NCBI GenBank assembly: GCA_007133495.1
Contig: SLMS01000243.1
Span: forward strand, 1 to 39,271
From: Candidatus Sumerlaeota bacterium
GTDB lineage: Bacteria; Sumerlaeota; Sumerlaeia; SLMS01
DNA: 39,271 nt
Direction: 5' to 3'
The position numbers were made by a program, and so were the translations under genes. Position 1 is the stretch's first letter, and each line of letters begins with the position of its first letter. The notes under the pieces were generated by a model. That model was given only the letters and a program-made list of their open reading frames with translations. It made no database searches and was not told the origin of the DNA. Shown here one piece after another: positions 1 through 39,271 of this stretch.

Positions 1-2
1 AC

Positions 3-287
3 ACCATCCACCACTCGCGCCGCCGGGCCCGTCCCGCCGTTGCCCGCTTTCTGCGCGGGGTGGGACTGCTCTTCCGCATGGCCAGGGACCCGCAGTACCG
101 CTTCCCGGCGAAGACGAAGATGCTGGTGGTGCTCTCGCTGGTGTACCTTGTCTCGCCGGTGGACCTGATCCCGGATTTCCTTCCCATCATTGGATTTGCG
201 GACGACGTGGCGCTGCTTGCTGCAACGATGGCCGTCCTCCTCGGACATGCCCGCGAGTACGCCCAGCGCCGCAATATCGACCTCTGA
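3..287 (+). CDS. DUF1232 (YkvA-like) small membrane protein, 5' end outside window
   Basis: The reading frame is open from the left edge to the stop at 287, so the gene is probably cut by the window; a GTG at 60 could also serve as a start. The core has the DUF1232 signature: a basic amphipathic stretch (RDPQYRFPAKTK), then a hydrophobic segment LVVLSLVYLVSPVDLIPDFLP, then GFADDVALL and a second hydrophobic stretch. The family consists of small, widespread proteins with one or two membrane segments and no established biochemical role. The next gene starts 115 nt downstream with its own ribosome binding site. The family call is firm; the function is unknown. Confidence 0.8.
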   Translation, partial: TIHHSRRRARPAVARFLRGVGLLFRMARDPQYRFPAKTKMLVVLSLVYLVSPVDLIPDFLPIIGFADDVALLAATMAVLLGHAREYAQRRNIDL

Positions 288-402
288 CCGCTCGCTTGCC
301 GGCACTGGCGCCGGAATTGCTCCATGTGGCCCCGTGACCTGTCAGGCCCGGAACCCCTGTGCGTTCCAGCCGGCGATACCCCCGCATGGAGGACCAGCAT
401 CG

Positions 403-1068
403 ATGGAGCAGGACAAAGCAACACAGCGCAGCAGGAGATGGAAGTTCGGAGGCCTCGTGGCCATTCCCGCCGCAGCGGCATTGGCGGCCGGGGTGGCGCT
501 CCTGCCCGGCACGGACGTGCAGGCCCAGGACGAAGAGGAAACCGCCGCCGCCGCGGGCGAGCCGGGCACCTATGCCGTCGATCCCGTGCACACCTCAGTC
601 GTTTTCCGGATCATGCACCTTGGCGTGGCGCCGGTGTACGGCCGGTTCAACGAGATTTCCGGCACGATTCACTGGGACCCGGACAACCCGGAGAACAGCA
701 GCTTCGAGTTCGAAGTGCCCGCCGCCAGCGTGGACACAAACAACGAACAGCGCGACGCGCACCTGCGCAGCGCGGACTTCTTCACCGTCCAGGAATTCCC
801 CACCATCGCCTTTGAGAGCACCGAGGTGCGCCACCTTTCGGGGAATGACTACGAACTGGAGGGTGAGCTGACGCTCATGGGCATCACAGAGACGATCACG
901 GTGCCCTTCGAGAAGACCGGTGAAGGCGAGAACCAGCGCGGCCAGCACCTGATCGGCGGCGAGTCCATCTTCACGATCGACCGTATGGACTACGGGATCG
1001 ACTTCATGCCGGACGGTCTGGGCCATGAGGTGAGGATGATCATCGCCATCGAGGCGATCCGGCAGTAA
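403..1068 (+). CDS. Secreted YceI-family lipid-binding-fold protein
   Basis: This 221-residue protein has an N-terminal signal or anchor: a basic stretch (RSRRWK), a long Ala/Leu/Val segment and a possible signal peptidase site at VQAQ-D. The mature part begins GTYAVDPVHTSVVFRI, the classic YceI opening, and continues with VYGRFNEISGTI, RDAHLRSADFF and FPTIAFESTEV, all typical of the YceI lipocalin-like barrel that binds polyisoprenoid or fatty-acid ligands in the periplasm. The start at 403 is chosen because GGAGGA lies 9 nt upstream (388-393) and the signal peptide begins there; the frame is open further upstream but has no such support. The acidic EEETAAAA linker after the signal is unusual but not diagnostic. 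Confidence 0.88.
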   Translation: MEQDKATQRSRRWKFGGLVAIPAAAALAAGVALLPGTDVQAQDEEETAAAAGEPGTYAVDPVHTSVVFRIMHLGVAPVYGRFNEISGTIHWDPDNPENSSFEFEVPAASVDTNNEQRDAHLRSADFFTVQEFPTIAFESTEVRHLSGNDYELEGELTLMGITETITVPFEKTGEGENQRGQHLIGGESIFTIDRMDYGIDFMPDGLGHEVRMIIAIEAIRQ

Positions 1069-1085
1069 CCACCCGCCGGCTTACG

Positions 1086-1108
1086 CGGAAACCACTCCGG
1101 AAACCACT
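1086..1108. repeat. Short tandem repeat, two copies of an 11-mer
   Basis: CGGAAACCACT occurs at 1086-1096 and again at 1098-1108, with one base between. It lies just upstream of the ribosome binding site (GGAGGG, 1109-1114) of the next gene. It may be a simple slippage duplication; no function is evident. Confidence 0.7.
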
Positions 1109-1119
1109 GGAGGGCCCGT

Positions 1120-2016
1120 ATGGACCCGATAGCAGCTTTCCTTCAAGGGGCCGTGCTTCCGGGCACGGTCATCTTTCTTTTGGTGCTGGCTCTGGGCTGG
1201 CGCGGTCTCGACGTGCGGGTCCCGCTGGCGGGGGGAGCCGTTGCCGCTGCGGCGGGATACTGGGCCGGGTATCTGGCGGTGTTCGGGGTGCCCGGCTTTC
1301 CGTCCGTTCGGTCGGTGGAATGGATGCCGCCCGCCGCAGCCGTCTGCGTGCTTCTGGCCGTGCCGTTCCTGACGCGGCATGGTGGCGCATTGTGGACAGC
1401 GGCGGCGTGGGTGCCGCTGTTGGGGGCACTCGCCTGGGTATGGCACATGGTTGCCAGGGGGGTGGTGCGCCGGGAGGAGTTCATCTGGCCCGGCGTTGGA
1501 GTGCTCGCGTTCGGCGCCCTGGTGGTTGCGGTGTTTCTGGCGCTTCCGGCGATGAGGACGTTCGCAAGAGAGGGCGAAGAGGAGGCCGGCGCCCGCCGCT
1601 GGCCGGTTGTGCCGTTTCTGCTGATGGTCCTGGCGACAGCGGCAAGCATCGGCTTGCTGGCGTCGGGTAGCGCGCGTGTGTCGCAGATGCTCGGCATCGT
1701 TGCGGCAGGGTCCGGGGCGGTTTGCGCGGCGGGACTCCTGACGCGAAACAACCCGGCGCTGCCCGGCGCGGAGGGCGTGCTGGCGATGCTCGCCGGCTTT
1801 CACCTGCTGCTGGCGACCTGGTATTCGGAGCTTGGCGCTCCGGCGGTCGTGGCCTTCATGGCGGCTGGGGTGGGCATCGCGGGCTTTGCGCTGGGCGAGC
1901 GGCTGGAAACCCCCGCGGGGCGCTGGCTGCGGATTGGCGGAGGAGCGGGTGCCATCGCGTTGAGCATTGCCACCACTGGACTTATCATCATTGTTCGAGG
2001 CCTGCCGGACCTCTGA
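1120..2016 (+). CDS. Polytopic membrane protein, unrecognised
   Basis: I do not recognise this 298-residue protein. It is very rich in Ala, Gly, Leu and Val, with about eight or nine hydrophobic segments spread over the whole length: for example near residues 10-27, 33-53, 68-84, 90-110, 120-143, 165-183, 189-207, 214-260 and 270-292. One short charged cytoplasmic-type loop (REGEEEAGARR) sits mid-protein. No catalytic motif stands out. The start ATG at 1120 has GGAGGG six bases upstream. It is 51 nt downstream of the YceI-like gene and may share its transcript. An integral membrane location is well supported; nothing more can be said. Confidence 0.75.
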   Translation: MDPIAAFLQGAVLPGTVIFLLVLALGWRGLDVRVPLAGGAVAAAAGYWAGYLAVFGVPGFPSVRSVEWMPPAAAVCVLLAVPFLTRHGGALWTAAAWVPLLGALAWVWHMVARGVVRREEFIWPGVGVLAFGALVVAVFLALPAMRTFAREGEEEAGARRWPVVPFLLMVLATAASIGLLASGSARVSQMLGIVAAGSGAVCAAGLLTRNNPALPGAEGVLAMLAGFHLLLATWYSELGAPAVVAFMAAGVGIAGFALGERLETPAGRWLRIGGGAGAIALSIATTGLIIIVRGLPDL

Positions 2017-2046
2017 GGATCGGCAGGCTCGCCTGATTCCCGCCTA

Positions 2047-2115
2047 TTGTTGGCCAATTTGTCGGGAATTATCAATCCCCGCGCTTGACAAACTCCCTCC
2101 CCCGTTCCCCATCAT
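2047..2115 (+). promoter_or_regulatory. Putative promoter region for the kinase-sdaA pair
   Basis: The 138-nt gap before the kinase gene holds two sigma70-like arrangements. One is TTGTTG (2047-2052), a 17-nt spacer and TATCAA (2070-2075). The other has a perfect -35 TTGACA (2085-2090) but only a weak -10 (CATCAT, 2110-2115, 19-nt spacer). Either could drive the two-gene unit. This is a motif judgement only. Confidence 0.35.
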
Positions 2116-2154
2116 TCCTGTAGAGGGCAATGCCCAGAGGAACGAACGGAAGCG

Positions 2155-3228
2155 ATGAGCACCACGGAAATCCCCGCCTCACTCCTCGAGAAGATCGAGG
2201 AGTATGCCGCCCACCCTACCACCCAAGTAACGTTGCGGCAGCTTTACGAGTTCGCCCGGAGCGCGAACGAGCGCACCTACATCCGCTCGGCCCAGTTCCT
2301 CCACCGGGAGATGCCGATCCGGCTCGCCGGCAAGGTCAAGGAACTGGAGAACATCCCCGGCGGGCTGTTCGAAGTTCCTTCCGTCCAGACGGTCAGGGAT
2401 TGGTACATCGAATCGTTCCGTGAGATCACGGCGTTCCCCTTCCCGCGGACCGTGGAGGACGACCGGAAGTTCAGCGAGCTGCTGGCACAGATCAAGTACC
2501 GGCACCGCAACCAGGTGCAGGTCATGGCGCGGGGTATTCAGGAGTTCCTGCGGCGGAACCCTTCCTCGGCGCTGGATGAGGAGGCGCTGCGGCACTTCCT
2601 CGACGGTTTCTACATGTCGCGCATCGGCATCCGCGTGCTGCTGGGGCATCATACAGCGCTGCACGAGAAGCTGCCGGGCTGGTCGGGGATCATCTGCGCG
2701 CGCACCTCGCCCAAGGAGGTGGCGGAGCGGGCGATGGCCGAGGCGGGGGACCTTTGCCGGCGGACGTACGGCGAGCCGCCGCCGGTGCGCATCGTCGGCA
2801 AGACGACACTCAGCTTCAAATACATCCCCTCGCACCTTTTCCACATGGTGTTCGAGCTGGCAAAGAACAGCTTCCGGGCCGTGATCGACCACCACGGCGA
2901 CCAGAACGGCTCGCTGCCGCCGGTCACGGTCGTCATTGCCGGCGGTGTGGAGGACGTCTCGCTCAAGATATCCGACGAGGGCGGCGGCATCCCGCGAAGT
3001 TGTATAGACAAGGTTTGGAACTATACGTACACCACGGCGAACCCGGAGCTGTTCCCCTACACGGGGGACGATTCGCTCATGGCGGGGCTGGGGCACGGCC
3101 TGCCGCTCTGCCGTCTATACGCAAGGTACTTCGGGGGGGACCTGCAATTGATCTCCCTCGAAGGCTACGGCACCGACTCCTACCTGCACCTGAGCCGGCT
3201 TGGCAACACGCTCGAAGCCATCCCCTGA
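2155..3228 (+). CDS. Mitochondrial-type pyruvate/branched-chain 2-oxoacid dehydrogenase kinase homologue (PDK/BCKDK family)
   Basis: The 357-residue protein aligns from end to end, from memory, with animal PDKs, not with ordinary two-component kinases. The N-terminal helical domain has LRQLYEFARS, FLHREMPIRLAGKVKEL and VRDWYIESF, then the histidine region RHRNQVQVMARG (His117) and FLDGFYMSRIGIRVLLGHH. The GHKL ATP-binding domain has an N-box HLFHMVFELAKN (Glu234, Asn238), G1 DEGGGIP (274-280), G2 GLGHGLP (311-317) and the family hallmark LYARYFGGDLQL...EGYGTD (336-341). There is no receiver, sensor or HAMP domain and no membrane segment, so it should be cytoplasmic. In eukaryotes the family phosphorylates serine on the E1-alpha subunit of PDH or BCKDH, lowering activity. 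That this one does so is inference. The L-serine dehydratase gene begins 24 nt downstream, so the pair is probably co-transcribed. Confidence 0.9.
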   Translation: MSTTEIPASLLEKIEEYAAHPTTQVTLRQLYEFARSANERTYIRSAQFLHREMPIRLAGKVKELENIPGGLFEVPSVQTVRDWYIESFREITAFPFPRTVEDDRKFSELLAQIKYRHRNQVQVMARGIQEFLRRNPSSALDEEALRHFLDGFYMSRIGIRVLLGHHTALHEKLPGWSGIICARTSPKEVAERAMAEAGDLCRRTYGEPPPVRIVGKTTLSFKYIPSHLFHMVFELAKNSFRAVIDHHGDQNGSLPPVTVVIAGGVEDVSLKISDEGGGIPRSCIDKVWNYTYTTANPELFPYTGDDSLMAGLGHGLPLCRLYARYFGGDLQLISLEGYGTDSYLHLSRLGNTLEAIP

Positions 3229-3252
3229 CGCCGGGGAGGGCGGAACCAACAC

Positions 3253-4632
3253 GTGATCATCAGCCTTTTCGACCTTTTCACGATCGGCATCGGACCGTCG
3301 AGCAGCCACACCGTGGGGCCGATGCGCGCCGCGCGGCTTTTCGCCCGGGCGCTGCGGAAGGGCGCACTGCTGCCGGAGGTCCGCGAGCTGCGGGTGGAGC
3401 TTTACGGCTCGCTCGCCCTCACCGGAAAGGGCCACGGCACCGACCGGGCGATCCTGCTCGGCCTGGAGGGCGAGACTCCGGAGGACATCGACCCCGGCAC
3501 GATCGGCCCGCGCGTGGAGGCGATCCGCTCCTCTGGCGAGCTGCGGCTCGCGGGCGAGCACGTCATCCACTTCGCGGAAAAGCACCACCTGCTCTTCCAC
3601 CGCAAGCGCCTGCCGCTGCACTCGAACGGGATGCAGTTCACGGCACTGGACGCCGGGGGGCGGGAGCTGCACCAGGCGTGTTACTACTCGGTGGGTGGGG
3701 GTTTCGTGGCGGACGAGAGGGCGATGGAGGGCACGGCCCCCGGCGCGGATGGTGGCCCCGGGATGCCTCACCCGTTTCGCAGTGCGGCGGACCTCCTGTC
3801 CATACACGAACGGACGGGGTTTTCCTTCGCCGGCATTGTCCTGGAAAACGAGAAGGTCCGCCGGAGCGGAGAAGAGGTTCTGGAGGGACTGGACCGCATC
3901 TGGGCGGCGATGCAGGAATGCGTCCAGCGGGGATGCTCGAACGAGGGCGAGCTGCCGGGCGGGCTCCGCGTGCAACGCCGCGCTCCCGGTATCTACAGGG
4001 AGCTGACCAGTCATCCCGAGCACGCCCTGCGCGATCCGCTGACGGTCATGGACTGGGTGAACCTCTACGCCCTTGCGGTGAACGAGGAGAACGCGGCGGG
4101 CGGGCGCGTGGTGACGGCTCCGACGAACGGCGCGGCGGGGGTCATGCCGGCGGTGCTGCATTATTATGACCGGTTCTGCCCGGGCGCGCGGGCGGAAGGC
4201 GTGCGGGAGTTTCTGCTCACCGCGGCCGCGATCGCGATCCTCTACAAGCTGAACGCCTCGCTCTCCGGCGCGGAGGTGGGCTGCCAGGGGGAGGTCGGCG
4301 TGGCGTGCTCGATGGCGGCGGGAGGGCTGACGGCGGCGCTCGGCGGCACGATGGGCCAGGTGGAGAACGCTGCGGAAATCGCCATGGAGCACAACCTCGG
4401 CCTGACGTGCGACCCCGTCGGCGGGCTGGTGCAGATTCCCTGCATCGAGCGCAACGCGATGGGCGCGGTGAAGGCGATCAACGCCTCCCGCATGGCCCTG
4501 CGCGGCGACGGGCAGCACTATGTCTCGCTCGACAAGGTGATCGACACCATGCGCCAGACCGGCGCGGACATGCAGACCAAGTACAAGGAGACCTCCCGCG
4601 GGGGCCTTGCGGTCAACGTGGTGGAGTGCTGA
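3253..4632 (+). CDS. sdaA: L-serine dehydratase, single-chain iron-sulfur type
   Basis: This enzyme deaminates L-serine to pyruvate and ammonia using an oxygen-sensitive [4Fe-4S] cluster. The 459-residue length matches the fused alpha-beta E. coli type (about 455). The N-terminal domain opens with the family signature [24 protein letters not shown]. The catalytic half has [14 protein letters not shown], the cysteine-bearing [17 protein letters not shown] and [16 protein letters not shown], which supply the cluster ligands. The start is GTG at 3253 because the family N terminus begins exactly there and a G-rich Shine-Dalgarno (GGGGAGGG) lies just upstream. It is coupled to the PDK-like kinase gene (24-nt gap). 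The product, pyruvate, is the substrate of the complex that such kinases regulate. Confidence 0.96.
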
Positions 4633-4759
4633 GGAAAGCACGCGAGGCGAATCCGGCTTGGCCTTCTTCCGGGAGCCGTGGTGAAGTCCGGAGTCTGTGT
4701 CCCGCGGCATCCGGCTGGAACGTCCTCCCGGGCGGCCGCGGCAAAAGGAGATGTTGGTC

Positions 4760-5830
4760 ATGGCGGAGATACATGCGCTGTTCGACCGGATGCTCGAGAC
4801 CGAGGCGTCCGACCTGCACCTGACCGAGGGGCAGCCGCCAAAGATGCGCCTGGACGGGCGCATGGTGGTGCTGGAGGACGAAGGCATTCTGGACGCCGAG
4901 CGGATCAAAGGCCTGCTTCAGGGCATCTGCCGGCCCGAGCGCTGGGAAAAGTTTGAGATTCTCGGCGACCTCGACTTCGCCCACTCCTACGGAGACAAGG
5001 CCCGCTTCCGGTGCAACTACAACAAGCAGTACGCCGGATATGGAGCGGTGTTTCGCACGATTCCCTCCCACATCAAGACGCTGGACGAGCTGGGCGCGCC
5101 GCCGGTGGTGCACACCTTCGCGGATTATCGCTCGGGCCTTTGTCTGGTCACGGGGCCGACGGGGTCCGGGAAGTCCACCACCCTTGCGGGAATTATTGAC
5201 CACGTGAATTCGACGAGCGCCCGCAACGTGCTGACGGTGGAGGAGCCGATCGAATTCGTGCACCCGGTGAAGAAATCCGTGATCGTGCAGCGTGAGGTGG
5301 GACTGGACGCGCCGAGTTTCGCCGATGCGCTGCGGGCGAGTTCGCGTCAGGACGTGGACGTGATCCTCGTCGGGGAGCTGCGCGACCTGGAGACGATTTC
5401 ACTGGCCGTCTCCGCCGGCGAGACGGGGACGCTGGTGTTCGGGACGCTGCACACGAACAACGCCGTCAAGACAGTGGACCGGATGATCGACGTGTTCCAC
5501 GCCGACCAGCAGAACGCGATCCGCCAGTCGCTGGCGGTGGCGCTGAAGGCAGTGTGCGCGCAGCTTCTGCTCCGGCGCGCGGGCGGCAAGGGCCGCATCG
5601 CGGCGTTTGAAGTCCTTGTGCAGACGCAGGCGGTGATCAATACGATCCGCGAGGGGAAAAACCCCATGCTGACCCAGATCATCATGTCGAACCGGGCGCT
5701 GGGGATGCAGCTCATGGACGATTGTATAGACGAGCACCTGAACAAGGGCCTGATCGAGGGCGAGGAAGCCTACATGAAGGCGATCGACAAGGAGCGCTTC
5801 CAGCAGTACGCTCCGCGGGGTGTGGCATGA
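4760..5830 (+). CDS. pilT: PilT/PilU-type twitching motility ATPase
   Basis: This is a hexameric retraction ATPase of type IV pili, acting at the cytoplasmic face of the inner membrane. The 356 residues contain the N-terminal PAS-like domain (ASDLHLTEGQPPKMRLDGRM), Walker A GPTGSGKST (about 132-140), the Asp box (VEEPIEFVH), Walker B with its following helix (DVILVGELRDLETISLAVSA) and the His box (ETGTLVFGTLHTNNA). A PilT-like C-terminal motif appears as VINTIREGKN. The ATG at 4760 is chosen over 4751 because the Shine-Dalgarno AAAGGAG (4744-4750) abuts 4751 but sits 9 nt before 4760. Choosing between PilT and PilU needs a tree. No pilin or other pilus gene is in the window. The next gene overlaps its stop (ATGA). 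Confidence 0.93.
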   Translation: MAEIHALFDRMLETEASDLHLTEGQPPKMRLDGRMVVLEDEGILDAERIKGLLQGICRPERWEKFEILGDLDFAHSYGDKARFRCNYNKQYAGYGAVFRTIPSHIKTLDELGAPPVVHTFADYRSGLCLVTGPTGSGKSTTLAGIIDHVNSTSARNVLTVEEPIEFVHPVKKSVIVQREVGLDAPSFADALRASSRQDVDVILVGELRDLETISLAVSAGETGTLVFGTLHTNNAVKTVDRMIDVFHADQQNAIRQSLAVALKAVCAQLLLRRAGGKGRIAAFEVLVQTQAVINTIREGKNPMLTQIIMSNRALGMQLMDDCIDEHLNKGLIEGEEAYMKAIDKERFQQYAPRGVA

Positions 5831-6696
5831 GCGTGATGGAGAAAGCGCGCGAGCGGGTGCTCGGCCCGCTCCGGCGGGCGAAGGGGAAACTCTTCCGCCG
5901 CGAGCCCGCCGCGCCGGCGGAAGAGCCGGAAAAAAGCAAACACCCACCGGTCGTCATGATCCACGGGCTGAATGTGCCGCGCCATCTGTTGATGCCGCTG
6001 AGCCGGCGGCTCACCTCCAAGTACGGCCGCGAGACGTTCCTGCCCGGTTTCAACTCATACTACCGCGACCTGCCGAATTCGACCCTGCACGTGGCCAGGC
6101 AGATCGAGCAACGCGAGTACGAAACCTGGGACGCGGTGACGCATTCGATGGGAGGCGTGATGCTTCGCTGGGCAGTGAACCATTGCGGGCTGGCTCCGCC
6201 GCGGCGCGTGGTGATGATCGCCCCGCCGAACGGGGGCGCCTGGCTGGCGGACCACCTGATGGAGCGCTGGGGGCGCGTGCCGCCGTGGATTTTCGGAGAG
6301 GCGATGCTGCAGTTGCGCCGGCCTCCGCGCGGACTGACCGATCATGCGGGCCTGCTCCCGGGTATAGACGTCGGCATCATCGCGGGGGGCAGCGGCACGC
6401 CGCGCGGCGAGCGCAACTGGTTTGGCTATCCCGGCGACACGGACGGAACCGTCGGCGTGGCGGAAACGATCCTGCCGGGCATGAAGGATTTCGTGCTGCT
6501 CAATCACAGCCACACGGCGCTTGCCTTCTCCTCCCAGGTGACGCACATGGCGAATCTATTTTTGGAGCACGGCGTTTTCCGGCCGAAGGTGCGTACTCCC
6601 TCCAGCGAAGAAGCAGAGGAGGATTCCGCCGCAGAACCGGAACCCACAAAAGAAGACCCCGCCGCCAACCTGCCGGCGGACGAATTCATAGAGTAA
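5827..6696 (+). CDS. Alpha/beta hydrolase, lipase-like
   Basis: The 289-residue protein has the oxyanion-hole motif MIHGLN (44-49) and a nucleophile elbow THSMGG (105-110, Ser107), in which the usual first Gly is Thr, as in some lipases. Candidate acid and base residues are Asp204/Asp206 in GDTDGTVG and His227/His229 in LNHSHT. The substrate is probably an ester or lipid, but nothing identifies it. There is no signal peptide, but residues 1-35 are basic and the last 40 are acidic and low in complexity (EEAEEDSAAEPEP). The start at 5827 overlaps the stop of the pilT-like gene by ATGA, which implies translational coupling; ATG at 5836 is an alternative start. The upstream extension of the frame lies inside pilT. 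Confidence 0.8.
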   Translation: MSVMEKARERVLGPLRRAKGKLFRREPAAPAEEPEKSKHPPVVMIHGLNVPRHLLMPLSRRLTSKYGRETFLPGFNSYYRDLPNSTLHVARQIEQREYETWDAVTHSMGGVMLRWAVNHCGLAPPRRVVMIAPPNGGAWLADHLMERWGRVPPWIFGEAMLQLRRPPRGLTDHAGLLPGIDVGIIAGGSGTPRGERNWFGYPGDTDGTVGVAETILPGMKDFVLLNHSHTALAFSSQVTHMANLFLEHGVFRPKVRTPSSEEAEEDSAAEPEPTKEDPAANLPADEFIE

Positions 6697-6706
6697 AGGG
6701 CAAGGC

Positions 6707-7585
6707 ATGACAGAAACACCCACCACCGGAAACCCCGCGCGCGTCCTCACGCTCGGTCATTCCCCCGATCCCGACGACGCGTTCATGTTTTACGCGCTGG
6801 CAACCCACGCCGTGGACACCGAAGGACTCGATTTCGAGCATCAGCTTCAGGACATCCAGACGCTGAACGAGCGCGCCACGCGCGAGGAACTCGACATCAG
6901 CGCCATCAGCGTACATGCCTACGCGCACGTGCTGGACAAGTACGCGCTGCTTCCGTGCGGCGCTTCGATGGGAGACAATTACGGGCCGATGATCGTGGCC
7001 CGGGAGCCGTTTCCTCCCGGCAGCCTTTCAAAGAAACGCATCGCGGTGCCCGGCATGATGACCTCGGCGTTTCTCGCCCTCAAGCTGTTCCTGCAGACGG
7101 AGAACTTCGACTATACAGTCGTGCCGTTCGACCGGATCATGGACGAGGTGAAGGCGGGCAACGTGGATTGCGGGCTGCTCATCCACGAAGGGCAACTCAC
7201 CTTCGAGGCGGAAGGGCTCTGCAATATCGTCAACCTAGGCGAGTGGTGGTACGAGCGCACCGGCGGGCTGCCGCTGCCGCTGGGCGCGAACGTGGTGCGC
7301 AAGGCGCTCGGGCCGGAAATGCTGCGGCGAATCAACCGGGTGCTGCGGCGGTCGATCGATTATGCGCTGCAGCCGGAGAACCGGCCGGCGGCGGTGCGCC
7401 ATTCGCTCCAGTGGGCCCGCGGGATGGAGGAGACGCTCGCGGACGAGTTCGTGGGAATGTACGTAAACGAGCTGACTCTCGATTTCGGCGACCGCGGGCG
7501 CTCGGGTGTCGAGCGTTTCCTGCGCGAGGCGCACGAACACGGCTTCCTGCCGGACCCGGTGGACCTTGAATTCGTAGAGTATTGA
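6707..7585 (+). CDS. mqnD: 1,4-dihydroxy-6-naphthoate synthase (futalosine pathway)
   Basis: MqnD converts cyclic dehypoxanthine futalosine to 1,4-dihydroxy-6-naphthoate in the alternative menaquinone pathway. The 292-residue protein has a periplasmic-binding-protein-like fold without a signal peptide. Diagnostic stretches are GHSPDPDDAFMFYAL (18-31), the substrate-binding region ISAISVHAYAHVLDKYALLPCGASMGDNYGP (in pieces), CGLLIHEGQLTFEAEGL followed by LGEWW, and GGLPLPLGANVVRK. These favour MqnD over the related MqnA. It begins 10 nt after the hydrolase gene with AAGGGCAAGG upstream. No other mqn gene is in the window, so the pathway must be completed elsewhere. Confidence 0.92.
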   Translation: MTETPTTGNPARVLTLGHSPDPDDAFMFYALATHAVDTEGLDFEHQLQDIQTLNERATREELDISAISVHAYAHVLDKYALLPCGASMGDNYGPMIVAREPFPPGSLSKKRIAVPGMMTSAFLALKLFLQTENFDYTVVPFDRIMDEVKAGNVDCGLLIHEGQLTFEAEGLCNIVNLGEWWYERTGGLPLPLGANVVRKALGPEMLRRINRVLRRSIDYALQPENRPAAVRHSLQWARGMEETLADEFVGMYVNELTLDFGDRGRSGVERFLREAHEHGFLPDPVDLEFVEY

Positions 7586-7593
7586 ATTGAAAC

Positions 7594-7642
7594 CCCCACC
7601 AAGGCGGAGAGGCACGGAGAGTTCTTCCGTGCCTCCGTGGGG
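7594..7642. terminator. Bidirectional terminator-like hairpin / intergenic repeat
   Basis: Between the convergent ends of mqnD and zapA, GAGGCACGGA (7609-7618) and TCCGTGCCTC (7626-7635) form a perfect 10-bp stem around a 7-nt loop. Outer CCCCAC and GTGGGG can extend it. There is no long T tract. The iterated CTCCGTGCCTCCGTGG wording resembles an intergenic repeat that I recall from many unrelated genomes. The GTCTATAC octamer follows at once (7644-7651). Confidence 0.7.
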
Positions 7643-7667
7643 TGTCTATACGCAGGCCGGTAGGGGG

Positions 7668-7991
7668 TCAGGAGGCGATGGCGTCGTCCATGCGCGCGAG
7701 GAGTTTTTCGAGGCGCTGGACGGCGTCCTTTTCCTTTTGAAGCTCGCCGTGGAGGCGCGAGGCGTCCTTGAGCGTCTCGTCCGCCATGGAGAGATCGAAG
7801 GCGAACTGAAACGCGGCCATCAGGGCGAGCTTGACCGGCGAGGCAGCCCCGCCGGAGGAGGCCTGAATGCGGTCGAAGGTTTCGTTGACTTTTTGCGCGG
7901 CGGCCTCGATGTGCTCTTTTTCGCCGGGCTCGGCGGTGAGCCGGATTTCGTGTCCGGCCAGCTTGATCTGTACGGTCTCAGGCGTTTGCAT
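7668..7991 (-). CDS. zapA: ZapA-like cell division protein
   Basis: ZapA binds FtsZ and bundles its filaments at midcell. The 107-residue protein shows the family layout: a short beta-rich head (VQIKLAGHEIRLTAEPGEKEHI) followed by AAQKVNETFDRIQ and a long helical C terminus ending in a coiled coil (LQKEKDAVQRLEKLLARM). The head's xVxIxGxxYxL-like pattern is preserved as VQIKLAGHEIRL. GGAG lies about 10 nt upstream of the ATG. The start overlaps the end of the upstream coiled-coil gene by 14 nt, indicating translational coupling. Identification rests on fold pattern and size, since the family diverges strongly. Confidence 0.8.
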   Translation of the reverse strand: MQTPETVQIKLAGHEIRLTAEPGEKEHIEAAAQKVNETFDRIQASSGGAASPVKLALMAAFQFAFDLSMADETLKDASRLHGELQKEKDAVQRLEKLLARMDDAIAS

Positions 7992-8517
7992 TTTGGGCCA
8001 TCTCCATGGAGTCCAGGAGTGCTTCTGTTTGCTCGACGCGTTTGATGAGTGCGTCGAGCCGTTTACGGTTCTTTTCTTCGCGTTCGATGGTTGCCTGAAG
8101 GCGCTTTTGCAGGTCGCTGTTTTTCCCGCGGCCTGCGGCGAGGGAGCGGTTTTCGTCCTCGAGCTCTGCCAGCCGGGCGTTGGCGTTGCTCAGCTCTTCG
8201 AGGACACGGTCGCGGTGCGCGGCGGTGTCGGCGTTCCACTGGTGGGCTTCTTCGAGCTGGCGGGCGAGATCGGCACGCTGTTCTTCCGCCTGTCGCAGCC
8301 GGTCTTCGAGGTGGGCATTGTCGTTGCCGTTGCCGGCGGTTGCGTGGGCCTGCTCCACCTCGTTGAGGCGGGCTTCGAGGCGGTCGCGGTCGGCGGCATG
8401 AATGCGCAGCCCGTCGGCCTCGATTTCCGTTTCGCGAAGGCGCTGGCGCACGGATTCGAGTTCGTCGATAAGCCGTGTGACGCCGGTTTCGAACCGGTCG
8501 AGGAACTCTTTGGTCAT
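7978..8517 (-). CDS. Coiled-coil protein paired with zapA
   Basis: The 179-residue protein is almost wholly a predicted coiled coil: charged heptad-like repeats from about residue 5 to 170 (for example TRLIDELESVRQRLRETEIE and LEDRLRQAEEQRADLARQLE), with no Pro and few aromatic residues. I do not recognise a family. ATG 8517 is chosen because GGAGGG lies about 8 nt upstream; the frame extends further but lacks a signal. The gene overlaps zapA by 14 nt, so a role in the divisome, analogous to ZapB or to an FtsB-like scaffold, is a reasonable inference. There is no membrane segment, which argues against FtsB/FtsL. Confidence 0.7.
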   Translation of the reverse strand: MTKEFLDRFETGVTRLIDELESVRQRLRETEIEADGLRIHAADRDRLEARLNEVEQAHATAGNGNDNAHLEDRLRQAEEQRADLARQLEEAHQWNADTAAHRDRVLEELSNANARLAELEDENRSLAAGRGKNSDLQKRLQATIEREEKNRKRLDALIKRVEQTEALLDSMEMAQNANA

Positions 8518-8586
8518 GGAAAAATCCCTCCGCAGGGTGCCGCGGGCCGCCGGGAACGTAAGGAGCTGACGGCTCGGGCGGGCAGG

Positions 8587-8616
8587 TTGAAACAAAACGG
8601 GCGGGCACCGTATGCC
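8587..8616 (+). promoter_or_regulatory. Possible promoter for the FHA gene
   Basis: In the 221-nt divergent gap 8518-8738, TTGAAA (8587-8592) is followed after 18 nt by TATGCC (8611-8616). The -35 match is good and the -10 is weak. I found no tRNA or recognisable structured RNA in the rest of the gap. Confidence 0.3.
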
Positions 8617-8738
8617 TACCCTTGCCTGGAGGGTTCCCTGCGCGACCGCAAGACCGTCAATACGAAAATTCTGGTTGGAGTCACCCTCAGGGAAAGGCTC
8701 GGATTCCCGAAACCCGTCCAGCGAGGGGGATGGATTCC

Positions 8739-9170
8739 ATGCCAGAGGACCAGTTGGAGCCGACCCGCACCCCTTCGGTCACCGAGCCGGTGGTGCGCGC
8801 GCACTCGCGCTGTTTCCTGGTGTTGGCCGGCAGCGACCGCGGCCCGCGCGTCCTGGCTTTCCGCCGGGACCACATCCTGATCGGCCGGCTGACGGACAAT
8901 CATCTGGTCCTGCAGCATGGCAGCGTCTCGCGCCGTCATGCGCGGCTTTCCGTGACTCAGCAGGGAGCGGTGCTGGAGGACCTGGACAGCCAGAACGGCA
9001 CGCGCCTGAACGGTGTGCTGCTCGAGAAGGAGACATCCCTGCGCCCGGGCGATCAGATTCTCGCCGGACACGTGCCGCTGATGTATTTCGGTTTCGTCGT
9101 GGAAGGTCAGACGTTGCTGCCGGAAATCATCGAGCGGGAAGTGACGATCATTCCGGCGCCTCATCTGTAA
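8739..9170 (+). CDS. FHA-domain protein
   Basis: The 143-residue protein is essentially one forkhead-associated domain, which binds phosphothreonine peptides. The core motifs are ILIGRLTDNHLVLQ (GR and N/D positions), SVSRRHARL (the SxxH loop) and DLDSQNGTRLNG (the N-G-T/N-G turn). There is no transmembrane segment or second domain. The start at 8739 is 9 nt from GAGGGGG (8723-8729); the in-frame ATG at 8730 directly abuts that sequence. The 3' end overlaps the convergent gene on the other strand by 23 nt. Its partner kinase is not obvious here. Confidence 0.9.
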   Translation: MPEDQLEPTRTPSVTEPVVRAHSRCFLVLAGSDRGPRVLAFRRDHILIGRLTDNHLVLQHGSVSRRHARLSVTQQGAVLEDLDSQNGTRLNGVLLEKETSLRPGDQILAGHVPLMYFGFVVEGQTLLPEIIEREVTIIPAPHL

Positions 9171-10128
9171 GCGGCGGGGCGAGCGGCTGGAGGATGAAAC
9201 GGACGCTCTCCTCCCCCGCCTCCACTTCAACAGACCGGGCTCCGTAGCCGGCGGCCACGGCGACAAGCCTCACGGCCCGCCCGTCCGGCACAGCGAGCAA
9301 ATGCGGGCCGTCACCTTCCAGCACCGTATAACTCCCCATCTCAAGGTCCACGATCGCAGGGGAGATGGCGCGGCCGGATTCGTCCGTGATGGTGGTCTCC
9401 ACTTGGCGGGAGGTCTCTTCACCGGCGGTGTGGAGAGTGGCACGGCGCTGCTCGAGGGGGCTGATCCGCGTGGGCCAGTATCCCTCAGCCCAGGCGTAGT
9501 GGGGGCTTGCCGGGTCCACTCGGGGATTGTCGAGGGGCACAATGCCGTCCGGCCCGGTTCGGGCAAAGAGCGCCTGCACCCCCTGGCCGAAGAGGAAGGC
9601 ACCTTCAAGCGGTGCACCCGCCTCGTCCCGGACGGCGATTGCACGCGGAGCGGTGGGGCGGGACTCGCCTTCGATTTCCTCCAGCACGCCGGTGAAGTCC
9701 ACCGGCAGCCGCCAGCCGGCCGCGGGCTCCTCCTCGCCGAGAAGCCGCGCGGTGAGGCTCAGTTCCCCCTCCGGCTCGCCGCGCAGCACCTCCTCCTCCA
9801 GGAGGACGAAGGCCAGGCCGCTCACGGGGTGATGGTAGTAGGCAAAGGTGGGGAGAGGGGCGCCGTTCCAGGAGAACTCAACGGAGCGGGGGTCGAGGAG
9901 CGGCCCGCCAATCGTGGTGGCTTCGGGAACCCGCACGAGGCAGGAAAGGGCACGCCCGGCCCGGACGGCAGCTTTCGCCTCCCCCGTGGGACCGGCAGCA
10001 TCGGGGTCCGATTCGATGACGGTGATTTGAAGCCGTGTGTTCAGTTCCTCCGGTTCGTCTGCCCCGGCGGAGACGAGCCATACGCCAGCCAGAATTGCCA
10101 GAGCCGGGACTAGTAGCCGGGCCGCCAT
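9148..10128 (-). CDS. Exported protein with carboxypeptidase-regulatory-like (Ig-like) segments
   Basis: The 326-residue protein starts with a signal peptide (MAARLLVPALAILAGVWLVSAGADE) and has no later membrane segment. Two stretches read like CarboxypepD_reg/transthyretin-type beta sandwiches: AIAVRDEAGAPLEGAFLFGQG with GPDGIVPLDNP, and TTITDESGRAISPAIVDLEM with LVAVAAGYGARSVEVEAGE. The pattern (new property, then elaboration, then an aspect of texture or value) suggests an extracytoplasmic structural or binding role; there is no catalytic signature. ATG 10128 is chosen for the signal peptide and overlaps the upstream gene by 19 nt, so the two are probably co-translated. The 3' end overlaps the FHA gene by 23 nt on the opposite strand. 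Confidence 0.65.
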   Translation of the reverse strand: MAARLLVPALAILAGVWLVSAGADEPEELNTRLQITVIESDPDAAGPTGEAKAAVRAGRALSCLVRVPEATTIGGPLLDPRSVEFSWNGAPLPTFAYYHHPVSGLAFVLLEEEVLRGEPEGELSLTARLLGEEEPAAGWRLPVDFTGVLEEIEGESRPTAPRAIAVRDEAGAPLEGAFLFGQGVQALFARTGPDGIVPLDNPRVDPASPHYAWAEGYWPTRISPLEQRRATLHTAGEETSRQVETTITDESGRAISPAIVDLEMGSYTVLEGDGPHLLAVPDGRAVRLVAVAAGYGARSVEVEAGEESVRFILQPLAPPLTDEAPE

Positions 10129-10640
10129 TGCCGCGTCTCCATATGGACCTGAACGATCACCCACCGGCCGCCCTCCTGCTTCATGCGGACAGTGGCGAGC
10201 GCCGACGGACCATCCCCGTCACGCCCGGCAGAGGTGCGGCGCACGGGGGCGAACATGCTGCTGGTGGCGACCCAATGAAAGTGGTAGTCCACCTCGGTTT
10301 CTCCGGCGGAGGTGGCTTCGTGCACGAAAGCCTCCTCCGGGAGGATGCGGATGCTGTTGAGGCGGTTGTGGAGAAAGGTGATTTCGCGGACGAGTTGCTC
10401 GCGCGTATAGACATCCGTCTCGCCGTCTATGGTGACGGGGAGGGGGAACTCGAACCGGCCGGCAAACGCCTCGATCTCCACGTCGTTGAAGTCGTTGACG
10501 GCACCGTGGAGGAAGCGCACGGCCGGGTCCTCGGCCCGCCCGCCGAAAACCAGGAAGCCGATGCCGCTTGCGAGCAGCAGGACGAATCCCACCGCGTAGA
10601 GCGTGATCCTCAGGTTGTCTGCTGCGCCGGCTTGGGTCAT
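10110..10640 (-). CDS. Membrane-anchored NTF2/SnoaL-like protein, unrecognised
   Basis: The 176-residue protein has one N-terminal membrane anchor (LYAVGFVLLLASGIGFLVF, about 14-33). An outward domain follows with an NTF2-like pattern: AVRFLHGAVNDFNDVEIEAFAGRF early, a central helix-turn YTREQLVREITFLHNRL, and curved beta strands ETEVDYHFHWVATS and GRWVIVQVHMETR. No catalytic residues are evident. It lies 19 nt after the glyS stop and overlaps the following exported-protein gene, so glyS and these two genes likely form one transcript. The fold assignment is by eye only. Confidence 0.55.
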   Translation of the reverse strand: MTQAGAADNLRITLYAVGFVLLLASGIGFLVFGGRAEDPAVRFLHGAVNDFNDVEIEAFAGRFEFPLPVTIDGETDVYTREQLVREITFLHNRLNSIRILPEEAFVHEATSAGETEVDYHFHWVATSSMFAPVRRTSAGRDGDGPSALATVRMKQEGGRWVIVQVHMETRQWRPGY

Positions 10641-10659
10641 CGGCCGGCCTCCTTTTCCG

Positions 10660-12207
10660 CTAGCGCTCCAGGAGCCCCTCGCGGACGTAATCGGGCACCT
10701 TGTCTATACCGATGCGGACCTGCTCCATCGTGTCGCGGTCGCGCACGGTGACCGCCTGGTCGTCGAGCGATTCCACGTCCACCGTAATACAGAACGGCGT
10801 GCCGATTTCGTCCTGCCGGCGGTAGAGTTTTCCGATGGCCGCCGTGTCGTCGTACACGGCGTAAACATGCTTCTTGAGGTCGCCGCAGAGCTTTTTCGCC
10901 ATCGAGACCAGCTCCGGCTTGTTCTTGAGGAGCGGAAAGACGGCGGCCTTCACCGGCGCAAGCGAGCGGTGGAGCTTGAGCACGACGCGCTTGTCGTCCC
11001 GCACCTTCTCCTCCGTATAGGCGTCCACGAGGAAGGCGAGGCAGGACCTGTCCACACCGGCGGACGGTTCGATGACATACGGTATATACCGGTCGTTCAG
11101 CTCGGGGTCGAAGTAGCGCATGTCCTTGCTGCTGTGCTCCATGTGCTGGCGCAGGTCGTAATCGGTGCGGTTGGCGATGCCTTCGAGTTCCTGCCAGCCG
11201 ATGGGAAAGAGGTATTCGATGTCGCCGGTGGCCTTGGCGTAGTGGGCCAGCTCGTCGGCGCCCTGCTCGCGCAGGCGCAGACGCTCGCGGCGGATGCCGA
11301 AGCGCGTGTACCAGTTCATGCGCTCGTCTATCCAGTGACGGAGCCAGTCCTCGTCGGTCCACTCGCCCGGCTTGCAGAGGTGGCCCGGCTTGCAGAAGAA
11401 CTCGATCTCCATCTGCTCGAATTCGCGCGTGCGGAAGAGGAAGTTGCGCGGGGTGATCTCGTTGCGGAAGCTCTTTCCCACCTGCGCGATGCCAAACGGG
11501 AGCTTGCGCCGCATGGATGTCTGTACGTTGGAGAAGTTGACGAAGATGCCCTGCGCGGTTTCGGGGCGGAGATAGACCTTCGCCGCGCTGTCCATCACCG
11601 GCCCAAGGTGCGTGGTCAGCATCAGGTTGAACTCACGCGCCTCGGTGAGCACGCCACCGTCGTCGGGCGAGAAACGGCCGAGGCGGGTCGAGCCCTCCAC
11701 CTCCTCGAGCTTCACCCGCCGGCCCTCAAGGCTGAGGTGCTTCTCCCAGTACTTCTGATAGAACTCCTTCGCCTTCTTCTTGGTGGGCGCCCAGATTTCG
11801 CCGCCTTCGACGGGAGCGGGCTCACCGTCCGTCACGTCCACCACTCTGTAGAGCGTGCACTCTGTCTCCTCAATATGGTCGGCGCGGTAGCGCTTGCGCG
11901 AGGGGCCGCGGGTGTCGCACAGCGGATCGGAGAAGGTGTCCAGGTGCCCGGACGCCTTCCAAGTGCGCGGGTTCATGAGGATGGCCGCGTCGAGCCCCTC
12001 GATGTCCTGGCGTTCGTACACGACCGAGCGCCACCAGGCCTCCTTGACGTTCTTCTTCAGTTCGGCCCCGACCGGACCGTAGTCGAACGTGCCCGCCAGC
12101 CCTTCGTAGATGTCCGACCCGGGGAAAACGATCCCCCGGCGTTTGCAGAGCGAAACAATGGTGTCCATGCTCCCGGTGGCGGGTTCGACGGCTGCGGTCT
12201 GCGACAT
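10660..12207 (-). CDS. glyS: Glycyl-tRNA synthetase, single-chain alpha2 type
   Basis: This class II synthetase charges tRNA-Gly. The 515-residue length fits the homodimeric (eukaryote/Thermus/Firmicute-like) form, not the alpha2-beta2 GlyQS form. Motif 1 region: FPGSDIYEGLAGTFDYGPVG; then FRNEITPRNFLFRTREFEQME (motif 2) and EPSAGVDRSCLAFLVDAY (motif 3). The C-terminal anticodon-binding domain ends TPFCITVDVESL and VTVRDRDTMEQ. One Ile codon in its tail is ATA within the octamer GTATAGAC (10702-10709 region). It is transcribed divergently from the glycosyltransferase gene across a 173-nt gap, and probably leads an operon with the two downstream exported or anchored proteins. Confidence 0.97.
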   Translation of the reverse strand: MSQTAAVEPATGSMDTIVSLCKRRGIVFPGSDIYEGLAGTFDYGPVGAELKKNVKEAWWRSVVYERQDIEGLDAAILMNPRTWKASGHLDTFSDPLCDTRGPSRKRYRADHIEETECTLYRVVDVTDGEPAPVEGGEIWAPTKKKAKEFYQKYWEKHLSLEGRRVKLEEVEGSTRLGRFSPDDGGVLTEAREFNLMLTTHLGPVMDSAAKVYLRPETAQGIFVNFSNVQTSMRRKLPFGIAQVGKSFRNEITPRNFLFRTREFEQMEIEFFCKPGHLCKPGEWTDEDWLRHWIDERMNWYTRFGIRRERLRLREQGADELAHYAKATGDIEYLFPIGWQELEGIANRTDYDLRQHMEHSSKDMRYFDPELNDRYIPYVIEPSAGVDRSCLAFLVDAYTEEKVRDDKRVVLKLHRSLAPVKAAVFPLLKNKPELVSMAKKLCGDLKKHVYAVYDDTAAIGKLYRRQDEIGTPFCITVDVESLDDQAVTVRDRDTMEQVRIGIDKVPDYVREGLLER

Positions 12208-12380
12208 GATGTGGTGGGAAGCCCCTTGGGGTGGAGTGGGCCCTGGCGGCCTTGCCGCCGGGGAATGGGGAAGCGTAGGCGGGGACCCTCCGCGCGTGAA
12301 GGGGAAAGTCCGCCTCCGCGCTTGCGCACCACGCGGGGGAGCGGAACCGTACCGCTCCCAGCACCCCGGAGGGCCGGATC

Positions 12381-13070
12381 ATGCAGGCGGTCGTGATCGC
12401 CACCTACAACGAAGCGGAGAACATCCCCGCCCTGCTCCGTCAGATCAGGGAGGCGGCGCCGGACGTGGTGGCCATCGTGGTGGACGACGATTCGCCGGAC
12501 GGCACGGCACGCATCGCTGGCGAACTCGGGCTGCCGGGCGTCGAGGTGATCGTCCGCAAGAGCGACCGAGGCTACGGTCCGGCGGTGCGCGACGGGCTGT
12601 TGCACGCTCTCCAGCTCGGGGCCGAGCGCGCCGCGACGATGGATGCGGACTTCTCCCACGACCCGAAGGTGCTCCCGGCCCTGCTCAGGGAACTGGACGG
12701 CTGCGACGTGGCGGTGGGTTCGCGGTATGTGGGCGGCGTGCGTGTGATCAACTGGAACGTGAAGCGGCTCCTGCTGAGCATCTTCGCGAATTTCTACGTG
12801 CGGACGATCCTGGGCCTCGACACGCAGGACTGCACGTCGGGCTTCCGGGCCTACCGGGCGGAGATGTTGCGGCGGATGAAACTGCGCACGGTCCGCAGCA
12901 ACGGGTACGCGTTCCTTGTCGAGACGCTCTGGCGCGCGGCGCGCCGCGGAGCCACCATCAAGGAACACCCCATCGTCTTCGAGGAGCGCCAGGAAGGAGA
13001 GTCCAAGATGAACAGGGGCATCATCTGGGAAAGCATCTGGACCCCCTGGCGATTGCGATTGAGAGGGTAG
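12381..13070 (+). CDS. Polyprenol-phosphate sugar synthase, DPM1-like GT2 glycosyltransferase
   Basis: The 229-residue GT-A enzyme has the family motifs in order: VIATYNEAENIP (5-16), VVDDDSPDGTA (34-43), KSDRGYGPAVRDG (60-72), the metal-binding MDADFSHDP (87-95), VGSRYVGGV, CTSGFRAYR and FEERQEGESKM. These match dolichol/polyprenol monophosphomannose synthases, which transfer mannose (or glucose) from a nucleotide sugar to a polyprenol phosphate at the membrane. It lacks C-terminal transmembrane segments, as in short DPM1-type enzymes. GGAGGG lies just upstream of the ATG. The exact sugar is not determined. Its stop is one base from the end of the convergent abiEii remnant. Confidence 0.9.
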   Translation: MQAVVIATYNEAENIPALLRQIREAAPDVVAIVVDDDSPDGTARIAGELGLPGVEVIVRKSDRGYGPAVRDGLLHALQLGAERAATMDADFSHDPKVLPALLRELDGCDVAVGSRYVGGVRVINWNVKRLLLSIFANFYVRTILGLDTQDCTSGFRAYRAEMLRRMKLRTVRSNGYAFLVETLWRAARRGATIKEHPIVFEERQEGESKMNRGIIWESIWTPWRLRLRG

Positions 13071-13071
13071 G

Positions 13072-13988
13072 CTACGGAGCCTCCTGGTCCTGCCAGCCTT
13101 GAGCAGGCAGCCAGGCCACCCGCCGCCCCCCAGCTGTCAGCGCACCCATCAAGAACTCCTTCAGTCGGGCGACAACCAACCCGAGTGGTGGCAGGTCCCC
13201 GGGGATGCCCTCCCGCTGAAGGAAGGCCAGCCATTGCCTGTTCTTGACCGAGTCTTCGGCGAAGGCGGGAGAAAGACCCATGGGGACGTCCTGTGGAAGA
13301 GGAGTGCGTCTTCTTTCGAACGTAAGCCGGATCGTGTCATGCAACACCACACCATCGAAAGGGAAGTGGTGCGCAAACTGCCAGATATCAAAGTAATCCT
13401 TCATCCGGCTGTTCGCGATGCCGAGCATTACGATCGTGTGAAATTTCTCGGCAATAGATACCTCGGGGCCATACAGTCTTACAATTGGGCCTCCTGGTTC
13501 CAGCAGCGGGGGAAACTCCCGTTCGAGGACGGAAATGCCGGGGTGGTCCCCATGCCCCACGTCTGCTTGCAACCTGATTTATATATTCCCCAGACGTGCT
13601 CGGAGAACAACCCGGGTCCCGCTGTACGCTGCGGTTTCAGCAATGGGCTGGGCAGCCACAGAATCCGGATCGAAGACCATGCCATCGTCCATGTGGACAC
13701 GGCAGACCTCGTCGAAGACCTGCATCAGACGTGAGGAGCCGGGAGAACCCAGGCCCAGGAAATCCATATCCCTTGTGGCCCGGTCAATTGGGGGGGGTCC
13801 CACAGGAGGAAAGCCAAGGCCCCCTTGAGGATGAACTGCCCCCGATGAGGCGTCTTTGCAAGCCGGGCGAGAAACCGCTCGGCGGCGTATCGCTGTAGAA
13901 TTCTCTGAAAATCGCGTCCACTGTCTCTCGACAGAGCCAGCAGACGGTCCCGCACCGAGTGGGCAGCATTCGATACCTTTCTCTTCAT
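13072..13988 (-). pseudogene. abiEii: AbiEii-type nucleotidyltransferase toxin, disrupted by a frameshift and a nonsense codon
   Basis: Read in pieces, the minus strand encodes a whole AbiEii (DUF1814) toxin of about 300 codons. The N terminus (MKRKVSNAAHSVRDRLLALS ... GQFILKGALAFLLWDPP) breaks at an 8-base C run (13790-13797 as G on the plus strand). Shifting frame there gives the expected PIDRATRDMDFLGLG, the nucleotidyltransferase TRDxD motif. The protein then continues to VVLRARLGNI, meets an in-frame TAA (13579-13581), and the same frame goes on as IRLQADVGHGD ... VSIAEKFHTIVMLGIANSRMKDYFDIW, the conserved C-terminal signature. The start overlaps the antitoxin stop as ATGA. In the AbiE family the toxin is an NTP-transferase whose activity arrests growth. 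Sequencing error in the C run cannot be excluded, but the nonsense codon is separate. Confidence 0.88.
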
Positions 13989-14590
13989 CTGGACACCAGC
14001 ATTTCCAGGTATGGGCGGATGACCTGCTGTACGCGGCACACTTTGGCAGCCTGCCAGAGTTCGTCCATGGTGAACTTCCTCTCGTGCCAGCCTTCCCGCA
14101 GTGCCTCCATGGCCACATCAAGACCCGCTTTTCCACGGAACTTGAAAAGGTCCGCAACCGTCTTTGCAGGTGTATAGACGCGGATCACGGCACCTTCCAC
14201 CCTGTGTTTCTCAATCCCATGCCGATAGGATGACTCCGACATGCGCACAGCCCGAACCGGGACGGTCATGGCCGCCGGCGTGAAATTGCTACGGAAGGCC
14301 ATCCATACTTCCGAGGGATTCTGGGTGGTGAACCCGTGGAAGGCGAGCGCGGAGAGCAGACAGACGACACCAGAAGGGAACCGTCTGGCCGCTTCAGCCA
14401 GAGTATGGTCCCCGGTCACCTGGAAACCCGGCACGGCATAAAGGCCGCGGCCCACCCTTGTCAGGGCTCCCCGTCTGGCCAGCCGGGCCAGATAAGCCGA
14501 CGGATTGACGATCCCGCGGAAGTCAGCGGGGCGGACAAGGCCCTTGCGGCGGGCCTCGGTCAGGATCTTCCTTTCGTTGCTACTGGACAT
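13985..14590 (-). CDS. abiEi: AbiEi-type antitoxin / transcriptional regulator of a type IV toxin-antitoxin system
   Basis: The 201-residue protein is intact. The N-terminal winged helix (MSSSNERKILTEARRKGLVRP in part, then NPSAYLARLARRGALTRVGRGLYAVPG) matches the AbiEi family's HTH followed by the LxRVxRGxYxxPG signature. The rest (VCLLSALAFHGFTTQNPSEVWMA, IRVYTPAKTVADLFKFRGKAG, VAMEALREGW) is the antitoxin C-terminal domain. In characterised systems AbiEi binds inverted repeats in its own promoter and neutralises AbiEii without a stable complex. The downstream toxin gene overlaps by ATGA but is disrupted, leaving an orphan antitoxin. A short A/T-richer stretch upstream (14605-14645) differs from the local composition. 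Confidence 0.9.
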   Translation of the reverse strand: MSSSNERKILTEARRKGLVRPADFRGIVNPSAYLARLARRGALTRVGRGLYAVPGFQVTGDHTLAEAARRFPSGVVCLLSALAFHGFTTQNPSEVWMAFRSNFTPAAMTVPVRAVRMSESSYRHGIEKHRVEGAVIRVYTPAKTVADLFKFRGKAGLDVAMEALREGWHERKFTMDELWQAAKVCRVQQVIRPYLEMLVSR

Positions 14591-14609
14591 GAGCTACCAA
14601 CAGAGGAGG

Positions 14610-14640
14610 ATTTTAGTCAACTCTCCTTTATCCCTAACAA
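14610..14640 (-). promoter_or_regulatory. Putative abiE promoter
   Basis: On the minus strand TTGTTA (14640-14635) and TAAAAT (14615-14610) are separated by 19 nt, just upstream of the abiEi ATG at 14590. GGATT and AATCC flank the region and could be part of an AbiEi operator. The spacing is at the long end for sigma70. Confidence 0.35.
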
Positions 14641-14671
14641 TCCGGACTCCCCTGTCAAGCCCAGCCGCGCG

Positions 14672-15178
14672 TCACGGCACGCTGTAGGTTCCTTCGACGC
14701 GGAGGAGGCTGTCGCCGCCGTCCTCGGCCGGGCGGTACTGGCGCCCGGAGAAGGTGCCGGAGCCTTCGATACCGTCGAAGCGGCCGGTGCCCGAGGCGTA
14801 GGTGAACGTCCCTTCCTGCAGGTTTCCGCCGTCGGGCAGCCGTTCGGTCACCTCGCCCTCAAGCCGGGCGAGTTTTGTCGAGCCGTCCTCGAAGCGGTAC
14901 TCGACCCATCCGCCGTAGCGCCCGAGGCCACGGTCGTAGTCGAGGGTTCCGGTGGCGGTGATGATGGCCACCTCGCCATCGCTGAATTCCGCAAGGCCGG
15001 TCATCGTCCAGACACCGACAAGGTATCGCCCCTCTTCGCCCGCGGCATGTATCTGGACATCCGTGAAGCGTAGATACTCGGTCCACGAAATGGACTGCTC
15101 AGCTGCGGTAAGAGCCGGTGCCGCGATCAGGGCGAACAACAGGACTGTTCTGCACAGCAAACCGTGGAAAGCCTTCAT
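14672..15178 (-). CDS. Small secreted beta-rich protein, unrecognised
   Basis: The 168-residue protein has a clear signal peptide (MKAFHGLLCRTVLLFALIAAPALTAAEQ) and a mature domain of Gly/Thr/Asp-rich beta strands, such as VWTMTGLAEFSDGEVAIITATG, GWVEYRFEDGS, EGTFTYASGTGRFDGIEGSG and LLRVEGTYSVP. The repeated G-x-G-x-F-x-G pattern is reminiscent of allene-oxide-cyclase-like or avidin-like barrels, but I cannot assign it. AAAGGAG lies 7 nt upstream of ATG 15178, which fixes the start. It sits between abiEi and the pckG terminator and is probably its own transcript. Confidence 0.7.
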   Translation of the reverse strand: MKAFHGLLCRTVLLFALIAAPALTAAEQSISWTEYLRFTDVQIHAAGEEGRYLVGVWTMTGLAEFSDGEVAIITATGTLDYDRGLGRYGGWVEYRFEDGSTKLARLEGEVTERLPDGGNLQEGTFTYASGTGRFDGIEGSGTFSGRQYRPAEDGGDSLLRVEGTYSVP

Positions 15179-15232
15179 GATGATACTCCTTTGGGCAGGG
15201 CTTTTCTTTCTTGTGCTGGCCGAAACGAACAC

Positions 15233-15270
15233 CGCTCCCCCGGCGTTGCTGGTGCGCGGCCGGGGGAGCG
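15233..15270 (-). terminator. Terminator hairpin downstream of pckG
   Basis: CGCTCCCCCGGC (15233-15244) and GCCGGGGGAGCG (15259-15270) form a perfect 12-bp GC-rich stem with a 14-nt loop, 48 nt after the pckG stop on the minus strand. The sequence after it (GTGTTCGTTTCGG) has only scattered T residues, so it may act as a weak intrinsic or Rho-assisted terminator. Confidence 0.6.
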
Positions 15271-15317
15271 GGGGTGGGTACAGCGACCTGGTTGCGCGGC
15301 GGTTGCCGGAGGTTGCT

Positions 15318-17141
15318 TTAGCCGCCTGCGTGGGCTGCCGAGTGCTTCAGCCGCTCATGGAGGCTGTCGAGCTGCTCGGGAAGCTCGGGCGGCAGCTTGT
15401 CGCCGAGCTTCTTGTAGAACTCGTCGATGCTGTCGAGTTCCGCCTGCCAGCCCTCCTTGTCGAGGGCGAGCAGGCCGGCCATCTGCTCTTCGCTGAAGTC
15501 CAGCCCGTCGAGGTCGATGGCGTCGTCTGTGGGAAGGATTCCGATAGGCGTTTCCTGACTTTTGCCGGTGCCTTCGACGCGCTCGCAGACCCACTTCAGG
15601 ACGCGGCTGTTTTCGCCGAAGCCGGGCCAGATGAACTTGCCTTTCTCGTCCTTGCGGAACCAGTTGACGAAGAAGATTTTCGGCAGCTTGGAGGCTTCGG
15701 TGCGGCGCTCCATTTCGATCCAGTGCGCCAGGTAATCGCCCATGTGGTAGCCGCAGAAGGGCAGCATGGCGAAGGGGTCGCGGCGCACGCCGGCGGCAAG
15801 GCCGATGGCGGCGGCGGTGGTCTCCGAGCCGGCGGCGGAACCGATGAACACGCCGTGTTCCCAGTCCTTCGATTCGTTGACCAGCGGGATGGTGGAGGCA
15901 CGGCGTCCGCCGAAGAGGAACGCGTCGATGGGCACGCCTTCGGGCTTCTCCCAGTTGGGGTCAATGACGGGGCACTGGGCGGCGGGGGTTGTGAAGCGGG
16001 CGTTGGGGTGGGCTGCCGGCTGGTCGGAGTCCGGGGTCCACTCGTTGCCCTTCCAGTCAATCAGCTTGCCGGGCGGATCGATGCCCATGCCCTCCCACCA
16101 GATGTCACCGTCGGGCGTGAGCGCCGCGTTGGTGAAGATGGTGTTCTTCGTGATGGTGGCCATGGCGTTGGGGTTGGTCTTGTCGGAGGTGCCGGGGGCG
16201 ACGCCGAAGAACCCGGTTTCGGGGTTCATGGCCCAGAGGCGCCCGTCCTCTCCGACGCGGATCCAGGCGATGTCGTCGCCGAGGCAGCGAAGCTTCCAAC
16301 CCGGCAGCGTGGGGTTCATCATGGCGAGGTTTGTCTTCCCGCAAGCGCTGGGGAAGGCGCCGGTGATGTAGTAGGTCTTTCCTTCGGGGGAGGTGAGGGA
16401 AAGGATGAGCATGTGCTCGGCGAGCCAGCCTTCGCGCTTGGCGACGGTGGAGGCGATGCGCAGGGCAAGGCACTTCTTGCCGAGCAGGGCGTTGCCGCCA
16501 TAGCCCGACCCGTAAGACCAGATGAGGTCTTCCTCGGGGAAGTGGACGATGAACTTCTTCTTGAGGTCGTGCTCGCAGGGCCAGGGCGCGTCCTTCTCGC
16601 CCGGTGCCAACGGGGCGCCGACCGTGTGGATGCACGGGATGTAATCGCCATCTGTGCCGAGCTTGTCGAGCACCGCCTGCCCCATACGGGTCATGATGCG
16701 CATGTTGACGACGACGTAGGCGGAGTCGGTGATTTCGATGCCGACCTTCGCGATGGGGGAGTCGAGCGGGCCCATGCAGAAGGGGATGACGTACATGGTG
16801 CGGCCGCGCATGCAGCCGTCGGAGATTTTTGTCAGGTGCTCCTTCATTTCCTTGGGGTCGGCCCAGTTGTTGGTGGGGCCGGCGTCTTCCTTCTTCGTGG
16901 TGCAGATGAAGGTGCGGTCCTCGACGCGGCCGACGTCGCTCGGGTGGGAGCGTGCCAGGAAGCTGCCAGGGCGCTTCTCGGGGTTGAGGCGTGTGAAGGT
17001 GCCGCCCTCGACCATCAGGTCGCAAAGGCGGTCGTACTCCTCTTGGGAGCCGTCGCAGATATACACGTCCTCAGGCTTGCAGAGCTTCTTTACCTCTTCC
17101 ACCCATGCGTTGAGTTTCTGGTGATTCGTTTTTCCAGCCAT
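15318..17141 (-). CDS. pckG: GTP-dependent phosphoenolpyruvate carboxykinase
   Basis: This enzyme interconverts oxaloacetate and PEP using GTP/GDP. The 607 residues match the GTP family (about 590-625), not the ATP family. Motifs: [28 protein letters not shown], the substrate loop [15 protein letters not shown], the kinase-1a P-loop [14 protein letters not shown] (near residue 265) with its hyperreactive Cys, the metal site CLGDDIAWI, and the late segment [13 protein letters not shown] with [25 protein letters not shown] (in parts). ATG 17141 fits the spacing to AAAGG better than the ATG at 17153, which abuts it. With sdaA and the PDK-like kinase in this window, it places the PEP/pyruvate node here. 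The upstream gap is 467 nt. Confidence 0.97.
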
Positions 17142-17608
17142 AACTGACGTCATCCTTTCATGCGGTCTTGATTCACGAAAATTGTTTCCGCCATGGTGCA
17201 GGTGCAGCGTTCCGGCATTGAGGGATTAGCATTGTTTCCTTTTCCGGATTCAAGGACTTCCACCCGTGTGGGACCCGTGCGCAGCCTGTTTCAAGAGGCG
17301 CGCGCCCTCGACCCGGAACAACCGGACTCGTGCAGGAGCGTTCGATTCTCGATGCGGTTGCTACGTTTCGGACCAGCGGGGATGCCTGCTTTGTTGCCTG
17401 ACGGAAAGTGGGGGATGGCTGAGCTGCTGAGCTCGGTGCTGCCTCGGGCTGGGTTGACTAGGGCGGCATCGGACCTCCTCCTTTCCGCCGCGGCCGATGT
17501 ACCGGCCGGCGAAAAGGACTCTGAGGTAATCAGGGTGGCGGAGGCAAACCGAAACGGCCGCCCCCGACGGTTTTCCAAGCAAGCGCTTGCCGATTGTGCT
17601 TTTGTGGA
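17142..17608. other. Gap of 467 nt with no supported gene, upstream of pckG
   Basis: I see no convincing coding sequence. An open frame on the plus strand (17193-17678) runs into the dehydrogenase gene on the other strand and has no family resemblance or codon support. Two inverted structures are present: the 12-bp palindrome GCAAGCGCTTGC (17579-17590), close to the end of the dehydrogenase gene, and CGGCCG...CGGCCG around ATGTAC near 17490-17510. The gap must carry the pckG promoter and perhaps a terminator, but no clear sigma70 pair was found. No tRNA signature is present. Confidence 0.6.
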
Positions 17609-18517
17609 TTACCCGCCGGCGGTCTCTCCGGGCCCGGCTTCACCGGCGGCACCGAGGCGGTTTCCCTCCGCGTCGTAGAGGAAGAACCCGCGGCCGGTCT
17701 GGACGCCGAGATGCCCGGCACGAACGAGCTTGCGCAGCAGCGGGCAGGGACGGAACTTGAGGTCGCCGAGTTCACGAAAAAGGTGGTCAAGGCCGAGCTG
17801 CACCCTGTCCAGCCCGAGCCGGTCGGCCAGTTCGAGCGGCCCGAGGGCCATGTCGTAAGTCAGGCGCATTGCATCGTCCACGTCCTCGGCGGCGGCGATC
17901 CCTTCGAGCACCACAGTCATCGCCTCGTTCAGGAAGGGCAGGATGAGGCGGGCGGTGACGTACCCCGGATATTCGACGACCTCGATCGCCGTGATTCCGG
18001 CAGAGGCGAGAATGCGGCGGGCGGTGTCCACGGTCTCGCCGCTGGTGCGCAGGCCGCGGACGAGTTCGGCAATCCGCCGGCGAGGGCGCGGAAACGGAAG
18101 GTGGACGCCGCAGATGCTCTCCTCCCGGCCCGTTTCCTTCGCCAGTTCGGTGACGGAGATGGTGGCGGTGTTGGCAAAGACGTAGACGCCGGCGGGGAGC
18201 GCCGCGTCGAGTTCGCGATAGACCTGACGCTTGTGGGTGACATCCTCCTGCGTGCACTCGAAGACGGCCTGCACGCCGGCGCCGCCAAGCTCCTCGAAGC
18301 GATGCACCGGGTGGATGCGGCCGAGGAAGAGTTTCTTTTCGCTTTCGGTCAGGGCCCAGCGGGAGATTTCCCGGTCCAAGCCGTGGGCGATCTCCTCGAC
18401 GGCGGCCTTGGCCCGCTGCTCCCTCACTTCCTTGAGGAAGATGGTGTGGCCGGCCTCCACAAATAGCCGGGCAAGGCCCTGGCCCCGGTTGCCGGCTCCG
18501 ACGATTGCCAAACGCAC
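17609..18517 (-). CDS. 3-hydroxyacyl-CoA (3-hydroxybutyryl-CoA) dehydrogenase
   Basis: The 302-residue NAD-dependent enzyme oxidises 3-hydroxyacyl-CoA to 3-ketoacyl-CoA, or reduces acetoacetyl-CoA. The N terminus has the Rossmann motif VGAGNRGQGLARLFVEAGH, where GxGxxGxG appears as GAGNRGQG. The dehydrogenase core shows FECTQEDVTHK, FANTATISVTELA and GVHLPFPRP (the usual catalytic His within GxHFFNP, here HLPFP). The C-terminal helical domain has PGYVTARLILPFLNEAM, the family LGPLELADRLGLD (usually GPxxLxDxxGLD), and GVQTGRGFFLYD. The HFFNP variant is unusual and could mean a different substrate. The start is GTG at 18517 after AGGGGG. It lies 27 nt after the GKRP-like gene and is likely co-transcribed with it. 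Confidence 0.85.
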   Translation of the reverse strand: MRLAIVGAGNRGQGLARLFVEAGHTIFLKEVREQRAKAAVEEIAHGLDREISRWALTESEKKLFLGRIHPVHRFEELGGAGVQAVFECTQEDVTHKRQVYRELDAALPAGVYVFANTATISVTELAKETGREESICGVHLPFPRPRRRIAELVRGLRTSGETVDTARRILASAGITAIEVVEYPGYVTARLILPFLNEAMTVVLEGIAAAEDVDDAMRLTYDMALGPLELADRLGLDRVQLGLDHLFRELGDLKFRPCPLLRKLVRAGHLGVQTGRGFFLYDAEGNRLGAAGEAGPGETAGG

Positions 18518-18544
18518 GTGTGGCGCCCCCTGGCCGAGATGGAG

Positions 18545-20317
18545 TTACGACACCGGGCTGGCTGATGCCTCCCCGAGCACGTCCTGCACGATGCGGCGGA
18601 CACGCGGTTCCTGAAGCAGGCGCTCCTCCGCTTCCTCGTAGGTGAACCGGCGCGTGGCGAGCAGGATCGCCAACGGGATGATCTTCGAGCGGCCGACGGC
18701 ACGCTGCACGATGGTGCCGATCGCCGTGCCGGCGAGTTCCTGTTCGGTGGGCTGCTTCTTGAAGACGGCGTGGTGGAGCGCCCGGCGCGCGTCATCATCC
18801 GAGGCTCCAGCCAGACGCGCCACGAGCCGGCGCGAACGGTCGTAGAGCTTGGAGTTTGATATCCGCAGGTCGATCATGACGTTGCCGAATATCTTCCCCG
18901 CCATGGTGTGGGCGCCGGTGGTGATGGCGTTCAGGCCGAGCTTGAGCGCCAGCTCCGCCTCGTTGTTCATCGTGGGGAGGCATCCGGCACGGGGAACCTG
19001 GAGCACGCAGAGGTGGCCGAGGCTGTCCGGCAGATCGCTGGCGCGGGGCGGTTCTGTGGTGACGAGAAGCAGGGCGGTCTTGGCCTTGAAAACGGCGGCT
19101 TCCTGGAGCAGGCGCGCGGTGTTGTCCCCCACCATGCCGATGGCCACGCCGATGACCAGGTCGCCTTTGGATATGTCGGGCAGAACCTGCTGCTCGAAGT
19201 ACTTGTGGGTGATGTCGTAGGCCTTGCCCTTGGACTTCATGGCGGCAGTGCCGTAGCCGAGGAATTCCCACCCTTCGCGCAGATAGCCGCGCACGTCGTA
19301 TAGATCGGCCCCGAAGGTGGGCGGGCATTCGGAGGCGTCGATAATGCCGAGCATCCCGGCGCAGCCGCGCCCAAGGTAATGAATCCTGCCGTCCGAGCGC
19401 AGAGCGGTGCCGGCAAGGCGCACAAGCTCGGCCAGGGCGGGGACGTTGCTGTACGCCGCGTCCACGGCCCGGCTGAAGTGCCCGATCTGTTCGAGCAGCC
19501 GGCCGCGCAGCGGGATCAGGTTGTCGGCGGAGAATTCGAGAGTGCGCTCGCCGGCCGGCTTGGCCTCCTCCTGCACGATCTCCACCGCGAGGCGGAAGAT
19601 CGTCTCCAGGATGATCTTGGTGGCGCTGCCGCCCTTCATGCGAGTGGAGCCGGTGACGGCTTCCGGGCCAACGACGGGGTTCAGGAGCGTGAAACGGTCG
19701 GACTCCAGTGAAGAGTCGAGTACGTCCTTGACCGTTTTGTCCCACTCCTCGATGGGCGTGGCCCGGGCGAGCGAGGCGGGGTTGAACCCAAGGACGACGG
19801 AGTGGAAGGAGTCGTCCTGAAGGCAGAGTTCGGACTGGGCGGCGACGTAGGGCGCGGAGAGACCGGCGGTAATGCCGATGAACATCTTCGGGGCGGTGTT
19901 GCCTTCGATGGCGGCGGTGAGGTCCTTACTGGCGAGCGAGACGCTGTCCTCTGCAGCTTCCTGGGCCTGAATGAGGGCCTGTTCGCCGCCGGCCATGAGA
20001 GGCTTGAAGACTTCGGGGAGGCGCTCGGCGCGCAGGATGCGGTTGAACTCGGTGGCGAGTAGGTGGGCAAACCGGCCGCTGGTTCCTGCGCCGCTCAGCA
20101 GCACGAGGGAGCCCTCGTGCTTGAAGAGGCGGGAGAGCTGCCACGCCACGCGGGCCATGGCTTCGAGGCTTTCCTCGTCGAGCAGACCCGGCCATGTGTC
20201 GAAGCCGGAGAACATCTGGGCGTCCGCCTGGCGCAGGAGCCGGACGATGCCGACCGGATCGGCGATGTCCAGGTTCTCAGTCAGGCAGTTGCGGGATTCC
20301 GTGATCGGAGCGTTCAT
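18545..20317 (-). CDS. Double-SIS-domain protein of the GKRP/MurQ family (glucokinase regulatory protein-like)
   Basis: At 590 residues this is twice the size of bacterial MurQ and matches animal GKRP in size and order. SIS1 has LSGAGTSGRFAHLLATEFN (75-92) and AGGEQALIQAQEAAEDS. Glu90 and Glu120 fall where MurQ has its two catalytic glutamates. GKRP-like stretches follow: AGLSAPYVAAQ, VLGFNPASLARATPIEEW (175-192) and LNPVVGPEAVTGSTRMKGGS (212-231). SIS2 has YLGRGCAGMLGIIDASECPP then TFGADLYDVRGYL (to 346), which retains a MurQ-like ECPPTFG. Near the C terminus is TTGAHTMAGKIFGNVMIDLR then ISNSKL (to 491). MurQ cleaves the lactyl ether of MurNAc-6-P; GKRP binds fructose phosphates and inhibits glucokinase. 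Either role, or both, is possible. No kinase gene is adjacent. Confidence 0.88.
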   Translation of the reverse strand: MNAPITESRNCLTENLDIADPVGIVRLLRQADAQMFSGFDTWPGLLDEESLEAMARVAWQLSRLFKHEGSLVLLSGAGTSGRFAHLLATEFNRILRAERLPEVFKPLMAGGEQALIQAQEAAEDSVSLASKDLTAAIEGNTAPKMFIGITAGLSAPYVAAQSELCLQDDSFHSVVLGFNPASLARATPIEEWDKTVKDVLDSSLESDRFTLLNPVVGPEAVTGSTRMKGGSATKIILETIFRLAVEIVQEEAKPAGERTLEFSADNLIPLRGRLLEQIGHFSRAVDAAYSNVPALAELVRLAGTALRSDGRIHYLGRGCAGMLGIIDASECPPTFGADLYDVRGYLREGWEFLGYGTAAMKSKGKAYDITHKYFEQQVLPDISKGDLVIGVAIGMVGDNTARLLQEAAVFKAKTALLLVTTEPPRASDLPDSLGHLCVLQVPRAGCLPTMNNEAELALKLGLNAITTGAHTMAGKIFGNVMIDLRISNSKLYDRSRRLVARLAGASDDDARRALHHAVFKKQPTEQELAGTAIGTIVQRAVGRSKIIPLAILLATRRFTYEEAEERLLQEPRVRRIVQDVLGEASASPVS

Positions 20318-20445
20318 GCTGGCATTGTCCCTGTAGCGGTAGCGGCCGTGGGCTGCCACCGGAGCAGATGTCGCGCGGGTTTGGGGAGTCTCCGTGTGGG
20401 GACATGGGACGGAGGCTCGGCTGGCGCGGTCAAACGGAATGCAAA

Positions 20446-20478
20446 GCGCCCGCTCCGCCACTGGGGCAGAGCAGGCGC
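20446..20478 (-). terminator. Terminator of the ribosomal superoperon, after rplQ
   Basis: On the minus strand GCGCCTGCTCTGCC and GGCGGAGCGGGCGC pair over 14 bp, with two T-G wobbles and a 5-nt loop, followed by TTTGCATT. It lies 49 nt after the rplQ stop and before the GKRP-like gene. A TTGACC at 20433-20428 just beyond could be a -35 element for that gene, but no good -10 follows. Confidence 0.75.
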
Positions 20479-20527
20479 GGGGGAAGTCCGGCGTAGCGCG
20501 GTGGCAAAATGAATCGCCGGGACGGAA

Positions 20528-20983
20528 TTACGGGTTGCTGCCGGAGGGAGCCGATTCGGCTTGTGCAGGAGGGGTTTCCTGACGGGGCTCCGGCTGGGCG
20601 GGAGCGGCTTCTTCCTCTTCCTCGACGGGCCGGTCCAGAAACTCGATGATGGCCATTTCGGCGGCGTCTCCCGGGCGCTGGCGCGAGCGAAGCACGCGCG
20701 TGTACCCGCCGGGACGCTCGGCGTAGCGCGGGCCGAGTTCCTCGAAGACCTTGTGGACCGCCGTCTTGTTCTGAAGCTTCTGGAAGGCTTGGCGCCGGTG
20801 ATGGAGCGTTCCCTTCTTGCCGAGCGTGACCACCGTCTCCACGAACGAGCGGAGCGTCTTCGCCTTGGTGGCCGTGGTCTCGATGCGTTCGTGCTCAATC
20901 AGGGCGGCCGCCAGGTTCCGCAGCGTCGCGGTGCGGTGGCCAGTGGGGCGGTTGAGCCGGGTGTGGTGCTTGCGGTGTCTCAC
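20528..20983 (-). CDS. rplQ: 50S ribosomal protein L17
   Basis: L17 sits near the peptide exit tunnel. The first 115 residues carry the family core: [41 protein letters not shown] and [20 protein letters not shown]. The last 35 or so residues are an acidic, Pro/Gln-rich tail ([16 protein letters not shown]) beyond the usual 115-130 length. The start is GTG at 20983. It is the last gene of the alpha-operon part, 55 nt after rpoA, and is followed by a strong terminator. Confidence 0.97.
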
Positions 20984-21038
20984 GATCGATTACTCTTTCC
21001 TTGATGATTGTCCCTTGGAGGTACTGGGGGGGCCGCGC

Positions 21039-22067
21039 TCAGCGGTCCTTCTCCTCGGCGCTGGGGATCGGCATGCCGCGCTCGTCCAGCTCCATGTTGA
21101 AGCTGAGGCCCATTTCCTTCAGCACGGCCTTGATTTCTGAGAGCGACTTGCGGCCGAAGTTGCGGTACTTGAGCATTTCGTTTTCGGACTTCTGGACGAG
21201 GTCGCGGATGGTCTTGATGCTGGCGGCCTCAAGGCAGTTGAAGGAGCGGACGGACAGTTCGAGCTCCTCGATGGAGCGGTCGAGCGTGCGCTGGATGTCG
21301 CTTTCGGAGGCGGCTTCCTGGCCTTCCTGGTCGGCGCCAGCGGTGGTGGCAGCCTGCTGGTCCTCGGCGCGGATGAACAGATCGAGGTGGTCGCGCAGAA
21401 TCTTCGAGGCGTAGGAGACGGCCTCCTCGGGGCGGACCGAGCCGTTGGTGGTCACCTCCAGGGTGAGCCGGTCGTAGTCAGTGCGCTGGCCCACGCGGGC
21501 GTCGCTCACTTTGTAGGCGACCTGGCGCACGGGGGAGAAAACAGCATCGATGGGGATGATGCCAATGTCGTCCTCGTCCTCCATCGGGCCGTAGATGGCG
21601 GGCTGGTAGCCGCGGCCCTGGGCGATGAGGACTTCCATGGCAAGGCTGCCAGATTCGGACAGGGTGGCGATGGGCTGGTCGGGGTTGAGGATGGTGATGT
21701 GCTCGGGGACGGAGAAGTCCCCGGCGGTGACGACTCCCGGACCATCCTTCTCGAGCGTGATGGTGGCGCGGCCGTGGACGCCTTCCATTTTGAAGACGAC
21801 CTGCTTTAGGTTGAGGATGACGTCGGAGACGTCCTCCATCGCGCCGGGGATGCCGCTGAACTCATGCTTGATGCCCTCTATCCGCACGCTGGTGGCGGCG
21901 GCTCCCTGAATGGAGGAGAGCAGAATACGGCGGAGCGAATTGCCGATGGTATTGCCGAAGCCGCGCTCGAAGGGCTCCGCGTGAAAACGGCCAAAGGTGT
22001 CCGAGAGGGTGACGGGGTCGGCCTCGAGTCTTCCGGGGCGGATGAGCGGCTTGAGTTCCAGCTCCAT
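21039..22067 (-). CDS. rpoA: RNA polymerase alpha subunit
   Basis: The alpha dimer scaffolds RNA polymerase assembly and contacts activators and UP elements. The 342 residues show the N-terminal domain ([20 protein letters not shown] then [29 protein letters not shown]) to about 235, an Ala/Gln-rich linker, and the C-terminal domain with [20 protein letters not shown], then KTIRDLV and [20 protein letters not shown]. That C-terminal sequence is the usual DNA- and UP-element-binding surface, so upstream A/T tracts could matter for its promoters. The length is slightly above the usual 310-330. It lies between rpsD and rplQ, as is classical. Confidence 0.98.
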
Positions 22068-22143
22068 AAGTGGGCGAATCTCCTTGCGAGGGTCGAAAAG
22101 CAGAGGGTGAAGGGTTGCGTGCGGGGCGGGCCCGCTGTGGCGA

Positions 22144-22791
22144 TCAGCGCGAGTAAAGCTCGACGACGAGCTGTTCCTTCACGTCGATGTCGTCCAGGTC
22201 CTCACGCGAGGGCACTTGGAGGAACCGCGCCTTCATGCTTTCCTTGTCGAATTCGATGAAGGGTTTGTGACCGCCGCGGCGGGTGAGGATTTCCTGGGCG
22301 TCGTTGACGACCTGCATGAGCTTGGCGTTGTTGCGGGACTTTTCGCTCAGGGTGACCTCGTCCCCCGGCTTCACGCGGTAGGAGGGGATGTTGACCTTCT
22401 TGCCGTTCACCAGGATGTGGTTGTGGCCGACGAGCTGGCGCGCCTGCCGGCGGGTGGAGGCGAATCCGGAGCGGTAAACCACGTTGTCCAGGCGCGATTC
22501 GAGCAGTTGGAGCAGGACGGTGCCGGTGACGCCCTTGTAGCGGTCGGCGGTGGCGAAGTAGCGCCGGAATTGGCGTTCGAGGACGCCGTAGGTCCACTTG
22601 AGGGTCTGCTTTTCGCGAAGCTGCACGCCGTAGGTGGAGAGCTTGGTGCGCCGTCCCTGGCCGTGCTCCCCGGGCGGGTAGTTGCGGCGCTCAATGGCGG
22701 TCTTGCCGTTGAGGTCGCGCTCTCCCTTGAGGTGAAGTTTTTTCCCCAGGCGCCGTTCGAGACGGCAAACAGGGCCAAGATAACGAGCCAC
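22144..22791 (-). CDS. rpsD: 30S ribosomal protein S4
   Basis: S4 nucleates 30S assembly by binding 16S rRNA at the five-way junction. The 215 residues include the N-terminal domain with GPVCRLERRLGKKL and the S4 RNA-binding fold RLDNVVYRSGFASTRRQARQ then LVGHNHILVNGKKVNIPSY. The N terminus has only one Cys, so this is the zinc-free (C-minus) form. The start is GTG at 22791 with AGGAGG in AGGAACACCCAAA-type context upstream. It is located between rpsK and rpoA. Confidence 0.97.
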   Translation of the reverse strand: MARYLGPVCRLERRLGKKLHLKGERDLNGKTAIERRNYPPGEHGQGRRTKLSTYGVQLREKQTLKWTYGVLERQFRRYFATADRYKGVTGTVLLQLLESRLDNVVYRSGFASTRRQARQLVGHNHILVNGKKVNIPSYRVKPGDEVTLSEKSRNNAKLMQVVNDAQEILTRRGGHKPFIEFDKESMKARFLQVPSREDLDDIDVKEQLVVELYSR

Positions 22792-22843
22792 TTTGGGTGT
22801 TCCTCCTGAAAGGTTCGGTCGGGGTTGGTGTGGGTTGCTGTTT

Positions 22844-23239
22844 CTAGACGCGCCGGCGCTTGGGCGGCCGGCAGCCGTTGTGCGGCAGCGGGGTGACGTC
22901 GCGAATGGTGTTCACTTTGATGCCGGCGGCCTGCAATGCCCGCACGGAGCTTTCCCGGCCCGGGCCGGGGCCCTTGATGTAAACGTCCACGCTTGTCACG
23001 CCATGGTCCTGCGCCTGGCGGGTGGCGCGTTCGGCGGCCTGCCCGGCGGCGAATGGCGTGGATTTGCGCGAGCCTTTGAATCCGGCCGAGCCGGCCGAGG
23101 ACCAACTGATCACGTTTCCGGCATGGTCCGCAAAGGTCACGATGGTGTTGTTGAAAGTGGCGTGCACATGAACGATCGCGTGGGCGATGTTCTTGCGGGC
23201 TTTTCTTTTCGTGGTGGCCTTGGCCGCCTTCTTTGCCAT
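22844..23239 (-). CDS. rpsK: 30S ribosomal protein S11
   Basis: S11 lies on the 30S platform near the mRNA exit site. The 131-residue protein has the standard core: [20 protein letters not shown] then [40 protein letters not shown] and [20 protein letters not shown] followed by [20 protein letters not shown]. The N terminus is a short Lys/Ala-rich tail ([17 protein letters not shown]). It starts with ATG 60 nt after rpsM. Confidence 0.98.
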
Positions 23240-23299
23240 TCGGGTATTCTCTCCTTACGAGCCAGTTCTTCGGTTTGTGGTGCCCGCTGTTGCGGGGGG

Positions 23300-23671
23300 T
23301 TACTTTTTGCGGCCGCCGCCGACTGTTTTCGGGGCGCCCTTGCGGGTGCGGGCGTTGGTGCTGGTGCGCTGGCCGCGGACGGGCAGGCCGCGGCGGTGGC
23401 GCAGGCCGCGGTAGCAGCCGATGTCCATCAGCCGCTTGATGCTCTGTCCGACTTCGCGGCGCAGGTCACCTTCGACCCGGTACTTGCCGGCGATGATCGA
23501 GGAGATGCGGGTGATGTCGTCCTCGGTGAGGTCCTTGGTGCGGGTGGTGAGGTCCACTCCTGCCTCACGCAGGATTTTGCGCGAGGAGGTGGGGCCGATG
23601 CCGTAGATGTAGGGCAGGGCGAATTCGATCCGCTTTTCCTTGGGGAGGTCGATGCCGGCTATACGTGCCAC
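23300..23671 (-). CDS. rpsM: 30S ribosomal protein S13
   Basis: S13 forms intersubunit bridges and contacts P-site tRNA with its basic tail. The 123 residues begin [20 protein letters not shown] then [14 protein letters not shown]. The conserved [27 protein letters not shown] (in parts) and a Lys-rich end follow. The start codon is GTG at 23671; the second to fourth codons include GCA CGT ATA, with CTATAC on the opposite strand (23659-23664). It lies 15 nt after rpmJ. Confidence 0.98.
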
Positions 23672-23686
23672 TTTGTTTTTGCTCCT

Positions 23687-23800
23687 TTATCCTTGGCGCT
23701 GCTTGTGGCGGGGGTTCTCGCAAATGATGCGGATCACGCCCCTGCGGCGGATGATCCGGCATTTGTTGCAGATTTTCTTTACGGAGGCGCGTACTTTCAT
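23687..23800 (-). CDS. rpmJ: 50S ribosomal protein L36, zinc-binding form
   Basis: L36 is a 37-residue protein of the 50S subunit. The sequence [20 protein letters not shown] ends with [13 protein letters not shown], which gives the Cys-x2-Cys...Cys...His zinc set of the C-plus form. The start at 23800 is certain because the family begins with MKVR. The reading frame continues upstream without support. It lies 58 nt after infA. Confidence 0.97.
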
Positions 23801-23858
23801 GGTTCCTTGATCCTTGGTTTTTCCTGGGCCGGGGGGGGCGGTCTGGGCGCCCGGTTGC

Positions 23859-24077
23859 CTACTTCTTCCGGTACGTGATGCGGCCGCGGGTGAGGTCGTA
23901 GGGCGAGAGTTCGACCGAGACGTTGTCTCCGGGGAGGATGCGTATGAAGTGCATGCGCATTTTGCCGGAGATGTGTGCCAGGACTTCCATGCCGTTTTGC
24001 AGCTCCACGCGGAACATGGCGTTGGGGAGCTTTTCGACGACGACGCCCTCGACTTCGATACCCTTTTCTTTGGCCAT
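23859..24077 (-). CDS. infA: Translation initiation factor IF-1
   Basis: IF-1 blocks the A site of the 30S subunit during initiation. The 72-residue OB-fold protein reads [20 protein letters not shown], then [20 protein letters not shown] and [20 protein letters not shown], followed by [12 protein letters not shown]. The length is exactly that of the family. GAAAGAGG lies upstream of the ATG. A 136-nt gap with a GC hairpin separates it from map, the widest gap in the operon apart from the tuf leader, so it may have a promoter of its own. Confidence 0.98.
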
Positions 24078-24149
24078 AACCTCTTTCGCGCAAGGGTTGG
24101 ATGGCGACACAAACCCCTCTCGGTTCGCGACCGCAATTATCAATCCTGC

Positions 24150-24168
24150 CCGCCGGAACCCCCGGCGG
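24150..24168 (-). other. Intercistronic hairpin between map and infA
   Basis: CCGCCGG (24150-24156) and CCGGCGG (24162-24168) make a perfect 7-bp stem with a 5-nt loop. On the minus strand it lies between TTGACC (24174-24169 region) and TTGATAATTG. It could be an attenuator, an mRNA-processing site or part of an internal promoter region. Confidence 0.45.
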
Positions 24169-24213
24169 TCAAGGCCAATCACGGCCTTCGCGGCAGCCCT
24201 AACACGTTTCCTT

Positions 24214-25014
24214 TCAGTTGTCTTCGTCCCTCGTCAGGATTTCCGTCCCCCGGCTTCCGATCGCAACAGTGTGCTCGAAGTGCGCGGAGAGCGACCGGTC
24301 CGCCGTGACGACGGTCCAACCGTCCTCCAGCTCCTTCGTTTTGCCCGTGCCGATGTTGACCATCGGCTCGATCGCCAGGGTCAGCCCCTGGCCGATCCGT
24401 TTCCCCCGGCGCGCGCCGGTGTTGTACACTTTGGGGTCCTCGTGGCAGCGCCGGCCGATCCCATGGCCGGTGTATTCCTCCACCACCGAGAATCCCGCCG
24501 CGGTGACGTGCTCCTCGATGGCCTGTCCGATGTCCCCTACCCGGCCGCCGTAGCGCGCCGCGGCGATTCCCTTGTAGAGCGACTCCTCGCCCACGCGAAG
24601 CAGCCGCTCGGCTTCGGGGTCGAGCTTGCCGATGCCAATGGTCCAGGCATGGTCGGCGAAGAACCCGTCCAGGATGAGCCCGCAGTCTATCGAGACGATG
24701 TCGCCGCTCTTGAGCCGGCGCTTGCCCGGGATGCCGTGGACGACTTCCTCGTTTATGGAGATGCACAGCGTGTTCGGGAAGCTGTACAGGCCAAGGAAGC
24801 CGGGGACGGCGCCTGCTTCGCGGATGCGGCGATAGGCGAGCTTGTCGAGTTCGATGGTGGGGACGCCTTCGCCTGCGTTCTGGAGCACTTCGCGGATGAT
24901 GCGTCCGAGCAGCCGGCCTGCGCGGCGCATGGTGGCGATCTCGCTGGCGCTCTTGAGGTATATCTGGCCCTCGGGCGGCTCAGCGGTCTGATTGGTGGCG
25001 GCGGCGCAGAACAC
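24214..25014 (-). CDS. map: Methionine aminopeptidase type I
   Basis: This metalloenzyme removes the initiator Met from nascent proteins. The 266 residues hold all five metal ligands in their motifs: [17 protein letters not shown] (the two Asp), [16 protein letters not shown] (His, with the substrate His), LAIEPMV (Glu) and AHFEHTVAI (Glu). The substrate-binding [10 protein letters not shown] is also clear. The start is GTG at 25014, 10 nt from GAGGGA. Residues 1-20 before [20 protein letters not shown] extend slightly beyond short type Ia enzymes but contain no zinc-finger linker (type Ib/c). It lies 14 nt after adk. Confidence 0.97.
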
Positions 25015-25028
25015 GATGGGCCGGTCCC

Positions 25029-25682
25029 TCAGTAGTTCTCTTCGAAGATGGCGGCGATTTTCCGGAAGACCTCCTGGGGGTTTCCGGCGGCGTCGATGGT
25101 GTAGAGGCGGCCCTGATCTTCGTAGTATTCCAGGACCGGGCTGCTCTGTTCGCGATAGACGCGGAGGCGTTCGCGCACGGTTTCGGGCTGGTCATCCACG
25201 CGTTTGGTGAGCGGTCCGGAGCAGACGTCGCACACGCCCGCCTGGCGCGTGGGGTGGAAGTAGATATTGAACGTGGCCTTGCAGTCCGCGCAGATGCGCC
25301 GGCCGGTCAGGCGGAGCATGAGCGTCTCGTCCGGCACGTGAAGATTCAGGAGCGTGGGCTGGGACAGTGAGAACTCCTCGCAGGTTTCTTCAAGTTGCCG
25401 GGCCTGGTTGAGGGTCCGGGGGTATCCATCGAACAGGAAGCTGGCGGTCTGGCCGCGTTTTGAACCGATGATCTCCCGAAGCAGGCCGGTGACAATGTCG
25501 TCGCTGACGAGTTCGCCCTTTTCGATGATGGCCTGTGCCTTGAGGCCAAGCTCGGTCTTGTTGCGGATCGCCTGCCGGAGCGCATCTCCGGTGGAGATGT
25601 GCGTCATGCCGTAGTGCTCGACGATCAGGTCGGACTGTGTTCCTTTGCCGGAGCCCGGCGGGCCGAAGATAACCAGGTTCAA
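25029..25682 (-). CDS. adk: Adenylate kinase, zinc-LID type
   Basis: The enzyme balances ATP + AMP with 2 ADP. The 217-residue long-form protein has the P-loop GPPGSGKGTQSD (7-18), the AMP-binding STGDALRQAI, FLFDGYPRTLNQA and the LID domain with four cysteines, CADC...CDVC, as in zinc-binding enzymes. RVDDQPETVRERLRVYREQS is the usual end-of-LID segment. The start codon is TTG at 25682: GGAGGGG is 8 nt upstream and the family begins exactly at MNLVIFGPPG. It is embedded between secY and map as in many phyla. Confidence 0.97.
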   Translation of the reverse strand: MNLVIFGPPGSGKGTQSDLIVEHYGMTHISTGDALRQAIRNKTELGLKAQAIIEKGELVSDDIVTGLLREIIGSKRGQTASFLFDGYPRTLNQARQLEETCEEFSLSQPTLLNLHVPDETLMLRLTGRRICADCKATFNIYFHPTRQAGVCDVCSGPLTKRVDDQPETVRERLRVYREQSSPVLEYYEDQGRLYTIDAAGNPQEVFRKIAAIFEENY

Positions 25683-25696
25683 TGGTCAGCCCCTCC

Positions 25697-25738
25697 GGAG
25701 GCCGGGCCTCCGTCCGGCCCTGCCGGCGGTGCGGCAGG
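25697..25738 (-). other. Two adjacent hairpins between secY and adk
   Basis: GGAGGC/GCCTCC (25697-25702, 25706-25711) and CCTGCCG/CGGCAGG (25719-25725, 25732-25738) form two short GC-rich stem-loops. They occupy most of the 73-nt gap and lie directly before the adk Shine-Dalgarno on the minus strand. Together they may serve as an mRNA-processing or attenuation site. Confidence 0.45.
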
Positions 25739-25755
25739 TTCGTCCCCGGAACGGC

Positions 25756-27180
25756 TCACCTTGGCGAGGGCTTCTTGGCCCAGCGCTGTCCGCCGCCCTG
25801 CTGCCGGCGCGAGCGGAACCCGTCGTAGTGCCGCATGAGCATGCGCGATTCCACCTGCTTCATCGTGTCGAGCGTCACCGCCACGACAATGATCAGCCCG
25901 GTGCCGCCGGCGAAGTCCGCCAGCACGAACGGAATGTCGAACCCGGCCATGACGAGCTGCGGCATGACAGAGACGGTGACCAGGAAGACGGCGCCGACGA
26001 GCGTGATGCGGGTCATGACCTTGTCGATGTAGTCGGCCGTCTGCTTGCCCGGCCGGTATCCCGGCACGAAGGCACCGACCCGGCGCAGGTTGTCCGCCAC
26101 GTCCTGCGGGTTGAACACGATGGCCGTATAGAAGAAGCAGAAGAAGGCCACCAGCACGGCATAGACGAGCGTATAGAGGTTGGCCGCCTTGAGCAGGTTG
26201 AAGATGGCGCCGCGCTCAAGCCCGAACAGGTCGTAGAGGTTGTAGCGCGAGGTCATCGAGAACAGCTCGCCGATGAACCCAAGGCCCGTGCCCGGCTGGG
26301 CGCCGATCCAGCCGAAGATCGTCGTCGGCAGGGTCAGGATCGCCATGGCGAAGATGACGGGCATGACGCCGGCGGTGTTGACCTTCAGCGGCAGGTAGTT
26401 CGTCTGCGACTGCTGCATCTTGCGGCCGACGACCATCTTGGCGTGCTGGATGGGAATCTTCCGCGCCCCTTCCTGCACCAGAACGATCAGAATCGCCGCA
26501 ACCACCATCAGCACCGCGATCGAGAGCACGGCAAAGGGCGTCACCGCTTCGAGCCGCACGCTGGTGTAGGTGGCCAGCACGTTCGACGGGTAGGCCGCCA
26601 TGATGCCCAGCGCGATGATCATGGAGATGCCGTTGCCGACACCCTTCTCGGTGATCTTCTCGCCCAGCCACATCAGGAAGGTGGTGCCGGCGGTGACGGC
26701 GATGACCGTGGTGAAAAGGAACAGGACCGGTGTCTGCCGCATGAACGACATGATCACGTCCGGGTCCTGCATAATGAACAGGCCAAGGCCGAAGCCCTGG
26801 ACGGCGGAGAGAAGGACCGTTCCGTAGCGCGTGTACTGGGTGATTTTCTTCCGGCCGGCGTCGCCCTCCTTCGCAAGCTTCTCCAGCCTTGGCACCACGA
26901 CCATCATGAGCTGGAGAATAATGGAGGCGGAGATGTAGGGCATGATGCCCAGCGCCATGACGGACATGCGGGAGAAGTTCCCGCCGGTGAACAGGTCCGC
27001 CGCACCGAACAGCCCGCCCATGGCGCCTTCGGCGGAGAAGGCGTCCTGGAGGTTCTCCACGTCCACAAAGGGACAGGGGATGTGCGAGCCGATCCGGTAG
27101 ATCGCGATGATCATCAGCGTAAAGAGGATACGCCGGCGCAGGTCCCGGATCGAGAATAGATTGCGGAAAATCTGGAGCAT
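25756..27180 (-). CDS. secY: Preprotein translocase subunit SecY
   Basis: SecY forms the protein-conducting channel in the inner membrane. The 474 residues have ten hydrophobic segments. Signatures include RILFTLMIIAIYRIGSHIPC near the start, LGIMPYISASIILQLMMVVV (the family I-S-A-S-I motif), GEKITEKGVGNGISMIIALG, RKIPIQHAKM and the plug- and C5-loop region GYRPGKQTADYI. The length is a little above the usual 435-450, with a basic Gln/Lys-rich C-terminal tail (RSRRQQGGGQRWAKK). It lies 56 nt after rplO, with a hairpin in the gap. The start is ATG at 27180. Confidence 0.97.
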   Translation of the reverse strand: MLQIFRNLFSIRDLRRRILFTLMIIAIYRIGSHIPCPFVDVENLQDAFSAEGAMGGLFGAADLFTGGNFSRMSVMALGIMPYISASIILQLMMVVVPRLEKLAKEGDAGRKKITQYTRYGTVLLSAVQGFGLGLFIMQDPDVIMSFMRQTPVLFLFTTVIAVTAGTTFLMWLGEKITEKGVGNGISMIIALGIMAAYPSNVLATYTSVRLEAVTPFAVLSIAVLMVVAAILIVLVQEGARKIPIQHAKMVVGRKMQQSQTNYLPLKVNTAGVMPVIFAMAILTLPTTIFGWIGAQPGTGLGFIGELFSMTSRYNLYDLFGLERGAIFNLLKAANLYTLVYAVLVAFFCFFYTAIVFNPQDVADNLRRVGAFVPGYRPGKQTADYIDKVMTRITLVGAVFLVTVSVMPQLVMAGFDIPFVLADFAGGTGLIIVVAVTLDTMKQVESRMLMRHYDGFRSRRQQGGGQRWAKKPSPR

Positions 27181-27210
27181 ATGCTTCCAATCGGTCCAAT
27201 GACGTCGGGT

Positions 27211-27227
27211 GCCCCCTCAGCGGGGGC
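27211..27227 (-). other. Short hairpin between rplO and secY
   Basis: GCCCCC (27211-27216) and GGGGGC (27222-27227) form a 6-bp all-GC stem with a 5-nt loop inside the 56-nt gap. It could tune secY expression relative to the ribosomal proteins. No T tract follows. Confidence 0.45.
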
Positions 27228-27236
27228 CTTGTGGTG

Positions 27237-27695
27237 CTAGGCGCTTTCCGCGGCCGATCGCAACTCGCAAGTGCCGCCGGCGGCCTTGACTTTCTCCACG
27301 GCGGTCTTGCTCGCGGCATGCACCTTCACCGTGAGGGCCTTGGTGAGTGATCCGTTGGCGAGCAGCTTGACCGGCTTTTTGGTGCGTATGAGCTTTGCGC
27401 TGCGCAGTGCTGCCTCGTCCACCGCCGCTCCGGCCTCGAACTTCTTCTCGAGGCTGGAGAGGTTGACCACTTCGTATTCCACCCTGTGGGGGTTCTTGAA
27501 CCCGAACTTGGGCAGCCGGCGCTGGAGGGGCATCTGGCCGCCCTCGAAGCCGGGCGTCTGCTGGCCGCCGGAGCGGGACTTCTGCCCCTTGTGGCCCCTG
27601 CCGGATGTCTTGCCGTGGCCGGTTCCGTGACCCCGGCCCAGGCGCTTGCGCTTTTGCTGGCGCCCGGGATCGCCGGGCAACTCGTGAATCTTCAT
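27237..27695 (-). CDS. rplO: 50S ribosomal protein L15
   Basis: L15 is a late 50S assembly protein. The 152 residues have the Gly/Arg/Lys-rich N terminus (GHGTGHGKTSGRGHKGQKSR) and GFEGGQMPLQRRLPKFGF, both diagnostic; the C-terminal domain is typical (LLANGSLTKALTVKVHAASK). Its ATG overlaps the rpmD stop by one base (TAATG), so it is translationally coupled. The spacing to secY is 56 nt. Confidence 0.97.
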   Translation of the reverse strand: MKIHELPGDPGRQQKRKRLGRGHGTGHGKTSGRGHKGQKSRSGGQQTPGFEGGQMPLQRRLPKFGFKNPHRVEYEVVNLSSLEKKFEAGAAVDEAALRSAKLIRTKKPVKLLANGSLTKALTVKVHAASKTAVEKVKAAGGTCELRSAAESA

Positions 27696-27877
27696 TATTT
27701 AACCTCCTCCACCTCTAGCAGGTAGGAGACCTTGTCGATCATGCCCTTGATGGGGGGCGTCAGTTCCTTCTCCACCGTGTGATTGAGGCGCTTGAGCCCA
27801 AGGGCCTCGATGACCCGCCGGTGTGCGTGGCGGCTGGCGACGGCGCTTTTCTTCCAGGTGATGCGTACTTTCTTCAT
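27695..27877 (-). CDS. rpmD: 50S ribosomal protein L30
   Basis: L30 is a 60-residue protein binding 23S rRNA near the 5S region. The sequence has the family start (MKKVRITWKKSAVASRHAHR) and RVIEALGLKRLNHTVEKELT, then PPIKGMIDKVSYLLEVEEV. The L30 gene is absent from some phyla, so its presence is mildly informative. It lies 33 nt after rpsE and is coupled to rplO by a one-base overlap. Confidence 0.96.
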   Translation of the reverse strand: MKKVRITWKKSAVASRHAHRRVIEALGLKRLNHTVEKELTPPIKGMIDKVSYLLEVEEVK

Positions 27878-27910
27878 TTCGGGGTCCTTGAATTATCAGC
27901 CCTCTGGGCG

Positions 27911-28705
27911 TCAGGCCCTGCCGGGCGGAGTCTGTTCTTTTGCGGGCTGCTCTTCCTCGTCGCGCCGGCCGCCGGCGCTGTAAGTGCCGAGGCGGGCCTT
28001 GTCGCGGCGGTCGCGTTCCTGCGTCTGGACGACGTGGAAGCCGGAGAGGACTTCCTGGCGCTGACGGCGGTAGCGGTCCGCTGCCTTGCGGCCCATCATT
28101 TCCTCAAGCGTCTTGCCGCGGCGGGTGGCGACGGCCTCGGCCAGCTCCAGGTTGCGCAACCCCTCGAAGGTGGCGCGCACGACGTTGAGCTGGTTCTGGC
28201 TGCCGAGTGCCTTGGTCAGCACGTCCTGAACGCCGGCCAGGGTAAGGACGGCACGAGCGGGCGGGCCCGCAATAAGCCCGGTACCTTCGGAGGCGGGCTT
28301 CAGGAGAACACGGCCGGCGCCGAAGCGCCCCACCGTTTCGAAGGGGATCGTGCGCCCGACAAGTGGCACGCGGATCAGAGCCTTCTTCGCCGCCTCCACC
28401 CCCTTGGTGATCGAGTCGGGGACCTCGTTGGCCTTACCGAAGCCGACACCCACATGGCCGGCCCCGTCGCCAACGACGACGAGCGCGGCAAAACTGAAAC
28501 GCCGGCCGCCTTTGACGACCTTCGCCACGCGGTTGAGCGCCACGACCTCTTCCTGGAGGTTGAGCGTGGAGGGGTCGACAGGGGTGCGGAAGTTTTCCAC
28601 CGCGCGGGAGATTTGCTCGGCCGGACTGAGTTCCTGGGGAGCGGCCTGCTGCTCGCCGACGCCTTCCAGAGTGTCGTCTTGATTGAGTTGCTGCTCGTTG
28701 CTCAA
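27911..28705 (-). CDS. rpsE: 30S ribosomal protein S5 with long N- and C-terminal extensions
   Basis: S5 contributes to decoding accuracy and mRNA helicase activity at the entry channel. The core (about residues 48-215) has [20 protein letters not shown] then [40 protein letters not shown] and the [20 protein letters not shown] motif. The protein is 264 residues against a usual 160-170. About 45 acidic residues precede the core ([20 protein letters not shown]) and a basic-acidic tail follows. The start is TTG at 28705 with AAAGGA about 9 nt upstream; no ATG occurs before the core. Confidence 0.96.
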
Positions 28706-28741
28706 CGGTACGGTCCTTTCGTCTGCCTGCCAGTCAGTGGG

Positions 28742-29107
28742 TTAGAATTCGATTCCGGCTTCGCGGATGCCGTCGGCCAAGGCCTTGACGCATCCGTGGT
28801 ATCGGTATCCGCCACGATCGAAGACGATGCGCTCGATGCCGCGGGACTTCAGTTCCTTGCCGATTGTCTGGCCGAGTTCGGTGGCGTGGCCGATGTTACG
28901 CATGTGCTTGCCGGCGGTGTCCTTGCTCAGGGTGGTGAAGGTCGCCAGGGTATGGCACCCGGTGGCCGGGCTGTCGTCGGTGACAGTGGCGTAAAGGTGC
29001 TTGAGCGTTTTGCGCACGCAGAGCCTTGGCCGTTCGGCCGTGCCGGAGACCTTCTTGCGGACGCGCAGGTGGCGGCGTTGCCGTTTGTCGTGGCGAGTGA
29101 GTTGCAT
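28742..29107 (-). CDS. rplR: 50S ribosomal protein L18
   Basis: L18 carries 5S rRNA into the 50S subunit together with L5. The 121 residues include the basic N terminus (RHDKRQRRHLRVRKKVSGTA), the RPRLCVRKTLKHLYATVTDD core, and the conserved end IERIVFDRGGYRYHGCVKAL then ADGIREAGIEF. The start at 29107 is chosen because an A-rich Shine-Dalgarno (AGGAGAAG) precedes it and the family begins there. The frame is open upstream without support. Confidence 0.97.
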   Translation of the reverse strand: MQLTRHDKRQRRHLRVRKKVSGTAERPRLCVRKTLKHLYATVTDDSPATGCHTLATFTTLSKDTAGKHMRNIGHATELGQTIGKELKSRGIERIVFDRGGYRYHGCVKALADGIREAGIEF

Positions 29108-29182
29108 GTTTTCTTTCTTCTCCTGCCTTCCGGGAGGCCACGCCTTGTAGCGGCCTCCAGGCAAAAGTGGGATGGCCTTGGG

Positions 29183-29719
29183 TTACTTGGTGGACTTGCC
29201 TGCCTTGCGGATGACCCGCTCACCGGCGTACCGGATGCCTTTGCCCTTGTAGGGCTCGACCGGGCGCACGGCCCTGATCTCCGAGGCAATCTGCCCGACC
29301 ACCTGCTTGTCAATCCCCTCCACCACAACCGAGGTGGGCTTGGGCACCTGGAAGGTGATCCCTTCGGGGGCCTTGTAGATGACGGGGTTGCTGTAGCCCA
29401 TGTTCATGGTCAGGTCGCGGCCCTGCAGTGCCACGCGGTAGCCGACACCCTGGATTTCGAGCTCCCTGCGGAAGCCCTCGGTGACGCCGGTGACGCAGTT
29501 GGAGAGCAGGCGCTGATAGAGCCCGTGGTAGGCGCGGGACTGGCGCGAGTCGTCGAAGCGGTGAACGACAAGGGCGCCGTCCTCCTGCTTCACCTCCACG
29601 CGCCCGTGATGGACCATGCCGAGGGTACCCTTGGGCCCCTTGACGGTCACTTCGGACGGGGTGAGCTTCACCTCGACCTTTTCGGGAACTTTGATGGGCA
29701 GTTTTCCAATGCGGCTCAC
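29183..29719 (-). CDS. rplF: 50S ribosomal protein L6
   Basis: L6 binds near the sarcin-ricin loop and factor-binding centre. The 178 residues read MSRIGKLPIKVPEKVEVKLT at the start and contain VTVKGPKGTLG, the Y/F-rich middle, GYSNPVIYKAPEGITFQVPK and the C-terminal signature PVEPYKGKGIRYAGERVIRK. The length is canonical. The start is GTG at 29719 with GGAGG upstream (ACGGAGGACACGGCC). It is located between rpsH and rplR. Confidence 0.98.
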   Translation of the reverse strand: MSRIGKLPIKVPEKVEVKLTPSEVTVKGPKGTLGMVHHGRVEVKQEDGALVVHRFDDSRQSRAYHGLYQRLLSNCVTGVTEGFRRELEIQGVGYRVALQGRDLTMNMGYSNPVIYKAPEGITFQVPKPTSVVVEGIDKQVVGQIASEIRAVRPVEPYKGKGIRYAGERVIRKAGKSTK

Positions 29720-29762
29720 GGCCGTGTCCTCCGTTCGTCGTTTGCGTGGGAAGTGCGCGGGG

Positions 29763-30158
29763 TTACCATACGGCGCAGAGTACCTCTCCGCCGATCTTGC
29801 GCTGCCGGCATTCGCGGCCGGTGAGGATGCCCTGCGAGGTCGAGAGAATCGTCACCCCGAGCCCGCCGCGGACGTGGGGGATGTCCTCGGCCTTCATGTA
29901 GGTGCGCAGACCGGGCCGGCTGACGCGCTGCATCCCTCCGAGGGTGCGTTCCTTGTTCGGGCCGTACTTGAGGAACACGCGGATCGTGCCCTGCTTGGTG
30001 TTGCGGACGACCTTGTAGTACTTGATGAAGCCCTCGTCCTTGAGGATGCGGGCGATCGCAACCTTCATCTTCGAGCTTGGGATGTCGACATGGTCGAGCG
30101 CCGCTTGGTTGGCGTTGCGGATGCGGGTCAGCATGTCGGCAATCGGGTCGGATAGCAT
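29763..30158 (-). CDS. rpsH: 30S ribosomal protein S8
   Basis: S8 binds helix 21 of 16S rRNA and, in enterobacteria, represses the spc operon. The 131 residues show SDPIADMLTRIRNANQA at the start and LRTYMKAEDIPHVRGGLGVT then ILSTSQGILTGRECRQRKIG, with a C-terminal GGEVLCAVW. The start is ATG at 30158. In most bacteria rpsN (S14) sits immediately before it; here only 28 nt separate it from rplE and S14 is absent. Confidence 0.98.
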   Translation of the reverse strand: MLSDPIADMLTRIRNANQAALDHVDIPSSKMKVAIARILKDEGFIKYYKVVRNTKQGTIRVFLKYGPNKERTLGGMQRVSRPGLRTYMKAEDIPHVRGGLGVTILSTSQGILTGRECRQRKIGGEVLCAVW

Positions 30159-30186
30159 ACTTCTTGGTGTTCCTCCGGGAGATCGG

Positions 30187-30789
30187 TCAGTTGCGGAATG
30201 GCATCCCAAGGAGCCGCAGCAGCTCCTTGGCTTCCTGGTCGGACTTGGCGTTGGTCACGAACGTGATGTTCATGCCGCGGTTTCGGGAGACCTGGTCGTA
30301 GTCGAGTTCGACGAAGATGAGGTGCTCGCGGATGCCCATGGAGTAGTTGCCGCGGCCGTCGAAGCTGCGGCCGGAGATGCCGCGGAAGTCGCGCACGCGC
30401 GGCAGCGCGATGTGCACCAGCCGGTCCATGAACTCCCACATGCGGCTGTGCCGCAGGGTGACGAAGCAGCCGACGGGCATGCCCTTGCGGATTTTGAACT
30501 GGGCGACGGATATCTTCGCCCGGGTGGTGCGCGGCTTCTGGCCGGTGATGATGGCCAGTTCCTTTTCCGCGGCGTCCAGCTCCTTGATGTCGCGCGACGC
30601 TTCGCCGACCCCCATGTTCACCGTGATCTTCTTGAGGGTGGGGATTTCCATGGGGTTGGTGTAGCCGAACTTCTCGCGCATGGCGGGCGCGACCTCCTCG
30701 CGGTACTTGCGCAGGAGGCGCGGCAGGCCGAAGGGACCGGCCACGGGGGCGGGAGGGCCGCCGGCTGCGGTTTGAACATTGTCGCTCAT
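30187..30789 (-). CDS. rplE: 50S ribosomal protein L5
   Basis: L5 binds 5S rRNA and contacts P-site tRNA. The 200 residues contain [60 protein letters not shown] and [20 protein letters not shown] then [20 protein letters not shown]. The protein is about 20 residues longer than the usual 179 because of an Ala/Gly/Pro-rich N-terminal extension ([20 protein letters not shown]). It lies 50 nt after rplX. The following gene is rpsH, not the expected rpsN. Confidence 0.97.
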
Positions 30790-30839
30790 GATGCTCTCTG
30801 TTGCTCCGCTTCTAAAGCTCCCGAGGTTTCGCCGATGGA

Positions 30840-31175
30840 TCAGTTGTCCAGGACGGTTCCCGAGGCGTTCTTTCCTTTGGTGATGCGGACCTTCCGGCCG
30901 TCGTCCTGGAACTGGTACCCGACCCGTGCGGGGCTTTGGGTCTTGGGGTCCACGATGGCGACGTTGCTGATGTCGATGGGCGCTTCGCGCTGCTCGATGC
31001 CGCCTTCCTGGCCGGCCTTCGAGCGGCGGACGCGCTCGTGGTGTGTCTTGTAGTTGACGCCCTCGACGAGGACTTTGCGGCCCTTGACGTCGACCTGCAG
31101 GATGCGCCCCTGCTTGCCTCTGTCGTTGCCGTTGATCACCTCGACCAGGTCGTCTCTGCGAAGTTTAATGCTCAT
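30840..31175 (-). CDS. rplX: 50S ribosomal protein L24
   Basis: L24 initiates 50S assembly. The 111 residues include a KOW motif region ([20 protein letters not shown]) and the family stretch [20 protein letters not shown], then [23 protein letters not shown] 31175 is the family-like start ([11 protein letters not shown]). A GTG at 31190 in the same frame is an alternative and is closer to the AGGAG upstream. It lies 56 nt after rplN. Confidence 0.96.
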
Positions 31176-31231
31176 GGCTTTTGACTTCACTCCTCTTGCG
31201 CTGTCGGCGCGTGGCGGCGGTGCCGGAGGGG

Positions 31232-31600
31232 CTACATAACCTCCGGTGCGAGCGAGATGATCTTCATGAAGCGGCGGGCACGCAGCTCGCGCCCCACGGC
31301 TCCGAAAATGCGGGTCCCAACCGGTTCGTTCTGGGCATTGATGAGCACGGCGGCATTGTCGTCGAAGCGGATGTAGGACCCGTCGTCGCGGCGCACTTCC
31401 TTGCGGGTGCGGACGACGACGGCTTTGACGACCGTGCCTTTCTTGACGTTGCCGTGCGGATCGGCGTCGCGCACCGAGCAGACGATGACGTCGCCGATCG
31501 AGGCGTACCGGCGGCGCGAGCCACCGAGCACCTTGAAGCAGCGCACCCGCCGCGCTCCGCTGTTGTCCGCCACTCTCAGTACGGAATATTCCTGGATCAT
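31232..31600 (-). CDS. rplN: 50S ribosomal protein L14
   Basis: L14 lies at the intersubunit face and contacts factors such as RsfS. The 122-residue protein has the exact family length and pattern: [40 protein letters not shown] and [20 protein letters not shown], then [20 protein letters not shown] and [20 protein letters not shown]. The start is ATG at 31600. It lies between rpsQ and rplX. Confidence 0.98.
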
Positions 31601-31635
31601 CGGTTTCCCTTTAGCCTCGCGTTAGCCGTTTTGCC

Positions 31636-31926
31636 TTACTTGGCGCGCTCGATCACGCGCACCAGCCGCCAGCGCTTGCGTCTGCTCAGCGGCCTTGTCA
31701 TTTCCGCGACCTCGACGGTGTCGCCGATGCCGGCGGTGTTGGCCTCGTCGTGGACGTAGAGCTTCTTACGCCGGCGGATGTACTTGTGGTAGAGCCGGTG
31801 CTTGAGCAGCCGGTCGATGACCACCACCAGCGTCTTGTCCATCTTGTTGCTGACCACCTTGCCCACGCGCATTTTGGGGCGGGGCTTGATGGTTTGTTTT
31901 TCCGTTTTTTCCGTGGCCTCGGCCAT
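31636..31926 (-). CDS. rpsQ: 30S ribosomal protein S17
   Basis: S17 is a primary 16S rRNA-binding OB-fold protein. The 96 residues have a charged N-terminal extension ([19 protein letters not shown]), then [40 protein letters not shown] and [20 protein letters not shown] followed by [14 protein letters not shown]. The PLSxxKxWxLVxVxExA end is diagnostic. It lies 48 nt after rpmC. Confidence 0.97.
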
Positions 31927-31974
31927 GGGGCCAAACTCCTCTGCTTACGGTAGATGGGTGGCGCTACGGGAGCG

Positions 31975-32196
31975 TCAGGAGCCCTGCTGGGCGGCTGCCT
32001 CCCCGCGGTGTCTCTCGTTCATGACGGTTTTGATCCGGGCCAGGTCCCTGCGCAGGAGCTTGATCCGGCTGGTATTGGGGTCTTCCTTCGTCACCTGCTT
32101 GTGACGGATGTCGTAAACTTCCTTCTGTATTTCGGCAATGCGGACGGCCAGCTCCGTGTCGTCCATCTTGCGCAGTTCCGATGCTTTCAATGCCAT
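31975..32196 (-). CDS. rpmC: 50S ribosomal protein L29
   Basis: L29 is a small helical protein near the tunnel exit, part of the docking site for trigger factor and SRP. The 73 residues are two helices: [20 protein letters not shown] then [15 protein letters not shown], and [20 protein letters not shown] with ERHRGEA. The short Ala/Gln-rich tail is unremarkable. It lies between rplP and rpsQ as usual. Confidence 0.96.
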
Positions 32197-32225
32197 GATC
32201 GTGTTTCCTTAGCCTCGCGGTCTGC

Positions 32226-32663
32226 TCAGGATGCGCCCGGGGCGGTGGTTTCAACTTCGGGGCGCATGACGAACTTCGCTTTGACGGGCAGTTTGTGGAT
32301 GGCGCGGGTCATGGCCCGGCGGGCCAGCTGCGGGGTCACCCCTTCGAGTTCGAAGAGGACGCGGCCGGGCTTGACCACGGCGACCCAGTGTTCGGGGTTG
32401 CCTTTGCCTTTGCCCATGCGGGTTTCGGCCGGTTTGACGGTCAGCGGCTTGTCCGGGAAGATGCGAATCCACAGCTTCCCGCCGCGGCGGACCGTACGGG
32501 TGATGGCGACACGGGCGGCCTCGATCTGGCGGTTGCTGACCCATCCGCACTCGAGTGCCTTGATGCCGTAGGAGCCAAAGCTGATGGAGGCGCCGCGGTA
32601 GGCTTTCCCCCGGCGCTTGCCCTTCTGGACTTTGCGGTGTTTCGGCCGTTTCGGTAGCAGCAT
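32226..32663 (-). CDS. rplP: 50S ribosomal protein L16
   Basis: L16 organises the A-site region of 23S rRNA. The 145 residues start [20 protein letters not shown] and contain [40 protein letters not shown] and [20 protein letters not shown], then [17 protein letters not shown]. The PEVRMGKGKG-type loop that carries the conserved hydroxylated Arg elsewhere is preserved as [10 protein letters not shown]. It lies 46 nt after rpsC. Confidence 0.98.
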
Positions 32664-32709
32664 GGTTTGTTATCCTTGGTGTCGTCCTTGTGCGCTTTGG
32701 GGATTTGCT

Positions 32710-33357
32710 TTACTTGTCGTTGTCTTCTTTGGGGAAGACCTCGCCGCGGAAGACCCATGCCTTCACGCCGATGACGCCGGACTTGGTGTGGGCTTCGCCG
32801 AGCCCGTAGTCGATGTCCGCGCGCAGGGTGTGCAGCGGCACGCGCCCTTCCCGGTACCATTCGGTGCGGCTCATTTCCGAGCCGCCGAGCCGGCCGGAGC
32901 ATTGAATTTTCACGCCCAAGGCCCCGTCCTTCATGCAGGCCTGCACGGTCTTCTTCATGGCCCGGCGGAAAGAGATGCGGCGCATAAGCTGGCCGGCGAC
33001 GTTTTCCGCCACAAGCTGGGCGTTGAGGTTCGGGCGCTTCACCTCCTCGATGGTCACCACGACTTCCTTGCCGCCGGTCAGGTTCTTCAGAGCCGTGCGG
33101 AGCTGATCGATGGACTCCCCCTTCTTGCCGATCACGATCCCCGGGCGGGCCGTGTGGATGGTGACCTTCGCCTTGCGCGTGGCACGTTCGATCTCCACGT
33201 GGGAGATGCCCGCGTGGTGGAACTGCTTTTTGATGAGCTTGCGGATCGCAATGTCCTCGTGGAGCAGCTCCTTGTAGTTTTTCGGCGAGTAGGCGCGGGT
33301 GCGCCAGTCCTTGATGACGCCGAGGCGAAAGCCGTAGGGGTGAATTTTCTGACCCAA
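32710..33357 (-). CDS. rpsC: 30S ribosomal protein S3
   Basis: S3 lines the mRNA entry tunnel. The 215 residues hold the family start ([20 protein letters not shown]), the KH domain with [20 protein letters not shown], and the C-terminal core [20 protein letters not shown] then [20 protein letters not shown]. The start is TTG at 33357: family alignment puts Gly-Gln-Lys-Ile right after it and AGGAGG stands 8 nt upstream. The frame is open further upstream to an ATG at 33468, but that lies inside the rplV gene and has no signal. Confidence 0.96.
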
Positions 33358-33409
33358 AGTGTGTGACCTCCTGGTGTCCTTTCCTTGGAGAGGGGTGCTG
33401 CGCGGTTTT

Positions 33410-33784
33410 CTATTCTTCCACGAGGGCGATCTGGATGTGGCACTGGCGCTTTCTGATGCGCACGGCACGGCCCATGGCGGCCGGGCGGATGCGCTTGATC
33501 ATGGGAGCGTCGTTGACGATGGCCTCGCCGATGATGAGCGATTCGGGGTGGGGATGGACTTCGCGCGCCGAGGCGATTGCGGCCAGCAGCGAGCGGCGCA
33601 CGTAGGGCACCGCCGAGGGGCGCTGGTTGAACTGCAGTATTTCCAGAGCCTCGCCGGCAGTCTTGCCGCGGATCGCGTCCACCACGTAGCGCGCCTTGCG
33701 CGCCGAGCAGCGGACGAACCGGGCCAGGGACTTGCCCCGGATTTCCCTGCCGTCGTTGGTCAGTGTTTTTGTCACGCTCGCCAT
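33410..33784 (-). CDS. rplV: 50S ribosomal protein L22
   Basis: L22 forms part of the constriction of the exit tunnel with its long beta hairpin. The 124 residues contain [20 protein letters not shown] and [20 protein letters not shown], then the hairpin [20 protein letters not shown] and [11 protein letters not shown]. The hairpin retains the Arg-rich, Gly-containing tip, so there is no obvious macrolide-resistance deletion. It lies 48 nt after rpsS. Confidence 0.98.
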
Positions 33785-33832
33785 CTGCGATACTCTCCTG
33801 AGAAGGTTCCGCGAATCGTAGTGTTGCGCCGC

Positions 33833-34111
33833 TTAGCGCGTGGTCTTGGCTGTCTTCCCGCCGTGCGAGCGGAAGGAGCGTGTGAGGGCGAATTCCCCCA
33901 GCTTGTGCCCCACCATGTGCTCGGTGACGAAAACCGGAACGAAGGCCTTGCCATTATGGACCGCGATGGTGTGGCCGATCATCTCCGGGGTGATCGTGGA
34001 GCGGCGCGACCATGTCTTGATCGCCCGTTTTTCGTTCTTTGCGTTCAGCGCCTCCACCTTCTCCAAGAGGTGGTAGTCCACGAAGGGAGGCTTTTTGAGT
34101 GAACGGCTCAT
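33833..34111 (-). CDS. rpsS: 30S ribosomal protein S19
   Basis: S19 sits in the 30S head and pairs with S13 near the A-site finger. The 92 residues follow the family exactly: [60 protein letters not shown] and [20 protein letters not shown]. The start is ATG at 34111. It lies between rplB and rplV. Confidence 0.98.
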
Positions 34112-34171
34112 GCGGTGGTTCCTCTTCTGGCGTTCTTCGTTGGGCGGTGATGCGGCCCGCTCGGGGCCGGG

Positions 34172-34999
34172 TTACTTGGTGCGGCGCTTGATGATGAGGG
34201 CGCTGCTTTTCTTCTTCTTTTTGCGGGTGGCCAGACCCTTGGCCTTCTGCCCCCAGGGGGAGCAGGGCTGCCGGCCGCCGGAGGAGCGGCCTTCGCCGCC
34301 GCCCATCGGGTGGTCCACCGGGTTCATGGTGACGCCGCGGTTGTGCGGCCGCTTGCCGAGCCAGCGCTTGCGCCCGGCCTTGCCGAGGCTGACCAGCTCG
34401 TGGTCCTGATTGCCGACCTGGCCGATCGTGGCGCGGCATTCCGAGCGCACCACGCGCACTTCACCCGAGGGGAGGCGCAGGGTCGCCATGGCGCCTTCGC
34501 GGGCGAGGAGCATGACATTGTTGCCGGCCGAGCGCGCCAACTGGCCGCCGCCGCGCGGGCGGAGTTCGACGTTGTGGACCGTCGTACCGACGGGAATCTT
34601 CGAGAGCGGAAGGCAGTTGCCGACCCGGATTTCGGCCTCGGGGCCGTTCATCACCTTGGCCCCCACCTTCAGCCCGCGCGGGGCGAGGATGTAGGCCTTC
34701 TCCCCGTCGAGGTAGTGGAGCAGGGCGATATGGGCCGAGCGGTACGGATCGTATTCGATCGCGGCGACCTTGGCCGGGACGCCGTCCTTGCGCCGCTTGA
34801 AATCGACTTTGCGGTAGAGCCGCTTGTGCCGGCCGCCGCGGAAGCGGCTGGTGATCCGGCCGTGGTGGTTGTGCCCCGCCTTGTAGGGCAGGCGCTCGAG
34901 GAGCGACTTCTCCGGCTCCTTCTTCGTCAGATCGCTGAAATCCAGCGAGGTGAGCGTGCGCCGCGATGGGGTGTATGGCCGATAACGTTTGATGGGCAT
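34172..34999 (-). CDS. rplB: 50S ribosomal protein L2
   Basis: L2 is needed for subunit joining and peptidyl transfer. The 275 residues contain [60 protein letters not shown] and the catalytic-region segment [20 protein letters not shown], whose conserved His ([10 protein letters not shown]) is intact. The Lys-rich end ([14 protein letters not shown]) is usual. The start is ATG at 34999; it lies 27 nt after rplW. Confidence 0.98.
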
Positions 35000-35026
35000 G
35001 GTTTCGTAGCCTTCCCGATTCGTTCC

Positions 35027-35332
35027 TTAGACGAGTTCGATCTGCTGGCCCTCGGCCAGGGTGACGACGGCTTTCTTGACGTCGGCCCGCTTGCCGGGCT
35101 TGGCGCCGCGCAGGCGCGGGCGGTGCACCTTCCCCTTGTGGGTGGTGGTGTTGACGCTGGCGACCTTGACGCCGTAGGCGGCCTCGACGGCCCAGCGGAT
35201 TTCGCGTTTGTTGGCGGACTTGTGCACGTGGAACGTGTACTGATGATGTCCGGCACCGGTGCCGCCCGCGAGGTTGAGCGATTTCTCGGTCAGGATCGGG
35301 CGGAGGAGTATTTCGTAGGGGCTCTTGCTCAT
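35027..35332 (-). CDS. rplW: 50S ribosomal protein L23
   Basis: L23 is the tunnel-exit protein that docks trigger factor and SRP. The 101 residues show the family pattern ILLRPILTEKS at the start, then YTFHVHKSANKREIRWAVEA, AYGVKVASVNTTTHKGKVHR and KAVVTLAEGQQIELV. The start ATG at 35332 overlaps the rplD stop by one base (TGATG); a GTG directly before it is an alternative. The Gly-rich loop (LAGGTGAGHHQ) is longer than in E. coli. Confidence 0.96.
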   Translation of the reverse strand: MSKSPYEILLRPILTEKSLNLAGGTGAGHHQYTFHVHKSANKREIRWAVEAAYGVKVASVNTTTHKGKVHRPRLRGAKPGKRADVKKAVVTLAEGQQIELV

Positions 35333-35979
35333 CACTTCAGCAGCCTTTCTTCGAGGGCTTCGGCGGCCTCGCGCGTGAGGACGAGCGCCTCGCAGGTCAG
35401 CAGGTCGAAGATCGACAGGGCGCCCGCGATCTCCACGCGTGCCGGGGCTTCGGCGGAGCCGGCCAGATTGCGCGTCGCGCGGAGCAGCGGCTCGTTCTTC
35501 TCCCTGGTGACGAAGAGCGTCTTCTTCCCCTTGAGCCCGAGCCGTTCGAGAAGCGCGACAACTTCCTTTGTCTTCGGGTTCGCCTCGAAGTCGAGCGATT
35601 CAAGGATGTGAATCTCCCCGGCTTCGAGCTTGGAGGAGAGCAGGGCGCGGTAGGCGCCGCGGCGTTTGCGGCGGTTGACTTTCTCGCGATAGGAGCGGGG
35701 AAGCGGGCCGAAGATGACCGCGCCTCCGCGCCAAAGCGGCGAGCGGATGGAGCCGGCGCGGGCGCGCCCGGTTCCCTTCTGCCTCCAGGGCTTCTTCCCA
35801 CCGCCACGCACGTGCGCGCGCGTCTTTGTGGAGTGCGTGCCCTGACGCTGGTTTGCCATGTAGGCGTTGTAAACTTCACGGACCAGCACAGCGTGGCGCT
35901 TTGCCTCGAATACTTCGGGGCGGAGTTCGATGTCTCCGGCGTCGGCGCCTTGCTGGTTCTTGACGGTCAGCTTAGCCAT
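35332..35979 (-). CDS. rplD: 50S ribosomal protein L4
   Basis: L4 reaches into the exit tunnel and, in E. coli, represses the S10 operon. The 215 residues have VREVYNAYMANQRQGTHSTK, the tunnel loop TRAHVRGGGKKPWRQKGTGR then ARAGSIRSPLWRGGAVIFGP, and a Rossmann-like C-terminal half. The conserved KPWRQKGTGRAR loop is intact, so no macrolide-type change is seen. ATG 35979 is the family start (MAKLTVKNQQG); AGGAAGGA lies upstream. It lies 20 nt after rplC. Confidence 0.97.
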   Translation of the reverse strand: MAKLTVKNQQGADAGDIELRPEVFEAKRHAVLVREVYNAYMANQRQGTHSTKTRAHVRGGGKKPWRQKGTGRARAGSIRSPLWRGGAVIFGPLPRSYREKVNRRKRRGAYRALLSSKLEAGEIHILESLDFEANPKTKEVVALLERLGLKGKKTLFVTREKNEPLLRATRNLAGSAEAPARVEIAGALSIFDLLTCEALVLTREAAEALEERLLK

Positions 35980-35999
35980 TGGTTTGCCTGATTCCTTCC

Positions 36000-36641
36000 T
36001 CAACTGGCCTGGCGGGCGGGCTTGCCCTTGCGGATGATGACGTATCCGCCGTTGGCACCGGGTACCGAGCCCTTGACCATGATGATGTTGCGCGCGTTGT
36101 CGGTCTTGACCACCTTGAGGTTGCGGGTGGTGACGCGCTCGGCGCCGTAGCGGCCGGGCGAGGGCTTGCCTTTGAAGACGCGCGAGGGGTCTGAGGCGCC
36201 GCCCATCGAGCCCGGCCGGTTATGGTACATCGAGCCGTGGCTGCGCGGACCGGGGCTGGAGCCGTGGCGCTTGCGCACCGAGGCGAAGCCGCGCCCTTTG
36301 CTGTTTCCCGTGACGTGGACGCTCTCGCCCTCCTCGAACATGGAGACCGAGAGGGTCTGGCCGACTTCGAGATCGGCGGTCTCCTCGCCCCGGATTTCGC
36401 GGACGAAGCGGACCGGTGCGGTGCCCGCCTTACGGAAGTGCCCGGCATCGGGCCGGTTGGTCTTCCGCTCGGGCTTGAGATCGAAGCCGAGCTGAACGGC
36501 GTCGTACCCGTCGGTATCGGCCGTGCGCTTCTGGATCACCGGGCAGGGGCCTGCCTCGATGAGTGTAACGGGGATGATGGCGCCCTTCTCGTCGAAGAGC
36601 TGCGTCATCCCGATTTTCTTTCCTAGTAGTCCGAGTGGCAT
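36000..36641 (-). CDS. rplC: 50S ribosomal protein L3
   Basis: L3 helps form the peptidyl transferase centre. The 213 residues begin MPLGLLGKKIGMTQLFDEKG and include GNSKGRGFASVRKRHGSSPG, SHGSMYHNRPGSMGGASDPS and RVFKGKPSPGRYGAERVTTR then NLKVVKTDNARNIIMVKGSV. The K-G-x-x-P-G-x-x-G loop is intact. ATG 36641 follows GGAGG at good spacing and matches the family start; the frame is open upstream without support. It lies 76 nt after rpsJ. Confidence 0.98.
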   Translation of the reverse strand: MPLGLLGKKIGMTQLFDEKGAIIPVTLIEAGPCPVIQKRTADTDGYDAVQLGFDLKPERKTNRPDAGHFRKAGTAPVRFVREIRGEETADLEVGQTLSVSMFEEGESVHVTGNSKGRGFASVRKRHGSSPGPRSHGSMYHNRPGSMGGASDPSRVFKGKPSPGRYGAERVTTRNLKVVKTDNARNIIMVKGSVPGANGGYVIIRKGKPARQAS

Positions 36642-36717
36642 ACTTCCCGGAACCTCCGTTCTTTCGCCTGCCGGCGGCCTTTGGGGTGTTCCCGTGGCGT
36701 TCAACATGGCGTCATCG

Positions 36718-37032
36718 TCAGGACGTCAGCTTGATCTCCACGTAAACGCCGGCTGGGAGATCGAGGCTTTGCAGTTCGTCGAGTGTTTTCTGCGGTGGAT
36801 CGACAAGGTCGATAAGGCGCTTGTGCCGGCGCATTTCGAACTGTTCGCGGCTCTTCTTGTCGCCGTTGGGCGAGCGGTTGACCGTGTATCGCTGCCGGCG
36901 CGTTGGGAGGGGAACCGGCCCCGCCACCGAGGCGCCCGTTGTCCGTGCGGTGTCCACGATCGAACCCACCGAGGTGTCAAGCAGCCGGCTGTCGAAAGAC
37001 CAGAGATTGATGCGTATGACCTGACTTGCCAT
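36718..37032 (-). CDS. rpsJ: 30S ribosomal protein S10
   Basis: S10 is in the 30S head and, as NusE, pairs with NusB in antitermination. The 104 residues read [40 protein letters not shown] then [20 protein letters not shown] and [20 protein letters not shown]. The family usually has KIRIRLKAFDHRLID; here [10 protein letters not shown] is a moderate variation, and Lys-Lys-Ser-Arg-Glu-Gln-Phe-Glu is retained. It is the first ribosomal-protein gene after tuf, separated by 98 nt containing a strong hairpin. Confidence 0.96.
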
Positions 37033-37073
37033 TTTCGGGTGCGGTTCCTTCCCTTGTTGAATCGGACAGAGAA

Positions 37074-37108
37074 CTGGGGCGGGGAGCTTTCGGCTTTCCC
37101 CGCCCCAG
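37074..37108 (-). terminator. Strong hairpin between tuf and rpsJ (partial terminator or processing site)
   Basis: CTGGGGCGGGGA (37074-37085) and TCCCCGCCCCAG (37097-37108) form a perfect 12-bp stem with an 11-nt loop in the 98-nt tuf-rpsJ gap. On the minus strand it is followed by TTCTCTGTCC, which has no clean T run. It may partly terminate transcription or stabilise the tuf mRNA 3' end, uncoupling abundant EF-Tu from ribosomal proteins. Confidence 0.55.
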
Positions 37109-37130
37109 GGTTGATTTTCCGGGGGCCCGG

Positions 37131-38321
<1,191 letters not shown>

Positions 38322-38684
38322 TTCTTGCCCCCAAGAACTTTGGTTTTGGACTTACTTCGCCCCGCCTTGGGCGGGAGTACTCCGTTTTTTGGATGCCGGT
38401 GGCACGCTGGCCGGCCGGGACCCCGCGCCGCCGGTTGCGCCCTGCCGTTTTTGCTGCTGGCGGGGCCCGGTCGGGCGTTTTTCTGAAGAATCGGTTGGGA
38501 AGGGCGGCTGGGCACACGATAACCCGCCACTGCGTTTGCTCGTGGCGAGTCGCGGGTGCGGAAGGCGCCCTCGTCTTCCGGCTTCTCCAGGGCGGTGGCC
38601 GTCTCCGGCCGTGCCGTGGGGAGGGAGTCCACGGCCCGCTTGCGGCTTCTCGGGTTGGGAACCGTCCTCGCCGCAGGGTGCGTG

Positions 38685-38713
38685 AACGTATGGAGCCCCC
38701 TATCGCGAGTCAA
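38685..38713 (-). promoter_or_regulatory. Sigma70-type promoter of the tuf-S10-spc-alpha superoperon
   Basis: On the minus strand TTGACT (38713-38708) and TACGTT (38690-38685) are separated by exactly 17 nt. It is the best promoter-like pair in the window. Transcription should begin near 38678. A terminator-like hairpin for the upstream DUF1015 gene lies just before it. Confidence 0.65.
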
Positions 38714-38720
38714 CAGCAAA

Positions 38721-38750
38721 GCGGCTGCGGAATGTGCTTTTTTCCGCCGC
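38721..38750 (-). terminator. Terminator-like hairpin after the DUF1015 gene
   Basis: On the minus strand GCGGCGGAA and TTCC-GCA-GCCGC pair (GCGGC/GCCGC plus GGAA/TTCC with a 3-nt bulge), followed by TTTGCTG. It lies 23 nt after the DUF1015 stop and immediately upstream of the tuf promoter. The T tract is short. Confidence 0.5.
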
Positions 38751-38773
38751 TTTTCGCCCTCTCCCGCGAAGCC

Positions 38774-39271
38774 TTATCCGAAGCCCACCTGGAGGTCCCG
38801 CAGAACCAGGCCGCTTTGGATCTTCGGGTAGTAGTAGGTGGTGTTGTGCGGCATCAGCTCGCCGTTTTCCGCGACCTGAATGGCCTGTTCCTTCTCGATG
38901 GGGTTGAGGAGGAAGGCCACGCAGCCCTTGCGCTTGCGGACGAGAGAAAGCGCCTCGCCGATCCGCCGGGTGTAGATGATGTCGTCGTCGTCCAGCTCCA
39001 CCTCCGGGTTGCCGATCCATCCCTGAGCAATGATGAACTGATGGAGGATCGTGATGTCCTGGCTGCGGACGAGGTCGGACATGAACTCCGCGTCGATCAT
39101 TTCCTCCAAATCGGCGTTTTTCTTGAGCTTTAGCTCGAAGGCCTGGCCGGAGGGGAGAACCATGACAAAGCGGCTCGGGCTGCCCTTGCGCCCTTCGAGG
39201 TGCTTTTGGGCAAGGGCGGTGGACTTTTCCTCGTCGGCCAGGTCGAGCTGGAACTCTTTGACGTCGAAGTA
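38774..39271 (-). CDS. DUF1015-family protein, 5' end outside window
   Basis: The frame is open from the right edge to the stop at 38774, giving the last 165 residues. It begins YFDVKEFQLDLADEEKS at the edge; a Met at 39163 is internal, not a start. The C-terminal part GCVAFLLNPIEKEQAIQVAE then NGELMPHNTTYYYPKIQSGL and VLRDL is the conserved DUF1015 tail. The family consists of about 400-residue uncharacterised cytoplasmic proteins, in some genomes next to serine/phosphoglycerate dehydrogenase (serA) genes; whether that holds here lies outside the window. There is no firm function. Confidence 0.88.
   Translation of the reverse strand, partial: YFDVKEFQLDLADEEKSTALAQKHLEGRKGSPSRFVMVLPSGQAFELKLKKNADLEEMIDAEFMSDLVRSQDITILHQFIIAQGWIGNPEVELDDDDIIYTRRIGEALSLVRKRKGCVAFLLNPIEKEQAIQVAENGELMPHNTTYYYPKIQSGLVLRDLQVGFG

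Follow-up and report, generated by a model that had tools for sequence, protein, structure and literature searches.

Control of pyruvate dehydrogenase (PDH) by pyruvate dehydrogenase kinase (PDK) is treated as a mitochondrial hallmark. A gene from Candidatus Sumerlaeota raises the question of whether a bacterium, too, encodes a kinase of this kind, and on which protein it would act. We analysed the window, i.e. the whole stretch of 39,271 nucleotides of contig SLMS01000243.1, and the genome to which it belongs. The host is the metagenome-assembled genome (MAG) CSSed165cm_369 (3,733,477 bases in 344 contigs), whose source is Cock Soda Lake according to PMC8092238. The same paper notes pdh and por in Sumerlaeota, and a term search of its text found no mention of the kinase. 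A search of the openly accessible literature found no description of a bacterial PDK.

The gene consists of one ORF of 357 codons with an ATG start (Table 1). An initial annotation had assigned the full PDK/BCKDK architecture to its product and had set it apart from ordinary bacterial histidine kinases, and both statements hold. All of the strings named as characteristic (RHRNQV, HLFHMVFELAKN, DEGGGIP, GLGHGLP, LYARYFGGDLQL and EGYGTD) are present, and the two proposed Pfam families match, PF10436 with 160.3 bits (E = 4.5e-47, cut-off 24) over the full profile (1-160) and PF02518 (HATPase_c) with 41.9 bits (E = 1.5e-10). Two-component histidine kinases (HisKA plus HATPase_c) share the GHKL ATP-binding domain, but the Pfam profile search revealed neither a HisKA-type dimerisation/phospho-acceptor domain nor a recognised sensor domain in the window kinase, and its R domain is of the PF10436 type. 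No NCBIfam model matches the protein. When the PDB was searched with phmmer, all 20 sequence matches were PDK1-4 or BCKDK; rat PDK2 was the best (2.5e-67 over residues 13-351), and the bit scores were 230 for PDK versus 220 for BCKDK. AlphaFold2, supplied with an alignment of 15 bacterial homologues, yielded a model with a mean pLDDT of 86 and a pTM of 0.86, which is the best of five, the others having pLDDT values of 57-73. The top 50 fold matches of this model in the PDB are likewise all PDK or BCKDK, with E values down to 1.6e-26. Chance is excluded as a source of these matches, and we regard it as virtually certain that the product truly belongs to the PDK/BCKDK family.

Table 1. Features of the kinase locus, with positions in the window, and the candidate target peptide.
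Feature	Positions	Strand	Basis
Hydrophobic protein, no family assigned	1120..2016	+	Position upstream of kinase kept in L011
PDK/BCKDK-family kinase gene, 357 aa	2155..3228	+	Pfam, PDB sequence matches, fold model
N-terminal regulatory (R) domain, PF10436 BCDHK_Adom3, residues 24-181	2224..2697	+	Pfam
His117, equivalent to PDK2 His115, pyruvate/dichloroacetate pocket	2503..2505	+	Alignment with PDK2, PDK3, BCKDK
C-terminal ATP-binding domain (GHKL / HATPase_c), residues 225-346	2827..3192	+	Pfam PF02518
N-box HLFHMVFELAKNSFR; His230, Glu234 (PDK2 Glu243, general base), Lys237, Asn238	2833..2877	+	Alignment
G1 box DEGGG, residues 274-278	2974..2988	+	Alignment
G2 box GLGHGLP, residues 311-317	3085..3105	+	Alignment
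L-serine ammonia-lyase, pyruvate-forming	3253..4632	+	Pfam; NCBIfam TIGR00720, 691.8 bits
Candidate phosphopeptide of Sumerlaeota E1-alpha, RYRGHSMSDPATSYR			

Residues were mapped by aligning 15 bacterial kinases with PDK2, PDK3 and BCKDK. The N-box Glu, Lys and Asn (Glu243, Lys246 and Asn247 of PDK2) are invariant in all 15 and in the three references. The equivalent of PDK2 Asp282 and both sets of G-box glycines are invariant across the 15 bacterial kinases, and the N-box His (PDK2 His239) is present in 14 of them, whereas BCKDK lacks it. In PDK2, the pyruvate/dichloroacetate (DCA) pocket is lined by residues that we take to be Leu53, Tyr80, Ser83, Arg112, His115, Ser153, Arg154, Ile157 and Arg158. 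All of these are retained in the window kinase except Arg112, which is Lys here and in all bacterial kinases aligned, and Leu in BCKDK. In the numbering of the window kinase, the R domain thus contributes Tyr84, Ser87, Lys114 (Arg in PDK2), Ser155, Arg156, Ile159 and Arg160 besides His117. PDK2 Asp117 is replaced by Asn, Thr, His or Ser in the bacterial kinases.

Like mitochondrial PDK1-4, the bacterial kinase combines an R domain with a GHKL domain, keeps the N-box and G-box residues and most of the pocket, and has no HisKA domain; identities of PDK2/PDK3 to the bacterial kinases are 34-46% (36-37% for the window kinase). Unlike PDK1-4, it has Lys in the pocket, no targeting sequence is expected, and its presumed partner is a bacterial PDH. 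Like the other bacterial kinases, the window kinase also lacks the C-terminal cross-tail involved in lipoyl-domain binding in PDKs; it ends where the ATPase domain ends. Since the tail is also absent from BCKDK, membership in the wider PDK/BCKDK family is unaffected; we leave the narrower label PDK aside. BCKDK shares the fold (TM, normalised by query length, up to 0.83), but it is 31-38% identical to the bacterial kinases and lies on a very long branch. A short, tail-less relative of PDK offers material for studies of structure and inhibitors.

Other known members of the family are eukaryotic, and the available eukaryotic sequences leave its root unsettled, both of which could suit contamination with eukaryotic DNA or a recent transfer from a eukaryote without lasting consequence. 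However, the kinase shares its contig with genes for EF-Tu, L3, L2, S3, SecY and RpoA, and a second soda-lake MAG (L011) has the same gene order, comprising a hydrophobic protein, the kinase and a serine dehydratase-sized gene. Kinases occur order-wide with 50-87% identity, one of them (G007) on a contig of 1.26 Mb. The reading frame is uninterrupted, the GC content of the gene equals that of the host, and dN/dS is about 0.10 between the window kinase and the copy of a close relative (87% identical); close pairs give 0.10 and 0.08. The kinase gene belongs to the bacterium itself and evolves under purifying selection. Contamination, an alternative already raised in the initial annotation, is excluded by synteny, by the ribosomal-protein genes on the contig and by order-wide inheritance, and together with recent transfer it is extremely improbable; an old transfer may have occurred. 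In the window, the genes for RpoA, SecY, S3, L2, L3 and EF-Tu were confirmed at 21039-38321 (-); judging by the sizes and the arrangement of the genes, this region may represent the S10-spc-alpha ribosomal protein operons.

Human PDH E1-alpha has three phosphosites (PMC5322387). In a PF00676 search, several E1 proteins were found per genome. The PDH E1-alpha of the host (G000:C93:11056-11943) matches the TIGR03182 equivalog model with 437.9 bits (cut-off 393.85), and human PDHA1 is its top match in the PDB (4.1e-83). Its segment GMGTS aligns with GMGTSVER of human PDHA1, and HSMSDPATSYR with the other loop of that protein. The host loops are NNLYGMGTSVVRSHA and RYRGHSMSDPATSYRTKDEV, and the human counterpart of the first is NNRYGMGTSVERAAA. 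With the three human sites placed within these loops, as we assume them to be, the host E1-alpha has serine counterparts of all three. The genome of the kinase therefore also encodes an E1-alpha whose serines line up with the PDK sites, as the initial annotation had recommended looking for.

Throughout the order, the PDH E1-alphas (11/11, from 10 kinase-bearing genomes and the kinase-less G002) share a three-residue DP-AT[ST]-YR loop, in which site 2 is always Ser or Thr and which, from site 1 to site 2, is as long as in human PDHA1. Site 3 is Ser in the host protein and in human PDHA1, but Ala in several relatives. Among Planctomycetota, the loop is shorter and the site-2 residue missing in 27 E1-alphas from kinase-less genomes; in G064, which has the kinase, it is longer and contains Ser (HSMSDPVHSHYR). 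The longer loop is suggestive of a kinase target, although the kinase-less sister G002 has it as well. Kinase-bearing Acidobacteriota have the short loop HSMSDPATYR with site 1 only, which indicates that site 2 is not required. The site-1 Ser is kept in most bacterial PDH E1-alphas examined from kinase-less genomes and therefore carries no weight on its own. In genome G065, none of the E1-alphas examined has the site. Within the Sumerlaeota order, the kinase is present in 10 of the 11 genomes carrying this PDH.

We consider it probable (about 0.7) that the kinase phosphorylates the cell's own PDH E1-alpha as physiological target and thereby blocks PDH. Kinase activity, the E1-alpha target and an inhibitory effect are the most likely interpretation of family membership, conserved residues, selection, substrate sequence and co-occurrence. 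As kinase and PDH with the same target serines occur in one bacterial genome, this control system is probably not restricted to eukaryotes, and the age and origin of PDH control become testable.

A different main target is conceivable for a PDK-family Ser kinase, e.g. a fused E1 alpha-beta of the branched-chain type, as for BCKDK in animals. The host has such a fused E1 of 819 aa, accompanied by a separate lipoyl E2 (L101:1332-5296) and located on the same contig as the PDH E1-alpha (G000:C93); in homologues of this fused E1, a loop similar to site 1 reads HSLSDDQVYYR. The nearly equal scores of the window kinase with BCKDK and PDK as well as the short C-terminus shared with BCKDK would fit this assignment. 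On the other hand, fused-type E1 also occurs in the kinase-less genomes G002 and G006, and the scores of f2-family kinases are clearly better for PDK than for BCKDK. The kinases of Acidobacteriota and Planctomycetota are nearer to PDK2/PDK3 (43-46% identity) than to BCKDK (34-35%), and linkage, where seen, is to PDH or 2-oxoacid:ferredoxin oxidoreductase. We thus judge a fused-E1 target to be unlikely. Less probable still is a protein or histidine kinase that has merely retained the PDK fold and serves an ordinary two-component-like pathway or modifies an unrelated substrate, even though the GHKL fold is common to histidine kinases, the R domain harbours the conserved His117 and gene neighbourhoods differ widely between genomes. 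This His corresponds to the pocket residue His115 of PDK2, and all of the kinases conserve the pyruvate pocket and the R domain specific to PDK. HisKA is missing, a scan of neighbouring genes found no response regulator, and in Sumerlaeota the kinase occurs together with PDH.

Phosphorylation of PDH E1-alpha, the reading that we prefer, could proceed as follows. ATP would bind to the GHKL domain with Glu234 acting as base, and the kinase would phosphorylate serines in the E1-alpha loops so that the PDH complex is blocked; a phosphatase would reverse the modification. Pyruvate in the R-domain pocket would restrain the kinase, as in PDK2. In animals, pyruvate inhibits PDK, whose activation is linked to high levels of acetyl-CoA (PMC3520047); since the pocket is conserved, pyruvate inhibition of the bacterial kinase is suggested. 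The NAD-dependent PDH would then be turned off at low pyruvate or high reductant/acetyl-CoA, and the ferredoxin-dependent PFOR would take over pyruvate oxidation when oxygen is scarce. We put forward this PDH/PFOR switch tentatively, as a possible rather than a probable role. For Sumerlaeota, it is proposed in PMC8092238 that por operates in anoxic and pdh in oxic settings. POR_N proteins are present in all 15 kinase-bearing genomes tested, and most of the Sumerlaeota genomes among them have a match in a frame some 1,200 codons long, which would fit a single-chain PFOR. G002, the sole genome of the order with this PDH but without the kinase, has no POR_N match (one genome, 91% complete). The co-occurrence of kinase and PFOR, with this one negative case, is suggestive. 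The window contains a further enzyme of the pyruvate/PEP node, a GTP-dependent phosphoenolpyruvate carboxykinase at 15318-17153 (-).

The gene neighbourhood of the kinase varies. In G011, genes for E1-alpha, E1-beta and E2 are followed, after a gap of some 800-900 bases, by the kinase gene. However, conservation around the kinase sets in at L021:5221, some 800 bases past E2 and about 100 bases before the kinase start codon, and for this reason the kinase in G011 is probably its own transcription unit. In the sister genome G010, an aldo/keto reductase gene and recA come after the PDH genes instead. PDH operon linkage is therefore weakened as main evidence, G011 being the sole case. In the Acidobacteriota L017 and L020, alpha- and beta-subunit genes of a 2-oxoacid:ferredoxin oxidoreductase precede the kinase gene, which lies about 200 bases past the beta gene; the remaining neighbourhoods are unrelated. 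In the window, the L-serine ammonia-lyase gene begins 24 bases downstream of the kinase on the same strand, in an order that recurs in L011, and the two are possibly co-transcribed. The upstream hydrophobic protein, without a Pfam or NCBIfam match, is probably a membrane protein. In the host genome, a WD40-repeat protein with about ten repeats (L101:7273-9366) is encoded near the 2-oxoacid dehydrogenase genes.

That bacterial members of the family are uncommon, as had been assumed at the outset, was borne out by their sparse distribution in the sampled genomes, which come from a limited set of phyla and include few of the Proteobacteria. The kinase is present in 10 of the 12 genomes of the host's order, in both families, and in none of 28 Sumerlaeota genomes outside the order. 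Among Acidobacteriota, it was found in one of 347 evenly drawn genomes (the centre genome itself) and in 4/12 genomes within one order, one copy being a fragment. Two of 392 Planctomycetota genomes exceeded the family cut-off, both among 10 genomes of one order. None of 14 control genomes and no plasmid record gave a match. Beyond these two orders in Acidobacteriota and Planctomycetota, the very patchy distribution includes almost nothing among the sampled genomes. Occurrence in three scattered orders of three phyla implies transfer among bacteria or extensive loss.

The unrooted tree included mammalian PDK2, PDK3 and BCKDK as eukaryotic sequences, checked letter by letter against the PDB. The Sumerlaeota f1 kinases form one clade (support 100/100), those of Acidobacteriota and Planctomycetota group moderately (93/91), and the eukaryotic kinases lie on very long branches. 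A plant PDK of unverified sequence, to be taken as a lead only, is 43-52% identical to the bacterial kinases and groups weakly with those of Acidobacteriota and Planctomycetota (80/82); with this sequence included, a single eukaryote clade was not rejected by the AU test (p = 0.29, or 0.41 without BCKDK). An ancient bacterial origin of mitochondrial PDK is a doubtful proposition. Just as speculative is a scenario in which covalent PDH control was born in bacteria as a PDH/PFOR switch and eukaryotes acquired the kinase, or share its ancestor, along with that logic.

Some further observations concern the sequences collected. Contig L016 is titled Acidimicrobiia, but its genome groups with the same order as the Acidobacteriota genomes of the collection, and the title is probably wrong. 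In Planctomycetota, a 967-codon frame (L067, G626:C143) has a weak PF10436 match below the cut-off (19.8 bits), possibly a distant relative or a chance match. The window itself encodes a 638-aa protein at 18545-20461 (-) to which each of the three models for glucokinase regulatory protein (GKRP) fits, covering its SIS domains and C-terminal lid. According to PMC8092238, glk has been lost in this Sumerlaeota subgroup. The GKRP-like protein represents a second animal-type metabolic regulator family in the window.
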